Assembly (NCBI RefSeq): GCF_004920405.1
Contig: NZ_RFLV01000001.1
Coordinates: 124,001-188,000, forward strand
Length of the DNA: 64,000 nucleotides
DNA from: Pseudomonas leptonychotis
GTDB taxonomy: Bacteria > Pseudomonadota > Gammaproteobacteria > Pseudomonadales > Pseudomonadaceae
Reading direction: 5' to 3'
Shown here: positions 1 to 64,000 of the stretch, piece by piece
How the letters are laid out: every line of letters begins with the position of its first letter
Numbering within the stretch: the stretch's first letter is position 1
Position numbers and translations under genes: made by a program
The notes under the pieces: model-generated
Told to the model about the DNA's origin: nothing
What the model saw: only the letters and a program-made list of their open reading frames with translations
Databases searched by the model: none

Positions 1-2104
1 TCGGCACGGCAACAAACTTGACCTTGGCCATCACCCCATGGGGATGAATGGGTTTCTCGTAACCAGCCGGCGCCACGTCGCTGCGGGTTTTCACCTTGCT
101 CCACAGGATCGAGCTGATCAGTCCGCCAATATTCACTGGCTGCAAAACTGGCAGCCGGTCGGCGGCGTACTGGGTGCGTAACGCGCCGTTAACCCAGAGG
201 TTTTCCTGCTTGTTGGCCGCCGGCCAGCTTTCGTAATCCGCCGGGATGTTCAGGCCCCAGGGTTTGAAGGCGTTTTCCACACCAACCAAACTGCTCTGCA
301 ACTGCGGGTTATGCCGACGCAATACATCGACCATGGTCGTGTGTTCAACCCAATCGATACCTTCCTGGGTGTACACCTCAGGGCGATAGTCCTTGGTATA
401 GAAACGGTCAGCCATCAGCCGGCGTGAGGCGTTCATGATGAAAATCTGGAACGCTGTCTCACCGAAAGCAAAGCCATCTGGGCGCACCGTTTCCGCCAAT
501 TGGCCGACCAGGGTGTCGATTTTCTCGATGTCGTTGCTGTACAGACGCTTGAGCTCGGCCAAGGTGGCCGCATCCTTAGTCAGGTCCTCGAACTTGGTGA
601 TTGGATTGAGGCCGATCTGCCGGCGGAACTCGTTATAGCGCGGCACGCCACGTTCACGGTCACGCAGCACGTCGATGGCCGCCAAGTCGATATCGCCTAC
701 CAATGGCATCGACAGGTTACGCAGGAAGTTGGGGTAGTTGTGCAGCGTCAACGAACCTGGATTGGTGATACCGAAGGAATACCACAGGCGCTCCGGGCGT
801 TCGTCGTTGAGCAGGTTCTCAGCGTCGCGGTCACGGGTATTTTGCAGTGCAATGGTGCGCGAGACCTGATTGGAGCCGATGTCATACACCTGCACGTTGT
901 CACGCATCAGTGGGTGCATGCGGTACACCGAGACAAACTCTTCGGTGAGGGTGAACGGCACACCGTAGTTGTTCGGCGCAGTGGAGCCAACGATGCCCGT
1001 CAGGGCGTGATCGATGGCGCTGTTGCCGACACCTGGGGCCACATTCGGGTCGAAACCGAGAATGCGTTTAACGAAAGAGTCGGACTTAGCCAAGTCTGCC
1101 TGCAGCATGCGTACTTCCGCCTGGAAGTCATCACGCGGGCCGCCCTGACCGATTAAGCCCCACCAGTTGGAATACATGGCGCGCTCGGTAATCGGGTTGG
1201 CGATCACTGCCGGGGTCCATTCCACGGTATGGATCTTGGCCATCAACGCCGCGTTAATCAGGCGCGCCCGGTCGTACAGCCACTGGTCACTCTGCGCCGG
1301 GTATTTCTGCTTGAGTTTGCTGGCAATGGCGTTGTGCTCAAGGGTGAACAGCTGATGCAGCATGCTCAAGCCCACCCACCAGTTTTCGTTGAAACCGGTG
1401 ACGGGTTTGCCGCTGAGCAGCTCGGTGGGCAAGGTGCCGTTGGCATTGACCTTGAGCTTGCCGTCGACAAAAGAACGCACCTTGTCGTTGGTTTCCTTGC
1501 TGCTGCCATACAGCTGCGAGCCATCCCACCAGTGGGTGTTGTGGTTACGGTAGGTTTGCGGCTTGCCGGCGTCACTGCTGCTGCGGCTCGGGTCAGGCTG
1601 GGTGCGCTTGACCGACATGTTACCGCTGCCCAGCACATCGCCTGGCGGTAGCGGAAACTGGATCGGATCGGCATCGGCATTCGGGCCGTGGTCGAACCAA
1701 TCGTGCACCATAAATTGAATCCAGGCAGCGGCGATAAAGTTGAGGCTGGCCGCGGGTTTGAATTCCTCACGCGCCATCAGGCTGTTACTCACCTCGCGTG
1801 GGTTGGGCGTCAACAAGGTACTGGTTTCACCCCGAGTCACTGCCGGGTTGACGTTACGACCGAAGCGCCGATACACCGAGCCCTCGGCCGGATTACTGAG
1901 AATATTGCAGGTACCGTCCTCGGTACGCGCTGCCTGGCTGCGCGCATCACAGGTGATGTTGGCGTTGTAGCCCGCGTAATTTTCGACATCAAAAAGGTTG
2001 TTCTCAAACAATGACTGACGCTCTACCGCCAGCACCAGTAATCCTGAGACTACGCCCAGCGTTCCCAGCTTGGTTAACGCTGGCCAAGTGACCCATACCG
2101 ACAT
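1..2104 (-). CDS. Alpha-dioxygenase-like animal-type heme peroxidase (C-terminus beyond window)
   Basis: About 700 residues are visible; the gene runs off the left edge. The start is the ATG at 2104, with GGGAGA 6-7 bases upstream. Residues 10-28 are hydrophobic and could be a signal anchor. Near residue 126 is AAWIQFMVHDWFDHG, which matches the distal-histidine segment of fatty-acid alpha-dioxygenases. Further on, SVYRMHPLMRD matches their catalytic Tyr and proximal heme His (Y-R-M-H spacing). In the known family a Tyr radical on heme drives 2-hydroperoxidation of fatty acids. I infer fatty-acid oxygenation here; the exact substrate and product cannot be read from sequence. The next gene upstream in transcription is a MalT-like regulator on the same strand, 143 bases away. 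Confidence 0.8.
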   Translation of the reverse strand, partial: MSVWVTWPALTKLGTLGVVSGLLVLAVERQSLFENNLFDVENYAGYNANITCDARSQAARTEDGTCNILSNPAEGSVYRRFGRNVNPAVTRGETSTLLTPNPREVSNSLMAREEFKPAASLNFIAAAWIQFMVHDWFDHGPNADADPIQFPLPPGDVLGSGNMSVKRTQPDPSRSSSDAGKPQTYRNHNTHWWDGSQLYGSSKETNDKVRSFVDGKLKVNANGTLPTELLSGKPVTGFNENWWVGLSMLHQLFTLEHNAIASKLKQKYPAQSDQWLYDRARLINAALMAKIHTVEWTPAVIANPITERAMYSNWWGLIGQGGPRDDFQAEVRMLQADLAKSDSFVKRILGFDPNVAPGVGNSAIDHALTGIVGSTAPNNYGVPFTLTEEFVSVYRMHPLMRDNVQVYDIGSNQVSRTIALQNTRDRDAENLLNDERPERLWYSFGITNPGSLTLHNYPNFLRNLSMPLVGDIDLAAIDVLRDRERGVPRYNEFRRQIGLNPITKFEDLTKDAATLAELKRLYSNDIEKIDTLVGQLAETVRPDGFAFGETAFQIFIMNASRRLMADRFYTKDYRPEVYTQEGIDWVEHTTMVDVLRRHNPQLQSSLVGVENAFKPWGLNIPADYESWPAANKQENLWVNGALRTQYAADRLPVLQPVNIGGLISSILWSKVKTRSDVAPAGYEKPIHPHGVMAKVKFVAVP

Positions 2105-2247
2105 GGCTATTTCTCCCGTTCTTATTGTTGTACGGACAAGGCGGCTACTGACATAGCAGCGCAGGATCAAGCCTATCGACGGGTATGGCCCAGCGCCCCC
2201 TTCCTGCGGAGGGGCTGGTGCCTATTGGTGTCTGGGCAGGTGAGCGT

Positions 2248-4887
2248 TCAGTTAAGCGAGGCGCGCGGCCGGACGGCAAGAATCGCCTCGGTGCGACTGG
2301 AGACGTTGAGCTTGGAGTAGATGTTTTTCAGGTGCCATTTAGTGGTGGACAAGGCGATGCCGGTCTTGGCGCTAATCTGAGTGTTCGACAGGCCGCTGAG
2401 CAGGCACTCGAACACCTCCACTTCACGCCCGGTGAGCAGGCTGCTGGCCAGCGCATCGACCGGCGGCGTAGCCTGGATACCCTGGAGAAATTCGCCGTAA
2501 TGCTCACGGTATTTGTCCGGCACGACCAGTAGCCCAGACTGCGCCAGGTCCAGTACGCCTGCGGCAAAACCCGGCGCCTCATCGAATACCGAGCGGTTGA
2601 TATTAACGATGCCATAGACCTCGACCAGGCCGCTCAAGGCCGCCAACTGCTGGCCCTTAGTCTGCGCAGGAGCCGCCAGCACCAGGCGATTGGCCTCGAC
2701 GATCAACAACCGCGCGCGCATCTCACTTGGCCGCAATGAGGCCGCCAGCACCTTGAGAATGCGCTCCGCCTGGGCCAGGGCGCCACGGGCGCGCAGCCAG
2801 TACACACAGGCCAAGCCCACACGCTCCCAGTTCTCGTCATAGGCACGCACAACCGCCCACTCCCCCGCCTGGAGCCGCGCCGCTAAATCATAGCGCTGCG
2901 CCACGGCGTCCATGGCCGCGCTCGTACCGCTGAGCAAGGCCTGACGCATGCTTTCCTGGGCCACCTGACTGACAAAACGCGCGTAGTTACCCAACTGCAG
3001 AATGCACGACAATTGGTCGAGCAAGCGGCTGGCGCGTGCCGTCTGTTGCTGTCGATGCAACAGCCGCGAGAGGGTGATATAGACCGTGGCAATCGCCTCG
3101 GTGGCCGAGGATGAGTTAACCATCGCCATCAGTTCGTCACACAGCTGCTGCGCCTCGACTAACTGATTCTGCTCATACAGCACCACCACCATGGCCGTGG
3201 CTCGGTTTACCCAGGCTGGGGCCGCTTTATCGGTGCGCTGGTAATCGCTGCACACCTCTTTGCGCGCGTGGGTGGCGCGCCCGGCATTGCGATGGCAGAG
3301 CGCAATAGTCAGATCGGTGTAGCTCTCCAGAAAACTGTACCCACATTGCGCCAGCAACTGCTTGGATTCACTGGCGCAGCGGATAGCTTCTTGTAAGCGC
3401 GAGGCCAGCAAATGTTGATAGGCAATCACCGCCAGGGTGCAGGCGCGGATTTCCAGATCCTGGCCTGGCTCAAGTAACTCACGCCAGGCGGGTGGCGGGT
3501 CAAAGTCCTTGTCCTGCTCGAATAGCCCCAACAGCAGCGCAAGAAACTGCCGAGTGGCCGGTTCCAGGTTCGCCCCAGGCACGCCGCAACCCAAGCTGTC
3601 GAGTAACTCCAGGTAGTAATGCGCTTGATGGAAACGGCGTGACAATGACAGCGCCGCGATCAACCAACCGAGCAACTTGGGTCGGGCCGACAGCAGCGCT
3701 TCGGGCAACGGTTCCAGCCAGCGCAGGATGTCGCCGAACTGCCCATTGCGCACCCAACTCGCACAACTGCCCTCAAGCATGTCGAGAAAAACCGTTTGTT
3801 CGTTGCAGCGCTGGGCATGCTGCAACGCCTGCTCATGCTCACCCAACCCCAGGTAATAATCGGCTGCGCGGCTGTGCAGCTGATCCAGGCGCGCATATTC
3901 CTCGACGAGCAGGCGGCGATAGAGAAAATCCTGCAACAACGCATGGAAACGGAACCAGCCTGGCTGGTGCTCCACAGGCAACAAAAACAACTGTCGCTCG
4001 GCCAGCTCTTCCAGCAACAACGCCGAACCCGTGCGCTGCATGACGTAATCGCACAGCGCGCCGTCGAAGCGTTCGAACAGGCCACTGCAGAGTAAAAATT
4101 CACGCAGGTCCGGCGGCAACTGGCGCAGCACCACATGACCAAAATAATCGACGATTTCCGGCTGGCTGCCGTCAAATCGCTCCAGCGCCTGGGTGCCGAA
4201 GCGGGCATACGCGAGTAAGGCAATCTTCACGCCGGCCACCCAACCTTCGGTCATACCCAGCAGGCTGCCCACGTAGGCATCACTCAGGGCATGCCCACCC
4301 AGGTGCGCGTTAAGTTGCTGCACCTGGGCGGGCGACAGGCGTAGATCGTGCTGATCAATACACAGCAAGCGATTTTCCAGTTTGAGCTGGCTCAAGGAAA
4401 AACCTGGGTGATTACGGCTAGCCAGAATCAGTCGCACATTGGCCGGCAACTGCTCCAGCAAGCTGGTTATCACCTCAAGAATGCTCGGGCAATCGATCCA
4501 CTGAAAGTCGTCCAGCACGATAAACAGGGGTTGCTCGATACGCGCCAAGGCATCGCTGAGCAGATCGCCGAGCAGCTGCGGCGACAGGCCAGTAGCCACC
4601 GCTAGCGGGTTGAACCAGGACGTATCAAAGTCACCCACCTGGGCACGAATGATCTCAGCCAAGCGCCGGAAAAAGCACAACGGATCGTTGTCGCGCGCTT
4701 GCAGCGGGTAATGCACCACCGCCGCCTCGCATCGAGCGCGCCAGTGTTGCAGCAGTGTCGACTTTCCCGAGCCGGCCGGGGCCAGCACTAAGGTCAGGGC
4801 AAAGCGCTCACTGCGCGCCAGCAGTTGCAAAAGACTTTCACGCTGCACACCAGTGGCCAGCGCCGCCAAAGGCTGTGGATGATCCAT
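2248..4887 (-). CDS. LuxR-family transcriptional activator, MalT-type (STAND ATPase)
   Basis: This 879-residue protein is the usual size for MalT/LAL regulators. The N-terminus has a Walker A, APAGSGKST (about residues 36-44), and a Walker B-like LFIVLDDFQWID (about 120-131). A long helical TPR-like middle follows. The C-terminus has a LuxR helix-turn-helix with the typical LTGREVEVFECLLSGLSN and STTKWHLKNIYSKLNV segments. Such proteins bind ATP and an inducer, oligomerise and activate promoters. The inducer is not known. The gene lies just upstream of the heme peroxidase on the same strand, so it may control that gene (inference). The start is the ATG at 4887. Confidence 0.85.
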   Translation of the reverse strand: MDHPQPLAALATGVQRESLLQLLARSERFALTLVLAPAGSGKSTLLQHWRARCEAAVVHYPLQARDNDPLCFFRRLAEIIRAQVGDFDTSWFNPLAVATGLSPQLLGDLLSDALARIEQPLFIVLDDFQWIDCPSILEVITSLLEQLPANVRLILASRNHPGFSLSQLKLENRLLCIDQHDLRLSPAQVQQLNAHLGGHALSDAYVGSLLGMTEGWVAGVKIALLAYARFGTQALERFDGSQPEIVDYFGHVVLRQLPPDLREFLLCSGLFERFDGALCDYVMQRTGSALLLEELAERQLFLLPVEHQPGWFRFHALLQDFLYRRLLVEEYARLDQLHSRAADYYLGLGEHEQALQHAQRCNEQTVFLDMLEGSCASWVRNGQFGDILRWLEPLPEALLSARPKLLGWLIAALSLSRRFHQAHYYLELLDSLGCGVPGANLEPATRQFLALLLGLFEQDKDFDPPPAWRELLEPGQDLEIRACTLAVIAYQHLLASRLQEAIRCASESKQLLAQCGYSFLESYTDLTIALCHRNAGRATHARKEVCSDYQRTDKAAPAWVNRATAMVVVLYEQNQLVEAQQLCDELMAMVNSSSATEAIATVYITLSRLLHRQQQTARASRLLDQLSCILQLGNYARFVSQVAQESMRQALLSGTSAAMDAVAQRYDLAARLQAGEWAVVRAYDENWERVGLACVYWLRARGALAQAERILKVLAASLRPSEMRARLLIVEANRLVLAAPAQTKGQQLAALSGLVEVYGIVNINRSVFDEAPGFAAGVLDLAQSGLLVVPDKYREHYGEFLQGIQATPPVDALASSLLTGREVEVFECLLSGLSNTQISAKTGIALSTTKWHLKNIYSKLNVSSRTEAILAVRPRASLN

Positions 4888-5092
4888 ACGCAGGCACCCT
4901 TGTCAGGCGTCGATTTATTATTTTCACGCTGTCAGGCGCAGCGCTTGGCGGTGGATGCTAGCGTCCGCGCGCCCACAAACTTTGAAACGGGTCATGTTTC
5001 TTGCCCCCCCTAATCAAAGGTTTGCCCACAGCCAGGTGCACCTATGGATAAGGCGAGGCAATAGACGACACGTTGGGGAGAAATGAAGCAGC

Positions 5093-5118
5093 CTGGCGGG
5101 CCATTAAAGACCCGCCAG
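5093..5118 (-). terminator. Hairpin downstream of metZ, possible terminator
   Basis: CTGGCGGG and CCCGCCAG form perfect 8-bp arms around a 10-base loop, 14 bases after the metZ stop. Reading in the metZ direction, only a weak T-rich stretch follows (GCTGCTTCATTT). It could be an intrinsic terminator or an mRNA-stabilising hairpin. Confidence 0.45.
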
Positions 5119-5132
5119 CTGAGGCGCAACGC

Positions 5133-6344
5133 TTAGAGCGCTGCCAGACCGCGGGCCAGATCCGCCTGCAAATCGGCCAGGTCTTCCAGGCCAACCGCCA
5201 CACGGATCAAATTGTCGCGAATACCGGCATTGGCCCGCTCAGCAGGGCTCAAACGACCATGGGAGGTGGTCGCCGGATGGGCGATGGTGGTTTTGGTGTC
5301 GCCGAGGTTGGTGGTGATGGAAATCACCCGCGTGGCATCAATAAAGCGCCACGCGGCTTCTTTGCCACCTTTGACCTCGAAGCTGACCACCGCGCCGAAC
5401 GCACTCTGTTGCCGCTTGGCCAATTCATGCTGCGGGTGGCTGGGTAAACCGGCGTAATGCACGCGCTCGATGCCCGGCTGCTGCTCCAACCACTGCGCCA
5501 GTTGCAGCGAGCTGTTGCAGTGCGCCTGCATGCGAATGCGCAGGGTTTCCAAACCTTTGAGGAAAATCCACGCATTAAACGGGCTCAGCGTCGGCCCAGC
5601 GGTGCGCAGAAAGCCCACCACTTCTTTCATCAATTCGGCCTTGCCCGCCACGACGCCGCCCATGCTACGGCCCTGGCCGTCGATGTACTTGGTCGCCGAG
5701 TGCATAACAATATCGGCGCCCATTTTCAGCGGTTGCTGCAACGCCGGCGTACAGAAGCAGTTATCCACCGCCAGCAATGCACCCTTGCTGTGGGCGATGT
5801 CCGCCAAAGCAGCAATATCCACCAGCTCTGCCAGTGGGTTGGACGGCGACTCGACAAACAGCAGCTTGGTGTTGGCTTTGAATGCAGCGGCCCAGCCGTC
5901 GAGATCCGCCAGCGGCACATAATCGACTTCAACACCGAAACGTTTGAGGTACTTTTCAAACAGGCTGATGGTTGAACCAAATACGCTGCGTGACACCAAC
6001 ACATGGTCGCCTGCGCTGCACAGGCTCATGACCATGGCCAGAATGGCTGACATACCCGATGAAGTCGCGACCGCCTGTTCGGCACCTTCCAAGGCCGCGA
6101 TGCGCTCCTCAAAGGCACGCACAGTCGGGTTGGTGTAACGCGAGTAAACGTTGCCCGGCACCTCGCCAGCAAAGCGTGCAGCCGCATCGGCTGCGGTGCG
6201 AAATACATAGCTGGAGGTCGGGTAGATCGCCTCACTGTGTTCGCCTTCCGGTGAACGGTGCTGCCCAGCGCGCACCGCCAGGGTGTCAAAACCGACGCCG
6301 TCGAGATCGCTGTCCAGACGTCCGGCTTGCCATTCAATCGTCAT
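5133..6344 (-). CDS. metZ: O-succinylhomoserine sulfhydrylase
   Basis: A PLP enzyme of the Cys/Met metabolism family. It makes homocysteine from O-succinylhomoserine and sulfide in methionine biosynthesis (cytosol). The 403-residue protein contains the family's active-site lysine in MHSATKYIDGQG and the SRYTNPTV and TNLGDTKTT segments. Gene order after purF is as known in Pseudomonas. The frame is open upstream to 6359, but the ATG at 6344 has GAGGGGA about 7 bases upstream and gives MTIEWQAGRLDSD, which fits the family N-terminus. Confidence 0.95.
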   Translation of the reverse strand: MTIEWQAGRLDSDLDGVGFDTLAVRAGQHRSPEGEHSEAIYPTSSYVFRTAADAAARFAGEVPGNVYSRYTNPTVRAFEERIAALEGAEQAVATSSGMSAILAMVMSLCSAGDHVLVSRSVFGSTISLFEKYLKRFGVEVDYVPLADLDGWAAAFKANTKLLFVESPSNPLAELVDIAALADIAHSKGALLAVDNCFCTPALQQPLKMGADIVMHSATKYIDGQGRSMGGVVAGKAELMKEVVGFLRTAGPTLSPFNAWIFLKGLETLRIRMQAHCNSSLQLAQWLEQQPGIERVHYAGLPSHPQHELAKRQQSAFGAVVSFEVKGGKEAAWRFIDATRVISITTNLGDTKTTIAHPATTSHGRLSPAERANAGIRDNLIRVAVGLEDLADLQADLARGLAAL

Positions 6345-6360
6345 TGCCAATCCCCTCAAC

Positions 6361-6380
6361 CAGCCCGCCGTAACGGGCTG
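6361..6380. other. Perfect 7-bp hairpin in the purF-metZ spacer
   Basis: CAGCCCG-CCGTAA-CGGGCTG lies between the purF stop and the metZ ribosome-binding site. There is no T-tract in either direction, so it is unlikely to be a simple terminator. It may protect or partition the bicistronic mRNA (inference). Confidence 0.5.
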
Positions 6381-6388
6381 TGCGCAAC

Positions 6389-7897
6389 TTAGTTGTTGTA
6401 CAGGTCGATAATCGCACTGACAGCCTGGGATTTGACCTTCGAGAGGTCATTACGCGCCTGCTCGATCTTGTTCAGGTAAGCCTCGTCGACATCGCCGGTG
6501 ACGTACTTGCCATCAAACACCGCGCAGTCGAAGTTATCGATCTTGATCTTCTTGCTGCCACTGACCGCTTCGATGAGATCCGACAGGTCCTGGTAGACCA
6601 GCCAGTCGGCACCGATCAGCTCGCAGACTTCCTCGGTGGTGCGGCCGTGAGCGATCAGCTCATGGGCGCTGGGCATGTCGATACCGTACACATTCGGGTA
6701 GCGCACAGCTGGGGCGGCCGAGCAGAAATACACGTTCTTCGCCCCCGCCTCACGGGCCATCTGAATGATCTGCTTACAGGTGGTGCCACGCACAATGGAG
6801 TCGTCCACCAGCATCACGTTCTTGCCGCGGAACTCCAGCTCAATAGCGTTGAGCTTCTGGCGTACGGATTTCTTGCGGGCCGCCTGGCCCGGCATGATGA
6901 ACGTACGGCCGATATAGCGATTCTTGACGAAGCCTTCGCGGAACTTCACACCCAGGTGATTGGCCAGCTCCAGCGCTGCCGTACGGCTGGTATCTGGAAT
7001 TGGGATGACCACGTCGATGTCATGCTCCGGGCGTTCACGCAGGATCTTGTCGGCGAGCTTCTCGCCCATGCGCAAGCGCGCCTTGTACACCGAAATGCCA
7101 TCCATGATCGAATCCGGGCGCGCCAGATAGACATGCTCGAAGATGCACGGTGCGTACTTAGGGTTGCTCGCGCACTGGCGGGTGTAGAGCTTGCCGTCTT
7201 CGGTGATGTACACCGCTTCGCCTGGAGCCAGGTCACGAATCAGAGTGAAACCGAGCACGTCCAGAGAAACACTTTCCGAGGCGATCATGTATTCCACGCC
7301 TTCGTCGGTATGACGCTGACCGAAGACGATGGGCCGGATGCCATTAGGATCGCGGAAGCCGACAATGCCGTAACCGGTGATCATCGCCACCACCGCATAA
7401 CCACCCACGCAACGCTCGTGCACGTCCGTCACGGCGGCGAATACATCTTCCTCGGTCGGCTGCAATTTACCGCGCTGCGCCAATTCGTGGGCAAACACGT
7501 TGAGCAGCACCTCCGAATCGGAATTGGTGTTGACGTGGCGCAGGTCTGACTCGTAGATCTCCTTGGCCAGCTGCTCGACGTTGGTCAAGTTGCCGTTGTG
7601 CGCCAGGGTGATGCCGTAAGGCGAGTTGACATAGAACGGCTGCGCTTCAGCGGAGCTGGAACTTCCCGCAGTCGGGTAGCGCACGTGGCCAATGCCCATA
7701 TGGCCGACCAGGCGCTGCATGTGACGCTGCTGAAAGACGTCACGGACCAGGCCGTTGTCTTTGCGCAGGAACAAGCGGCCATCATGGCTGGTGACAATAC
7801 CGGCAGCATCCTGGCCGCGGTGCTGGAGGACGGTCAGCCCGTCATACAGCGCCTGATTGACGTTCGATTTACCGACGATACCGACAATGCCGCACAT
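6389..7897 (-). CDS. purF: Amidophosphoribosyltransferase
   Basis: First committed step of de novo purine synthesis: PRPP plus glutamine gives 5-phosphoribosylamine. The 502-residue protein starts [15 protein letters not shown]. Cys2 becomes the N-terminal nucleophile after Met removal, which fixes the start at 7897 rather than the in-frame codon three residues upstream. The PRPP-binding motif [13 protein letters not shown] is present in the phosphoribosyltransferase half. GTAGGGGTTG lies upstream as ribosome-binding site. Gene neighbours cvpA (upstream) and metZ (downstream) are the conserved Pseudomonas order. Confidence 0.97.
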
Positions 7898-7941
7898 GTG
7901 ACGCAACCCCTACGCAATGGAACGAGATAATTCTGTATGCA

Positions 7942-8496
7942 CTACGGCAGTTTAGGCTGCAGCAGCGCCTCTTTGAACGGTAATTCCGCCGGCGCGCTTA
8001 TGCCGCTGGCAAGCCACTCACTGGACAGCCCGAGGATCAGATTTTTCGACCAATCGGCAACCATTAGAAAATGCGGCAGTAGAGCTGACTGTTGCCACCA
8101 GCTGTCTTGCTGAACCGGGGCCAGGCTAATGAGCCCAACCAGCACTACAACCAACAGGCCCCCGCGCGCCGCGCCGAAGACCATGCCAAGAAAACGATCA
8201 GTACCCGACAGCCCGGTAACGCGGATCAACTCACCAATCAGGTAATTGATTAAGGCTCCGACCAATAGCGTGACTACAAACAGAATCGCGCAACCTGCAA
8301 TGACGCGCGCCGAGGGCGTTTCGATAAAACCCACCAAGTGCTGCGAAAGGGCGCCGCCAAACATCCAGGCGACCACGCCAGCAATGATCCATGTAAGCAG
8401 GGATAGGGCTTCCTTGACGAAGCCACGGCTCAGACTGATCAGACTTGAAACGGCGACAACGGCGATAATCGCCCAATCGACCCAGGTGAATGCCAC
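7942..8496 (-). CDS. cvpA: CvpA family membrane protein
   Basis: This 184-residue inner-membrane protein has about four hydrophobic segments (roughly residues 5-22, 28-48, 65-90 and 108-126). It starts MAFTWVDWAIIAVVAVSS, the typical CvpA N-terminus. The family is linked to colicin V production in E. coli, and its real function is poorly defined. The start codon is GTG at 8496; there is no nearby ATG and the ribosome-binding site is weak. It is followed by purF 45 bases downstream, as in many gammaproteobacteria. Confidence 0.9.
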   Translation of the reverse strand: MAFTWVDWAIIAVVAVSSLISLSRGFVKEALSLLTWIIAGVVAWMFGGALSQHLVGFIETPSARVIAGCAILFVVTLLVGALINYLIGELIRVTGLSGTDRFLGMVFGAARGGLLVVVLVGLISLAPVQQDSWWQQSALLPHFLMVADWSKNLILGLSSEWLASGISAPAELPFKEALLQPKLP

Positions 8497-8635
8497 GATG
8501 CAGGTTACCGACGAGAAAGGCGCTGCATTTTAGCAGAGCACCTGTGCAGGGCGTAAGCAAAGGATTCGCCAACCGCTGAAATGCCTGACCTACCTGGTTG
8601 AAGATCAGGCTTGGCCAGGCTGCGCAGCCAGACGA

Positions 8636-9220
8636 TTAGCCGGCCTCAGGTTGAAAGCGCACCACAAAACCGTTGAGTTTGTGCTGACGATTGAGCTGAT
8701 CACGTAAACGATCAGCCTCGGCACGCTCAATCAACGGCCCGACAAACACCCGATTCATGCCATCAACACTGCGGATGTAGGCGTTATAGCCCTGCGTGCG
8801 CAATGTTTTTTGCAGCTTTTGCGCCCCATCACCACTGGACAAGCTCGCCAGCTGCACCGACCAACTGATCGGTAGGCTGTTGGCATCCAGTTTACTAGGG
8901 GTTGCTGGTGGCGCGACTGGAGCCGCCGGTACAGGCGCTACAGCTGGCGTTTCCACTGCGGCCGTTTCGATCGATTCCAGTGGCTGCACAGCGTCAGCCT
9001 CAACCGGCTCGTCCGGCAGCAATTGTGGCTCTGGAACCACCACAGGTTGCAGCTCGATATCCGGCATCTCAGGCGCTACTGGCATCGCGGGGGCATCAAC
9101 CTGAACCCGCTGCGACTCATCTTCACGCGAGAGCAGCATGGGCAGAAAAATGACCGCCAGCGCCAACAACACCAACGCACCGACCATGCGCTGCTTCAAC
9201 CCTTTATCCAGCAAAGCCAT
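8636..9220 (-). CDS. dedD: SPOR-domain division protein DedD
   Basis: This 194-residue protein has a short cytoplasmic start ([12 protein letters not shown]), one transmembrane helix (VGALVLLALAVIFLPMLL), a Pro/Ala/Glu-rich linker and a C-terminal SPOR domain (about residues 115-190, WSVQLASLSS ... FVGPLIERAEADRLRDQL). SPOR domains bind denuded peptidoglycan glycans at the septum. The start at 9220 overlaps the 3' end of folC by 17 bases. The frame extends upstream inside folC, but the upstream part is not family-like. Confidence 0.92.
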   Translation of the reverse strand: MALLDKGLKQRMVGALVLLALAVIFLPMLLSREDESQRVQVDAPAMPVAPEMPDIELQPVVVPEPQLLPDEPVEADAVQPLESIETAAVETPAVAPVPAAPVAPPATPSKLDANSLPISWSVQLASLSSGDGAQKLQKTLRTQGYNAYIRSVDGMNRVFVGPLIERAEADRLRDQLNRQHKLNGFVVRFQPEAG

Positions 9221-10511
9221 CCTGCACGCCCTCATTGGCTTGACGGGCCAGCCAATCCAGGGCCTCGGCCACGCAATAGAAAGATCCAAACAACAGCACT
9301 TCATCCCCATCCGAAGCCTGCTCACACTGCGCTTCAAGCGCCGCTTGTACCGTGTCATGGGCTGTTACGTGCGCCCCACAGTGGTGTAAGTGCGCCTGCA
9401 ACTCGGCTGCTGTACGGGTACGACTGGTTGGCAATGTCGTCACAGCCCAGCAGTCCACTTCACCGAGCAAGGGTGCCACGACGCCAGGCAGATCCTTGTC
9501 AGCAAGCATACCGAACACCGCCAGACGCTTGCCTGGCAGCGCACGACTGGCCAGACGCTGCGCGAGATACTCAGCTGCATGGGGATTATGCCCAACATCG
9601 AGCAGCAGCGTGAGTGACTTGCCCCGCCATTTAAATTTTCTGCGGTCTAGGCGCCCAATCATCCGGGTCTGCTGCAATGCCTGCGTGATCGCCTCAGGCT
9701 GCCAAGGCAACTGCATGACGGCATAAGCCTGCAAGGCCAAAGCTGCATTTTCCATGGGCAAGTCGAGCAGGGGTAACTGCGCCAAGCGCAATACGCCCCC
9801 CTGACAATCAAGACCGTACCAAGACCAGTCCTGCGCAGTAATGCTCAGGTCGTAGTCGCGGCCTCGTAGAAAAAACGGGGCATCCAGCAACGCCACTCGA
9901 TCAAGTAGTGGCTGCGGCGGCTCCAGATCACCACACAAGGCAGGCTTGCCCTCGCGGAAGATTCCCGCTTTCTCGAATGCGACCGACTCACGGCTATCGC
10001 CTAGCCAGTCAACATGGTCAATACCGATGCTGGTAACCACAGCAACGTCAGCATCCAGCAAGTTCACCGCATCCAGCCGACCACCCAGGCCAACCTCTAG
10101 CACCAGCGCATCCAAACCCGCCTGCTGAAACAGCCAAAACGCCGCCAGGGTACCCATTTCGAAATAGGTTAACGAGGTTTCACCGCGGGCAGCTTCGACC
10201 ACGGCAAAGGCTTCACAGAGCATGGCATCAGTGGCTTCAACGCCAGCGATCTGCACTCGCTCGTTGTAACGCAGCAGGTGTGGTGAGCTGTAAACACCAA
10301 CCTTGAGCCCCTGCCCTTGCAGCAGTGAGGCCATAAAAGCACAAGTCGAACCCTTACCATTGGTCCCGGTGACGGTAATCACCCGTGGCGCCAGTTTAGT
10401 AAGACCAAGGCGCTGCAACACTACTCGGGAACGCTCCAAGCCCATATCAATGGCACTGGGATGCAGCTGCTCCAGATAGCTCAGCCAATCGGTAAGGGTG
10501 CGCTCGGTCAT
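9204..10511 (-). CDS. folC: Bifunctional dihydrofolate/folylpolyglutamate synthase
   Basis: Adds glutamate to dihydropteroate and to folates using ATP. The 435-residue protein carries the Mur-ligase-type P-loop [13 protein letters not shown] near residue 45, the [15 protein letters not shown] segment and DVGHNPHA in the C-terminal half, all typical of FolC. The ATG at 10511 overlaps the accD stop (ATGA), so accD, folC and dedD are translationally coupled. Confidence 0.96.
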
Positions 10512-11392
10512 GCAGTAGCCGGTAATGCTACAGGCGATGGCAGCCCCATCAACTGCGCCAACAAGCGCGCTAGGCGCGGACGCAGCTCAGCACGATGAAC
10601 GATCAAGTCGATGGCGCCATGCTCCAGCAGGAACTCGCTGCGCTGAAAGCCTTCCGGCAGCTTCTCGCGCACGGTCTGCTCAATCACACGCGGGCCGGCA
10701 AAGCCGATCAGCGCACGGGGCTCAGCGACAATCACATCACCGAGCATAGCCAAGCTGGCAGACACGCCGCCGTACACGGGGTCGGTCAATACCGAGATAA
10801 ACGGAATACCTTCTTCACGCAAACGCGCCAGCACGGCCGAAGTTTTGGCCATCTGCATCAGCGAGATCAGCGCTTCCTGCATACGCGCGCCGCCAGATGC
10901 GGCGAAACATACCAACGGGCAACGCTGCTCCAACGCCGCATTGGCGGCGCGAACAAAGCGCTCACCGACGATCGCCCCCATCGAGCCACCCATAAAGGAG
11001 AACTCGAAGGCGCAGGTCACTATCGGCATGCCTTCCAACGTGCCACGCATGGCAATCAGGGCATCCTTCTCGCCGGTCTGTTTCTGCGCACCGGCGAGAC
11101 GATCTTTGTATTTTTTGCTGTCGCGAAACTTCAGGCGGTCAACAGGCTCGAGTTCGGCACCCAGCTCTTCGCGCCCTTCTGCATCCAGAAAAATATCCAA
11201 CCGCGCACGCGCATCAATACGCATGTGGTGATTGCACTTGGGGCAAACATCCAGGGTTTTGCCTAACTCAGGTTTGTACAGTACCGAGTCGCAGGACGGG
11301 CACTTATGCCAAAGGCCTTCAGGCACCGAACTCTTCTTGACCTCGGAACGCATGATCGAGGGGATCAGTTTGTCTACCAACCAGTTGCTCAT
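10508..11392 (-). CDS. accD: Acetyl-CoA carboxylase carboxyltransferase subunit beta
   Basis: Beta subunit of the carboxyltransferase that makes malonyl-CoA for fatty acid synthesis; partner AccA is not in this window. The 294-residue protein has the N-terminal zinc ribbon ([12 protein letters not shown] ... [11 protein letters not shown], four Cys) and the crotonase-fold core with SGGARMQEA and ASLAMLGDV. The start ATG at 11392 has GGAGAG about 8 bases upstream. The 224 bases between trpF and accD hold no gene that I can support and probably carry the accD promoter. Confidence 0.97.
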
Positions 11393-11616
11393 GCTATCGA
11401 CTCTCCAAAGCTGTTAACCGGGCATGCTGCGCTATATGCGGCCTGCATTACCCGGGGGAATTCATGAGTGCGGCCGTTTCAGGGACCGGTGCATAGCCAT
11501 GACGACGTCACGTTCACACCCGCCGCCCTCGAACGACCGCCTGCAGCGTTTAAACAAACTGCAACAGGGGTATGGACGGCCAAGTCTGGAGCGCCGTCAC
11601 ATCAACACTGCATGCC

Positions 11617-12237
11617 TTAAGCAGCCCTTACCGCCTGCATAAACGCGCGAATCTTCTGCGCGTCCTTGATGCCCTTAGCTGCTTCAACGCCACCACTGAC
11701 ATCAACCGCGTAAGGTCGCACCCGAGCGATAGCCTGCGCAACGTTCTCAGCCGTCAAACCACCCGCCAGGATAATCGGTTTACTCAAGCCTTCAGGCACC
11801 AGCGACCAATCGAACGCCTCACCCGTCCCACCCGGAATGCCTGGCACATAGGTATCGAGCAGCACGCCACTGGCATTTTTGTAGAGCGCAACCTGCGCAG
11901 CGATGTCATCGCCCGGTTTTACCCGCAGCGCTTTGATATAGGGGCGGTGGTAGCCCTCACAGCTTTCCGGGCTCTCATCGCCATGAAATTGCAGCAGATC
12001 AAGCGGCACCGCATCGAGCATTTCACCCAGCTCGCAGCGGCTGGCATCGACAAACAGGCCCACCGTGGTCACAAAAGGCGGCAAGGCGTTAATGATCGAA
12101 CGGGCCTGCTGCACCGTGACCGCGCGCGGGCTCTTGGCGTAAAACACCAAGCCAATAGCATCCGCACCGGCCTCAACAGCCGCCAATGCGTCCTCTACGC
12201 GGGTAATGCCGCAAATCTTGCTGCGAACGACTGACAA
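11617..12237 (-). CDS. trpF: Phosphoribosylanthranilate isomerase
   Basis: Third step after anthranilate in tryptophan synthesis; a TIM barrel of 206 residues. Typical segments are [13 protein letters not shown] at the N-terminus (catalytic Cys), [15 protein letters not shown] and AGGLTAENV, with DVSGGVE near the C-terminus (catalytic Asp). I place the start at TTG 12237 (SVVRSKICG...), with TGAGGTC upstream, because homologues begin here. A TTG at 12279 would add 14 unrelated residues. A TTG start implies modest translation. Confidence 0.93.
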
Positions 12238-12288
12238 CAGGATGACCTCAGTTAATTCAGTAAAGCTGGATGCTAACAAAATAGCCTT

Positions 12289-13155
12289 TCAAGCGTCAGC
12301 CGCCACATCCGGCAAGCCCGAGAGAAAGTGCGGGCCAAGATAACGCTTGGGCAGGTCGAATTCATCGGGGTAATCGACCTGCACCAGATACAAACCATAG
12401 GGATGTGCAGTCACACCGCCGGTACGTCGCACGCGGGTTTCCAGCACCTCTTGCGCCCACTCCACCGGCCGCTCACCCGCACCAATGGTCATCAGCACGC
12501 CGGCAAGGTTACGCACCATGTGATGCAGGAAAGCATTGGCGCGGATATCCAACACAATAAATCGCCCATGCTGCAGCAACTCTAGGTGATGGACGGTTTT
12601 GATCGGTGACTTGGCCTGGCACTGACGCGCCCGGAACGCACTGAAATCATGGGTACCGATAAATGCTTTGGCCGCCTCGCGCATGCGCTCGACATCCAAC
12701 GGCCGGTGGTTCCAGGTCACTTCCTCGGCCATATGCGCCGGGCGAATCTGGTCGTTATAGATCACGTACCGATAGCGCCGCGCCTGAGCGCAGAAGCGCG
12801 CATCAAAGTGCGCCGGCATCGACTTGGCCCAGGTCACGCTGATATCACCGGGCAGGTTCATATTCGCCCCCATGACCCAGGCATGCATGGAGCGCTCGAC
12901 CGGCGTATTGAAATGCACCACCTGGGCACTGGCATGCACCAGCGCATCGGTACGCCCTGCGCAACTCAGGGTTACGGGGACGCCGCCGGCGACTTTCGCC
13001 AAGGCTTTTTCCAGCGACTCTTGAATGGTAGGCACACCGGCACGCTGACGCTGAAAACCGCGATAGCGCGAACCTTTGTACTCAACCCCCAGGGCTATCT
13101 TGAAAACGCCAACGGCAGCCGAAGCGGCTGCCGTTGTAGTAAGACCATCAGACAT
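12289..13155 (-). CDS. truA: tRNA pseudouridine(38-40) synthase
   Basis: Isomerises uridines 38-40 in the anticodon stem-loop of tRNAs. The 288-residue protein has the catalytic Asp in SCAGRTDALVHAS and the conserved FLHHMVRNLAGVL segment. The start ATG at 13155 lies 3 bases after the fimV stop, so it is likely co-translated with fimV. The N-terminal 18 residues (SDGLTTTAAASAA...) are low-complexity and not part of the fold. Confidence 0.95.
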   Translation of the reverse strand: MSDGLTTTAAASAAVGVFKIALGVEYKGSRYRGFQRQRAGVPTIQESLEKALAKVAGGVPVTLSCAGRTDALVHASAQVVHFNTPVERSMHAWVMGANMNLPGDISVTWAKSMPAHFDARFCAQARRYRYVIYNDQIRPAHMAEEVTWNHRPLDVERMREAAKAFIGTHDFSAFRARQCQAKSPIKTVHHLELLQHGRFIVLDIRANAFLHHMVRNLAGVLMTIGAGERPVEWAQEVLETRVRRTGGVTAHPYGLYLVQVDYPDEFDLPKRYLGPHFLSGLPDVAADA

Positions 13156-13158
13156 GTA

Positions 13159-15993
13159 TCAGACCAATTTAGCGATCAGCTCACGGGCTTCTTGTTGCTG
13201 ACCTTCATTACCTTCGGTGACGACTTCATCGAGAATATCGCGAGCGCCTTCGGTATCGCCCATATCGATATAGGCACGGGCCAGATCAAGCTTGGTAGCC
13301 GTCTCATCGGTACCCGACAGGAAGTCGAAGTCATCATCATTGTCCAATGCGGCGCTGGACGCAGGGTTTACCGGAGCGGCTAGCTCGCTCGGCTCATCCA
13401 TCGACAGCATGTCCAGCTCAGCACTGACTTCATCCAGTTGAGCAGCGAAGCTATCACTCGATGGCTGCGCAGGCGCTTCATCATTTAGGGCCAGGTCGAA
13501 ATCAGCAGACAGATCAAAATCACCATCTGCTTGTTCATCCAGCGCATTAACTTCTGGCTCGGCTGCTACCGGAGCGACACGAGGTTCATCATCCAGGCTG
13601 AGCAAGAAATCATCTTCAGCAGCCGTAGCCGCTGGTGCCGGCGAATCGAGATCCAAACTGAAATCAGCCAAATCACCACTTAAATCCAGATCGTTATCGC
13701 TGCTCTCAGCAAGACTCAGGTCGAAACCCAAGTCATCATCCTTGCCATCGGCCTCTTCGATCGGCGAGCTGAAATCCAGATCGCTATCGAGCGACAGGCT
13801 GTCCAGATCATCCAGAGAAGCATTGCTGCTAGCAGCCTGCAGATCACGATCCAGCTCGGATTCGAGATCATCCAAGCTCAGGTCGAATGCATCATCCTGC
13901 TCATCTGCGGCCACGGCCGGGCTCGGCTCGTCCAGCGCTAAATCATCCAAGCTGAAGCTATCAAAGCTATCTTCGGTAGCCGCTGCAGCTAAACCTGCAC
14001 TGGCCGCAACAGCCATGGCCGGATAGCGAGCCTTGATTTGATCAAGCTCAGCGGCACTGCCGCCAATCTCACGTAATTCATTATCCTGACGGGTGAAACC
14101 ATTCCGATCGCCCATCTCGGCATAGACTTCCATCAGCTTCAAGCGTAGATCGCTGCGCTGCGGCTCGTCATTGATGGCCCCCTGCAGCAACTCAGCAGCT
14201 TGAGGGAAGCGGCCATAAGCAATGTAGATATCTGCCTCGCCCAACGCATCACCGGTTTGTGCAGTGACACGCTCTTCATTCGGCATATCGGCTTGCTGAC
14301 CATCGAGGTCATCAGCCACGCCAGCAAAGCTGTCATCAGGCAGATCGAAGCCCCCACCCAAATCTGAAGAGTCGCTATCGGCGGCCATACTTTCCTGCAA
14401 CTCTGCTTCTTTCAGCGCATTGCGGCGCGACAGCATCATCAGCGCAACCAGCAACAGCAACAGTGCCCCACCACCGGCGGCACCCAACAGCATCGGATTG
14501 GCCATCAAATCATCAAGCGTGCTGCTTTCAGTTTGTGGCTCGGCAACCACTGGCGCCTCAACAACCGGCGCGACGGGCGCTACCGGAGCTGGCTCAGGCG
14601 CTGCAACCGGGGCAGGTTCCTGCGCAACAGGTGCGACAGCCTCAGGCTGTACGGCTGGCTCTTCGCTGTAATTAAAATCAGTTTCACCTGTGGCCGCAGG
14701 CTCAGCTGGTACCACTGGAGCTGGTTCTACGACCGGTGCTGGTGGCGTAACCCCTTGAGCAGGCTCAGCCGGTGTCTCTACGGCAACCGGACTCTCAGAA
14801 GGTGCAGCGGCTGATATCGGCGCTTTGCTTTGTGCGGCCAGATCGGCCTGCAGCTTAGCCATCTGATCGTCTTTCAGCTGAATCAGGCGCTGTAATTTGT
14901 CGAGCTGGCTTTGCAGGTCGCCCATGCGGCCTTTCAACTCGTCATTTTCGCGACGGCTGGAGTCCAGGCTTTCCTGAGTCACGGCGAGCTTGTTAGTCAG
15001 CGCTTTGCTGTCGGCAGCACCTTTATCACTGCCAGCAGTGGCTTTACCGCTGTCAGCGGCAACCAGCTTCAAGCTATCGCCGGTTTCGACCTTGGCCGGA
15101 GCAGCGGCAGCGCTTGTACGCTTAGTCGCATCCAACTGACGGGCACTGGCAGCGACGCTGCGACCTTCACGCCACGCCGCATTTTGCTCAGCAACTTGAG
15201 CGATCGCTTCACCTTGGGAACGGCTCTTAACCTGCTGCTCATCAGGCAGACGCAGAACCTGACCGTTCTTCAAGCGGTTGATATTGCCGCCAATGAAGGC
15301 ATCCGGATTCAAATCCTGAATCGCCAGCATGGCCTGGTGCACGCTGCCGCCTGCACTCGCACGCTGGGCAATTTCCCAGAGCGTATCGTTGGCAGTGGTT
15401 TTGTATTCATTGCCTTGCAGCGGCTTGGCTGCTGGGGCAGACGGTGCGACTGGTGCAGTAGGCGCGGCCGGGGAAGAAACTGGCTTAGTCGCAGCAGGCG
15501 CTGGGCGAGGAGCAGGCGCTTGTACACGCGGCGCAGGAGCTGATGCGGCTACAGGTAACTGCGCGGCAGCAGGCGTAACGCTCTGCGGGGTATAAAGCGG
15601 CGGATCAAGCAGCAGGGTGTATTCACGCAGCAAACGACCATTAGGCCATAGCACTTCCACCAGGAAGTTCAGATACGGCTCACGCATGGGTTTGTTGGAG
15701 GTGACCCGAATGACGCTTTTACCATTGGGTTTGAGCACCGGCGTGAATTTTAGATCCGTCAGAAAATACTGACGGTCTACGCCGGCCTTATTGAATGCTT
15801 CCGGGGTCGCCAAGGTCGGTATAACTTCATTGGAAGCCAGGTCACGCACCTCCAGCAACTCAATTTCAGCGACCAGCGGCTGATTGAGCGCCGACTGCAG
15901 AGTCACCTCACCCAGCCCCAGCGCGTGCGCCATACCGGATGACAGCGATGAAGCCGCTGCGATTGCCAGCACCAGTTTGCGAACCCGAACCAT
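13159..15993 (-). CDS. fimV: FimV polar hub protein (LysM, type IV pili / twitching)
   Basis: This 944-residue inner-membrane protein is needed in Pseudomonas for twitching and polar assembly. Visible in order: signal peptide (to about residue 25, ending MAHALGLGE), conserved FimV N-domain (LLDPP near 130), Pro/Ala-rich linker, LysM peptidoglycan-binding domain (about 195-255), coiled coil (about 335-390), second Pro/Ala linker, one transmembrane helix (about 500-525), a very acidic Asp/Ser/Leu-repeat cytoplasmic region, and the C-terminal TPR-like FimV motif (LDLARAYIDMGD). The chosen ATG at 15993 starts the signal peptide; the frame upstream to 16128 is not protein-like. A paralogue lies at 26956-28998. 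Confidence 0.95.
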   Translation of the reverse strand: MVRVRKLVLAIAAASSLSSGMAHALGLGEVTLQSALNQPLVAEIELLEVRDLASNEVIPTLATPEAFNKAGVDRQYFLTDLKFTPVLKPNGKSVIRVTSNKPMREPYLNFLVEVLWPNGRLLREYTLLLDPPLYTPQSVTPAAAQLPVAASAPAPRVQAPAPRPAPAATKPVSSPAAPTAPVAPSAPAAKPLQGNEYKTTANDTLWEIAQRASAGGSVHQAMLAIQDLNPDAFIGGNINRLKNGQVLRLPDEQQVKSRSQGEAIAQVAEQNAAWREGRSVAASARQLDATKRTSAAAAPAKVETGDSLKLVAADSGKATAGSDKGAADSKALTNKLAVTQESLDSSRRENDELKGRMGDLQSQLDKLQRLIQLKDDQMAKLQADLAAQSKAPISAAAPSESPVAVETPAEPAQGVTPPAPVVEPAPVVPAEPAATGETDFNYSEEPAVQPEAVAPVAQEPAPVAAPEPAPVAPVAPVVEAPVVAEPQTESSTLDDLMANPMLLGAAGGGALLLLLVALMMLSRRNALKEAELQESMAADSDSSDLGGGFDLPDDSFAGVADDLDGQQADMPNEERVTAQTGDALGEADIYIAYGRFPQAAELLQGAINDEPQRSDLRLKLMEVYAEMGDRNGFTRQDNELREIGGSAAELDQIKARYPAMAVAASAGLAAAATEDSFDSFSLDDLALDEPSPAVAADEQDDAFDLSLDDLESELDRDLQAASSNASLDDLDSLSLDSDLDFSSPIEEADGKDDDLGFDLSLAESSDNDLDLSGDLADFSLDLDSPAPAATAAEDDFLLSLDDEPRVAPVAAEPEVNALDEQADGDFDLSADFDLALNDEAPAQPSSDSFAAQLDEVSAELDMLSMDEPSELAAPVNPASSAALDNDDDFDFLSGTDETATKLDLARAYIDMGDTEGARDILDEVVTEGNEGQQQEARELIAKLV

Positions 15994-16147
15994 AGCGATA
16001 TCCCTTGTTTTATCTTTTTTTCTCGACCAGCGAGAGGATCTTGAAAATTGCTGCCTGCTCCGTCCGAAGACGCAACCCCATCCAGCAATCAACTCAGCCA
16101 GTATTGCCAAGCTCGAAAGATTCTTCAAATTTCTAGGTAAGTATCTT

Positions 16148-17158
16148 TTACAGATAGTGTTTTATCAACAACTCGGCTAATTGCACAGCATTTAGCGCCG
16201 CGCCTTTTCGCACATTATCAGACGCAATCCACAAATTGAGTTCAGCTGGATCATCCAGACCGGCACGTACCCGACCAACATAGACCACATCCTGACCAAC
16301 GGCATCGCCCACTGCAGTCGGATAATCATCCAACTCCACCCACTCCAAAGCGGGCGCGGCGTCCAGACTGGCATAGACCTGCTCAAGCTCAATCGCCGAA
16401 GCGGCTTGCAGCGAAACGCTCAGACTGTCGCCAAAAAAAACCGGGACCTGAATACAAGTCACCGCAACCTGCAAATCGGGTAATGCCAACAATTCCTTGA
16501 GTTCGCTGGCGATCTGCCGTTCCAGCGCAGCGTGCCCTGCACTGTCTGTCGGCTCGACTTGCGCCAGCAGGTTGAAGGCCATTTGACGATCAAACAACTG
16601 CGGTTCGAGTGCGCGACCATTGAGCAATTCAGCGGTTTGTCGCGCCAACTCGGACACCCCTTCGCGACCGCGACTGGACACCGCCAAACAGGCCGTCACA
16701 GTCACCCGCTGAATAGTCAGCTGTGCCGGCAACGCAGCCAATACGGCGGCCAACGCAATACCTGGAGCACTTGGACTGGTCAGTAGATAAGGCGCTTGTA
16801 GCCTCCCCAGCACCTCAGGGTTGACCTCAGGGATCACCCGCGGTGCTTGCGCAGCGGGTAGACCACTGGCCAGGTCAATCACGGCACAACCTGCCGCCGC
16901 AGCCTGAGCCGCATATTTTTGCGTCACTTTGCTGCCAGCCGCCAAGAACACCAGACGCACGCTGGTAAAGTCGAAGGTTTCTACATCGCGTACACGCAGG
17001 TTCTTGCCTTTGAAGGACAGGGATCGACCTGCCGACTCACCACTGGCCACCAGATGCAGGTTAGCCACGGGAAACTCGCGCTCTTCCAGCAGCTGCACCA
17101 AGGCTTCGCCAACGCTACCGGTGGCGCCGATTACGGCAATATCGAAGGTACGGATCAT
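16148..17158 (-). CDS. Aspartate-semialdehyde dehydrogenase-like protein, predicted inactive
   Basis: This 336-residue homologue of Asd (the Usg-like protein of other gammaproteobacteria) lies just downstream of the real asd. The N-terminal NADP-binding part is recognisable (IAVIGATGSVGEALVQLL). Where Asd has the nucleophile Cys in an NPNC-type motif, this protein reads LTSPSAPGIAL. Where Asd has the catalytic His in RVPVxxGHS, it reads QVPVFFGDS. Both catalytic residues are thus missing, so it is probably a pseudoenzyme of unknown role. The position between asd and fimV is conserved in Pseudomonas. Confidence 0.88.
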   Translation of the reverse strand: MIRTFDIAVIGATGSVGEALVQLLEEREFPVANLHLVASGESAGRSLSFKGKNLRVRDVETFDFTSVRLVFLAAGSKVTQKYAAQAAAAGCAVIDLASGLPAAQAPRVIPEVNPEVLGRLQAPYLLTSPSAPGIALAAVLAALPAQLTIQRVTVTACLAVSSRGREGVSELARQTAELLNGRALEPQLFDRQMAFNLLAQVEPTDSAGHAALERQIASELKELLALPDLQVAVTCIQVPVFFGDSLSVSLQAASAIELEQVYASLDAAPALEWVELDDYPTAVGDAVGQDVVYVGRVRAGLDDPAELNLWIASDNVRKGAALNAVQLAELLIKHYL

Positions 17159-17305
17159 AACCAGGCTTCAGGCGAAATAAGCCCCGCACTGTATAGCCGA
17201 GCCTGCCAAATGCAAAGGAGCGGGCGGCTAAGCATTCGATTTAACTCGAACATCTAGCAACCCGCCCCTCGTTTTACTGCGCTAAAACACCTCAGTGCGG
17301 CGTCA

Positions 17306-18418
17306 TTAACGCTCCAGCAGAATCCGCAGCATACGCCGCAGCGGCTCGGCGGCGCCCCACAACAACTGATCGCCAACGGTGAACGCGCCCAGGTACTGCG
17401 AGCCCATATTGAGCTTGCGCAGACGCCCCACCGGTACACTCAAGGTGCCAGTCACAGCAGTCGGCCCCAGCTCGCGGATACTCGCTTCACGCTGATTCGG
17501 CACCAACTTGACCCAAGGGTTGTGCTGGCTGATCAGGCCTTCAATGTCCGACAGCGGCACATCTTTGTTCAGCTTGATGGTCAGCGCCTGGCTGTGGCAA
17601 CGCATGGCGCCGATACGCACGCACAAGCCGTCAACGGGGATCGGGTTTTTGAAGCGACCGAGGATCTTGTTGGTTTCCGCCTGGGCCTTCCACTCTTCAC
17701 GGCTCTGACCGTTCGGCAGCTCCTTGTCGATATAAGGAATCAGACTGCCCGCAAGCGGAACGCCGAAGTTGTCGACCGGGAAGGCATCGCCGCGCATGGC
17801 TTCGGCGACTTTGCGATCGATGTCGAGAATGGCACTGGCCGGGTCAGCCAGCTCATCCGCTACTGAGCCGTGGATCGCGCCCATTTGCTTGATCAGCTCA
17901 CGCATATTCTGCGCACCGGCGCCCGAGGCCGCCTGATAGGTCATGGCGCTCATCCACTCGACCAAACCGGCTTCGTACAGACCGCCCAAGGCCATCAGCA
18001 TCAAGCTGACGGTGCAGTTGCCGCCGATGTAGTTCTTGGTGCCGGCATCCAGCTGCTGATCGATCACCTTGCGGTTAACCGGATCAAGCACGATGACCGA
18101 ACTGTCTTCCATACGCAGCGACGAGGCCGCATCAATCCAGTAGCCCTGCCAGCCCGCTTCACGCAGTTTGGGGAACACTTCATTGGTGTAGTCGCCACCC
18201 TGACAAGTCAGGATCACGTCGAGGCTTTTCAGCTCGTCAATGCTGTAGGCGTCCTTCAATGGCGCCGTTTCCTTGCCAATGGCCGGGCCTTGGCCGCCGA
18301 CATTGGAGGTAGTGAAGAACACAGGCTCGATCAAGTCGAAATCCTGCTCTTCCAGCATGCGCTGCATCAGCACGGAACCGACCATGCCACGCCAACCGAC
18401 TAGACCTACACGTTTCAT
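17306..18418 (-). CDS. asd: Aspartate-semialdehyde dehydrogenase
   Basis: Reduces aspartyl phosphate to aspartate semialdehyde for lysine/DAP, threonine and methionine synthesis. The 370-residue protein has the NADP fold [15 protein letters not shown] and the active-site Cys in [12 protein letters not shown]. The ATG at 18418 (AGGTG about 8 bases upstream) is preferred over the GTG two codons earlier. It is separated from leuB by a palindromic repeat (18477-18616) and from the asd-like gene by 147 bases. Confidence 0.96.
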
Positions 18419-18476
18419 AACCACTACACCTATATAAGCTGACCGTCGGAACCGTCCGGCGTGCCAGGAAGATTAC

Positions 18477-18616
18477 CAGGCTGCTGAAAAACTACCTACG
18501 TTGCCATCACTGCGTTAAAAACAGGCTCAAATGTTCATTTACAGCTCGTAAACTCCGCTTTTCGCCTGTTTTTGCCTTGTGCTGGCTGCCTCGCCAACCT
18601 TTCCAGCGGCCTGTTA
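18477..18616 (+). repeat. ~140-bp palindromic MITE-like repeat, copy A
   Basis: Imperfect inverted ends (CAGGCTGCTG on the left, CAGGCCGCTG reading in from the right) enclose an inner stem AAAAACAGGC ... GCCTGTTTTT around TCATTTACAGCTCGTAAACTCC. Homologous copies are at 21920-22059 (same orientation) and 31185-31320 (opposite). The right end overlaps the leuB stop codon. It has no coding capacity. It may act as a terminator or mRNA stabiliser between leuB and asd (inference). Confidence 0.85.
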
Positions 18617-19696
18617 CAGACTGCGCAGCGCCTCGACTACCGCATCACCCATTGCTGCCGTACCGACCTTGGTCGTGCCGGCGCTATGGATATCACCGGT
18701 GCGCAGGCCCTGATCCAGCACCTTGCTCACAGCCAGCTCGATGGCATCGGCGGCAACGGTCTGGTTGAAGCTGTAACGCAGCATCATCGACACCGACAGA
18801 ATGGTCGCCAACGGGTTGGCAATGCCCTGCCCGGCGATGTCCGGCGCGCTGCCGTGGCACGGCTCGTACATGCCTTTGTTATTGGCATCCAAGGATGCGG
18901 ACGGCAGCATGCCGATGGAACCGGTGAGCATGGAAGCTTCATCCGACAGAATGTCGCCAAACATGTTGTCGGTGACCATTACATCGAACTGCTTGGGCGC
19001 ACGCACCAACTGCATCGCGGCGTTGTCGACGTACATATGGCTGAGCTCCACATCCGGGTAGTCCTTGGCCACTTCGATGACCACGGCGCGCCAGAGTTGG
19101 CTGGAGGCCAGTACGTTGGCTTTGTCTACCGAGCAGAGCTTCTTGCCGCGCACACGGGCCATGTCGAAACCAACACGGGCGATACGGCGGATTTCACTCT
19201 CGCTGTACGGCAGGGTGTCGTAGGCCATGCGCTCGCCGTTTTCCAGCACTTTGCTCTCACGCGGGCTGCCGAAGTAGATGCCGCCGGTCAGCTCACGCAC
19301 GATAAGGATGTCCAAGCCAGCGACGATTTCGCGCTTAAGGCTGGAAGCATCGGCCAGTTGTGGATAGAGAATTGCCGGACGCAGGTTGCCGAACAGGCCC
19401 AGCTGCGAACGGATTTTCAGCAGGCCGCGCTCCGGGCGAATGGCCGGATCAATCGCATCCCATTTCGGGCCGCCTACGGCACCGAGCAGAATGGCATCGG
19501 CAGCCTGGGCGCGGACCAGGGTTTCGTCGGCCAGCGGCACGCCGTAACGGTCGATGGCCGCGCCACCGAGGTCGTCGAAGCTCAGCTCGAAACCCAGGTT
19601 GTACTTGTCGTTGGCCAGGTTCAGCACCTTGACCGCTTCGGCCATGATTTCTGGGCCGATACCGTCACCGGGGAGAATCAGAATCTGCTTGCTCAT
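18614..19696 (-). CDS. leuB: 3-isopropylmalate dehydrogenase
   Basis: NAD-dependent oxidative decarboxylation of 3-isopropylmalate in leucine synthesis. The 360-residue protein has [16 protein letters not shown] at the N-terminus, [10 protein letters not shown] and the [19 protein letters not shown] metal/NAD region. The ATG at 19696 begins [10 protein letters not shown]; the open frame upstream to 19753 runs through a repeat and is rejected as start. Its stop codon lies in the end of palindromic repeat A. Confidence 0.97.
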
Positions 19697-19716
19697 CACA
19701 TCTCTCAAATTTTCGG

Positions 19717-19800
19717 AGGGTGGATCGGGACGCGTAGTTGACGCTGTTTTCATCCACCGAAACTAAGCAAGGTGGATGAATAAAACGTCATCCACCCTAG
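19717..19800. repeat. Double-hairpin GGTGGATG repeat, copy 1 (leuD-leuB spacer)
   Basis: Four copies of GGTGGATG/CATCCACC or close variants (the outermost on one side is GGTGGATC) are arranged as inverted pairs, so the whole 84 bases are roughly palindromic, like a REP doublet. A second copy is at 39932-40005. It fills the leuD-leuB spacer, where I recall that P. aeruginosa carries an extra gene. It may stabilise or partition the leu transcript (inference). Confidence 0.75.
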
Positions 19801-19809
19801 CCTCATGTA

Positions 19810-20457
19810 TTACTTGATTGCGCCGAACAGCCAAGGGCTGCGCTGCTGATAAGTCGTTTCAAAGGTTTTGATCGCATCACTGTCCTGCAGGGTCAGGCCG
19901 ATATCGTCCAACCCATTGAGCAGGCAGTGCTTACGGAACGCATCAACCTCGAAGCTGTACTGCACGCCATCGGCACGGGTCACGGTTTGCGCAGCCAGGT
20001 CGACAGTCAGCTGGTAGCCAACAGTGGCTTCGGCCTGCTGGAACAGTGCGTCGACTTCGTCTTCCTTGAGGATGATCGGCAGCAGGCCGTTCTTGAAGCT
20101 GTTGTTGTAGAAAATATCGGCAAAGCTGGTGGCGATGATGGCGCGAAAACCGTATTCCTCAAGCGCCCAAGGCGCATGTTCACGAGATGAGCCGCAACCG
20201 AAGTTCTCCCGCGCCAGCAGCACGCTGGCGCCCTGATAACGCGGGAAATTCAGTACGAACTCCTGGTTCACCGGGCGCTTGGAGTTGTCCTGATTGGGCT
20301 GGCCGATATCGTGATAACGCCACTCATCGAACAGGTTCGGGCCGAAGCCTGAGCGCTTGATCGATTTCAAGAACTGCTTAGGGATGATCTGGTCGGTGTC
20401 GACGTTGGCGCGATCCAAGGGAGCGACCAGGCCGGTATGTTGAGTAAAAGCTTTCAT
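19810..20457 (-). CDS. leuD: 3-isopropylmalate dehydratase small subunit
   Basis: Small subunit of isopropylmalate isomerase, pairing with LeuC. The 215-residue protein has [17 protein letters not shown] and the [17 protein letters not shown] swivelling-domain segments. The ATG at 20457 has GAGGAC upstream and lies 10 bases after the leuC stop, so the two subunits are co-transcribed. Confidence 0.97.
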
Positions 20458-20467
20458 AGTAGAGTCC

Positions 20468-21895
20468 TCAGGCCTGGATCAATTCGCGCACATCGATAAA
20501 ACGGCCGGTCACGGCGGCCGCGGCAGCCATGGCTGGGCTGACCAGATGGGTACGCCCACCAGCGCCCTGACGGCCTTCGAAGTTACGGTTGGAGGTGGAG
20601 GCGCAATGCTCGCCGCTGCCGAGTTTGTCTGGGTTCATCGCCAGGCACATGGAGCAGCCCGGCTCACGCCACTCAAAACCGGCCTCGATAAAGATTTTGT
20701 CCAGCCCTTCGGACTCAGCCTGAGCTTTAACCAGCCCGGAGCCCGGCACCACCATGGCCTGTTTGATGGTCGCGGCCACTTTGCGGCCTTTGGCCACTTC
20801 AGCGGCAGCACGAAGATCTTCGATACGCGAGTTGGTGCAGGAACCGATAAACACGCGATCAAGCTGGATATCAGTGATCGCCTGATTAGCCTGCAGGCCC
20901 ATGTACTTCAAGGCGCGAATGATCGAGTCTTTCTTCACCGGGTCGTTTTCAACCGCCGGGTCCGGCACATTCTGATCGACGGCCAAGACCATTTCTGGCG
21001 ACGTGCCCCAGCTAACCTGCGGCTTGATGTCTTCGGCGCGCAACTCAACCACGGTGTCGAACACCGCATCGGCGTCGGACACCAAATCCCGCCACTGCGC
21101 CACGGCCTGGGTCCAATCCTCACCTTTCGGGGAAAACGGACGGCCTTCAACGTAAGCGATGGTTTTTTCATCCACCGCCACCAGGCCGACGCGCGCACCT
21201 GCTTCGATGGACATGTTGCAGATGGTCATGCGCCCTTCCAGCGACAGCTCACGAATGGCGCTGCCGGCGAACTCCAGGGCGTGGCCATTACCGCCAGCGG
21301 TGCCGATCTTGCCGATGATGGCCAGCACGATGTCTTTGGCGGTAACACCAAACGGCAGCGTGCCTTCGACCAACACCTGCATGTTCTTCATTTTTTTCGC
21401 CACCAGGCACTGGGTCGCCAGTACATGCTCGACTTCCGAGGTGCCGATGCCGTGGGCCAACGCACCGAAGGCGCCGTGGGTGGAGGTGTGCGAATCGCCG
21501 CAAACCACAGTCATGCCCGGCAAGGTAGCGCCCTGCTCCGGGCCAACCACGTGGACGATGCCTTGGCGAATGTCATTCATCTTGAATTCGAGAATACCGA
21601 AGGCATCGCAGTTCTCGTCTAGGGTTTGCACCTGAATGCGCGACACTTCATCGGCAATGGCTTCCAGGCCGCCCTGACGTTCGGCCTTGGTGGTCGGTAC
21701 GTTGTGATCGGGGGTGGCGATGTTGGCATCGATGCGCCACGGCTTACGGCTGGCCAGACGCAAACCCTCAAAGGCCTGCGGCGAGGTCACTTCGTGGAGG
21801 ATATGACGGTCGATGTAGATCAGCGACGAACCATCGTCACGGCGCTTCACTTCGTGCATTTCCCAGAGTTTGTCGTAGAGCGTTTTGCCGGCCAT
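20468..21895 (-). CDS. leuC: 3-isopropylmalate dehydratase large subunit
   Basis: Aconitase-family [4Fe-4S] enzyme that isomerises 2- to 3-isopropylmalate. The 475-residue protein contains cluster cysteines in [13 protein letters not shown] and [13 protein letters not shown], and the [15 protein letters not shown] motif. The start ATG at 21895 has GAGGGAA upstream. The gene is divergent from a LysR regulator at 22211; the spacer holds palindromic repeat B and a LysR-type dyad. Confidence 0.97.
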
Positions 21896-21919
21896 CAGCT
21901 TTCCCTCATCAGCGTCTTT

Positions 21920-22059
21920 CAGGCACCTCTAAAACTACCTGCGTTGCCATCGCTGCGTTAGAAGCAGACTCAGAATGCTCATTTACACCACGTAAACTCC
22001 GCTTCTTCGCCTGCTTTTGCCTTGCGCTGGCTGCCTCGCCTACGTTTTAAGAAGTGCCC
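21920..22059 (+). repeat. ~140-bp palindromic MITE-like repeat, copy B
   Basis: Homologous to copies A and C. Its own inverted ends (GGCACCTCT left, GGGCACTTCTT reading in from the right) differ from those of copy A yet still pair with each other. The inner stem pairs GAAGCAG-type and CTGCTTTTG sequence. This pattern of paired change suggests that the hairpin is what is conserved. It sits in the 315-base leuC-lysR intergenic region. Confidence 0.8.
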
Positions 22060-22150
22060 TTTCTATACCTGGGCAAATAGCCCTTTGGCTTATGGGGTAA
22101 TCCTATGGGCTTGAGATCAATTACTCAAATTCATATTTTTCATCCAAAGG

Positions 22151-22165
22151 ATTCCCAAAAGGAAT
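22151..22165. promoter_or_regulatory. LysR-type T-N11-A dyad
   Basis: ATTCC-CAAAA-GGAAT is a perfect 5-bp dyad that contains T-N11-A, the LysR-family consensus. It lies 46 bases before the lysR start in the leuC-lysR divergent spacer. It is a candidate autoregulatory and leuC operator. No footprint can be shown from sequence. Confidence 0.5.
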
Positions 22166-22210
22166 ATAAGTAAGCGTGCACAACGCCCAACCACTATCAG
22201 GACCAGCCGC

Positions 22211-23092
22211 ATGGACCTCGCCACCCTGAATGCTTTTATCGCCATCGCCGAGCTCGGCAGCTTTTCTGAGGCAGCGGAACGCCTATACCTGACCCAACCT
22301 GCGGTGAGTAAGCGTATTGCCAGCCTGGAACAGCAGCTCAATGTACGCCTGTTCGATCGCCTGGGCCGTGAAGTTAGCCTGACCGAGGCCGGCCGCGCCC
22401 TGCTGCCACGGGCCTATCAGATTCTCAATGTGCTGGATGATACGCGCCGTGCGCTGACCAACCTGAACGGCGAGATCAGCGGTCGCTTAACCCTGGCCAC
22501 CAGCCATCATATTGGCCTACACCGCTTGCCGCCGCTGCTGCGCGCCTTTACCCGCGCCCACCCGCAGGTAGCACTGGACATCCAGTTTCTTGATTCTGAA
22601 GTGGCTTATGAGGAGGTGTTGCATGGTCGCGCCGAACTGGCCGTCATCACCCTGGCCCCAGAAACCCGCAGGCCGGTACATGCCGTGCCCGTTTGGGACG
22701 ACCCACTGGATTTTGTTGCCGCCCCCGAGCACCCATTAGCCCGCAGTGGCACGGTCAGCCTGGTCGATGTGGCTCATCATCCGGCGGTATTTCCCGGCGG
22801 CAACACCTTTACCCACCATATTGTGCGACGCCTGTTCGAAGCTCAGGGGTTAACCCCCAACATCGCCATGAGCACCAATTACCTAGAGACCATCAAAATG
22901 ATGGTGTCGATTGGCCTGGCCTGGAGCGTACTGCCGCGCACCATGCTCGATGAGCAGGTGGCACGCCTACCGTTACCCGGCATCCAGCTAACCCGCCAGC
23001 TGGGCTACATCACCCATACCGAACGCACCCTGTCGAATGCCGCGCGGGCCTTTATGAACCTACTCGATACCCAACGTGATGACCTTGCATAG
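22211..23092 (+). CDS. LysR-family transcriptional regulator (divergent from leuC)
   Basis: This 293-residue protein has an N-terminal winged helix (MDLATLNAFIAIAELGSFSEAAERLYLTQPAVSKRI region, residues 1-60) and a C-terminal periplasmic-binding-protein-like effector domain (from about residue 90). AGGACC precedes the ATG by about 7 bases. It is divergent from leuCDB, the usual place for a LysR regulator of the adjacent operon, so control of leucine synthesis by a pathway intermediate is likely but inferred. Confidence 0.9.
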   Translation: MDLATLNAFIAIAELGSFSEAAERLYLTQPAVSKRIASLEQQLNVRLFDRLGREVSLTEAGRALLPRAYQILNVLDDTRRALTNLNGEISGRLTLATSHHIGLHRLPPLLRAFTRAHPQVALDIQFLDSEVAYEEVLHGRAELAVITLAPETRRPVHAVPVWDDPLDFVAAPEHPLARSGTVSLVDVAHHPAVFPGGNTFTHHIVRRLFEAQGLTPNIAMSTNYLETIKMMVSIGLAWSVLPRTMLDEQVARLPLPGIQLTRQLGYITHTERTLSNAARAFMNLLDTQRDDLA

Positions 23093-23207
23093 GCCTGGGC
23101 CTAAGGGCTAACGTGGGCTCATAACGATAAGAAAGGTTTCTGCATGACTCAGCCCAGTTGCTTAGCCAACGACCACGAAACCCACGCATGTAAAGGAAGA
23201 GTTGTTA

Positions 23208-26200
23208 GTGGCTAAACCCAGTGATCGCCGTCCACCCCTGCCCTTTATTCCGGCACTCGATCCTGCCGAATTTGAAAGCACTTGGAACGATGCCCCGCGC
23301 TTATTGCGTGCGCTCAACGGCGCCAAACTGGGCACCTGGTATTGGGACATCGAAAGCGGTCGAGTCAGCTGGTCGCGCGGGGCGCAAGCCTTGTTCGGCT
23401 TGGATCCCAAGCAACCTCTGCAACAACGCATCGACTATATCGAGCTGATTCCAGAAGAGGATCGCCCTGAGGTATTGCGCCTGTTCGAACGGCTGTTGGC
23501 GGGCAACCCAACCGACCGGGCATTCCGCCACCGCATCTATTGGCCCGATGGCAGCCTGCATTGGCTAGAAATCAGCGGCAGCTTGCAACAGGACGCCGAC
23601 GGCAAGCAGCGGGTAATGGGCGTAATCCGCGATATCAGCAACCAGCAATCGCGCGAACAAGCCTTGCGCAGCAGCGAAGAAAAATTCGCTCAGGCTTTCC
23701 ATTACAGCCCCGACGCCGTGGTGATAACCGATAAGGCCAGTGGCCGCTTTCTCGAGGTCAATGCCGGTTTCGAGCGCCAGTTCGGCTGGAGCAGCGAGGA
23801 AACCCTCGGCCGTACGTCCCTCGAAATGGGCATCTGGTCATGCTTAAAAGACCGCCAGCGAATGATCGACGCAGCCAAGAGCAATAGCCTCAGCGGCTTG
23901 GAAGTCCTGCTCTACCACCGTGACGGCAGCATCCGCAGAAACCAGCTATTTGGCGGTGAAATACTTCTGGAAGGCCTTCCCTGCCTGGTGCTGTCGCTGC
24001 GCGACATCACCCAGCAACGCCAACAGGAACAAGCCCTACTTGATAGCCAGGAGCGCCTTAACCTGGCTCTGGACTCCGCGGACCTTGGCACCTGGGACTG
24101 GCACATCCCCAGCAACATGCTGTTCGGCTCCGCCCGCGCCTCAAAGTTGCACGGTTTGGCAGAGGAACCCTTTCATGACGACTTCCGCAAATTCTTCAGT
24201 TTTGTCCCAATGGAAGATCGCCATGCCATGCGTAAGCACTTCAATAACCTGGCACGGGGGCTTACCGAGGAATACCAAGTCACCTACCGGGCGGTGTATG
24301 GCAACAAGGAGGTGCACTACCTGGAAAGCACCGCCAAGCTTTATCGCGACGCCGACGGCAAACCAGAGCGCATGGCCGGCATTCTTATTGATATCAGCGA
24401 GCGCGTTCGCCGCGAACAGAGTTTAGCCGCCTCGGAAGCCAAGTTCGCCAGCCTGTTTCAGGCCAGCCCCGACCCCATCGCCCTTACTACTCTGCCTCAC
24501 GGCCTCACGCTGGAAATCAACGCAAGCTTCAGTCAGACCTTTGGCTGGCAGCCAGAAGAAGTGGTCGGGCGCAGAATGACCGACATAGATTTGTGGGCCG
24601 ACAGACAGCAACGCAATCGTCTAGCCGGGAAACTTAAACGCGAACAATTACTGGACAACGAGATCGCGGACTACCGCGATAAGAGTGGCCAGATCATCAC
24701 CTGCGTCGTTTCATCGCGTGTTGTGTTGGTCAGCAATCAGCGCTGCATCCTTACCACTTTCCGCGATATCAGCGAGCGACAAAAAGCGCAGACCGAGCTG
24801 CAAGCCAGCCAGGAGAAATTTGCGCTGGCGTTCCACTCAAGCCCAGATGCCATCACCATCACCGAGCGTGATAGCGCACGCTATATCGAAGTCAACGAGG
24901 GCTTTAGCCGCCTAACCGGTTACACCTCCGAGGAGGTGATTGGTCGCAGCGCCAAGGATCTCGATGTTTGGGCCGACCTCGCTGAGCGCGAGCTGATGGT
25001 GGAAAAACTGAAGCGCGACGGTCACGTCTACCATATGGAGATGCACGGCAAGCACCGCGATGGCACGGTCAAACTGGTCGAGGTCTCGGTGGAAGCTATC
25101 GAGCTCAATAAGACGCCCTGCCTGCTACTCACCGCCCGTGATATCAGCGAGCTGAAAAATGCTCAGGCCCAAGTGCAGCACCTGGCTTACCACGACTCAC
25201 TGACTAACCTGCCCAATCGTGCGCTACTGCTTGACCGCCTGACTCAACAGATATCCCTACTTAAGCGCCACGAGCTGCGCGGCGCCTTGCTGTTTATCGA
25301 TCTCGACCACTTCAAGCATATCAACGACTCACTTGGCCACCCGGTGGGTGATGCCGTGCTCAAGCTTGTGACTGCACGGCTGGAAGCCAGCGTGCGCCAG
25401 GAAGATACGGTGGCACGTCTGGGCGGCGACGAATTTGTCGTACTGATTTCCGGCCTCGAAGGCAAGCGCGCGACCGTCGTGCAACACGTGCGTGCCGTGG
25501 CCGAGAAGCTGCGCCAACTGCTGGCTGAACCCATGCTGCTCGACGGCCACCAACTGCAAGTCACCCCGAGTATCGGCATCGCCCTGATTCCTGACCATGG
25601 CGACACCCCGGCCGATCTGCTGAAACGCGCTGATATCGCCCTGTACCGCGCCAAAGATTCAGGGCGCAATACCATCCAATTGTTTCGCAATACCATGCAA
25701 AAGGCCGCCAGCGAACGCCTGCGTATGGAAAACGACCTGCGCCTCGCCCTTGCCCGAGGTGAGTTCGAGCTGTACTTCCAACCCCAGGTGGATGCACGCA
25801 ATAACCAGATTATTGGCGCAGAAGCGCTGTTGCGCTGGATGCACCCAACATTGGGAACACAATCGCCTGCGCTGTTTATTCATATTCTCGAAGAAAGTGG
25901 GCTCATTCTCGAAGTGGGCGGCTGGGTGCTCGCCGAAGCCTGCCATGCCTGCGCCCAACTCCTGCAACAGCACCTGGTCGACGTCACTCAGTTCAGCCTG
26001 TGCGTAAACATCAGCCCTCGGCAGTTCCGCCAGCATGACTTTGTCGAACGCGTTGAAAGCAGCCTGGCCAGCAGCCAGTTACCAGCCACGATGCTCAAGC
26101 TGGAAATCACCGAAGGCATCGTGATTCAAAACATTGACGACACCATCGCCAAAATGAATCGCCTCAAACGCCTCGGCGTGACGTTCGCCATGGATGACTT

Positions 26201-26507
26201 CGGCACCGGTTACAGCTCACTGACCTACCTCAAGCGTCTGCCGGTGGATGTATTGAAGATTGATCAGTCCTTCGTACGCGACGCTACTCAGGATGCCAAC
26301 GACGCCGAGATTATCCGCGCCATCGTCGCCATGGCGCGCAGCTTGGGGCTGGAGATAATTGCCGAGGGGGTTGAGCAGACTGATCAGCTGGCATTTCTCC
26401 AGCAACAAGGCTGCCACCATTACCAAGGCTACCTATTCAGCAAACCAGTACCACTGGAACAATTTCGCCAATTGCTGCATGACAACCGCATGATCGCACC
26501 TCTTTAA
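23208..26507 (+). CDS. Multi-PAS GGDEF-EAL cyclic-di-GMP protein
   Basis: This 1099-residue cytosolic protein has about five tandem PAS domains (roughly residues 35-150, 155-275, 280-400, 405-530 and 535-655), then GGDEF (about 665-830) and EAL (about 845-1095). The GGDEF motif RLGGDEFVVL is intact, with an inhibitory RxxD (RQED) five residues before it. EAL residues are intact (EALLRW, DDFGTGYSSL, KIDQSF, AEGVEQ), so both cyclase and phosphodiesterase activity are possible. No transmembrane segment is seen; signals are probably sensed in the cytosol. I choose GTG 23208, with AGGAAGAG at proper spacing, over a TTG at 23202 that abuts it. Confidence 0.93.
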   Translation: MAKPSDRRPPLPFIPALDPAEFESTWNDAPRLLRALNGAKLGTWYWDIESGRVSWSRGAQALFGLDPKQPLQQRIDYIELIPEEDRPEVLRLFERLLAGNPTDRAFRHRIYWPDGSLHWLEISGSLQQDADGKQRVMGVIRDISNQQSREQALRSSEEKFAQAFHYSPDAVVITDKASGRFLEVNAGFERQFGWSSEETLGRTSLEMGIWSCLKDRQRMIDAAKSNSLSGLEVLLYHRDGSIRRNQLFGGEILLEGLPCLVLSLRDITQQRQQEQALLDSQERLNLALDSADLGTWDWHIPSNMLFGSARASKLHGLAEEPFHDDFRKFFSFVPMEDRHAMRKHFNNLARGLTEEYQVTYRAVYGNKEVHYLESTAKLYRDADGKPERMAGILIDISERVRREQSLAASEAKFASLFQASPDPIALTTLPHGLTLEINASFSQTFGWQPEEVVGRRMTDIDLWADRQQRNRLAGKLKREQLLDNEIADYRDKSGQIITCVVSSRVVLVSNQRCILTTFRDISERQKAQTELQASQEKFALAFHSSPDAITITERDSARYIEVNEGFSRLTGYTSEEVIGRSAKDLDVWADLAERELMVEKLKRDGHVYHMEMHGKHRDGTVKLVEVSVEAIELNKTPCLLLTARDISELKNAQAQVQHLAYHDSLTNLPNRALLLDRLTQQISLLKRHELRGALLFIDLDHFKHINDSLGHPVGDAVLKLVTARLEASVRQEDTVARLGGDEFVVLISGLEGKRATVVQHVRAVAEKLRQLLAEPMLLDGHQLQVTPSIGIALIPDHGDTPADLLKRADIALYRAKDSGRNTIQLFRNTMQKAASERLRMENDLRLALARGEFELYFQPQVDARNNQIIGAEALLRWMHPTLGTQSPALFIHILEESGLILEVGGWVLAEACHACAQLLQQHLVDVTQFSLCVNISPRQFRQHDFVERVESSLASSQLPATMLKLEITEGIVIQNIDDTIAKMNRLKRLGVTFAMDDFGTGYSSLTYLKRLPVDVLKIDQSFVRDATQDANDAEIIRAIVAMARSLGLEIIAEGVEQTDQLAFLQQQGCHHYQGYLFSKPVPLEQFRQLLHDNRMIAPL

Positions 26508-26553
26508 TAACCAAGCCCGTTAGGTTCCCTGCCCCAGCAGGAGTTAACCCCGC

Positions 26554-26856
26554 TCAGCTATTAGGCCGGTCGTTATGACCCAGACCCCTTGCGGGATCGA
26601 TTTGGTCACGCACGCGCTGCTTGAGTACTTTGGCCTCGGGAAAACCTCCGTCGGCTTTGCGCTCCCATATCTGTACAGCATCGCAGGTGATACGAAACAC
26701 GCCGCCAGTGCCGGGTTCAAGGCTGACCCGAGATAGATCATCACTGAAGGTCGACAACAACTCCTGGGCCAACCAGGCAGCGCGCAGCAACCACTGGCAC
26801 TGGGTGCAATAGGTAATAACTACTTCGACTTTGCGGCTGGGCATTGAGGTGCTCAT
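26554..26856 (-). CDS. SelT/SelW/SelH (Rdx) family protein
   Basis: This 100-residue thioredoxin-like protein has the CxxC motif in ITYCTQCQWLLRAAW near residue 15 and TGGVFRI, WERK and GGFPEAK segments, as in bacterial Cys forms of the SelW-like family. It is predicted to be a small redox protein; its substrate is unknown. The frame extends upstream to 26907 through a terminator hairpin, so ATG 26856 (MSTSMPSRK) or 26844 (MPSRKVEV) is the real start. Confidence 0.85.
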   Translation of the reverse strand: MSTSMPSRKVEVVITYCTQCQWLLRAAWLAQELLSTFSDDLSRVSLEPGTGGVFRITCDAVQIWERKADGGFPEAKVLKQRVRDQIDPARGLGHNDRPNS

Positions 26857-26898
26857 AACTGATGAAAAATCGATGATAACGCGCGCCTCGCCCCTTTC

Positions 26899-26948
26899 GG
26901 CTAACAAAAACGCCCGCGACCAATGGCACGCGGGCGTTTTTGTTAGCC
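26899..26948. terminator. Strong bidirectional terminator, perfect 20-bp arms
   Basis: GGCTAACAAAAACGCCCGCG, then a 10-base loop, then its exact complement, giving CGCGGGCGTTTTTGTT with a T-run on both strands. It lies between the fimV paralogue stop (26956) and the SelW-like gene, and would end transcription from the fimV paralogue. Confidence 0.92.
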
Positions 26949-26955
26949 TATTAAA

Positions 26956-28998
26956 TCAGGCGATTTTAGCCAGCAGCTGGCGGGCCGCCTGTATCTGCTG
27001 TTCATCACCCTCATTAATCACCTCATTGAGGATTTCGCAGGCACTGTCCAAACTGCCCTGCTCGATATAGGCCAGCGCCATGTTCAGCTTGGAGAGGTTA
27101 TCGCGGCTGCCGGCAAGCTGATCGAGATCATCCAGCAATGCCACATTGAACTCGTCACCATCCCAATCGCCATGAGGTGTTTCCTCCACCAGCATGGAGG
27201 CGGCAAACGGGCTGCGCGCGTCACGACTGCCCGACACGTCAAAGATGTCCGCACCCTTGCGTTTAGCTGCAGCATCGCTCCGGGCCTCATCCGCCGACTT
27301 TTTCTGCGTAGCCGGGGCAAAAGGGCTGACTAGATCCCAGTCAGCGTCTAGGGACATGTCATCCAGATTGAGCTGACCGTCATTGGCGGCGCTCTCAAAT
27401 GGCTGCTCTTCGACTTCATCAAGTTGCAGCACCACATCCTCAAGCAGACTGCTGGGCGGCGCACTGAACAACCCGGCGTGCCGTGCCTTCAGCTCGTCGA
27501 TACGCGCCGGGTTAAAGCCGGATGCGCGCACCCGCGCCTCGTGTGCAGCAAAGCCGTGGGCATCACCCAATAAAGCCAGCACTTCAAGTAGCCGAAAACC
27601 AATATCACTGCGTTGCGGCTGCGCCTCCCAGGCCTTGCGCAAGGTGCTTGCAGCCTCGCTCAGGCGACCATAAGCGATGTACACATTAGCGCTTTGCAGG
27701 GCATCTTCACCCGCTGCGGGCCACACTGGCCCGCTACGCGGCACGTCACGCACAGCGGGGGTAACCGGGTCCGCTGGGACGATAAGCGGAACACTTTGCG
27801 CCTTAGGCGTGACGGCTACAGGTACGGTGGCGGCCGTTACAGGTGCGGGCTTGAGCAGTTTTCTGCCACGCCAGAGTAAGCCCGCCACACCGGCCAATAA
27901 CAGCGTTAACAGGCCGGCGATAATCGCCAGCCAACGGTTGTCAGTGTCGCCTGTAGCCGGTGATTTTTCTGTGTTTAATACAGGGGCAGGCGCCGTGTTG
28001 GCTTCAACATTCGCACGGCGAGCTGCCAACTCGGCTTGCAACCCAGCAATCTGCTGATCCCTGGCGTCCATCTGCTCTTGTAACTGCTGCACCTGCAACC
28101 CCAGCTGCGCGAGGCTTTGTTGCAACTGCAAGGTCTCTGCGGTCTGGCTGGCCAGCTCTTGCTCGACGCGAAGCTGTTCCTGAAGCAACAACTCAGCCTC
28201 CCGACCGGTCGGCAGTTCAGGACTCGCCACTGCTGCCACTTCAGGAGGTGTCGCAACTTGCACGTCCGCTACCGCTGCAGCCGGTTCGGCCATTACAGAG
28301 CCGACGCTATCGGGCAATAACAATTGCGCACCGGCACGCAGGCGATTGATGTCGCCATTAATAAAGGCTTGGGGGTTCAACGCATGGATGTCATTCATCA
28401 GTGCGTGGGGGGCAACCTGCCCTTCAGCGGCACTCAGGCGAGTAGCAATTTTCCACAGGCTGTCACCGCTAATGACGGTGTAGCGCTGACCCTGTTGCGC
28501 CGCCGGCATTACTGCCGGGCGTGCACGCTCGACGGGCACTGCACGCGACTTGGCTTGCACAACTGCGCCAGCAGGCGCGGCCAGGCTACGATAGGCCGCA
28601 GAGCTGGGGGGATCCAACAGCACCGTGTACTCGCGGTATAGCTGACCATTGGGACGTGCCACTTCGACGATAAAGTTCAGGTAAGGCTCGCGTACCGGCT
28701 GAGTAGATACCACGCGAATCACACTTTTTCCGCCACGCAGCAACGGAGTGAAACGCAGGTCATTGAAGAAATACAGCCGATCAACCCCGGATCGGCTGAA
28801 TACCTCAGCTGGAGCGAGGCGCACGCGCATATCGGCGTCGCTCAGATCGCCCACATCAAATAATTCGATTTCGGCATCCAGCGGCTGACTGAGCGCCGAA
28901 TGCAAGGTGATTTCGCCCAGGCCAAGGGCTGGAACCAGCCCCGAATAAAGGGCCGACCCAGAAGCCAGACCGATCAGTAGTTGACGAACCTTTGCCAT
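26956..28998 (-). CDS. FimV-like protein, second paralogue
   Basis: This 680-residue protein has the same plan as FimV: signal peptide (VPALGLGE end), FimV N-domain (REYTVLLDPP), LysM (YTVISGDSLWKIATRL), coiled coil rich in Gln/Leu/Glu, one transmembrane helix (LAIIAGLLTLLLAGVAGLLW), an acidic region and the C-terminal FimV motif (LNMALAYIEQGSLDSACEIL). It is about 260 residues shorter than the FimV at 13159-15993, mainly in the acidic region. The start ATG at 28998 has GGGAGTG upstream. It may be a diverged duplicate with a distinct role in cell polarity or envelope. The frame upstream to 29223 is not protein-like. Confidence 0.9.
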   Translation of the reverse strand: MAKVRQLLIGLASGSALYSGLVPALGLGEITLHSALSQPLDAEIELFDVGDLSDADMRVRLAPAEVFSRSGVDRLYFFNDLRFTPLLRGGKSVIRVVSTQPVREPYLNFIVEVARPNGQLYREYTVLLDPPSSAAYRSLAAPAGAVVQAKSRAVPVERARPAVMPAAQQGQRYTVISGDSLWKIATRLSAAEGQVAPHALMNDIHALNPQAFINGDINRLRAGAQLLLPDSVGSVMAEPAAAVADVQVATPPEVAAVASPELPTGREAELLLQEQLRVEQELASQTAETLQLQQSLAQLGLQVQQLQEQMDARDQQIAGLQAELAARRANVEANTAPAPVLNTEKSPATGDTDNRWLAIIAGLLTLLLAGVAGLLWRGRKLLKPAPVTAATVPVAVTPKAQSVPLIVPADPVTPAVRDVPRSGPVWPAAGEDALQSANVYIAYGRLSEAASTLRKAWEAQPQRSDIGFRLLEVLALLGDAHGFAAHEARVRASGFNPARIDELKARHAGLFSAPPSSLLEDVVLQLDEVEEQPFESAANDGQLNLDDMSLDADWDLVSPFAPATQKKSADEARSDAAAKRKGADIFDVSGSRDARSPFAASMLVEETPHGDWDGDEFNVALLDDLDQLAGSRDNLSKLNMALAYIEQGSLDSACEILNEVINEGDEQQIQAARQLLAKIA

Positions 28999-29258
28999 AA
29001 AAACACTCCCGGTGAATCCGCCTCCTGCCCTCGCCACTACAGGTATACAACGTGCGCTTCCTGCGCTTGCGAGAGTTCTTAAAGACGGCAAATGTTGCCT
29101 TGGGAAGCACGCTCCATGTTTAACCCGGCTGGGGCATGACCTTGGGGGCGGCGAACTGCATACAAAAAACCAGCGCTGTTCGGCAAAAACACAGCGTATG
29201 AACCAGCATAGGCTTTCAGTCAAGAAAATGACAACACCGTCACACTGTCATGCAGCTG

Positions 29259-30662
29259 TCAGCGTCTCGCTGACTTGACGCCCCACGCTGCGAATAGCGT
29301 GACAGCGAACACCCCCGCCACGAGCCAGAAGCTTTGTTTGAAGGCCAGCATCTCAGCCCACTGGTCGCCGCCTTCAGCGCTGTGTCGCCATTCCAGAAAG
29401 AAGGTCAGCAAATTCACCCCAAATGCGCCACCCAGTTGCCGCACAAAGGTGATAGCGCCCGCGCCCTGAGCCAACTCATCGGGGCTGAGGATATCCAGCG
29501 AACCGGTGCTCAATGCTGGCAGAAGGACCCCCAAGCCAATACGCCCGACGCTGGCCCAAAAACACAAGACGAGGAATGAGGCACCCGAATCGACCCAGGC
29601 CAACCCCGCTGCCGACAATGCAAAAATAAGCAGACCAGCACTCAGCAGCACGGCCGCAGATAACCGATCACTGAGCCAGCCGCCGAGAAAGGACGCCATG
29701 CCCATCAACAACCCGGCCGGCAACAACAGCATCCCTGAACGTCCGGCGCTAAAACCTTCGACAGTCTGCAGATACAGCGGTATGAGGTAGGTCGAACCAT
29801 ACAGCCCCAGCCCCAAAGTCAACGCGACCCAACTGGCACTGCGAAACCCGGCATGCCGCCACAAGGCAAGCGGTAGTAAAGGGTGAGCGGCGCGGCGACT
29901 GCGCAGCACAAACGCGGTACCGGTCAGTAGTGCTGCAGCACCTGGCAACCAGACACGGGGGGCATTCCAAGCAAAGCGTTGCGCTTCAGCCAAAAAGCCT
30001 AACGCGGCGAATATCGCCACACAGAGCAGAGCAAACGCCGGAATATCCAGGCGCGGTGTGCTGCGCTCACGCTCACTGGGCAACAACCACTGCCCCGCGA
30101 GCAGGGCCAGCAGGCACATCGGCAGCGGCATCCAGAAGATCGACGGCCAACCAAAATGATCAACCAGATAACCGCCAATCCCAGGCCCCAGCGACGGCGC
30201 CAGCATTACCCCCAGGCCGTACATGCCCAATGCCATACCGCGGCCGCCGTCAGCGAATACGCGAAAGATCAATACCATGGCCAACGGCTGCACAAGCCCA
30301 GCGCACAAGCCCTGCACGATGCGCAGCGCGATCAGCTGCCAGGCGGCGTCAGCCACCAGCGCCAACAGTGAACTTAGGATAAACAGCAGCAGGCCGAATT
30401 GCGCCGTACGCCGCGCGCCAAAACGCGCCTGAGCCCAGGCGGCCAACAGCAAGCCGGCGGTCATAGCCGCAAGAAACCCGGTGGACAACCACTGCGCCAG
30501 CGGCCGGCCGATGGAGAAATCCACCATGATTGCCGGCAACGCGACATTGATACTGGTAGAGGCCAGCACCATGGCCATGCTGCCAACCATCAGCAACGCC
30601 AGCAGCCACTGGGGGTAACGCGGACCGAAGCGTTGCTGCAGGGCCTGCAGGTCGTCACGCAT
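29259..30662 (-). CDS. MFS efflux transporter (DHA2-like)
   Basis: This 467-residue inner-membrane protein has about 13-14 hydrophobic helices. The start MRDDLQALQQRFGPRYPQ is followed by the first helix (WLLALLMVGSMAMVLASTSINVALPAI), the classic opening of EmrB/QacA drug:H+ antiporters. GMYGLGVMLAPSLGPGIGGYL is the motif-C region of antiporters. The ATG overlaps the stop of the MarR gene (TAATG), so it is co-regulated with it. Substrate is unknown; a toxic aromatic compound is a fair guess. Confidence 0.9.
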   Translation of the reverse strand: MRDDLQALQQRFGPRYPQWLLALLMVGSMAMVLASTSINVALPAIMVDFSIGRPLAQWLSTGFLAAMTAGLLLAAWAQARFGARRTAQFGLLLFILSSLLALVADAAWQLIALRIVQGLCAGLVQPLAMVLIFRVFADGGRGMALGMYGLGVMLAPSLGPGIGGYLVDHFGWPSIFWMPLPMCLLALLAGQWLLPSERERSTPRLDIPAFALLCVAIFAALGFLAEAQRFAWNAPRVWLPGAAALLTGTAFVLRSRRAAHPLLPLALWRHAGFRSASWVALTLGLGLYGSTYLIPLYLQTVEGFSAGRSGMLLLPAGLLMGMASFLGGWLSDRLSAAVLLSAGLLIFALSAAGLAWVDSGASFLVLCFWASVGRIGLGVLLPALSTGSLDILSPDELAQGAGAITFVRQLGGAFGVNLLTFFLEWRHSAEGGDQWAEMLAFKQSFWLVAGVFAVTLFAAWGVKSARR

Positions 30663-31096
30663 TAGCGCTTTTCCAGGTTACTCAATACCTGGGCGTGGAC
30701 CTTCTGGCAGCGGCGCAATTCATCTTCATCGATACCGGCGAACACTTCCTGGCGCAGTTGCGCGGAGATCGCTTCGATCTTTTCAATCAGCGGACGGGCC
30801 TGTGGGCTGAGGGCAATCTTCTTCGCGCGACGGTCTTCCGGTACTGCCTGACGGCTCACCAAGCCCTGGGCTTCCAGGCTGTCGAGCAGGCGCGCCAGGG
30901 TCGGCCCTTCAACGCCGACGCTCTGCGCCAATTCGCGCTGGGTCGGCAATTCGGCAAAGCGCCCCAGGTGCAGCAGCACCAACCAGCGCGCTTGGGACAG
31001 GCCCAGGCCGACCAGGCGACGATCCAGTTCGGCGCGCCAGGCGCGTGAGAGTTGGGCAACTTGCATGGCAAAACGGTGTTGATCGGTATGCGACAT
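30662..31096 (-). CDS. MarR/SlyA-family transcriptional regulator
   Basis: This 144-residue winged-helix repressor has LGLSQARWLVLLHLGRF, PTQRELAQSVGVEGPTLARLLDSLEAQGLVSR (recognition helix) and EDRRAKKIALSPQA (wing), typical of MarR/SlyA. It is the first gene of a two-gene operon with the MFS pump and has a SlyA-like operator 34 bases upstream, so it probably represses its own operon until a ligand binds. Confidence 0.92.
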   Translation of the reverse strand: MSHTDQHRFAMQVAQLSRAWRAELDRRLVGLGLSQARWLVLLHLGRFAELPTQRELAQSVGVEGPTLARLLDSLEAQGLVSRQAVPEDRRAKKIALSPQARPLIEKIEAISAQLRQEVFAGIDEDELRRCQKVHAQVLSNLEKR

Positions 31097-31129
31097 GGAC
31101 GACGGCTCTTAACTATAAAAAACTAATTA

Positions 31130-31141
31130 TTAGCCAGCTAA
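31130..31141. promoter_or_regulatory. SlyA/MarR-type operator upstream of the marR-like gene
   Basis: TTAGCCAGCTAA differs from the SlyA consensus TTAGCAAGCTAA at one central base, with perfect TTAGC/GCTAA arms. It is preceded by a second AT-rich dyad, CTAATTATTAG. It lies 34 bases before the regulator start, where a repressor would block transcription. Confidence 0.65.
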
Positions 31142-31184
31142 CCATAACCCTTTTAGCGAGGCAAGCCTGCAAAAGGCCTAGCGA

Positions 31185-31320
31185 GTCGTTGAAACGTAGG
31201 CGAGGCCGGCAAGACAAGGCAAAAACAGGCGAGGAAGCGGAGTTTACTGGTGTAAATGAGCATTCCGAGCCTGTTTTTAACGCAGTATTGCCAACGCAGG
31301 TAGTTTTCAACGGCCTGCTA
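31185..31320 (-). repeat. ~140-bp palindromic MITE-like repeat, copy C
   Basis: Opposite orientation to copies A and B. It shares GCGGAGTTTAC..GTAAATGAGCATT, the stem GCAAAAACAGGC ... GCCTGTTTTT and the AACGCAGTATTGCCAACGCAGGTAGTTTT end. It ends 2 bases before the stop codon of the DUF2804 gene and separates it from the marR/MFS operon. Confidence 0.85.
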
Positions 31321-31321
31321 G

Positions 31322-32338
31322 TCACCACTTTACATACTGATCTTCGACAAAGCCCCACAGGTTGTCGATGCGCACTTCGGGCCGGCCAGTCGGGCGCAGC
31401 ACGCCGCTGAACTGGCCGAAAATCTGTTTGAAGTTGCTCGCCAGCAGCCCCACGTTCAGCCGTTCCTTGTGCAGGCCACGGCCCTCGAAACGCAGCTCCA
31501 CCTGGCCGTCATAGGAGTTTATCAACCAGGGCTGCAGCGGCTGATCGCGATCAAAGTCAAACCGCACCGTATCGACCTTGAGCAGTTCACCGTCTAGCCA
31601 GAAACAGTTTTCGGTAAAGCTGCTTTCATTGACCCCGCAGGACAGGTTCAGCCCGACCCGCTGCTCACCTGCCTGACCAGAGAGGCAGGCCCAGTTCCAG
31701 TGCGTTTCCGGCCGCATATAACCGGCCGACCAGTCGTGGTGAGCGAATGCACCTATCTGCGTCAGATCGAAATCCCCCAGCGCGCTGCGTACCTGCCCGG
31801 TACAACGCACTCCCGCCACTTTCTGCGCATAGACCCAGCCATTGATGCCCGCCTGCGTGTTAATGCACATCGGTTGAAAAGCAGGCTCTGCCTCGGAGAA
31901 ACAGGCCTCGATATGGGTGCCGTCATCCAGTTCCACCAGCAGGCGTTTTTCCTTCGATGCGGCACTGTTTTCCAGGCGCAGCAGGTTGCCGCCACTGCGC
32001 AGCTCGCACACACCCTGATCGGGCGTCTGCGAAAACTGGCTGCCAAAGCCCAACGGCAGCTTGAATTGACGCTCAATCATCCGTCCGCTAGCGGGATGAA
32101 ACAGGTAGACAAAGCCCACGCCCAACAGGCTGAGATTGGCCAGCGCACAGCCGCCAATCAGCTCATCACTGATCAACCCGAAATACTGAAATTGATGGAA
32201 ACGCCGCCACTTGGCCAACGCACCCAGCTTGCGCCCCATGGGCGAGCGAAAATCAAAATCACGGTAATTGACCAGCCCCGGCGCGGCGGGAAAGATGCCG
32301 TAGTGTGGTTGACCGTTGGCCTGAATCAATCGATCCAT
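31322..32338 (-). CDS. DUF2804 family protein
   Basis: This 338-residue protein matches the DUF2804 family by overall look: N-terminal PHYGIFPAAPGLVNYRDFDF, LGALAKWRRFHQFQYFGLIS, and a C-terminal GVLRPTGRPEVRIDNLWGF. No signal peptide or membrane segment is seen. Family members are large conserved hypotheticals with a predicted beta-rich fold and no proven reaction. The ATG at 32338 has a weak ribosome-binding site. Its stop abuts palindromic repeat C, which may serve as its terminator. Confidence 0.8.
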   Translation of the reverse strand: MDRLIQANGQPHYGIFPAAPGLVNYRDFDFRSPMGRKLGALAKWRRFHQFQYFGLISDELIGGCALANLSLLGVGFVYLFHPASGRMIERQFKLPLGFGSQFSQTPDQGVCELRSGGNLLRLENSAASKEKRLLVELDDGTHIEACFSEAEPAFQPMCINTQAGINGWVYAQKVAGVRCTGQVRSALGDFDLTQIGAFAHHDWSAGYMRPETHWNWACLSGQAGEQRVGLNLSCGVNESSFTENCFWLDGELLKVDTVRFDFDRDQPLQPWLINSYDGQVELRFEGRGLHKERLNVGLLASNFKQIFGQFSGVLRPTGRPEVRIDNLWGFVEDQYVKW

Positions 32339-32499
32339 GGGGCTCTGTACTCAAAGGAAACTTCAGCGATGCTAGCACCGCCGCTAGCGCGCCAGCATTC
32401 ACCGCACACGCCAAGCGCAGCGGCAAAATCGGCCACACGCACTGCAGCGTCTGTTTTTAATGCAGCAGGGCCCAGGCGCAGCAGATCGTAAACAGAGTC

Positions 32500-33663
32500 T
32501 CAGGCCACAACCTGATTACGGCCAAACGCCTTGGCTTCGTAGAGCGCACGGTCCGCATGCTCGTAGAGCTGCGCCAGCGCACCGCCTTCGCCGGGCTGAA
32601 TGCAGGCGATACCAATCGACATGGTTAACATGCTCGCGGTGTCGGAACCGGCATGCTCGATATTCAACGTTTGCAGGGTCTGGCGCAGCGCTTCGGCGTG
32701 ATGCCGAGCTTCGTGTTCACCGATGTCATAAAGCAACACGGCAAACTCTTCGCCACCCAGGCGCACAGCCATATCCAATGGCCGCCGCGCCGCATCCTGC
32801 AACAGGCTGCCAAGACGCTGCAGCACGTTGTCGCCAGCCTGATGCCCGTAATGGTCGTTGTAAGCCTTGAAGTGGTCGACATCACACAGCAGCAGCGCCA
32901 GGCAATGCTGCTCGCGCTGGGCCTGGCGCCACAGACGCTCGAACTGGCGGTTGAAGCTGCGACGGTTATGCAAGCCGGTCAGGCTGTCGTGATCAGCCAG
33001 CACACGCATTAACCGGCTGATTAAAAAGTGCTCACGGGACTTGAACTCCAGCAGGTAACAACCCACCGCGCCCATCAGGTTGCCGAACAGCAGAAACAGG
33101 GTGTTATTGATCATCCGTGGCACCGGCACACTGGCCACCAGCAGTTCGACGCAGACGTAGACCAGCAGCACCAGCAAGGAGCAGCACAACGCTTCGATCA
33201 GACGTAGACCCGCCAGAAAGTAGGCAGCCATACAGACCAGCAACAACCCCTCATAGGGGTAACTGGGATCAACACGGTGGGCAATGCCAACCACAAAGGA
33301 CGCCGCCGCGCCCAGCGCCAACAGGCTGACCAGACTCAACGGCTGCAACAGGTGAACGTGCTTGCGCTGAATCAGCAGCCCGCCGAACAGACACAGCAAC
33401 AATAAAACGGCAAGGCGGATGGCCAGCATCCACCACACCTCGGGCGCCTTGATCAGCACGAAATCGAACCCGGCAAAGGCCAGCCACACCAGAATGCCCA
33501 CGCTCAAGGCAATACGCTTCAGCTCGAAGGTATCGTGGCTCAGGTAGTCACGGTATTCCTGCTCCAGCGGCCGGGAGAAACGCAACAGGCGAAACCCCAA
33601 GGCGAGCTGGTCGGCGTAGGGGCTGGGGCGAACATCATCAAGCCAGGCATGGGGAAGCGGCAC
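32500..33663 (-). CDS. Membrane diguanylate cyclase (GGDEF), HsbD-like
   Basis: This 387-residue protein has six to seven transmembrane helices (about residues 50-210) and a C-terminal GGDEF domain (about 220-385). The active site is intact (RLGGEEFAVLLYDIG), and RPLD five residues before it fits the product-inhibition I-site. It should make cyclic-di-GMP from GTP. In P. aeruginosa a similar membrane GGDEF gene (PA3343, hsbD) is next to recQ, as here, so orthology is plausible. The start codon is GTG at 33663 with AGAGG upstream. Confidence 0.9.
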   Translation of the reverse strand: MPLPHAWLDDVRPSPYADQLALGFRLLRFSRPLEQEYRDYLSHDTFELKRIALSVGILVWLAFAGFDFVLIKAPEVWWMLAIRLAVLLLLCLFGGLLIQRKHVHLLQPLSLVSLLALGAAASFVVGIAHRVDPSYPYEGLLLVCMAAYFLAGLRLIEALCCSLLVLLVYVCVELLVASVPVPRMINNTLFLLFGNLMGAVGCYLLEFKSREHFLISRLMRVLADHDSLTGLHNRRSFNRQFERLWRQAQREQHCLALLLCDVDHFKAYNDHYGHQAGDNVLQRLGSLLQDAARRPLDMAVRLGGEEFAVLLYDIGEHEARHHAEALRQTLQTLNIEHAGSDTASMLTMSIGIACIQPGEGGALAQLYEHADRALYEAKAFGRNQVVA

Positions 33664-33751
33664 CGTAACCTCTGCAGCAAAATGGCTGAAATCACCTTAG
33701 CCGCTCACACTCAGCGCCACAAGCCGAACCCATTGCGGGCAAGGTCATTAC

Positions 33752-35878
33752 TCAGGCTTCGAATTCCGCCTGCAGGGCTGCGCGCACGCAATGCAGAATG
33801 CCCAGCTCAACCCGACCCGTAAATTGCTCGCTAATGGCGGCTACCGGCGGTAGCTCACCTTCGCCATCCAGAAACGCATCCTGAATTTCACCGAGCAATA
33901 CCTCGGGCACATCCAGCGCCTGTTCCAGAGACAGCTGCTGACGGCCTATGGCTTCCGCCAGCAGGCTGTAGACATTCTTCTCGCTGCAATTGAGTTGCGC
34001 GGCAATTTGTACGGGGGTCATACCGGCGCGGGCTAGACTGACCAGCTCGTGGCGCAGGTCAACCACCGCACGCGGAGCATCATCTGCCGCACCCAACACA
34101 GCCAGAAACGCTTCGCCGTAACGCTCCAGCTTGCGTGCGCCCACACCACTGACCTGGGCCATTTCTGCCAGGGTGCTGGGCGTGCTTCGCAGCATCTCCA
34201 GCAAGGTGGCATCCGGGAAGATCACATACGGCGGTACGCCATGTTCCTCGGCCAATTTGCGCCGCAAGGCTCGCAGAGCCTCCCACTGACCGCGCTCTTC
34301 GCCGCGCACCAGTTGACTGGCAGCGCTGCTAGAGGCCTTGGCGCTCTGCTGCGGTTTGAGATCACGACGAAGCTGCAGGCTGACCTCACCTTTGAGCAAC
34401 GGTCGGCAACTGTCGGCCAAACGCAGCCCTCCGAAGCCTTCGAGGTCAACATCGACCAAGCCGCGCGCCACCAATTGACGGAACATCGAACGCCACTCGC
34501 CTTCGGCAAACGCCTTGCCAATACCAAATACCGTCAAATGCTGATGGCCAACGGTGCGCATTTTGTCGTTGTCGCGGCCGAGCAACACATCCACCAAATG
34601 CCCCACGCCGTAGCGCTGGCCGGTGCGGTAAATTGCCGACAGCGCCTGCCGGGCCGGCTCAGTGGCATCCCAGGTTTGCACACCATCCATGCAGTTATCG
34701 CAGTGCCCGCAAGGTTGCGGCATGTCTTCATCAAAGTAGGCCAGCAGCGACTGACGCCGGCAGCGGGTTTCTTCACACAGCGCCAGCATGGCGTCGAGCT
34801 TGTGTTGCTCGACGCGCTTATGCCGCTCATCACCCTCAGAGTTGTTAAGCATCTGCTTGAGGAAAATTACATCTTGCAGGCCGTAGGCCATCCAGGCATC
34901 GGCAGGCAAGCCGTCACGGCCGGCGCGCCCCGTCTCCTGGTAATAGGCCTCTAACGACTTGGGCAGGTCGAGGTGAGCGACAAAGCGTACGTTGGGCTTG
35001 TCGATGCCCATACCGAAGGCGATCGTCGCGACCATGATCAAGCCTTCCTCATTGAGAAAGCGCTTCTGATTGAATGCGCGCAAGTCACTGGGCAGGCCGG
35101 CGTGGTATGGCAAGGCTGGAAAACCCTGATCGGAGAGAAAAGCGGCGACCTCTTCGACCTTTTTACGCGACAGGCAGTAAACGATGCCTGCATCACCTTT
35201 ACGCGCCGCCAAAAAACTCAGCAACTGCTTGCGTGGCTGCTCTTTGGGTACGATGCGGTAAAAAATGTTCGGCCGGTCGAAACTCGATAGAAAACGCTCG
35301 GCATCTTGTAAATGCAGACGTTGAACGATTTCTTCACGGGTGCGCATGTCCGCCGTGGCGGTCAGTGCAATACGAGGGACGTTGGGGAATAGCTCGGCAA
35401 GCTGGCCCAGCTGCAAGTATTCGGGACGAAAATCATGCCCCCACTGCGACACGCAATGCGCTTCGTCGATGGCAAACAGGGCGATTTCGAGGCTCTGCAG
35501 AAAGCTCAACATACGCGGCTGCACCAGCCGTTCAGGCGCAAGATAGAGCATCTTGATCTCGCCACGGCGAATGCGCTCGGCGATCTCGCGCTGCTCATCA
35601 TTGCTCAACGTGGAGTTCAGCGCCGCGGCTGCCACGCCTAGCTCATCGAGGGTCGCGACCTGATCGTCCATCAACGCAATCAGCGGCGACACCACCACCG
35701 CTAAACCCTCGCGCAACAGAGCCGGCACTTGAAAACACAGCGATTTACCGCCGCCGGTGGGCATCAGCACCAGCGCATCACCGCCACTGGCCACGCGCTC
35801 AATAATCGCACCCTGACGGCCACGGAAGCTGTCGTAGCCAAATACGTCTTTGAGGATGCGTTGCGCGCGCTCGAGCAT
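33752..35878 (-). CDS. recQ: ATP-dependent DNA helicase RecQ
   Basis: 3'-5' helicase in recombination repair. The 708-residue protein has motif [16 protein letters not shown], the DEAHC box, [11 protein letters not shown], motif [12 protein letters not shown], a zinc site (CEETRCRR ... CGHCDNC), a winged helix and an HRDC domain (about residues 520-600). After HRDC, about 90 more residues contain a helix-turn-helix-like segment ([21 protein letters not shown]). The start ATG at 35878 ([10 protein letters not shown]) with GGAGACC upstream is preferred over the far upstream in-frame codon. Confidence 0.96.
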
Positions 35879-36042
35879 GAAAGGTCTCCAAAACAAGCCG
35901 CGCATTATACGCAAGTGCCGGATGGGCACGCGCACCCTGGCGGAGTTTGTTCCGTTTTCATCACCGAGGGCCTGCGGCTATGGCCGCTCAGGCCGCTCTA
36001 GACTAGAATCCAGCCTCGTTTACTTCTTCAAGGTAGCCCCCG

Positions 36043-36630
36043 ATGTCCTTCGCCGAGCAACTCTCCCGCCTGCAAGCCTTCCTCGATGCCGATGAGCTGC
36101 ATGATGAGGCACTGGACTACATCGCCGCCCACGGCTACCTCACCGCCCTGTCGATCTGCCCGGAGCAAGTGCCGGCGCGCGAATGGATTGATGCGCTGTT
36201 CTCCGAACCGCCGCATTACCGCAGTGATGCCGAGCGCGAAGAGATCGAGGCCACCTTGATCCAGCTGCAAAGCCATATTGCCCGTCAGCTGGCCAGTGAC
36301 GATGAACCGGAAGTGCCGTGTGAACTCGACCTGGGCGATGAGCCGGACGATTCCGACATGCGCGGCTGGTGCATCGGCTTTATGGAGGGGGTGTTCCTGC
36401 GCGAAGCCGTTTGGTTCGATGACGCCGAAGATGAAGTCAGCGAACTGCTGCTGCCGATCATGGTCGGTTCCGGTCTGTTTGACGATCAACCCGAGTTCTC
36501 GGAAATCGCCAGCGACCGTGACCTGGTTGACAGCATGGTCGAGCAGATCCCGGAACTGCTGACTGCGTTGTTCCTGCTGTGCAATGCCCCGGAAGAAAAG
36601 CCAGCATTGCTGAAGCCTCGCCAGCACTAA
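36043..36630 (+). CDS. YecA/UPF0149 family protein
   Basis: This 195-residue acidic protein (many Asp/Glu) starts MSFAEQLSRLQAFLDADELHDEAL region, followed by GYLTALSICPEQVPAREWIDALF, the YgfB/YecA family pattern. It has no C-terminal zinc SEC-C motif. Function is poorly known. AAGGTAG precedes the ATG. It ends 9 bases before the DUF454 gene, so they are probably co-transcribed. Confidence 0.82.
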   Translation: MSFAEQLSRLQAFLDADELHDEALDYIAAHGYLTALSICPEQVPAREWIDALFSEPPHYRSDAEREEIEATLIQLQSHIARQLASDDEPEVPCELDLGDEPDDSDMRGWCIGFMEGVFLREAVWFDDAEDEVSELLLPIMVGSGLFDDQPEFSEIASDRDLVDSMVEQIPELLTALFLLCNAPEEKPALLKPRQH

Positions 36631-36639
36631 GCACGCGCC

Positions 36640-37038
36640 ATGGCGCGTGATATCCAGCTGCAGCGCAACCCAGCCATTCGCTACGCACTTCTGGCCATTG
36701 GCTGGCTGAGCGTGGTGCTGGGTGTGATTGGCATCTTTCTCCCGGTATTACCTACCACACCCTTTTTGTTGCTGGCCGCGGCCTGCTTTATGCGCAGCTC
36801 GAAACGCTTCTACCTGTGGTTGATCAACCACCGCCGGCTTGGCCCATGGATTGTTGACTACCTCGACGGCCAAGGCATTCCGCTTAAAGGCAAGGTCTAC
36901 GCCATCAGCCTGATGTGGCTAAGCATTAGCCTCTCGTGTTACTTGGTACCCCTGTTCTGGGCCAGAGCCTTTATGCTGACCAGCGCGGTGCTGGTCAGCC
37001 TGTATATCCTCAGGCAAAAAACGCGGGTCGCCCCCTAA
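36640..37038 (+). CDS. YbaN family (DUF454) inner-membrane protein
   Basis: This 132-residue protein has three or four hydrophobic segments: residues 15-55 including VVLGVIGIFLPVLPTTPFLL, and 88-125. It contains the family signature FLPVLPTTPFLLLAAACFMRSS and NHRRLGPWI. Function is unknown. It follows the YecA-like gene closely and precedes lapG by 91 bases. Confidence 0.9.
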   Translation: MARDIQLQRNPAIRYALLAIGWLSVVLGVIGIFLPVLPTTPFLLLAAACFMRSSKRFYLWLINHRRLGPWIVDYLDGQGIPLKGKVYAISLMWLSISLSCYLVPLFWARAFMLTSAVLVSLYILRQKTRVAP

Positions 37039-37129
37039 GCAACACATCGACCGATATTCGACATATTCAGCGCGGCAAAAAACAGCAGCAGCACCTAGAC
37101 TTTCTCAATCCCCGGCAGAGGCGCGGTAC

Positions 37130-37822
37130 ATGTCACCCCGTCAGCTTATTCAAGGATGGTCCAAGCGCCTCAACCGAGCGTTGCTGGGCGCCTGCATCCT
37201 GCTGATAGGCCTGGCTAGCGCCCTCGCCAATTGGGACTTCGGCGTTATCCTGCAAAAGGCCGAAAGTCGCTACGGCAATCTCGGCGCGGCCAAGCCACGC
37301 ATTCAGGCTTGGGAGGCGCAAATCAAAGCCAGCAGCACCAGCAGCGAAATTGACAAGCTCACTGAGGTCAATCGCTTCTTCAATCGGCAGATCCGCTTTT
37401 CCGACGACATAAAAATCTGGAAACAGAACGATTACTGGGCCACGCCCATCGAGATGCTGGTCAAGGGCGAAGGCGATTGCGAAGACTACTCCATCGCCAA
37501 ATACTTCACCCTGCGCCGCCTCGGCATCCCCAGTGAAAAGCTGCGCATCACTTACGTCAAAGCCCTCAACTACAACCAGGCGCACATGGTGCTGACGTAC
37601 TACGCCAGCCCCAGCGCCGAGCCGCTGGTCCTGGACAACCTGATCAACGTGATCAAACCGGCGTCGCAGCGCCGTGACCTGTTGCCGGTCTATGCATTCA
37701 ATGCCGAAGGACTTTATCTGCCAGGTTCCAACAGCAAAAAGAGTGATTCTAAAAAGCTCTCACGCTGGCAGGACCTGTTGAAGAAAATGCGCACGGAGGG
37801 CTTCGCCATCGGCGAAGGCTAG
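37130..37822 (+). CDS. lapG: Periplasmic cysteine protease LapG
   Basis: Transglutaminase-like cysteine protease (BTLCP family) that clips large surface adhesins from the outer membrane when LapD releases it. The 230-residue protein has an N-terminal hydrophobic export signal (LLGACILLIGLASALA) and the Cys-His-Asp triad in GEGDCEDYSIAKY (about C117), NQAHMVLTYY (about H152) and PLVLDNL (about D169). An AGAGGCG ribosome-binding site precedes the ATG. It forms an operon with lapD 9 bases downstream. No LapA-type adhesin is in this window. Confidence 0.95.
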   Translation: MSPRQLIQGWSKRLNRALLGACILLIGLASALANWDFGVILQKAESRYGNLGAAKPRIQAWEAQIKASSTSSEIDKLTEVNRFFNRQIRFSDDIKIWKQNDYWATPIEMLVKGEGDCEDYSIAKYFTLRRLGIPSEKLRITYVKALNYNQAHMVLTYYASPSAEPLVLDNLINVIKPASQRRDLLPVYAFNAEGLYLPGSNSKKSDSKKLSRWQDLLKKMRTEGFAIGEG

Positions 37823-37831
37823 GAGGAACCT

Positions 37832-39781
37832 ATGTCTTTACTCAAGCAACTATTTCTCGCCATCTGCCTGTTCTTGGTAGTGGCCTTTACCGGCAGTTTT
37901 ATCGCTGGGGTGGAAAGCTCACGCGAACAACTGCTCAGCCAACTGCGCTCGCACGCGCAAGACGCTGCGACTGCACTGGGTCTGTCGATGACGCCGCATG
38001 CGGACGATCCGGCGATGATCGAGTTGATGGTCAGCTCGATCTTTGACAGCGGTTATTTCAACAGCATCCGCGTAGTGCGCATTCCCGGCGATGAAGTGAT
38101 CATCGAACGACGCAGCGGCGACTCCACCACTGAAAATGTTCCGCTGTGGTTCAGCGAGCTGGTGGACCTGCAACCCCAAGGCGGCGATGCGCTGATCATG
38201 CGGGGCTGGGAGCAAGCCGCGCGCGTCGAAGTGCTGAGCAATCCGCAGTTCGCCCTGGCCAAACTCTGGGACAGCGCCATCGGCAGTTTGCTCTGGCTGC
38301 TGCTCTGCGGCTTGGTCAGTGCGGTGCTCGGCGGCTGGTTACTGCGCACCCAACTGCGCCCGCTCGACAACATGGTGCAGCAGGCTCAGGCCATTACTCG
38401 CCGCGAATTCCTTACCCTGCCTACAGTGCCGCGCACCCCAGAACTCAAGCGCGTGGTCACCGCCATGAATCAGATGGTGGAAAAACTGAAAACCTTGTTC
38501 GCCGAGGAAGCCGCACGCAGCGAGAAACTGCGTGAAGAAGCCTACCAGGACAGCATCACCGGCCTGGCCAACCGCCGCCTATTTGATATCCGCTTGACTC
38601 ATCAACTGGCCGCCCACGAACAAAATGCCGAGGGTTATCTGGTCCTATTGCGGGTCAACGATCTCGGCGGCCTCAACCAGCGCCTCGGCGGCCAGAAAAC
38701 CGACGCGCTGATTGCCGCCATCGGTGAGCTACTCAAGCGACTGCTCAACCAACCTGACCGCTCAGATTGGTTGGCCTCACGTAGCCGTGGCGGCGAATTC
38801 AGCCTATTGGTGCCGGGCATTGGCAGTGAAGAAGTCGAACTGCTCGCCGGTGAACTGCACAGCGGCCTGGAAAATCTGCGCCAGACCGGTGCCAGCGACT
38901 GTACGCCCGTGGCGCATCTGGGCATTGCCGCCTTCCGCCCCGGCGAAGAGCCCAGCCAGGTTATCAGCCGCGCCGACCAGGCCCTGGCGCAAGCACAAAA
39001 TGACCCTAGCCGAGACTGGGTGCGCCTGGATGATTACAACGCCCAACCGGGCCAGGGCCTACATGATTGGCGGATATGGATCGACGATGCCCTGAACCTG
39101 CGCAAGTTGCAGCTGTACTTCCAACCGGTCACGCGATGCGCTGACCGCAACCAGCTGCTGCATCACAAAGTACTGGCCCGCCTGCTGGACCCGCAGGGCG
39201 AAGCCATTGCAGCAGGTCGCTTCCTACCCTGGATCGAACGCCTGGGCTGGACCGCACGCTTTGACCTGGCCATGCTCGAACACAGCCTGGCGCATCTCAG
39301 TCAGCATGCAGCGCCACTGGCATTGAGCCTGTCGGCAGCCACCCTGCGTGACACTGAAGCGCTCAAGCGCATCTTGGATATTCTCAAGCAGCATCCCCTG
39401 CAAGCCAGCCTACTAACTCTGGAAGTGGACGAACGTCACCTGCCGCCCGCCGCCGAACTGGAAGCACTCAGCCAGAGCATTCGTGACACCGGCTTCAGCC
39501 TCGGCCTGCAACACTTTGGTGGCCGTTTCAGCCTGATCGGCAACCTAACTCACTTAGGCCTGGCTTACTTGAAGCTTGATGGCACCTACATCCGCGCCAT
39601 TGATTTAGAAAGCGATAAGCGCATGTTTATTGAGGCGGTATTCCGCGCCACCAACAGCATTGATTTGCCATTGATTGCCGAAATGGTGGAAACCGAAGGT
39701 GAGCTGAGCGTACTCAAAGATCTGGGGTTCTATGGCGCTATGGGCCGTCTGCTCGGCGCGCCTATGCCCTGGCAAGACTGA
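37832..39781 (+). CDS. lapD: Cyclic-di-GMP receptor LapD
   Basis: This 649-residue inner-membrane receptor senses c-di-GMP through a dead EAL domain and sequesters LapG in the periplasm. Visible: transmembrane helix 1 (residues 7-25), periplasmic domain (about 26-150), transmembrane helix 2 (about 151-172), HAMP, degenerate GGDEF (SRSRGGEFSLL, about residue 325) and degenerate EAL (HKVLARLL instead of EALxR, about 440), both non-catalytic as in known LapD. A strong AGGAGG ribosome-binding site precedes the ATG. Operon with lapG. Confidence 0.94.
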   Translation: MSLLKQLFLAICLFLVVAFTGSFIAGVESSREQLLSQLRSHAQDAATALGLSMTPHADDPAMIELMVSSIFDSGYFNSIRVVRIPGDEVIIERRSGDSTTENVPLWFSELVDLQPQGGDALIMRGWEQAARVEVLSNPQFALAKLWDSAIGSLLWLLLCGLVSAVLGGWLLRTQLRPLDNMVQQAQAITRREFLTLPTVPRTPELKRVVTAMNQMVEKLKTLFAEEAARSEKLREEAYQDSITGLANRRLFDIRLTHQLAAHEQNAEGYLVLLRVNDLGGLNQRLGGQKTDALIAAIGELLKRLLNQPDRSDWLASRSRGGEFSLLVPGIGSEEVELLAGELHSGLENLRQTGASDCTPVAHLGIAAFRPGEEPSQVISRADQALAQAQNDPSRDWVRLDDYNAQPGQGLHDWRIWIDDALNLRKLQLYFQPVTRCADRNQLLHHKVLARLLDPQGEAIAAGRFLPWIERLGWTARFDLAMLEHSLAHLSQHAAPLALSLSAATLRDTEALKRILDILKQHPLQASLLTLEVDERHLPPAAELEALSQSIRDTGFSLGLQHFGGRFSLIGNLTHLGLAYLKLDGTYIRAIDLESDKRMFIEAVFRATNSIDLPLIAEMVETEGELSVLKDLGFYGAMGRLLGAPMPWQD

Positions 39782-39849
39782 CCTCTCAGGCATTCCCAGG
39801 AACGGACCAGGCCCGTAGAACAGAGTTTTTCTGCTCAGAGCCTAGGGTC

Positions 39850-39909
39850 GTAGCCCGGATGTAGTCCGGGGAAACGTCGAGGATCATCCCCCCGGATTGC
39901 ACCCTGGCT
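39850..39909. repeat. TAGCCCGGATG palindromic repeat
   Basis: TAGCCCGGATGTAGTCCGGGG on the left and CCCCGGATTGCACCCTGGCTA on the right form an imperfect inverted repeat of about 60 bases. A half-copy related to it (GAATGCAATCCGGGCTAC) is at 40031-40048. Together with the GGTGGATG element between them, these fill most of the 292-base lapD-fleR gap, which has convergent genes on both sides and no further gene. Confidence 0.75.
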
Positions 39910-39931
39910 ATACGAGCAATCGCGATCAGGC

Positions 39932-40005
39932 GTAGGGTGGATGACGCTTCACCCATCCACCAACAGCGACCTTATGGTGGATGAAAAGAGCGCCATCCAC
40001 CCTAC
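39932..40005. repeat. Double-hairpin GGTGGATG repeat, copy 2
   Basis: Same layout as 19717-19800: GTAGGGTGGATGACGC ... CATCCACC, then GGTGGATG ... CATCCACCCTAC, forming two tandem hairpins within an overall palindrome. It lies between the convergent lapD and fleR, where it could act as a bidirectional 3' end structure. Confidence 0.8.
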
Positions 40006-40073
40006 AGCTCCGGCATTTCAACCTGTGGCCGAATGCAATCCGGGCTACTCATACATACAAGGTTTCAGCTGCC

Positions 40074-41480
40074 TCAGCTGGCAAATAGATAACCTTCCAC
40101 ATCCATGCCAGCATCACGCATCTGCGCCAGCTTGTAACGCAGGGTGCGCGGGCTAATACCCAGGCGCTCGGCCGCCTCCTTGCGACGTCCGCGCTCGGCC
40201 CGCAAGGTATCGATAATCATCTGAAACTCATGCCGACGTAGGTCATCGCCCAGCGCACCAGCCTCTGCAGTCGACATGTCGATCGGGGCAGGCGTGCTTC
40301 TGGCCACCACTGCCAACAACGGTTGCGCAGGTGCTATCGGCGCCGAACCTATGGGGGCGAGCAGACAGAGGTCTTGCGGCTGAATCAACCCCCCTTGTTG
40401 CAGGATCAGCGCACGCTGAATGGCATTATCCAGCTCACGCACATTACCCGGCCAACTGTGGCTCATCAGGCTCGTTTGCGCCTGGGCGGAAAGCCTGATC
40501 GGCGCGTGATTCATTTTCTTCACGTACTTGGCCAGCAGCCGCTCAGCCAATGGCACGATGTCCGCCGGACGCTCGCGCAGCGGTTGCCAGGCCAAGGGGA
40601 AAACCGACAACCGATAGTAAAGATCTTCACGGAAGCGCCCCGCCGCCACTTCTGCCGCCAAATCGCGGTTGCTGGTGGCCAGCACGCGGATATCCAAGGT
40701 AATCGGCTTACGCGCGCCCACCCGCTCAACCTCCCGCTCCTGCAGTACGCGCAGCAGCTTGGCCTGCAAGCCGAGCGGCATTTCGGAAATTTCGTCGAGC
40801 AAGATGGTGCCACCTTCGGCCAGCTCGAACTTGCCTGGCGCACTGGCAATAGCGCCGGTAAACGCGCCCTTCTCATGCCCAAACAACGTGGCTTCAAGCA
40901 TGTTGTCCGGAATGGCGGCGCAGTTGATCGCAATAAAGGGTTTGCTACCGCGTGGCGACTGTTGGTGGATAAAACGCGCCAGCACCTCTTTACCAGTGCC
41001 GGACTCGCCGGTGATCAGTACCGTGGAGTCGCTCTGCGCCACCCGCGTGGCCAAGGCCAGCAGTTGTACACTGGCCGGCTCCTCGGCGACCGGACCATCC
41101 TGCTCACCGGTAGAGACACGCCCCAACGCATGCCGATCCACCAGACTCAACAAAGCCTTAGGCTCAAATGGCTTGACCAAGTAATCCGCTGCGCCTTGGC
41201 GCATGGCATCTACGGCACGCTCAACCGCGCCAAACGCAGTCATCAGCAGCACGGGCAGTTGTGGCTGGCGTTGGCGAATCTGTGCCAGCAACTGGTGGCC
41301 GTCCATACCGGGCATGTTTACATCACTGACCACCAGTCCATAGGACTCTTCAGCAATGGCCAATAACGCCGCTTCGGCGCAATCGACTGCGCGATACTCA
41401 TGCCCACCCAGCGCCAGGGTATCGGCCAGTGCCTCGCGCAATGCGCGGTCATCTTCGACCAATAAAATTTTGCTCGCCAT
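40074..41480 (-). CDS. fleR: Sigma-54 response regulator FleR
   Basis: This 468-residue flagellar regulator activates class III genes (basal body, hook) with sigma-54. It has an N-terminal receiver with phospho-Asp in YGLVVSDVNMPGMDG (about residue 54), AAA+ domain with Walker [14 protein letters not shown], the GAFTGA loop ([11 protein letters not shown]), and a C-terminal Fis-type HTH (KEAAERLGISPRTLRYKL). The ATG at 41480 has AGGAGT upstream. It is 6 bases after the fleS stop, in the same operon. Confidence 0.96.
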   Translation of the reverse strand: MASKILLVEDDRALREALADTLALGGHEYRAVDCAEAALLAIAEESYGLVVSDVNMPGMDGHQLLAQIRQRQPQLPVLLMTAFGAVERAVDAMRQGAADYLVKPFEPKALLSLVDRHALGRVSTGEQDGPVAEEPASVQLLALATRVAQSDSTVLITGESGTGKEVLARFIHQQSPRGSKPFIAINCAAIPDNMLEATLFGHEKGAFTGAIASAPGKFELAEGGTILLDEISEMPLGLQAKLLRVLQEREVERVGARKPITLDIRVLATSNRDLAAEVAAGRFREDLYYRLSVFPLAWQPLRERPADIVPLAERLLAKYVKKMNHAPIRLSAQAQTSLMSHSWPGNVRELDNAIQRALILQQGGLIQPQDLCLLAPIGSAPIAPAQPLLAVVARSTPAPIDMSTAEAGALGDDLRRHEFQMIIDTLRAERGRRKEAAERLGISPRTLRYKLAQMRDAGMDVEGYLFAS

Positions 41481-41486
41481 GGATGG

Positions 41487-42698
41487 TTACTCCTGAATCA
41501 AAGGGTGCGTAGCACCAAGCAGCGGCAAGGTGAGAATGGCGCACGTGCCACGCCCAGGCCGCGAACGCAGCTGCACATCGCCCTGATGGGCCCGGGCGAC
41601 TGCTTTGACCACGACCAGGCCAAGCCCGGTACCGGTGGTTTTGGTGGTAAAGAAGGGTTCGCCGAGCCGCGCCAGCGTCGCGCTGTCGATGCCTGGGCCG
41701 TTGTCGCTGACGCACAGCCGCACAGTTTCACCGCGCTGATACAGATGAATCTTCAGGCGCGCTTCACGGCCACCAGCTTGGATGGCGTTCTCGATCAGAT
41801 TGAGCACCGTGCCCACCAGGGTGTCGCGGTTGCACAACAACTCGCCCGTGCGGCTGTCGCACTGCCAGCGCACCTGCATATCGAGCACATGGGGTTCGGC
41901 GGCGCTGCGCAGTGCATCGAACAACGCCATGGGCGCCAAACGATCCGGCAGCGGCAGCTCGCCACGGGCAAAAATCAGCATGTCGCGCACTTGATGCTCC
42001 AGCTCGTGCAGACGCTCTTTCAAGCGCCCCGCAAAACGCTGCTGCTGTTCAACGGGCAGCACTTGCTCGGTCAGGTGGCTGGCATAGAGCAACGCGGCCG
42101 AGAGTGGCGTACGAATCTGGTGGGCCAGGGACGCCACCATGCGGCCCAAAGCGGACAACCGCTCATGGCGAGACAGCTGATCCTGCAAGCGCCGGGTTTC
42201 TGTCAGATCCGTCAGCAGCACCAACTGGCCCGGCTCGGCATGCAATGAGCGGGTGGCAATTGACAAGCGCCGGCCATCTTTTAAGGAAATTTCGTGGCCA
42301 TCATCTTCGCGCGGGGCAAAGTTACGCGCGATCACCTGACGCCAGAGCATGCCCACCAGGGGCTGACCCAGCAGATTGCGCGCCACCGGGTTAGCCTCGC
42401 GCACCACACCTTGACCATCAATAACGATGACGCCACCAGGCAACAGATCCAGCAGGCTTTGCAGGCGGTTAGCCAGACGTTCTTTCTCGGCGAGCTCCTG
42501 CATGCGCTGAGCGCTGACCAAGGCCAGTTGCCCCTTAAGATCACTCACCCGCTCTTCTAGCATGGTGTAAGAGGCGCTGAGCTGAGTCGACATCTGGTTG
42601 AACAAGGCAAAAGCCTGTTCAAGCCCAGCGCGGCTGGCCTGCTCCACAGGTGCGGTGGAGTCTTCGGGATGTTCAGGGCGTTGGACGTTGGCGTTCAT
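41487..42698 (-). CDS. fleS: Flagellar sensor histidine kinase FleS
   Basis: Partner kinase of FleR. The 403-residue protein has no transmembrane segment, so it is cytosolic. It has a coiled coil (residues 30-80), a PAS domain (about 85-190), a phosphoacceptor H-box SLAHQIRTPLSAALLY (about residue 210) and the ATPase motifs NLIENAIQAG, DNGPGI and GTGLGL. GAGAGA precedes the ATG. A sigma-54 promoter lies 53 bases upstream. Confidence 0.96.
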   Translation of the reverse strand: MNANVQRPEHPEDSTAPVEQASRAGLEQAFALFNQMSTQLSASYTMLEERVSDLKGQLALVSAQRMQELAEKERLANRLQSLLDLLPGGVIVIDGQGVVREANPVARNLLGQPLVGMLWRQVIARNFAPREDDGHEISLKDGRRLSIATRSLHAEPGQLVLLTDLTETRRLQDQLSRHERLSALGRMVASLAHQIRTPLSAALLYASHLTEQVLPVEQQQRFAGRLKERLHELEHQVRDMLIFARGELPLPDRLAPMALFDALRSAAEPHVLDMQVRWQCDSRTGELLCNRDTLVGTVLNLIENAIQAGGREARLKIHLYQRGETVRLCVSDNGPGIDSATLARLGEPFFTTKTTGTGLGLVVVKAVARAHQGDVQLRSRPGRGTCAILTLPLLGATHPLIQE

Positions 42699-42750
42699 GG
42701 TTCTCTCTCGCGCAGCGAGCCGTCATAAGACAGTCAGTTGCATGAGAGGT

Positions 42751-42766
42751 AGCAATACCCGTGCCT
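42751..42766 (-). promoter_or_regulatory. Sigma-54 promoter of fleSR
   Basis: On the minus strand, AGGCACGGGTATTGCT fits TGGCACG-N4-TTGCW with GG and GC exactly 10 bases apart. It is 53 bases before the fleS ATG, as expected for FleQ-activated class II flagellar genes. Confidence 0.85.
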
Positions 42767-42800
42767 GAAAAAATATCTTTTAAAATCAGCGATATAAAAA

Positions 42801-42836
42801 ATAAAGCCGGAGACTTCGTCAAATCTCCGGCTTTAT
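42801..42836 (-). terminator. Intrinsic terminator of fleQ
   Basis: Perfect 13-bp arms (ATAAAGCCGGAGA / TCTCCGGCTTTAT) around a 10-base loop, followed on the minus strand by a T-rich tract (TTTATTTTTTATAT). It lies 46 bases after the fleQ stop. Confidence 0.93.
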
Positions 42837-42882
42837 TAGAGGGGGCAAGCGCCAAGTCACTGACGAATACCTGAGGGCGCGC

Positions 42883-44355
42883 TCAGTCGTCCAATCCCTC
42901 ATCATCACGCCGGCTCATACCGTACTTGCGCATTTTTTCAACCAGGGTAGTACGACGAATACGCAAACGCTCGGCGGCACGCGCCACCACACCATTGGCA
43001 TCATCCAGCGCCTGCTGAATCAAGCCTTGCTCCAGGCTGCCCAAGTAGTCCTTCAGGTCCAGTCCCTCAGGCGGCAACATGGCCACAGAGTCCAGGCCGG
43101 GCAAACCAGCCATGAGGGTTGCGCGCTCGTCCAACTCATCGCGCAAGCTGGCCACAAGGCTCTCATCTTCATCATCAACATGACGAAACTTCTTGGGCAA
43201 CTCGCCGACACCGATCACCCCATAGGGATGCATGATCGCCATGCGCTCGACCAAATTGGCCAGCTCACGCACATTACCCGCCCAGTCATGCCGGCAGAGC
43301 GACATGATCGCAGCCGAGTTGAAGCGTATGGAGCCACGCTTCTCGAACTCCATACGGGAGATCAATTCATTCATCAGCAACGGAATGTCTTCGATGCGTT
43401 CGCGCAGCGGCGCCATTTCGATTGGGAACACGTTGAGGCGGTAATACAAATCCTCACGGAAGCTGCCGTCCTCGATCATCTGCTCGAGGTTCTTGTGAGT
43501 AGCGGCAATAATCCGCACATCGGCATTCTGCGTTTTGTTACTGCCAACCCGCTCGAACGTACGCTCTTGCAACACCCGCAGCAGCTTCACCTGCATCGGC
43601 AGCGGCATGTCGCCAATTTCATCGAGGAACAGGGTGCCGCCATTAGCCAGCTCGAAACGCCCGGCGCGACTGGTAATCGCGCCAGTAAAGGCGCCCTTCT
43701 CATGACCAAACAACTCGCTTTCCAGCAACTCGGCAGGAATCGCGCCACAGTTGACCGGCACAAAAGGCCCCTCACGACGCTTGGAATGGTAGTGAAGGTT
43801 GCGCGCGACGACTTCCTTGCCTGTGCCCGACTCACCCAGAATCAACACACTGGCCTCGGTGTCGGCCACCTGTTGCATCATCTGCCGTACTTGCTGGATA
43901 GCGCGACTGGTGCCCACCAGGCTACGGAACAAGTTGGTTTCGCGCTGACGGCCACGTTCACGCGCCTGATCGTACATCTCGCGGTAAACCTGGGCGCGAT
44001 GGAATGAATCGAGAAGCTTGTTGTAGCTCAGTGGCATTTCCAGGCAAGCCAAGACACTACGGCGCTGCTCTTCGGGCCACTCGCTGGCTATTTGCTCATC
44101 AATCAATAAAGCCGGCAGAAACTCGTCCCAAGCAGCCACTTGCTTGAGCAACTCAAGGACGCCGCCTTTGGCTTTAACCTCACCCAGCAGTACGCTCAAG
44201 ACCGCACGGCTGGACTCAAGCGCCGCTACAGTTTCACGCCAGCTCTGGCTGTCACAGGCTAAATGGTCTTCACCAAGAAAACTCAGGATCACCGCTAAGT
44301 CACGACGGCGCTCACTGTTATCGTCAATCAGGAGGATTTTGGTTTCACGCCACAT
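42883..44355 (-). CDS. fleQ: Flagellar master regulator FleQ
   Basis: Top-level flagellar activator and c-di-GMP-responsive repressor/activator of biofilm genes. The 490-residue protein has an atypical receiver ([19 protein letters not shown]) without a clear phospho-Asp, AAA+ domain with Walker [14 protein letters not shown] and GAFTGA ([10 protein letters not shown]), and a Fis-type HTH ([19 protein letters not shown]). The ATG at 44355 (MWRETK) matches the 490-residue size known in P. aeruginosa; the frame further upstream to 44406 is not family-like. The 240 bases to fliT should hold its own promoter. Confidence 0.97.
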
Positions 44356-44595
44356 AATAATATTTACTGATCCTGGAGTGAAAATGCACCCGCCGCCCCA
44401 CCACAACTCTATTCAGCGCCGGCAATTGGCCACTAGTAAAGTCAATTTTCTGTTAACAGTCAATTTTATGGCGTGCTTTTTTACCAAGCTTGGTCAACAA
44501 ACTTAGCGGCTGTTCGTTTAAAGCGGGGGAAATAGGGAAAACCTAAGAAAACACCAGAAAGTCGACACCAGACAGCATCGACCAAAAATCACTGC

Positions 44596-44892
44596 TCAAC
44601 CAAACAGCTGATAAACCTTAGCCCCTTGTTGCGACTGGTTCAGTTGAACCAGCTCATGAGCCAAGCGCTGTTGCTCCGCCTGGCAGACGCTAACCAGCTC
44701 GCGATAGAGATCCAGCAGCTCCTGCATACGCACGCGCAGAGTCTCTTCATCACTGGCAGACTCAACCATGGCTTCGTCAACAGCCTGACGGCACTGCAGA
44801 TCCAACTCGCCAATTGCTGCCCAGTTCTGAGTAGCTAAGGCGCTGCGCAAAGCGCTGCCGGTTTCTTCTAGACGCTGCACGGATGAACTCAT
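44596..44892 (-). CDS. fliT: FliT-like flagellar chaperone
   Basis: This 98-residue all-helical protein (LQCRQAVDEAMVES ... MQELLDLYRELVSVCQAEQQRLAHEL) at the FliT/FleP position after fliS. FliT-type proteins chaperone the FliD cap. GAGGAAT precedes the ATG at 44892 by 6-7 bases. Assignment rests on size, helix pattern and locus, since the family is weakly conserved. Confidence 0.75.
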   Translation of the reverse strand: MSSSVQRLEETGSALRSALATQNWAAIGELDLQCRQAVDEAMVESASDEETLRVRMQELLDLYRELVSVCQAEQQRLAHELVQLNQSQQGAKVYQLFG

Positions 44893-44919
44893 AAACAATT
44901 CCTCAGGCGGGAAACAGCA

Positions 44920-45300
44920 TCACTCGGCGATGGCATCCCAGCCAGCTTTTACATTACGCAACAGGCCTACCACTTCATCTAGCGGCGCTATTTCGCTCTG
45001 CACATTGGCGTCAATCAAACGCGACGTCATGTACTCATAAAGACTATCTAGATTGGCAGCCACTTCACCGCCCTGCTCAAGATTCAAACCTTCGCGCAGG
45101 CCGCCGATAATGCCGATGGCTTTACTGATCAGCTCACCTTTGAGGGCCACTTGATTACGCTCCATGGCGCCTCGGGCTTGAGCCAAGCGAGTCAGCCCAC
45201 CTTCCATCAACATCTGGATCAATCGATGCGGGCTGGCTTCAACAGCCTGAGCCTGGGTATTGACGGTTTGATACTGCTTGAGAGCCGCCATAGCATTCAT
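44920..45300 (-). CDS. fliS: Flagellin export chaperone FliS (second copy in operon)
   Basis: This 126-residue four-helix protein has family segments QYQTVNTQAQAVEASPHRLIQMLMEG and NLDSLYEYMTSRLIDANV. It binds flagellin C-termini before export. It is clearly homologous to the upstream fliS copy at 45373-45765 (about 72 bases away), so this operon has two FliS. An internal ATG three residues later (45291) is also possible as start. Confidence 0.92.
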   Translation of the reverse strand: MNAMAALKQYQTVNTQAQAVEASPHRLIQMLMEGGLTRLAQARGAMERNQVALKGELISKAIGIIGGLREGLNLEQGGEVAANLDSLYEYMTSRLIDANVQSEIAPLDEVVGLLRNVKAGWDAIAE

Positions 45301-45372
45301 CGTTGTTCTCGCTGTTCTGTTTGCTGGATACCTTGGGTATCGGCGCTACAGAGCAAAGCTTTAGCAACGAAA

Positions 45373-45765
45373 TCAGTTTCCTACAGCCTGCTCAACCTCT
45401 GGACCGATAGCGTCCCAGGCACTTTTAATTTTCTCAAGCAGCGCCTCAACCTCATCCAAAGTGCGCGGCGTGCTGTCGAGCGCTACGCCCGCCAAACGAC
45501 GCGTCATATAGTCGTAAAGAGAATCCAAATTCTCGGCAATCTCGCCGCCAAGCTCTTTATCCAGACTGGCCTGCAATACGCCGAGAATGGTAATAGTGCT
45601 GCCAACGGCCATGCCACGAATCTCGGCATCCCCCTCAACCTGCGCATGCTTGGCTAACATTACTCGTTGTAGCGCCCCCTCAAGCAACAGCTGAACAGTG
45701 CGATAAGGCGATACATCGTGGCTAGTATTGACTTGCTTGTAGGTGTCGATCGGCTTCTTGCTCAT
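45373..45765 (-). CDS. fliS: Flagellin export chaperone FliS (first copy)
   Basis: This 130-residue FliS has [27 protein letters not shown] and [19 protein letters not shown]. The ATG overlaps the fliD stop (TAATG), so it is translationally coupled to the filament cap gene. The two FliS copies share the core but differ at both ends, suggesting different clients or tuning. Confidence 0.93.
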
Positions 45766-47225
45766 TACTTATCCTTTCTCACGAAACCTGGCAGGCTCGC
45801 GAGTTGATTGGCCAGGCTTTCACTGGTTTTCTGCAGACGCCCAACCAGGGAGTCCATTGCGTTGTATTGGGCATAAAGGCGCGTCTGCAAACTCTCAACG
45901 CGAATGGCCAATACTTTGCGCTGCTCATCGACACCCTTCTTGGTAACCTGCAACGCGTCAGTACGCTGCTTAAGCACACCCGTGGTTCCTACATATGCGC
46001 CAACGGATTTGGACAGGCGCCCCATCAGGCCATTGTCACCTGCAAGGTAACCGGCAACCTGATCGAAATTGCTCTCCAGCGCCTTGGTTAATTTAGTGTC
46101 ATCCAGTTTAAGCTTGCCGTCCTTCTCGGTGGTGATGCCTAGATCAGCAAGCGCACGCACACCGTCCTCACCAGTCATCTTTACCATTTCGTTGCGCAAA
46201 CTGGACAATACATTGCGTATAGATGAATCGCCGAGCAGAGGGCCCGTTACCGGATTGCCACCATCAACTGGAACAACAGCGGTCAGTTGAGAAGTCGTGC
46301 TTATCAACGCGTTGTATGCGTCAACAAATTTCTGCAAGTTACTCTTCACACTGCTCTTATCGACCCCAACAGTGACACTGATGGTTTTTCCATCGGCCAA
46401 GTCTGTAGAGCTCTGCGCTGCCGTGAGGTCAAGCGTTACCCCTTCAAGAGCGTCCGCAATGCGGTTGGTGTCGCGGACCAAGTCCAGACCATCAATGGAT
46501 AACTTGGCCGACTGGGCCTTGGTAATCACACCGCCAGCGCCAGTGGTGGAGTCGGGCTTAATGAAGGCATCGGCATTGCCCGGATCGACAGTCGGCACAA
46601 GCGCCTGAGACGTCAGCGCATTAGCCCCTGTGGTCACATTGTCTTCACTGGCCACGACCTGAATATCATTGCCAGCACCACTCTTGGTGGAGCTCAGCAC
46701 TAATCGCGAACCTGAATCATCAGTGATGATCGTGGCACTCACGCCGCTGCTTTTACCAGCTTCATTGATTGCATCGCGCATACCAGCCAGGGTGTTATTA
46801 CTTGCTGTAATGTCGACATCGAAGCTCGAGCTGCCCGCAGAGATAGTCAACGAGCCACTGTTGAATGTAGCGGTGTTACCGCCTGCGACCGACTGCAACG
46901 CCACCTTACTGCTGGTCGCCAGCTGCTTGACCTGAACGTTGTAGTTGCCTGCAGGGGCAGTGGTTGCAGCAGTAACCTTGAGCGCACTGGTGTTGGAAGA
47001 ACTCGCCGTTCGCGACTCGAACAAGGAAGTCTTATTCAGCGAATCAACAGCGGTTTTGAAGGTATTCAGCGCGCTGGTCAGCGAGCCCATGGCCGAGATG
47101 CGCGCAACAGTGGTCTTCTCGAGACGGTCCAGCTGGTTGGTCTTGGGTGCCCTTTCGGCATTGACCATCGCTGTGACAATACTGTCGATATCGATCCCTG
47201 AGCCAATGCCAGTAATCCCGACCAT
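45765..47225 (-). CDS. fliD: Flagellar filament cap protein FliD
   Basis: Also called HAP2; caps the filament and helps flagellin assembly, and acts as an adhesin in some species. The 486-residue protein starts [19 protein letters not shown], the FliD N-terminal signature, and has a C-terminal coiled coil ([21 protein letters not shown]). The central region is variable and Ser/Thr-rich. GAGGTG precedes the ATG. Confidence 0.96.
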
Positions 47226-47273
47226 GTTTCACCTCGCCAATATAATGACTAAAAACACCAAGCAGGTATTAAT

Positions 47274-47291
47274 AGTCAAAAGCCGTGCCAA
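47274..47291 (-). promoter_or_regulatory. Sigma-54-like promoter of fliD
   Basis: On the minus strand, TTGGCACGGCTTTTGACT fits TGGCACG-N4-TTGC except that the -12 GC is GA. It is about 50 bases before the fliD ATG, as expected for a class II gene. The change at -12 makes activity less sure. Confidence 0.6.
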
Positions 47292-47299
47292 CCCTAAGG

Positions 47300-47692
47300 T
47301 CAGGCTTCGGCTTTGAATAACAAACTACGGACCTCCGAAAGATTCTCTGCCAGTTGCAGTGCTTCTTCAGAAGGGATTTGCCGAATCACATCACCCGATC
47401 CAGCATCAGTAACCTTGACCACTACGCGCCCACTGCCCTCTTCGAGTGAAAAATTCAGGCTACGACGAACTGATTGGACAAAGTCCTGAATCGTCGCAAC
47501 TGCAGCTTCAACCTCTTCACGAGAGGCCGCGGAGCCATTCTCAACCTTTGCGGGACTACCAGTTGCGACGTCCTCAGACGGCTTACGCTCAACAGCATCG
47601 GCCCCAACCTTGGTAGAAGAACCAGGCCCACGCTCAGCTTTAGAAGCAACAGCGGTGGATGCAGACGAAACCTGAATAGAACTAATGTCCAT
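47300..47692 (-). CDS. flaG: Flagellar protein FlaG
   Basis: This 130-residue protein has a variable Ser/Ala-rich N-half and the conserved FlaG C-half (SLNFSLEEGSGRVVVKVTD ... VIRQIPSEEALQLAENL). FlaG family proteins limit filament length in some bacteria. GAGGAC precedes the ATG. It lies between fliC and fliD, probably read through from the fliC promoter. Confidence 0.93.
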   Translation of the reverse strand: MDISSIQVSSASTAVASKAERGPGSSTKVGADAVERKPSEDVATGSPAKVENGSAASREEVEAAVATIQDFVQSVRRSLNFSLEEGSGRVVVKVTDAGSGDVIRQIPSEEALQLAENLSEVRSLLFKAEA

Positions 47693-47716
47693 AACTATGT
47701 CCTCAGAATGAGGGAA

Positions 47717-47745
47717 CGGGGAGAAGAGACAAGCCCTTCCCCCCG
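47717..47745 (-). other. Hairpin in the fliC-flaG spacer
   Basis: CGGGGGGAAG and CTTCTCCCCG pair over 10 positions (one G-U) around a 9-base loop on the minus strand, right after fliC. There is no T-run, so it may protect the fliC mRNA 3' end while allowing some read-through to flaG (inference). Confidence 0.5.
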
Positions 47746-47764
47746 CAGTCTAGCGCTTTTACCC

Positions 47765-49249
47765 TTAGCCGAGCAGGCTGAGTACAGCCTGTGGCAACTG
47801 GTTAGCCTGGGCCAAGATCGCAGTACCGGCCTGCTGCAGGATCTGATTCTTGGTCAGTTCCGATGTTTCGGCAGCAAAGTCAGTGTCGCGAATCCGGCTA
47901 CGAGCAGCCGAGGAGTTCTCGGAGATGTTCTGCAGGTTCGAGATGGTGTTCTCGAAACGGTTCTGCACAGCACCGAGCTGGGCCCGCTGGCTATCAATGT
48001 TAGAGATCGCCCCGTTGATGATACCCAGGGCATCCTGTGCGCCTGTAGCCGTACTGATATCAATGGTGTTGACCGAATTCAGCTCACTGAACCCGTCAGC
48101 CCCCAGACCACCAGTCAAGCCATTCACGCTGAAGGCATCTGCAGCCTCAAGCTGAACCTGACCATCGGCACGCGCACCACCACCAACAACGATTGTCGCA
48201 GCAGTACCAACATCAGTCGCACCATCGAAGCTCTTGGTCTGCAGAGTTGCACCACCGGAACCGGCGTAGCTGCTGATACCGATCGCATCACCGCGGGAGC
48301 TAACCAGTTCAATGGTGTCGCCCTTGGAAACAGCCGAGATACCTGTTTTACCAGTTTCACGGTTGATTGCATCTGCCAGGGAAGACAGGTTTGTAATGTC
48401 ATCCACGACTGCTGATACAGAGGTAGCGTCTGTCGAAAGCGACTTGCTGGTCAGACCAGAAAGATTGAAAGAGACAGTGCCCGACGCAGTGATGCCGCCT
48501 AACGTCGCAACGGTACGAGCATTAGCTGTCACACCGGTTTCATCACTCTTCGAGTTGACTGCACGCGCTACTTCACTGGCAGAACCGCTGGCCGCACCAG
48601 AGATCGCGACATTGCCATCAGACAGCTTGGAGTTGATGTTGAAGGAAGCGCTGCTGTAAGCACTGCCCGAAGTGGCGCTGAATGCTGCACCGGAAGCAGT
48701 GGCGTTAGCACCAGCACTGTCACTGGTGAAACGGTTGATGCCGATACGATCAGTAGCGGCGGAACCGATCGAAACACTGATAGTTTCGTAAGCGTTAGCA
48801 CCGACCTGGAAAGCTTGAGACCCAAAGCTGCCGTCAAGAATCTTACGACCACCGAAGCTGGTGGTTTCAGAAATACGGTTCAGCTCTTGCTGCAACTGCG
48901 ACACTTCGCCTTGCAGCGCTGCACGTTCAGTAGCACCGTTCGAGCCGTTAGCCGACTGCAGGGCCAAGTCACGGATACGTTGCAGTATACCGGTCGACTG
49001 CTGCAAAGCACCTTCAGCGGTTTGCGCCAAAGAAATACCATCGTTGGAGTTACGAGTCGCAACGTTAAGACCGTTGATCTGGCTGGTCAGACGGTTGGAG
49101 ATCTGCAAGCCCGCGGCGTCATCCTTGGCACTGTTGATGCGGTAGCCTGTGGACAGGCGCTGCAACGAGGTATCCAAGCCTTTGGACGAGCTGTTGAGGT
49201 TACGCTGAGTGTTGAGTGACGCTACGTTTGTGTTGACTGTAAGGGCCAT
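47765..49249 (-). CDS. fliC: Flagellin
   Basis: This 494-residue filament subunit has the conserved N-terminus [21 protein letters not shown]1 segment [20 protein letters not shown] and a C-terminus ending PQAVLSLLG. The middle (about residues 150-400) is variable and rich in Ser/Thr/Ala, suited for O-glycosylation. GGAGG precedes the ATG by about 8 bases. The glycan genes start directly upstream, so modification of this flagellin is likely. Confidence 0.97.
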
Positions 49250-49349
49250 GGTGTTTGCCTCCAAAGGACCGTGCTACTGAGATTGTCTGAGCCTGCGAGC
49301 TTCGGGCCTGCTTTGCTCAGACGCCCCATAAAGTTCGCATTCGATCTTT

Positions 49350-49376
49350 ATATCGGCGGTCTTGTGAGCAGCTTTA
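49350..49376 (-). promoter_or_regulatory. Sigma-28 (FliA) promoter of fliC
   Basis: On the minus strand TAAA, exactly 15 bases, then GCCGATAT, one mismatch from the FliA consensus TAAA-N15-GCCGATAA. It is about 100 bases before the fliC ATG. The rest of the 291-base gap upstream of fliC shows no gene. Confidence 0.92.
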
Positions 49377-49540
49377 GCAACTCGTTCTATTTTTTTTTCC
49401 ACTAACAGAACAAGTACTTAAGCGGCAACATCATGAAAAACCTGGCACCTGACGATATCTCGACAGCAAATATCACGGTTCTTCATGCACAAATACACGT
49501 TCTAGCGTTGCCCTAAACCCTCGCTAGCACTGTGTCGGCA

Positions 49541-52500
49541 TCAATCGGGCAACCATGAGGCGCGCCACGCTTCAAGATTTGCACCTTCAAGCATCCAGCC
49601 TTCCTGCACTTGCCTGCGCAGCTCGTCTCCCGCCCTGGCACTCGCATCCGGGTCGCTGACGTGCATACGGATTGCATCGACCCAATCCTTAAACCGGTTC
49701 TTCACCCGGGTTACCGGCAGTGCACCCTGATAACAGACGAGATCACTGCAAACGACCGGGAAGCCGCAGGCGCCGTACTCGAGCAGGCGCAAATTACTTT
49801 TGCACTCATTAAATAAGTTCTGCTCAACTGGAGCCAACGCGAGATCAAGATCCAGGCTCGCCAAGGCTGCCGGGTAAAGATCAATACCGACCCCAGCATG
49901 CACCTCATGGACATAGGGCCGGATTTTATCCGGACACATCCCCATAAAAACCCATTCGACTTCGCCAGCCAACTCCTTGACCACATCAGCAATCAGCTCA
50001 AGGTCGCCGGTATGGCTAACGCCACCCGCCCAGCCAACTCGTGGTTTGGCGCCTCGCCGGCGCTTAGCCGACAAGCCGCTCCACCAATCCACCGGCAAAC
50101 GGTTCTCAATCACCCGAATGTCGCCATGCAACCCAGCAAAGGCCTCGGCCAATGGCGCTGTAGATACCGTGAAGCGGTCAACAAAGCTCAGTCCCTTGCG
50201 CAGCGACTTGAGTATGTCCTTGGGCATTTGTGCACGATGCACACTCTTGAGCGGCAGGTTGGGCAGGTAATCATCCAGCTCATACACAGTGAACGCGCGC
50301 GAGAATTTCTGTATACGGCGCATCGCATCCAAACGCTGATCGCCAATCTGACGTTGCAGCACGATTACGTCCGGATCAAAACGCTCCAGATCCGGCACCT
50401 GCAAGAGACCGATGGACATCATGCCGTCCACTATTCCCGCCTCTTTGAGGGCTGAGAATGGCTTAATGACACGGTAGTTACCGCAACCAAATGGGTCAGC
50501 TGGATGAGCCAGCACGACCGGCAGCGGACGCCAGCTTAGTGGCCGCCAAGTCAGCCCGACGTCAGCTTCCAGGTCGAAGCCCCGGCCGCTCAGAGCAAGG
50601 TTGCGGTTATAGGCAGGGTCACGTGCTATCGCCGCTAAGTGACGCTCGTAAAGAGCGTCCTGCTCAGCCACTACGGGCTCTCGGTATACATGCTCATGCA
50701 TCAGCACGGCATGGGCAGCCCATACGGTCAGATAGCCCGCCGCTCGCACACGCAGGCAGAAATCGACATCGCGATATGCGCTCAGCGCAGCGTCCAGACC
50801 ACCAAGCTGACGGTATAGGTCGGCGCGCACCATTAAACAGGCATCACTGACCGCGCTGTAATTCTGATCGACCTGTAGACGCTGCAGATACCCTGCGCTG
50901 TCCATCGGCTCACCCGCAAAGGCCCGACCGGCAGGGCCGCGCAGCCCTAACAGCAGACCGGCCTGATCAATGCGCCCATCACTGCTAAGCAGTTTGCCGC
51001 CAACAACACCCACCTCAGGCCGCTGTGCATGATTAAGCAGCTCGCCCAACCAGCTCTCACTGACCGCCACCGACTCGCAAGAAAGCAGCAGTAGATAGTC
51101 ACCTTGCGCCTCAGCAGCTGCACGGTTCTGAACCTGAGCAAGATCACCGCAAGACACTACGCGAAGCCTGGCATCAGCCAATGCGGCAATTCCCTGCAGC
51201 CAAGCTTGAGTCTCTACATCGGCCCCATCATGGGCTCCGAGCAGAATTTCGTAATGCGGGTAAGCAGTCTTCTCGAGCAGGCTGTCCAGACAGCGCTGGA
51301 CGCACGCCAAAGGCGCATCAACAGCGATCAAAATCGATACCAGCGGGGTTGCAGAATGACCGTAGTCGATACGGTAACGCGCAGGCAGCCCGGGGACTAC
51401 ACGGGCTTGATAACCGCGCTGCGCCAGATGGCGTTCAATCACCCGGCGCTCATCCAAATTATCACCAAGCGCTGGGGCGTCGGTAATCAACAACGGCTCA
51501 CCAACATGCCCCAACCCGAGCAAACCCTCTGCTTCAATTAAGCGGGTGAGAAGATCAAACTCCAGCGCATCGGCGAACTGCGCATCGAAGCCGCCAGCAG
51601 CCAGAAAGACATCACGACGGAACAGCCAGTGGCGCGCCATAACCAGCGGGAAGCTGAGCAGCAAATCAAGATTGAAGCCAGGCAGAAACGCGCCACCTAA
51701 ACTGCCATCGGGCAGGCGCTGCAGCTGATCACCATAAATGGCACGACAGTCTGGGTTGGCCGTCAATTCAAGGCCGGCGACCATTAGACCGCTCGGCGTG
51801 AACTCATCACCCGCACGGGCCAGCATAAACCACGTGAAATCACTGGCACTGATCGCCCGGTTCAATTGCTCAGCAATTTCCCCGCCCGCCAGCTGGATAA
51901 AGTGCAACTTATCGGCTGCAGATGTAGCCGGTACAGTGCTGCTGGTTAGAACCACAATCTTCAAAGTGGCATAGAGACAACGCTCACCACTCAGACTCTT
52001 AAGGGTTCGCATCAATAACGACGAATCCGTCTCGGTATCGAGCACAACAATGCCGATCAGCGGTCCGCCATCATGCTCTAGCAAGTAGTGGTTGATCAGT
52101 TTGTTTTCTGCTTCCGTTGGCAGGCGTTCGGCGAGCCATCGCTGCAGGGCCGGCTCTTCCGTGCGCGCCTCAGCCAGGACACCCAAGCTCTGCAGCATGT
52201 CTTCCCGACCATGCTTCAGCGCCTCACTGGCCGAGCCGAGATAACGCCGATACAAGGTTTGATAGAGTTCCGGGAAGTTTTTCCGCTCCCGCCCCAGCAT
52301 ATGATCGCTGCCAGCCCCTTGGTCGCGGGTGTGCACCTCACTGGTAACCACTGGCACATGCACAAACGGGTAGCGTGTGGCCAGGCGCAGGAGCATGTCC
52401 CAGTCTTCGAATGCAGCCAGTCCCGTATCGAATTCCCCGACCTCATCCAGCATGTCACGAGGGTGCGCCCAGGTATTGACCGGGATGTAGTTCTGAACAA

Positions 52501-55132
52501 ACAGGCGATCACGGTCAAAAGCGTTGTGCTCAAACGGCCTACTGCGGCCCTGCTCGATTCGCTGCCCATTCTCCAGGCGCTCACTGACGTACTCCACACC
52601 GGTGTACACCACGCTGCGTGGATGCGCCGCAAAAGCCTCAGCCAAGACTGCCAAATGGTTGGGCAGGTAAATATCATCGTCATCTAAGTAGACGACGTAG
52701 CGTCCTCTCGCCTGTTTCAAGCCAGCATTACGTGCAGCAGACAAACCGCGATTAGAGCCCTGACGAAGGTAGGTGATCGGGAACTCATAACCGGCCAAGA
52801 GCGACTCGACAGGGTCGCCATTATCGTTGACCAGTATCACTTCGAAGTCGCGCAGGCTCTGCTGTTCAACGCTGCCTAAAGCATCCTTGAGTAGGTCAGG
52901 ACGATTATACGTGGTGAGAATGATCGAGAACTGGCACTCCAGCTCTGCACGCTCAGCACTGTCCAGCAGCGCGTTACGGATCGCCTCGATGCGGGCCTGC
53001 AAGGGCACTCGCACCTCAGGCGTATAGGCTTCGACACGCTGTCTATAAAGCTGCCAGATGGGTTGCGCAGCAGCGATCATGCGATTACGAGTTGCCGCAT
53101 CAGCAAGGCTTATTTCAAGTATCTCGGTATGCTCGCGCAGAGGCCGATCACTGCCATAGAAGCTTTTTGAAATCTGCCCTTCGTGAACCCGATAGCCCAC
53201 AGTGGGTTGACGTAAGAAAACGAAATCTGGAGCAACGCGGCCAAGACGAATCCACAACTCCCAGTCACCAGCCAGCATGTCGTGACGATGAATACCGCCT
53301 TCAGGTAGAGCCACTAAATGCAGAGCGCTGCGCCGCAACATAACGGCCGAAGGCGTGATGTAGTTGTCGAAACTGAGCAGGTCAATGACCTCGTCACGCC
53401 CCCCGCAATACGACTGAGGCCGGTGCCCAGGGTGCTCAGCATACTGAGTGCGCGCGCCCTGCTCATCGATCCAGTAACACTGCGTATAGCCCAATGCGGC
53501 CTGCGGATTAGCATCAAGCGCTTCAACTAGAGAGCTCAAGTGGCCTGGATAAAGAATATCGTCTGAGCCCAAAACAACGATATAACGCCCACTACCGGCG
53601 GCCACACACTTGTTGTAATTGCCGGTCATGCCGAGGTTCTGCGCGTTGACCTCGTATTGCAGGCGTGGCTCGTCAGCGTAGCCCTGCAAAACCGCCAGAC
53701 TGTTATCTTTCGAGCAGTCGTCATAGACCAGCACTTCGACTCGAACACCCTCTTGAGACAGGATCGAATCAATAGTCTGACCAATAAACGCGGCGTTGTT
53801 ATAGGACATCACGGCCACAGTGACATCGACCTGGGTTGCTGGCGCAGCAAGACCTGGTGATAGCGAAGCCAGCACGCCAGGTTTACGCCGATTGGCCAGC
53901 TCGCCATGCAGCGCCTCAGCGCTCAATGGCTGCTCGGGAAGCGCTTGCGAGAGCTCTTCCCGGCGTACGGCATCTTGGGCCAGCCAGTGCCGCAGCTCGC
54001 TCACCGGAAATTCAACACTCCAGTGAAATACGACCGTATGGGTGCCAGGTAAACCCTGTACTGGGTGGTAAACCAGACGCACGCCCACAGCAGCTGCCAG
54101 GGTGTGGAAGAACCAATACCACATCTGCGGATTGTCCTGGATCAGCATGACCAGGGTTGCCCCTTGGGGCATCCACAGCACATTGGCGGCAGCGGCTCCC
54201 GACCCCAGGACAGCTAGGTTGCAGGACGCCAGACTCCGAACTTGCGTAGAAAAGTCGCTGATTTCCGGCTGGAAAGCCTGAAAACCATCGGCTTGCAACT
54301 GACGAATCACCTCCTGCTGATTGACGATAGTGCGACCATTACCACCCGGCGGGCGAATTAGATAAGCCTTGCTCTGGCCGTCAATTGCTTCACAGCGAGA
54401 CTTCACATAGCAGGCCATCCAGGCGATTGCCGTCGGATAAATATGATACTCATCGCCCCGGTAAACGTAGCCGGCACGCGGCTCCCAGATATCGGCGGTA
54501 TCGGAGAAGTAATGAAGAACCGATACGTCGCAAGCGCGCCCAAACTCAACACAGACAGTTTTCTCCCGCGGCCAGAAGATCGCGAGAGACTCCATGATCG
54601 AGCTAGGTAAACCGGCCTCTACCAATAGAACAGTGTCATCCGGCAACACCGCCTGATTGATCCAGTAAAAACGCCCAAGTTTTTCGCTCAGCCAGTGGGC
54701 ATAGTTGCCGTTTTCCCAACCAAAAAAAGCGATCGCATTAGCTACGCGTAAGGGCTCACCCTTGCCACAGTAAAACTGGCATTCGCCACTGTCGTTGATG
54801 CGCAGCCCGTGCTTCTCATACCAAGCGTTATTGATTCGGCCGAGGTTGTCATAAACACCGTCGCAGATGTACTCACCATGAGCGATATCGCCAATACCCG
54901 CCATACCGGCTACCAGGCGCACATCGTGAAAACGCCCACGGTACTGCGCCAAGGTAATCTGCGTTGCCTGACGTACGCTTTGCTCCAACGAGAAGTTCAC
55001 CATTTCCAGTGGTGGAGGTGACCATGAGCTAGCCGTGGCCAGTTCCATCAGCTCGATGCAGCCCGCAGCGCTGCGAACAGGAACCACCTTGGCGCTGACG
55101 GCTGTATCTCGCAGATGACTCCACTGGGGCAT
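49541..55132 (-). CDS. Giant multi-domain glycosyltransferase (flagellin glycosylation)
   Basis: This 1863-residue cytosolic protein seems to fuse five modules. Residues about 130-390 look like a GT61/DUF563 transferase (WENGNYAHWLSEKL, VLGSGAAAANVLWMP). About 435-660 is a GT2 domain (VAVMSYNNAAFIGQT, GSDD). About 733-985 is a second GT2 (IILTTYNRPDLLKDAL, YLDDDD). About 1050-1530 is GT2-like sequence, probably two degenerate copies. About 1538-1863 is a GT4/GT1-like fold (HPADPFGCGNYRVI, LRLLEYGACGFPVVCS). It occupies the place of fgtA in P. aeruginosa and would glycosylate flagellin. GGAG precedes the ATG by about 9 bases. Confidence 0.88.
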   Translation of the reverse strand: MPQWSHLRDTAVSAKVVPVRSAAGCIELMELATASSWSPPPLEMVNFSLEQSVRQATQITLAQYRGRFHDVRLVAGMAGIGDIAHGEYICDGVYDNLGRINNAWYEKHGLRINDSGECQFYCGKGEPLRVANAIAFFGWENGNYAHWLSEKLGRFYWINQAVLPDDTVLLVEAGLPSSIMESLAIFWPREKTVCVEFGRACDVSVLHYFSDTADIWEPRAGYVYRGDEYHIYPTAIAWMACYVKSRCEAIDGQSKAYLIRPPGGNGRTIVNQQEVIRQLQADGFQAFQPEISDFSTQVRSLASCNLAVLGSGAAAANVLWMPQGATLVMLIQDNPQMWYWFFHTLAAAVGVRLVYHPVQGLPGTHTVVFHWSVEFPVSELRHWLAQDAVRREELSQALPEQPLSAEALHGELANRRKPGVLASLSPGLAAPATQVDVTVAVMSYNNAAFIGQTIDSILSQEGVRVEVLVYDDCSKDNSLAVLQGYADEPRLQYEVNAQNLGMTGNYNKCVAAGSGRYIVVLGSDDILYPGHLSSLVEALDANPQAALGYTQCYWIDEQGARTQYAEHPGHRPQSYCGGRDEVIDLLSFDNYITPSAVMLRRSALHLVALPEGGIHRHDMLAGDWELWIRLGRVAPDFVFLRQPTVGYRVHEGQISKSFYGSDRPLREHTEILEISLADAATRNRMIAAAQPIWQLYRQRVEAYTPEVRVPLQARIEAIRNALLDSAERAELECQFSIILTTYNRPDLLKDALGSVEQQSLRDFEVILVNDNGDPVESLLAGYEFPITYLRQGSNRGLSAARNAGLKQARGRYVVYLDDDDIYLPNHLAVLAEAFAAHPRSVVYTGVEYVSERLENGQRIEQGRSRPFEHNAFDRDRLFVQNYIPVNTWAHPRDMLDEVGEFDTGLAAFEDWDMLLRLATRYPFVHVPVVTSEVHTRDQGAGSDHMLGRERKNFPELYQTLYRRYLGSASEALKHGREDMLQSLGVLAEARTEEPALQRWLAERLPTEAENKLINHYLLEHDGGPLIGIVVLDTETDSSLLMRTLKSLSGERCLYATLKIVVLTSSTVPATSAADKLHFIQLAGGEIAEQLNRAISASDFTWFMLARAGDEFTPSGLMVAGLELTANPDCRAIYGDQLQRLPDGSLGGAFLPGFNLDLLLSFPLVMARHWLFRRDVFLAAGGFDAQFADALEFDLLTRLIEAEGLLGLGHVGEPLLITDAPALGDNLDERRVIERHLAQRGYQARVVPGLPARYRIDYGHSATPLVSILIAVDAPLACVQRCLDSLLEKTAYPHYEILLGAHDGADVETQAWLQGIAALADARLRVVSCGDLAQVQNRAAAEAQGDYLLLLSCESVAVSESWLGELLNHAQRPEVGVVGGKLLSSDGRIDQAGLLLGLRGPAGRAFAGEPMDSAGYLQRLQVDQNYSAVSDACLMVRADLYRQLGGLDAALSAYRDVDFCLRVRAAGYLTVWAAHAVLMHEHVYREPVVAEQDALYERHLAAIARDPAYNRNLALSGRGFDLEADVGLTWRPLSWRPLPVVLAHPADPFGCGNYRVIKPFSALKEAGIVDGMMSIGLLQVPDLERFDPDVIVLQRQIGDQRLDAMRRIQKFSRAFTVYELDDYLPNLPLKSVHRAQMPKDILKSLRKGLSFVDRFTVSTAPLAEAFAGLHGDIRVIENRLPVDWWSGLSAKRRRGAKPRVGWAGGVSHTGDLELIADVVKELAGEVEWVFMGMCPDKIRPYVHEVHAGVGIDLYPAALASLDLDLALAPVEQNLFNECKSNLRLLEYGACGFPVVCSDLVCYQGALPVTRVKNRFKDWVDAIRMHVSDPDASARAGDELRRQVQEGWMLEGANLEAWRASWLPD

Positions 55133-55202
55133 ACAGAAAACTCCGATTGAACCAATTGAATAGAAAGAAATAATGCCGAAGGTACAGACACAGCGCGCTT
55201 AG

Positions 55203-55622
55203 TTAGCCGAGCGGTTTGCCAAGGGCAGCCTGACTGAACTGATCATAATCACGGAAATAGTCGTCTTCGCTGAAGTGTTCAGACGCCAGCACCATGCACA
55301 CAGACCCGCTGGAGAAATTGTCGATTTCCCGCCAGATCATTGGCGGGATATAGAGACCGTAGTAGGAGCGATTGAGGTGGTACTTGAATTTGGTGCGACC
55401 GTCGTCGAGCAAAATATCGAAGCTACCCGACATGGCGATCAGCAACTGGTGCAAGCCCTTGTGCGCATGCCCGCCTCGTTGGGAGCCACCTGGTACATCG
55501 TAGAGGTAGTAAACACGCTTAATATCAAAGGGAATGTGGTTACCACCCTCGATAAACGTGAGGTTACCGCGACGATCCTCAATGATCGGTAGGTCGATGA
55601 TCTTGCAGTGCTGAAGAGACAT
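55203..55622 (-). CDS. fdtA: dTDP-6-deoxy-hexose 3,4-ketoisomerase (FdtA/QdtA type)
   Basis: This 139-residue cupin (RGGHAHKGLHQLLIAMSGS, FSSGSVCMVLASEHF, DYFRDYDQF) is typical of WxcM-like sugar ketoisomerases. It moves the keto group of dTDP-4-keto-6-deoxyglucose from C4 to C3. FdtA and QdtA differ in C4 stereochemistry and I cannot tell which this is. The start ATG at 55622 (MSLQHCKII) has GGAGCG upstream. It belongs with the aminotransferase and acetyltransferase genes upstream. Confidence 0.85.
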   Translation of the reverse strand: MSLQHCKIIDLPIIEDRRGNLTFIEGGNHIPFDIKRVYYLYDVPGGSQRGGHAHKGLHQLLIAMSGSFDILLDDGRTKFKYHLNRSYYGLYIPPMIWREIDNFSSGSVCMVLASEHFSEDDYFRDYDQFSQAALGKPLG

Positions 55623-55769
55623 ATAAGCGCTCCAAATACGCTGGTAGAACCCATTCTGCCTACTCTCGATCATCTTTAGAGCGGTAGGGCTTGAGCAGCC
55701 GTAGTGTCAAAAAAACATGACCACCACGATTTCTATGTTCTATAGCAAAATTTGAACCACCCATCCATG

Positions 55770-56879
55770 TCACGCACGGAAAGCATTGCATGCGTCGATG
55801 GTTCGATCGATCCAAGTATCCGCAAGCCCAGGATAGAGAGGCAGACTGAGTACTTCGCCAGCCAACTGGCTGGACAACGGCAAGTTTAGGTTGGCGAAAC
55901 CGTGGTAAGCCTGCTGCTTATGAATTGGAATAGGGTAGTGAATGAGGCTCGGCACACCGCTGCGTTCCAAGTGAGCCTGGAGCGCTTCACGCTGCTCGCA
56001 GCGAATCACAAACTGATGCCAGACATGACTGCTCGCAACTGCCGGCGCTTGCGGCAAACGCAGGTGTGGATTACAGATCTCGGCGAGGTAGCGTGTGGCT
56101 ATCTTTCGGCGTGCGTATGCATCACTTTCCATGCGCAGCAGTTTCACTCGTAGAAATGCAGCCTGAAGCTCATCCAACCGCGAGTTGACACCCTGAACCT
56201 CGTGCACGTACTTGCGGCTAGAGCCATAGCTGCGCAGCTTACGCACCTGCTCGGCAAGCGCATCGTCGTGCGTGGTCAAAGCTCCGGCATCGCCGAGCGC
56301 GCCAATATTTTTTACCGGAAAAAAACTGAAACCCGCCGCGTCGCCAAGCGAGCCGGCTGGCCGGCCCTGAGCGTCAAGAGCACCGTGGGCTTGGGCCGCA
56401 TCTTCGATAAGCAAAAGATCATAACGATCAGCGAGTGCCCGCAAACTCGCCATATCGGCGAGCTGACCATAGAGGTGCACGGCGATCACGGCTTTGGATC
56501 GCGCACCGATAGCCGCTTCAACAGCGGCAGAATCTATGTTGAACGTTACGCTATCAGGCTCCACCAGCACTGGAGTCAACCCCGCCTCGCTAACAGCCAA
56601 GGCAGTGGCAATAAAGCTGTTGTCCGGCAGAATGACTTCGTCGCCCTCAACCAAACGCCCCAACTGGATATAACCGCGCAGGATCAGGGTTAACGCATCA
56701 AGGCCGTTACCGACGCCAATGGCGTGTTGCACGCCGCACGCCACAGCGTACTCTGCCTCAAACGCAGAAACCTCCGCCCCCAGAACATACCAACCAGATC
56801 GGAGTACGCGTTGAAAAGCCTCGGTCAACGCGGTTTCATCACGCAGATTAAGAGCAGCAAGATCAAGAAAAGGAAACAT
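55770..56879 (-). CDS. fdtB: dTDP-3-keto-sugar aminotransferase (FdtB/QdtB type)
   Basis: A DegT/DnrJ/EryC1/StrS-family PLP enzyme of 369 residues, starting MFPFLDLAALN. The active-site Lys is in FFPVKNIGALGDAGAL, with GNGLDALTLILRG and IEDAAQAHGA segments. With the ketoisomerase next door it would make a dTDP-3-amino-3,6-dideoxyhexose using glutamate. The ATG at 56879 lies 1 base after the acetyltransferase stop; an ATG three codons upstream (56888) would overlap it by 8 bases. Confidence 0.85.
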   Translation of the reverse strand: MFPFLDLAALNLRDETALTEAFQRVLRSGWYVLGAEVSAFEAEYAVACGVQHAIGVGNGLDALTLILRGYIQLGRLVEGDEVILPDNSFIATALAVSEAGLTPVLVEPDSVTFNIDSAAVEAAIGARSKAVIAVHLYGQLADMASLRALADRYDLLLIEDAAQAHGALDAQGRPAGSLGDAAGFSFFPVKNIGALGDAGALTTHDDALAEQVRKLRSYGSSRKYVHEVQGVNSRLDELQAAFLRVKLLRMESDAYARRKIATRYLAEICNPHLRLPQAPAVASSHVWHQFVIRCEQREALQAHLERSGVPSLIHYPIPIHKQQAYHGFANLNLPLSSQLAGEVLSLPLYPGLADTWIDRTIDACNAFRA

Positions 56880-56880
56880 G

Positions 56881-57345
56881 TTACTCATCCAGATAGCGCA
56901 CGATACGTGCAGGATTACCTACAACAAGTGCGCACGGTGGGACGTCACGAGTGACGACAGCGCCAGCACCGACCATAGCGCCGCTACCAATAGTAAGACC
57001 CGGCAAAATGACGGCAGCAGCGCCGATCGATGCGCCTTGTTCAATCACAGTCTGGGCAAAGCTATCGGGGTAATGCTTGGAGCGCGGTAAGCGATCATTG
57101 GTAAACGTGGCATTAGGGCCGATAAACACATCGTCAGCAACACGCAAACCATCCCACAGATAGACCCCACACTTCACCGTCACCCGATCACCCAGAACTA
57201 CATCGTTCTCGATGAAACAGTGTGCATTTATATTGCAGTCCCGCCCTATACGCGCCCGCTGCAAAATCACCACGTACTGCCAAACCGAAGTGCCTTCGCC
57301 GATCGACTGGCTTTGAACGTCCGCAGATGGATGAATGGATGCCAT
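56881..57345 (-). CDS. fdtC: dTDP-3-amino-sugar N-acetyltransferase (FdtC/QdtC type)
   Basis: This 154-residue left-handed beta-helix acyltransferase has hexapeptide repeats ([55 protein letters not shown]). It likely acetylates the 3-amino group to give dTDP-Fuc3NAc or dTDP-Qui3NAc. The start ATG at 57345 (MASIHPS) has GAGG upstream. It is first in the operon fdtC-fdtB-fdtA-glycosyltransferase and is divergent from the gene at 57471. Confidence 0.85.
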
Positions 57346-57470
57346 ATATCGCCTCACTTACTGAATGGATGAGGGTAGCAAGCCTGATTTGCAGCGTCAC
57401 GGAAGAACACCTTAACGGCCAGCGGATTTCCAGTAACATGAGCCAACAGTAATTGCCAGGATTGGACGGC

Positions 57471-58535
57471 ATGGCGAGCGAACTCGATCGTATTGGTTTT
57501 TTGATTCATAACCCTGAGATGTTTAATCACTACCACGCTGTTTGGCAGCACCTGCCAGCGGGCAGTGTGGAAATCGCGGTCACCGGCAAAACCCAGCAAG
57601 ATATTGATACGGTCATAGCAGCCAGCGAACGGCGGAATTTACCTTGGCGTGATGCCCGTGAGCTGCTGGCACGCAAGGAGCGCTACAACACACTGGTCTC
57701 CAGCTTTCCACAACACTATCTGCGCGGCGCCGACTCCCCTTACCTGCCCAAATCTATCGGCCGCTGCAACCTGAGGTTCATGTATGCCAATGGCAAGGCA
57801 GGCTGGAACTTTCAACCGTGGAATCAGCAGTACGACAGCATCCTGTGTTTTGGCCCCTACCAGGCCGAACATCTGGAGTTCTGCCGGAACACGCTAAAAG
57901 TCCAGATGGGTTACCCGCGCTTTGACCGCTTCTTCAACCAACCACTCGATCGCATTGCGAGCCTGACCGCGCTCAAGCTCGATCCGTCGCGCAAGACGGT
58001 AGTGTGGCTACCTACCTGGAGCACGCTGAGCTCAATCGAGCTGTTCGCAGTCGCCATTGCCCGACTGCAAACGCACTACAACGTGATCGTCAAGCCACAC
58101 CCCATCACCCTAACCGACGAGCCTGCACGCATGCGCGAGCTCGAGCGTTTCAACTGTGTGATTCGTGAGCACATCGATAACGTCGAGTTGTTCCAGCTGG
58201 CCGACTTCCTGCTCTGTGACTACGGTGGCTCAGCTTTCGGCGGTATCTATACCGACCGTAATGTACTGCTTCTAGACCTGCCTAACGCCGAGAGCGACCC
58301 GTTAATGGGTGAAGACTCCTCCGACATCTGGTTACGCAAGTACATGCCACACCTCACTGCGCAGCAGGCCGGAAGGCTAGAGGAGATGCTCGATGACGAA
58401 GCCTTATGGACGGCCCAGCGCAGCGTGCGCGCCAGCCTCAGTCAGTACTACTTCGCCCCATTTTATGGTTACGCCGGCCAGGTTGCTGCCCTGGCTATTG
58501 CCAACGCTGCACGCTCACTAGCAGGAAGAGCCTAA
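57471..58535 (+). CDS. CDP-glycerol glycerophosphotransferase-like protein
   Basis: This 354-residue protein has a C-terminal segment typical of the TagB/TagF family: VKPHPITLTDEPARM, then LADFLLCDYGGSAFGGIY. Family members use a CDP-linked alcohol phosphate as donor and have a GT-B fold. Since the locus also seems to make a CDP-linked phosphoramidate, this protein is a candidate transferase for that group or for another phosphate-linked decoration (inference). ATG 57471 (MASELDRIGFLIHNPE) is preferred over the TTG at 57453. Confidence 0.75.
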   Translation: MASELDRIGFLIHNPEMFNHYHAVWQHLPAGSVEIAVTGKTQQDIDTVIAASERRNLPWRDARELLARKERYNTLVSSFPQHYLRGADSPYLPKSIGRCNLRFMYANGKAGWNFQPWNQQYDSILCFGPYQAEHLEFCRNTLKVQMGYPRFDRFFNQPLDRIASLTALKLDPSRKTVVWLPTWSTLSSIELFAVAIARLQTHYNVIVKPHPITLTDEPARMRELERFNCVIREHIDNVELFQLADFLLCDYGGSAFGGIYTDRNVLLLDLPNAESDPLMGEDSSDIWLRKYMPHLTAQQAGRLEEMLDDEALWTAQRSVRASLSQYYFAPFYGYAGQVAALAIANAARSLAGRA

Positions 58536-59053
58536 TGGTCATCTGGCTGATCGGCCTATCGGGCTCCGGTAAAACCACCCTAGGCAAAGAAATAGTCAGT
58601 CAGTGGAAAACCAGCGCGCCCAACACTGTCTTGGTTGACGGTGACGAGGTGCGGCGAATATTTCGCCAAGACACCCAAGCAGCCGATTACAGCATGGCCG
58701 GGCGGCGGCTCAATGCCGAGCGTATTTTCGAGCTTTGCGCCTGGCTCGACGCCCAGAATATCAATGTGGTGTGCAGCATCTTGTCGATCTTCCCCGACCT
58801 GCGCGCACGCAACCGGGAACAGTTCCAACGTTATTTTGAGGTGTACCTTAACCCGCCGATGCAGACGCTATTGGAACGCGACACCAAAGGCCTTTATCGC
58901 AAGGCCCTGGCCGGCGAAATGAACGATATGGTGGGCGTGGATATTGCCTTTCCAGCGCCAACGGCTGCTGACTTGGAAATTGACACCAGCCAGCCAGGCG
59001 ACGTCAGCGCACTGGCACGTCATATTATTGAGCAGGCACAAGAATCGGCATGA
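58535..59053 (+). CDS. CysC-like kinase, candidate CDP-amidate 3'-kinase (Cj1415-like)
   Basis: This 172-residue protein of the adenylylsulfate kinase family has Walker A GLSGSGKTTLG (residues 7-17), LVDGDEVRRIFRQ, AGRRLNAERI and KGLYRKALAGEMNDMVGVD. It is a stand-alone gene in a glycan locus with no sulfate-activation partner. Similar kinases in the C. jejuni capsule locus (Cj1415) phosphorylate CDP-amidate. The start overlaps the upstream stop (TAATG) with GGAAGAG upstream. Adenylylsulfate kinase activity is the alternative. Confidence 0.72.
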   Translation: MVIWLIGLSGSGKTTLGKEIVSQWKTSAPNTVLVDGDEVRRIFRQDTQAADYSMAGRRLNAERIFELCAWLDAQNINVVCSILSIFPDLRARNREQFQRYFEVYLNPPMQTLLERDTKGLYRKALAGEMNDMVGVDIAFPAPTAADLEIDTSQPGDVSALARHIIEQAQESA

Positions 59054-59625
59054 GCAGCGTCAGCTATCCCTACAGCCAAGGCGACCGCCTGGAAGAGCGC
59101 AACACCTATTTCTATAGCGAGTATCACGGTGCAGCATTCTTTCCTGCTTGGCTCGCCAGCCGGCAGGCAGCACTGACCTGCCTCCCAGAGCCGCAGCCCC
59201 TCGGTTTACCCCTCCCCGACCTTGCCATAACGAATGGCTTCCACACTGCAGCACTGCTCGCTGGTTTGCTTACTGAGGCACCCGACAATCTGCAGAACAG
59301 ACGCACTGCCGAGCGCCTGCTGCAACGTTTCGAAGTCAGCAAACGTCTCTATCGCAGCTACAACAGCGACTTCAGAGCCGTGCTCGACAGTGGATATGAA
59401 GAGCTGGAGCTTTACCTGCAGTTCGCCTCGCTATGCCTGCACTACGCCGCACAGCCAAATTCGCTGCCCTTCCTCAATGGCATGCTGAAGAGCCTGGACA
59501 CCTTAATATCCATCAAGGAACGCCTGTGCCCGGAACAAAGCGCGCATTTGGCGTGGCTAATCCACGCCGAACATAAGTGGGTGACCGACGTTGCTGCAGC
59601 CGTGGCGGTAGAAATAACTCAATGA
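59050..59625 (+). CDS. Unrecognised 191-residue protein in glycan locus
   Basis: I do not recognise the family. The protein has no signal peptide or transmembrane helix, and looks mostly helical. It has Tyr-rich stretches (SYPYSQGDRLEERNTYFYSEY) and a His-containing C-terminus (HAEHKWVTDVAAAVA). Its ATG overlaps the stop of the kinase gene by 4 bases and its own stop overlaps the next start (ATGA), so it is part of a tightly coupled four-gene operon. It may assist the phosphoramidate or glycan enzymes. Confidence 0.85.
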   Translation: MSSVSYPYSQGDRLEERNTYFYSEYHGAAFFPAWLASRQAALTCLPEPQPLGLPLPDLAITNGFHTAALLAGLLTEAPDNLQNRRTAERLLQRFEVSKRLYRSYNSDFRAVLDSGYEELELYLQFASLCLHYAAQPNSLPFLNGMLKSLDTLISIKERLCPEQSAHLAWLIHAEHKWVTDVAAAVAVEITQ

Positions 59626-60341
59626 CATACCTAAACGATGTAGTGCTAATTGCGGCCCACAGCGCACGCAGCCAAGCCTATGTGCAAACGCTTGCCGCGC
59701 ATGAGCTGATGCCGTCCCATGCCCTCGTGCTTGGCGAGGCACCGCCCAGTGAAGCCGGACCACCCGCCCCGGCAAAGATCGTGTCGGGAGTTCTGCTCCC
59801 GGACCTGAGCATTCCCCTGAGCAAAACCCTGGCCGACACCGGCGTGCCCAGCACTTACCTCGCGACCCGTGACATCAATGCAACAGAGGTTCTTGAGGCC
59901 GTACGTGACCTTGCCCCGCGCCTGGTGATTTTTTCCGGCTATGGTGGCCACATCGTAAAGGCCCCACTAATCGAACTGGGTATCCCACTGCTGCACATAC
60001 ACAGCGGCTGGCTTCCAGAGTATCGGGGCAGTACTACGGTCTACTACAGCCTGCTGGAGGAACGCACCTGTGCCGCCAGCGCAATACTCCTCGACACCCA
60101 CATTGATACGGGCCCAGTACTGGCGCGAAAACACTATCCGGCACCGCCCATGGGTACCGACATAGACCGACGTTATGACACGGCGATTCGCGCCGACCTG
60201 CTGTTGCAGGTACTACGTCGCTATCAGGCCAGCGGCAAACTGGATGTGCTCATGCACCAGCAGCGGGAGGACGGCAATACCTATTACGTCATCCATCCGC
60301 TACTCAAGCATTTGGCTTTGCTAAGCCTGCCCGAGAACTGA
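59622..60341 (+). CDS. Formyltransferase-fold protein, active-site variant
   Basis: This 239-residue protein has the formyltransferase core: HIHSGWLPEYRGSTTVYY and, further on, LLDTHIDTGPVLA. In formyltransferases the catalytic trio is Asn-x-His and Asp. Here His and Asp are kept, but the Asn position is His (LLHIHSG). N-formylation of an amino sugar with formyl-THF, or a changed reaction, is possible. ATG 59622 overlaps the previous stop by 4 bases. Last gene of the plus-strand operon. Confidence 0.78.
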   Translation: MTYLNDVVLIAAHSARSQAYVQTLAAHELMPSHALVLGEAPPSEAGPPAPAKIVSGVLLPDLSIPLSKTLADTGVPSTYLATRDINATEVLEAVRDLAPRLVIFSGYGGHIVKAPLIELGIPLLHIHSGWLPEYRGSTTVYYSLLEERTCAASAILLDTHIDTGPVLARKHYPAPPMGTDIDRRYDTAIRADLLLQVLRRYQASGKLDVLMHQQREDGNTYYVIHPLLKHLALLSLPEN

Positions 60342-60374
60342 TGCAGCAGCAAAGACGCCCACCTCGATAGCGGC

Positions 60375-61577
60375 TCAGGTAAAGGGTTGGCCTTGATAGC
60401 TATAGTGCTTGCGAGCCTCATGGAGGTTCATCCGCCGCTGGACAGCAGGCAACACCTGAGAGCGGCGACGCAACACGACAAACAATTTATCGACATCCTG
60501 ACTGGGCACGAATGCCTTGGTCATCTTGCTGTCTACCAGCTCAAAGTAGCGCTCCATAATGTCGAACTTATGATCGAGATCGCCATCGTCCCCTGCCGTC
60601 CCAGCACCTGGACCGAACACATTGTGGCTTTCGAAAAACAACCAGCCATCTTCATTAGTAAGGTGCCAAAGCTTGGCCACAAAGCTTTCAAACTCGACAG
60701 ACAGATTACCGTCGATCGTGCAGTGATTGGCGAAGGAAAGCACAACGTCATAGCGTTTGAGAGGCGCCCAACTGCTGAAGTCTGCAACCTCAAAGTGAAC
60801 GTTGCGCTGGTCAAGCGCCTCTGCGGTGATGCGACCAATCTCGACCAGAAAGGGGTTGTACTCCACAGCATCAACTGAGCCCGCATGACGGGCCAGCTCG
60901 ATAGCCATAAAGCCGTTGTTACAACCGATTTCCAAGACACTCATGGCGGGTTTCAGCCACGAGGTGAAGCCATAGGCCTGCAAACGTACTTCGGTCGGTT
61001 TGACACCGGCCAGACCGATGCGGGCATAACCTTGATAGGCATAGCCCCCGCAGTAGGGTTTCCCCCAGTGTTTGTTCTGCATGTCCAATAAACTAAATAC
61101 TCGATCGAGCAGTTCGGTGCGTTGCGGTGCCACCAGCTGCGTCACCACCAGATCACGCCACGTGTAGTAACGCGCCAAGAACCCGAACGATGAATCACCG
61201 ACAGGGTTGGCACTACTCAGATAGCTCAGCAGCTGATGCATCAGAGTATCTGGCTGATCCGCATCCCCCTGCTCTAATACCCATTGCGCGCTGCTGGTTT
61301 CTACCTGAGCCATAGTGGCGGGCACCCATAGCTGCTCACGCAGACCTTTCACAAGCTGCTGCATGTTTGGATGCTGGGCACAGACATCAGGCCAGAGCGC
61401 CTCCAAATAAACGGGACTCAGCAATACCCTCATGCATAACTGCTCCCATAAAGCGTCCGCCTCTTGAGCACTTATCGCCTGTAAATACTCGCGGGCCTTT
61501 TGCTCCAGCGTGTCAGCGGGACGAGGAAAGCGGCTCAGAATCGTAAGAACTGTTTGCCGGGGGAAACACAAAGGCAT
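60375..61577 (-). CDS. SAM-dependent methyltransferase
   Basis: This 400-residue protein has the SAM-binding motif MSVLEIGCNNGFMAIELARH at about residue 210, followed by VDAVEYNPFLVEIG and YDVVLSFANHCTI. The N-terminal 200 residues are helical and unlike common methyltransferases. It is transcribed after the cytidylyltransferase, 17 bases away, so it may methylate the phosphoramidate group or a sugar (inference). GGAGCG precedes the ATG. Confidence 0.85.
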   Translation of the reverse strand: MPLCFPRQTVLTILSRFPRPADTLEQKAREYLQAISAQEADALWEQLCMRVLLSPVYLEALWPDVCAQHPNMQQLVKGLREQLWVPATMAQVETSSAQWVLEQGDADQPDTLMHQLLSYLSSANPVGDSSFGFLARYYTWRDLVVTQLVAPQRTELLDRVFSLLDMQNKHWGKPYCGGYAYQGYARIGLAGVKPTEVRLQAYGFTSWLKPAMSVLEIGCNNGFMAIELARHAGSVDAVEYNPFLVEIGRITAEALDQRNVHFEVADFSSWAPLKRYDVVLSFANHCTIDGNLSVEFESFVAKLWHLTNEDGWLFFESHNVFGPGAGTAGDDGDLDHKFDIMERYFELVDSKMTKAFVPSQDVDKLFVVLRRRSQVLPAVQRRMNLHEARKHYSYQGQPFT

Positions 61578-61594
61578 GGTGAGCGCTCCAAAGC

Positions 61595-62335
61595 TTAATG
61601 AGTCAGGTCAGCCACAGAAAATAGCCGGTGATAGAGCGCCAAATCATCTGCCGCATCCACTTCGCCCCATACTCCTTGAACGGGCGACACCGCAATTTGC
61701 CAATCGGCCTGCAAGCCAAGACGTAACAGCGTGGTCATATCCAACCGATCCACCTCTGCTTCACTGTAACCGGCCAACAGCTCGCGCACTTGCGCCCAGC
61801 CCGTTGGGGTGAACTTCAGCAGGCCCATATACTGCCCTTCGATCTCGGCTACATTGCTGCAGCGCTCACCGATAGTAGCCAAATAGCCGGCGCTATCCAG
61901 ACGAAAGCTTTCGGCGTCAGCAAGAGGATCGTCAAAGCGTTGAGACCACAGCGCGTGCCAGTGTGGGTCGTAAGCTATCGCCAGATCTTGCTTGGCAGCC
62001 GCTAACCCAGAAACGGTTGCCGCACTGTAAAAAATGTCGCTGTAACTGACGATGCAATCTTCCGCCGCCAGCCAGCTATCGGCGGCCAATAATGTCCGCA
62101 CCATATTGCTCTGCTGCCAGCGCGGGTTTTCAAAATAAGTTAACGGCTCAACGAAGCACTCAGCGCGGTAACCACGCACCACAGCCAGTTGCTCGATACC
62201 TGCCCCACGCAACGCCGTTAGCTGCCAATCCAGCAAGCGTCGACCATGCAGACGAGCAAAGCATTTGGGTTCGAGGGTAGTCAATTCGCCCATACGGCTG
62301 CCGCGGCCTGCCGCGAGAATGATGGCACGTGTCAT
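61595..62335 (-). CDS. Sugar-1-P-type nucleotidyltransferase, candidate CTP:phosphoglutamine cytidylyltransferase (Cj1416-like)
   Basis: This 246-residue NTP-transferase-fold protein has the signature IILAAGRGSRMGELT near the N-terminus and LEPKCFARLHGRRLLDW, then ASP-type metal residue in VSYSDIFYSAA. It lies directly between a class I amidotransferase-like gene and a methyltransferase, the arrangement known for C. jejuni Cj1416-Cj1418. The proposed reaction is CTP plus L-glutamine phosphate giving CDP-L-glutamine. ATG 62335 with AAGGAATGAG upstream; a phosphocholine cytidylyltransferase is the main alternative. Confidence 0.75.
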   Translation of the reverse strand: MTRAIILAAGRGSRMGELTTLEPKCFARLHGRRLLDWQLTALRGAGIEQLAVVRGYRAECFVEPLTYFENPRWQQSNMVRTLLAADSWLAAEDCIVSYSDIFYSAATVSGLAAAKQDLAIAYDPHWHALWSQRFDDPLADAESFRLDSAGYLATIGERCSNVAEIEGQYMGLLKFTPTGWAQVRELLAGYSEAEVDRLDMTTLLRLGLQADWQIAVSPVQGVWGEVDAADDLALYHRLFSVADLTH

Positions 62336-62342
62336 TAACAAC

Positions 62343-62945
62343 TCATTCCTTATTCAGACATTGCGCAAGAAGTGTTTTGTCCAGCTCGGCAAAAGGCATC
62401 TCTCGCTCCGGGTGCCACATTATTCCCATGATTGGCAGATGTTCGTGGGTGAAAGCCTCGACCACACCGTCATCACTCCGCGCCAGCACCTGCAGGGGTG
62501 CGCGGAGCTCTCGGCACCCCCACTGGTGATAGCTATTGACCGAAAAAGTACGGCCATTAATCGACACCTGATGACGGTTACCTACATGTCCTGTCACGCG
62601 TTCTAGGGGAATGCCGAACGCATCCAGCACCAGTTGCGCGCCACGGCATAGCGCGAAAAGCGGAATCTGCTCAGCCAGCGCACGGGCCAATAAAGCACGC
62701 TCCACGGCATCACGCTCGGGAGCATCTCCGCCGTAGTTAGCCAAATCATTCCCGCCAGAAAGAATCACAGCACAGGGACGCAGATGCGCCCATAGCGCCG
62801 CTAATCTCTCGAGGTTATTAGGTACAGGCACAGGCAGCAGGTCACTCGCAGCCAGCCAATCCAACAGGCGCTGATCGAGCGCATCGCGGCGCTCGCCTCG
62901 ATCAGGCAAAACGTCGACCCGCTGACTGACCAGCACCGTCTTCAC
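62343..62945 (-). CDS. Class I glutamine-amidotransferase-like hydrolase, candidate gamma-glutamyl-CDP-amidate hydrolase (Cj1417-like)
   Basis: This 200-residue protein has the nucleophile elbow FALCRGAQLVLD (Cys near residue 99), VILSGGNDLANYGG and the His-Glu pair in IMWHPEREMP. It belongs to the peptidase C26/PuuD-like group. By locus it would cleave gamma-glutamyl-CDP-amidate to CDP-amidate and glutamate. The start is GTG at 62945, which overlaps the upstream stop (GTGA), so it is coupled to the PEP-utilising gene. Gamma-glutamyl-GABA hydrolase is the alternative. Confidence 0.75.
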   Translation of the reverse strand: MKTVLVSQRVDVLPDRGERRDALDQRLLDWLAASDLLPVPVPNNLERLAALWAHLRPCAVILSGGNDLANYGGDAPERDAVERALLARALAEQIPLFALCRGAQLVLDAFGIPLERVTGHVGNRHQVSINGRTFSVNSYHQWGCRELRAPLQVLARSDDGVVEAFTHEHLPIMGIMWHPEREMPFAELDKTLLAQCLNKE

Positions 62946-64000
62946 CGCAGCACCTCAACTCGACGATTCGCACAATCGATGCTGAGCATCTGCGCTGCCG
63001 CCCACTTCCGATAGAGCACCTCACCGGCGCCGATCACCGCCGGCAAACCCAGTTCGTTGGCGCGAATAGCCATATGTGAATTGGCTCCACCGTACGCCGT
63101 GATAAAGCCCGCTATGCGGTGAGAAAAAATCCAATCGAATCCAGGGTCGGCACTGGGAATAACCACAATGGCCCCTTGCAACCGATCACGCTGCTGGTAG
63201 TCCACTACGGCAGCCGTGATCTGACGCTGAGTAATAAAATTTGGCTCGGTCTGGGGCATGTGGAAACAGAGTGCATCCTCCGCCCGAGTAATCAGCGGCG
63301 GTAGAACAATCTGGCAAGTCTCGGCATAGCGCCGGCGCCCTTCCTCGATACTGGCCGCAATTAACTCTTTAGGGTCGGCGCTAGCGGCATGCAGCTCTTT
63401 GATAACTTGGATATTGGCGTAAGACATGTCATCAGCACTAAAGCCCAGGTCTTGGCCCAATTCGCGAAATAGCGTGAGCGCATCCGACAGGTTGCGGGTG
63501 AAGACGAACTTGGCGTACTCACGCAACTCGATGCCTGCTTGAAGAAAATCGAACAAGCCCACCACATCATGAGACAACCCATGCTCGCTTAGCAGCCGGC
63601 TGATCTCACGCATTTGCGCCAATGACAGGGCAAAACGCGCCTCATCGGGGCGAGGCTCAACAGCCATGCGCTGCCAGTCAAAATACAAGTCAGGGGCTTC
63701 GTCATAGCGCGGCGATAGGATGTCGTAGGTTCCGGGACGCAAGTGCCCGTAACGAGCGAGAAAGGTCGTGCGATTGAGCTGCTCAAAATCCTGTGTCATC
63801 TGCCCGCTGACAGTGGACAAACCACTGAGAAAAGCATCGTACTCGACTTGATTGAGCACACCGACAGTGACCAGCGAGCGCAGCAATTGCACCGCAATGA
63901 ATCCGGCGCGTGCCAAGCCTGCAAACGGCAGAGTGCCGTAGCGGCGACAATCTTCCAGCAACCAATAGATGCGGGTGACCGGGTCGGTGTCCGCACCCAG
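62942..64000 (-). CDS. PEP-synthase-like enzyme, candidate L-glutamine kinase (Cj1418-like), N-terminus beyond window
   Basis: About 352 C-terminal residues are visible; the frame stays open to the right edge. The last 90 residues are the swivelling phosphohistidine domain of PEP-utilising enzymes, with IAGFITAYGGANSHMAIRA (phospho-His) and ELGLPAVIGAGE. The visible middle part (YGHLRPGTYDILSPRY) is unlike PEP synthase or PPDK. In Cj1418-type enzymes, an ATP-grasp N-domain charges the His, which then phosphorylates L-glutamine. The first half must be read beyond the edge to confirm this. Confidence 0.75.
   Translation of the reverse strand: MGADTDPVTRIYWLLEDCRRYGTLPFAGLARAGFIAVQLLRSLVTVGVLNQVEYDAFLSGLSTVSGQMTQDFEQLNRTTFLARYGHLRPGTYDILSPRYDEAPDLYFDWQRMAVEPRPDEARFALSLAQMREISRLLSEHGLSHDVVGLFDFLQAGIELREYAKFVFTRNLSDALTLFRELGQDLGFSADDMSYANIQVIKELHAASADPKELIAASIEEGRRRYAETCQIVLPPLITRAEDALCFHMPQTEPNFITQRQITAAVVDYQQRDRLQGAIVVIPSADPGFDWIFSHRIAGFITAYGGANSHMAIRANELGLPAVIGAGEVLYRKWAAAQMLSIDCANRRVEVLR

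Follow-up and report, generated by a model that had tools for sequence, protein, structure and literature searches.

Homologues of the Campylobacter phosphoramidate enzymes are encoded between flgL and fliC in Pseudomonas leptonychotis

The 64,000-nt stretch of the Pseudomonas leptonychotis genome analysed here (contig NZ_RFLV01000001.1, positions 124,001 to 188,000; hereafter the window) encodes, close together in a flagellar glycan locus, homologues of the four Campylobacter jejuni core enzymes for activated phosphoramidate. The C. jejuni O-methyl phosphoramidate pathway comprises the core enzymes Cj1415-Cj1418, the transferases Cj1421/Cj1422 and the methyltransferases Cj1419/Cj1420. We infer the activities, target and product of the Pseudomonas locus by analogy. 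The kinase would phosphorylate L-glutamine at its side-chain amide, the cytidylyltransferase would convert phosphoglutamine to gamma-glutamyl-CDP-amidate, the hydrolase would remove glutamate to give CDP-amidate, and a CysC-like kinase would add a 3'-phosphate to the latter. A TagF-like protein would then most likely take the phosphoramidate group off its CDP donor and attach it to a flagellin-glycan sugar made by the neighbouring genes, and an orphan protein together with a formyltransferase-like (Fmt-like) protein would probably process or cap the phosphoramidate or a sugar amine beside it. We regard this explanation as a whole, that is, a Campylobacter-type route to activated phosphoramidate, TagF-like transfer to the flagellin glycan and a protein pair in place of the methyltransferase, as quite likely; it would be a known pathway in a new setting and with a new tail.

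All genes named in an earlier sequence-only reading of this DNA were located where that reading had placed them. According to the ORF coordinates, the genes for kinase, hydrolase, NTP-transferase and methyltransferase form a row on the minus strand, and the CysC-like kinase gene lies convergently on the plus strand, in a second row with the opposite direction and the order TagF-like transferase, CysC, orphan protein, Fmt-like protein. Each start in the plus-strand row overlaps the preceding stop (TAATG, ATGA, ATGA), and the GTGA coupling described previously for hydrolase and kinase was found as well, the hydrolase start overlapping the kinase stop. The cassette is positioned between flgL and fliC. 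Counted from its first GTG the kinase frame begins 23 nt past flgL, an in-frame ATG inside the frame being the likelier start; flgL and further flg genes, named by eye from the sequence, follow just past the right edge of the window. On the other side, genes for a multidomain glycosyltransferase (1863 aa), an FdtA-type protein, a DegT aminotransferase and a hexapeptide acyltransferase (49541..57357, minus strand) are followed by fliD and the flagellin gene fliC (45765..49264, minus strand).

When the four proteins were aligned with the cassettes of C. jejuni strains 414 and isolate_S4 (not NCTC 11168), they matched over 82-99% of their length. The gene for the L-glutamine kinase homologue (Cj1418 type; C-terminal part at 62942..64000, minus strand) runs on past the window edge and is complete as a 790-aa frame in the adjoining sequence (L003:8942-11314). 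The protein was 42.7 and 42.0% identical to the kinases of the two C. jejuni strains over 783 and 779 aa (best similarity 62%) and scored 980 bits against family model NF004508, which has a cut-off of 501 and with which a C. jejuni kinase scores 1127 bits. The phospho-His swivel domain motif GGxNSHMAIR, found in 119 of 120 among the kinase homologues listed, is present as GGANSHMAIR (GGANSHMAIRANE, His747). With PpsA of the same genome the best patch covered only 63 aa. From this near full-length similarity to Cj1418 we place the kinase in the same family and predict that it phosphorylates glutamine. Since the description of NF004508 reads just 'hypothetical protein' and that of PRK05541, the model used for the CysC-like kinase, 'adenylyl-sulfate kinase', the enzyme names used here rest on the C. 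jejuni homology and not on the models.

The gamma-glutamyl-CDP-amidate hydrolase homologue (Cj1417 type; 62343..62945, minus strand) was 35.7 and 35.0% identical to its C. jejuni counterparts over 196 and 183 aa, with 53% similarity at best, and has Cys100, His178 and Glu180, which we take to be the catalytic triad of class I amidotransferases. It stayed below the cut-off of family NF045546 (121 bits vs 250; the C. jejuni protein, 325 bits), a threshold passed by none of the 199 sampled genus genomes, and yet NF045546 was its best family, PuuD (NF008471) reaching 56 bits. The PuuD-like proteins of the same genome, with 188-211 bits against NF008471, shared 29% identity with it over 152 aa. The CTP:phosphoglutamine cytidylyltransferase homologue (Cj1416 type, NTP_transf_3 by Pfam; 61595..62341, minus strand) lacks a family model of its own and was placed by scores, BLASTP being set against phmmer: 34.7% identity over 251 aa (168 bits, similarity 55%) with C. 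jejuni 414 and 33.7% over 199 aa with the partial isolate_S4 sequence, vs about 30 bits for the best solved relatives, including LicC with 29 bits over 60 aa.

The CDP-amidate kinase homologue (Cj1415 type, a stand-alone CysC-like protein; 58535..59053, plus strand) was 40.6 and 32.9% identical to the C. jejuni proteins over 143 and 155 aa (best similarity 62%) and passed PRK05541, its best-scoring family, with 156 bits (cut-off 127; C. jejuni CysC, 278 bits). In a tree, a branch with 100/100 support separated 31 cassette CysCs from 30 gammaproteobacterial APS kinases, the protein of the window falling on the cassette side; the bootstrap of this tree had not settled and it contains long branches. 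The sequence used for BLASTP and the tree carried two additional N-terminal residues (from 58529 instead of 58535). The protein matched Pfam APS_kinase with 102 bits and fell below the APS kinase cut-off of TIGR00455 (109 bits vs 138.7), which C. jejuni CysC narrowly missed (136.3) and the CysNC of the same genome passed (143.9). This separate, fused CysNC covers sulfate activation and is 26-28% identical to the CysC-like kinase.

These data bear on the reading that the four proteins are ordinary relatives of PEP synthase, PuuD, phosphocholine cytidylyltransferase and APS kinase that were recruited for unrelated reactions. The names under which such cassettes appear in public records (PEP-utilizing enzyme, gamma-glutamyl-GABA hydrolase, phosphocholine cytidylyltransferase and adenylyl-sulfate kinase) would fit it, as would a Cupriavidus plasmid for which an incomplete gene table lists the kinase homologue without any cassette partner. 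The C. jejuni homology, the family assignment, the CysC tree and the recurrent co-localisation of all parts nevertheless make it highly improbable. The paralogues of the same genome, typed by family models as PEP synthase, PtsP-type, PuuD-like and CysNC, matched far less well than the C. jejuni set, and plain PEP synthase, PuuD, LicC or APS kinase identities were rejected. The best matches of the four proteins did not fall into the ordinary clades that the sequence-only reading had named as its own counter-case, and its assignment to a phosphoramidate pathway gains support from the C. jejuni homology, the family scores and the CysC tree.

We also surveyed the distribution of the cassette. The NF004508 kinase family was detected in 19 of 199 sampled genus genomes and in none of 14 control genomes. 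Weak matches to the NF045546 hydrolase family occurred in 198 of the 199 genus genomes and in all 14 controls; scores of 82-126 bits were confined to 20 of the 199, the next genome reaching 40 bits, and the kinase-positive genomes were 19 of these 20. Cassettes were found in several other phyla too, and some of the genes lie on plasmids. Among 36 loci in named records that were found by the kinase motif alone, and which all had the kinase, a hydrolase was present in 33 and a cytidylyltransferase in 30, counted within the DNA covered, as some of these loci end inside the cassette.

For the transfer step the best candidate is, most likely, the TagF-like gene (57453..58535, plus strand), a choice based on the chemistry, on the overlap between the genes and on how the gene recurs. 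Its product matched the Glyphos_transf family (PF04464, TagF/CDP-glycerol phosphotransferase-like) with 33 bits over residues 125-269 (cut-off 22), had no match among solved structures at 0.1 and matched weakly, with 25 bits, a Vibrio plasmid protein named CDP-glycerol transferase. The gene adjoins 13 other cassettes among 56 loci examined (55 places). Like the CDP-glycerol glycerophosphotransferases of PF04464 the protein would use a CDP-linked donor and a hydroxyl acceptor; unlike them it matches the family weakly, and its donor would be CDP-amidate or the 3'-phosphate of this compound.

In the plus-strand row, CysC is followed by an orphan 191-aa protein (59050..59625) and a formyltransferase-fold protein (59622..60341). 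The orphan matched no Pfam or NCBIfam family, and its best match among solved structures had an E value of only 0.46. The Fmt-like protein passed the PF00551 cut-off (31.5 bits vs 26.1) and resembles the formyltransferases of this family in its fold, judged by sequence, and in having both the Asp-x-Gly loop and the second His. It differs from them in its orphan partner and in the active-site motif NxHxS, which reads HxHxG with Asn replaced by His and Ser by Gly. HxHxG was present in 118 of 120 among the Fmt-like homologues listed (610 found), the remaining two giving no motif match, whereas all four PF00551 proteins of the same genome have NxHxS. The pair adjoins cassettes in three phyla. The orphan accompanied the Fmt-like protein in all 13 cassettes with the latter and was fused to it in two species; these fusions of 454 and 458 aa were scored as Fmt-like at >50 bits (71 and 59 bits).

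The pair might merely formylate an amino sugar, e.g. Fuc3N or Qui3N made by FdtA and DegT, and be unrelated to phosphoramidate, which we consider possible but somewhat improbable. Among solved structures the Fmt-like protein comes closest to Met-tRNA formyltransferases and sugar N-formyltransferases, with at most 44 bits, and the locus here has FdtA and DegT genes next to the pair, a DegT gene being found also in L045. A role of this kind is harder to reconcile with the altered motif and with the presence of the kinase close by in six of six genus genomes with an Fmt-like gene, compared with 19 of 199 overall (at least three of the six, including that of the window, contributed to the search profile). 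Outside the genus, moreover, the pair adjoins cassettes without an FdtA match in the DNA covered (L046, L048, L049, L056). A more specific proposal, that the pair constitutes an undescribed phosphoramidate tailoring branch which replaces O-methylation on flagellin, e.g. through formylation of the activated phosphoramidate at N or O, we consider improbable; if true, the pair would yield a surface group new to any organism.

The Fmt-like gene (13 of 55 rows) and the Campylobacter-type methyltransferase gene (23 of 55) never occurred together (0 of 55; naive probability 2.4e-4, with 36 motif-found loci covering at most 8 kb each). The exclusion was not significant in a tree-aware test (6 independent pairs, median p 0.5), for which the kinase tree left out L076, the same place as L059, and L086, which has no kinase, and the labels of the window were assigned by hand and later checked by profile search.

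The sequence-only reading had further suggested that the group is perhaps O-methylated, for which we found little support. The adjacent SAM-dependent methyltransferase (400 aa; 60375..61577, minus strand) lies outside the Campylobacter cassette family and was rejected as evidence for O-methylation: its similarity to the Campylobacter-type enzymes is confined to a SAM-binding stretch of 37-50 aa, and among the 19 other Pseudomonas cassettes it recurs in just two (L078, L081). Searching the window and L003 with a profile built from three C. jejuni methyltransferase sequences gave no match at an E value of 1e-3; the same profile recovered an Azospirillum cassette member at 192 bits. Other methyltransferases adjoin two further Fmt-type cassettes (L045, L048), so another enzyme might methylate. 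Altogether, O-methylation of the product here appears doubtful.

Judged from gene position, the product would be carried by flagellin. Alternatively, the phosphoramidate could be made and attached to LPS, O-antigen or another surface glycan, the flagellar position reflecting a shared glycosylation island, which we think rather unlikely. The 20 kb around the cassette contained no flgI-flgL match in 16 of 20 Pseudomonas genomes, flg genes adjoining it in only four of the 20, including the window, and the L084 cassette is surrounded by GGDEF-EAL, MATE, chemoreceptor and ComM-like genes. Outside Campylobacter, LPS of Xanthomonas campestris and Shewanella is reported to contain phosphoramidate lacking the O-methyl group; that paper, in the part available to us, is a chemical report in which genes are unnamed (PMC3907429). 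Speaking against this alternative are the gene row that begins directly past flgL, the island that ends at fliC-fliD, and the same flgL-fliC slot being occupied in three other species (L078, L080, L081). A flagellin target would have a parallel in P. aeruginosa PAO1, whose b-type flagellin glycan carries rhamnose and a 209-Da phosphate-containing group as a phosphorus-containing cap, described, in the portion of the paper available, without any phosphoramidate cassette being named (PMC3958885).

All four core enzymes of the window matched best, and near full length, those of C. jejuni, and the order kinase-hydrolase-cytidylyltransferase and the tight spacing are the same in both. Unlike in C. 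jejuni, the Pseudomonas cassette is split over two convergent rows in a flagellar glycan locus and has, instead of a Campylobacter-type methyltransferase, the orphan and Fmt-like pair and the TagF-like transferase. The C. jejuni 414 cassette adjoins ispG- and flgH-like genes, and no kps gene was recognised within 20 kb. In the review sections available to us, the glutamine kinase is called C. jejuni-specific (PMC9561416) and the phosphoramidate modification is said to be found only in Campylobacter (PMC6429109); the locus and the surveys show genes scattered over several other phyla, some on plasmids, under four misleading names. They provide a defined genetic system beside flagellin for seeking biological P-N bonds, and single out two conserved, hitherto unstudied partner proteins as possible determinants of a new end product. 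The capsular phosphoramidate of C. jejuni is described as a phage receptor in the accessible parts of two papers (PMC9561416, PMC3907429), and flagellotropic phages are therefore of interest here.

As a side observation, the neighbours of the cassettes L030 and L050 prompted the idea that 3'-phospho-CDP-amidate could serve as a PAPS-like donor for sulfotransferase-like enzymes. The Pseudomonas family beside CysC had no match to these sulfotransferase-like neighbours; two genes on an Azospirillum plasmid are likewise named sulfotransferases.

To the left of the cassette lie FdtA, DegT, a hexapeptide acyltransferase, a 1863-aa multidomain glycosyltransferase, fliC and fliD, and because of these neighbours the locus, in a genome of 4.39 Mb, looks like a flagellin glycosylation island. 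The 1863-aa protein (49541-55132), which has one GT61-like and several GT2 domains and adjoins fliC, is likely the enzyme assembling the flagellin glycan. The end of flgL is separated by 23 nt from the kinase frame (counted from its first GTG), with which a minus-strand row begins in the order kinase (completed outside the window at L003:8942-11314, 790 aa), hydrolase, NTP-transferase and methyltransferase (60375..61577). The sequence-only reading had coupled kinase and hydrolase by GTGA and placed a methyltransferase in the same operon; the first two genes do overlap by 4 nt (GTGA), the methyltransferase follows the NTP-transferase after a 17-nt gap, and hydrolase and NTP-transferase are spaced by 1-7 nt, varying with the start chosen. 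A convergent plus-strand row consists of a TagF-like transferase, a CysC-like kinase, a 191-aa orphan protein (59050..59625) and a formyltransferase-fold (Fmt-like) protein (59622..60341), the start codon of each gene overlapping the stop of the gene before. Judged from its genes, this flagellin glycan island appears to hold a Campylobacter-type phosphoramidate gene set with a different tail. Sequences, homology and co-localisation were observed; enzyme activities, transferase, target and end product are what we infer.

The window proteins were compared by BLASTP with the loci of C. jejuni 414 and isolate_S4 and with paralogues of the same genome. Identities to these two loci, respectively, were 42.7 and 42.0% for the kinase (783 and 779 aa), 35.0 and 35.7% for the hydrolase (183 and 196 aa), 34.7 and 33.7% for the NTP-transferase (251 aa, and 199 aa of a cut gene) and 32.9 and 40.6% for CysC (155 and 143 aa). 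The genome's own paralogues matched far less, with a best stretch of 63 aa between kinase and PpsA, at most 29% over 152 aa between hydrolase and PuuD-like proteins and 26-28% between CysC and CysNC, which upholds the proposed relatedness to the C. jejuni cassette over PEP synthase, PuuD and APS kinase. Across 82-99% of their length, the window proteins are 52-63% similar to C. jejuni (complete genes), which places them within an orthologue rule that one paper used for Cj1416-1418 (similarity >35%, length >75%; PMC3907429). With NCBIfam models, the paralogues scored 1298 bits (PEP synthase), 844 (PtsP-type) and 1004 (CysNC), and the PuuD-like proteins 188-211, under the model cut-off of 266. 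The kinase belongs to NF004508, described merely as hypothetical protein (980 bits, cut-off 501; C. jejuni kinase 1127), and CysC passes PRK05541, described as adenylyl-sulfate kinase (156 bits, cut-off 127; C. jejuni 278). The best family of the hydrolase is NF045546 (gamma-glutamyl-CDP-amidate hydrolase), but its 121 bits lie below the cut-off of 250 (C. jejuni 325).

The genome also encodes a separate fused CysNC. In a tree of 31 cassette CysCs (window and C. jejuni among them) and 30 APS kinases from gammaproteobacterial genomes, the two groups were split by a single branch of length 3.3 with 100/100 support, although the bootstrap had not converged completely and some rows sat on long branches. 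In this tree the cassette CysCs fall outside the APS kinase clade, as had been anticipated.

Of 199 genus genomes surveyed, 19 have the kinase; it was also detected in 10 of 369 genomes from the class and in none of 14 controls. The hydrolase model gave weak matches in 198 of the 199 genus genomes and all 14 controls; at least 82 bits were reached in 20 of the 199 (the next genome had 40 bits), and none passed the curated cut-off. These 20 include all 19 kinase genomes. The remaining one, G019 (L086), has hydrolase and NTP-transferase behind a ComM-like gene, and neither kinase nor CysC nor methyltransferase left any trace within 20 kb, so that this locus resembles a remnant, perhaps of a decaying cassette. 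Across the 19 other Pseudomonas loci, for which 20 kb were covered in each case, hydrolase and NTP-transferase were both seen in 19, the kinase in 18 and CysC in 15.

A degenerate AT-rich pattern of the kinase motif retrieved 36 loci (at most 8 kb each) from the genome collection, including C. jejuni, C. bilis, C. volucris, Helicobacter, Pelagibacteraceae, Lachnospiraceae and others, with hydrolase in 33, NTP-transferase in 30 and CysC in 13. Besides kinase, hydrolase and NTP-transferase, the two C. jejuni loci (L027, L059) contain methyltransferase frames, and a CysC-like kinase lies nearby. In C. jejuni 414 (L076:2424-9739) the cassette adjoins ispG-like and flgH-like genes, not capsule genes. 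Kinase and hydrolase were seen in eight Pelagibacteraceae-titled contigs (L025, L035, L037, L041, L043, L047, L053, L054) and an NTP-transferase BLAST match in seven, which is unexpected given such reduced genomes. A search for kinase homologues scored 8000 candidates, 6545 of them at E 1e-10 or better; among the best 120 of these, some are named glutamine kinase by one source. One unannotated phage record carries a homologue.

Among 55 kinase rows, a Campylobacter-type methyltransferase (model built on three C. jejuni sequences) occurred near the cassette in 23 and the Fmt-like protein in 13, never both. The closest contrast is L080: in this relative the cassette occupies the same slot at flgL, yet it comes with the Campylobacter-type methyltransferase. 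The Fmt label changed seven times on a quick kinase tree, and the exclusion was not significant in a tree-aware test that considers relatedness. In all 13 cassettes with the Fmt-like protein the orphan stands beside it or is fused to it. It has a gene of its own in the window and in ten further loci, with HMM scores of 176-254 bits in seven, while L046, L056 and L045 reach 83, 52 and 26 bits (HHalign 99, 97 and 91%); two further Pseudomonas species encode it as the N-terminal part (HHalign 95%) of single 454- and 458-aa proteins (L077:4321-5685, L079:4337-5713). The genus survey found the Fmt-like protein in 6 of 199 genomes, each time with the kinase close by (hypergeometric 3.4e-7, uncorrected for relatedness, with a profile containing sequences from at least three of the six). 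The class survey yielded it in 4 of 369 genomes, two being weak partial matches; the kinase lay within about 3 kb in three (one weak), and the fourth had none.

The four ordinary PF00551 proteins of the genome carry NxHxS, residues which we take to be catalytic, and the window protein reads HIHSG. H and G occupied the motif places in 118 of the 120 matches listed, the other two lacking a motif match. His125, His127, Gly129, the Asp162-x-Gly loop and GSTTxYY were invariant in 32 aligned Fmt-like sequences; the two fusions keep HxHxG but not GSTT. Among solved structures, Met-tRNA and sugar N-formyltransferases come nearest (at most 44 bits).

As transferases of C. jejuni, Cj1421/Cj1422 are named in two papers (PMC3907429, PMC9561416). 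The TagF-like protein of the window (57453-58535) matched PF04464 with 33 bits. TagF-related genes adjoin 13 cassettes among the 56 loci examined, L076 counted, and the five of these that were run through Pfam (L031, L041, L049, L077, L080) all match PF04464 too. A more distant family (HHalign 86%) adjoins nine further Pseudomonas cassettes; the two members run through Pfam, from L084 and L092, matched no family. Chemically, the step would call for attack on the outer phosphorus of a CDP donor, which a TagF-type enzyme could provide. Several of the 13 TagF-bearing cassettes (L031, L041 and L077 among them) show no CysC in the DNA examined; where a TagF-like gene stands in a cassette of this kind (L031, L041, L054, L077, L131), CDP-amidate itself may be the donor.

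Reviews call the glutamine kinase C. jejuni-specific (PMC9561416) and the modification Campylobacter-only (PMC6429109), and PMC3907429 reports phosphoramidate without O-methyl in Xanthomonas and Shewanella LPS. Among the open-licence PMC papers listed by the literature searches, no title or abstract opening dealt with a Pseudomonas cassette of this type or with the pair of orphan and Fmt-like proteins.

In 14 plasmid records a homologue covers at least 80% of the kinase, and the neighbourhoods of three were inspected. On the Cupriavidus taiwanensis plasmid (L132:6965-9328, 35% identity) it lies close to genes for a TPP enzyme and a transaminase, with no cassette partner among the listed features of an incomplete gene table; the kinase by itself thus does not prove the pathway, and this one perhaps serves another P-N natural product. 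Kinase, hydrolase and cytidylyltransferase are also present on Vibrio alfacsensis pYa108, together with a gene annotated as CDP-glycerol glycerophosphotransferase; no CysC was found there within 18 kb. The window's kinase, hydrolase and NTP-transferase share 57, 50 and 55% identity with their counterparts on Azospirillum lipoferum p6, where the neighbours bear the names adenylyl-sulfate kinase, methyltransferase, PEP-utilizing enzyme, gamma-glutamyl-GABA hydrolase and phosphocholine cytidylyltransferase.
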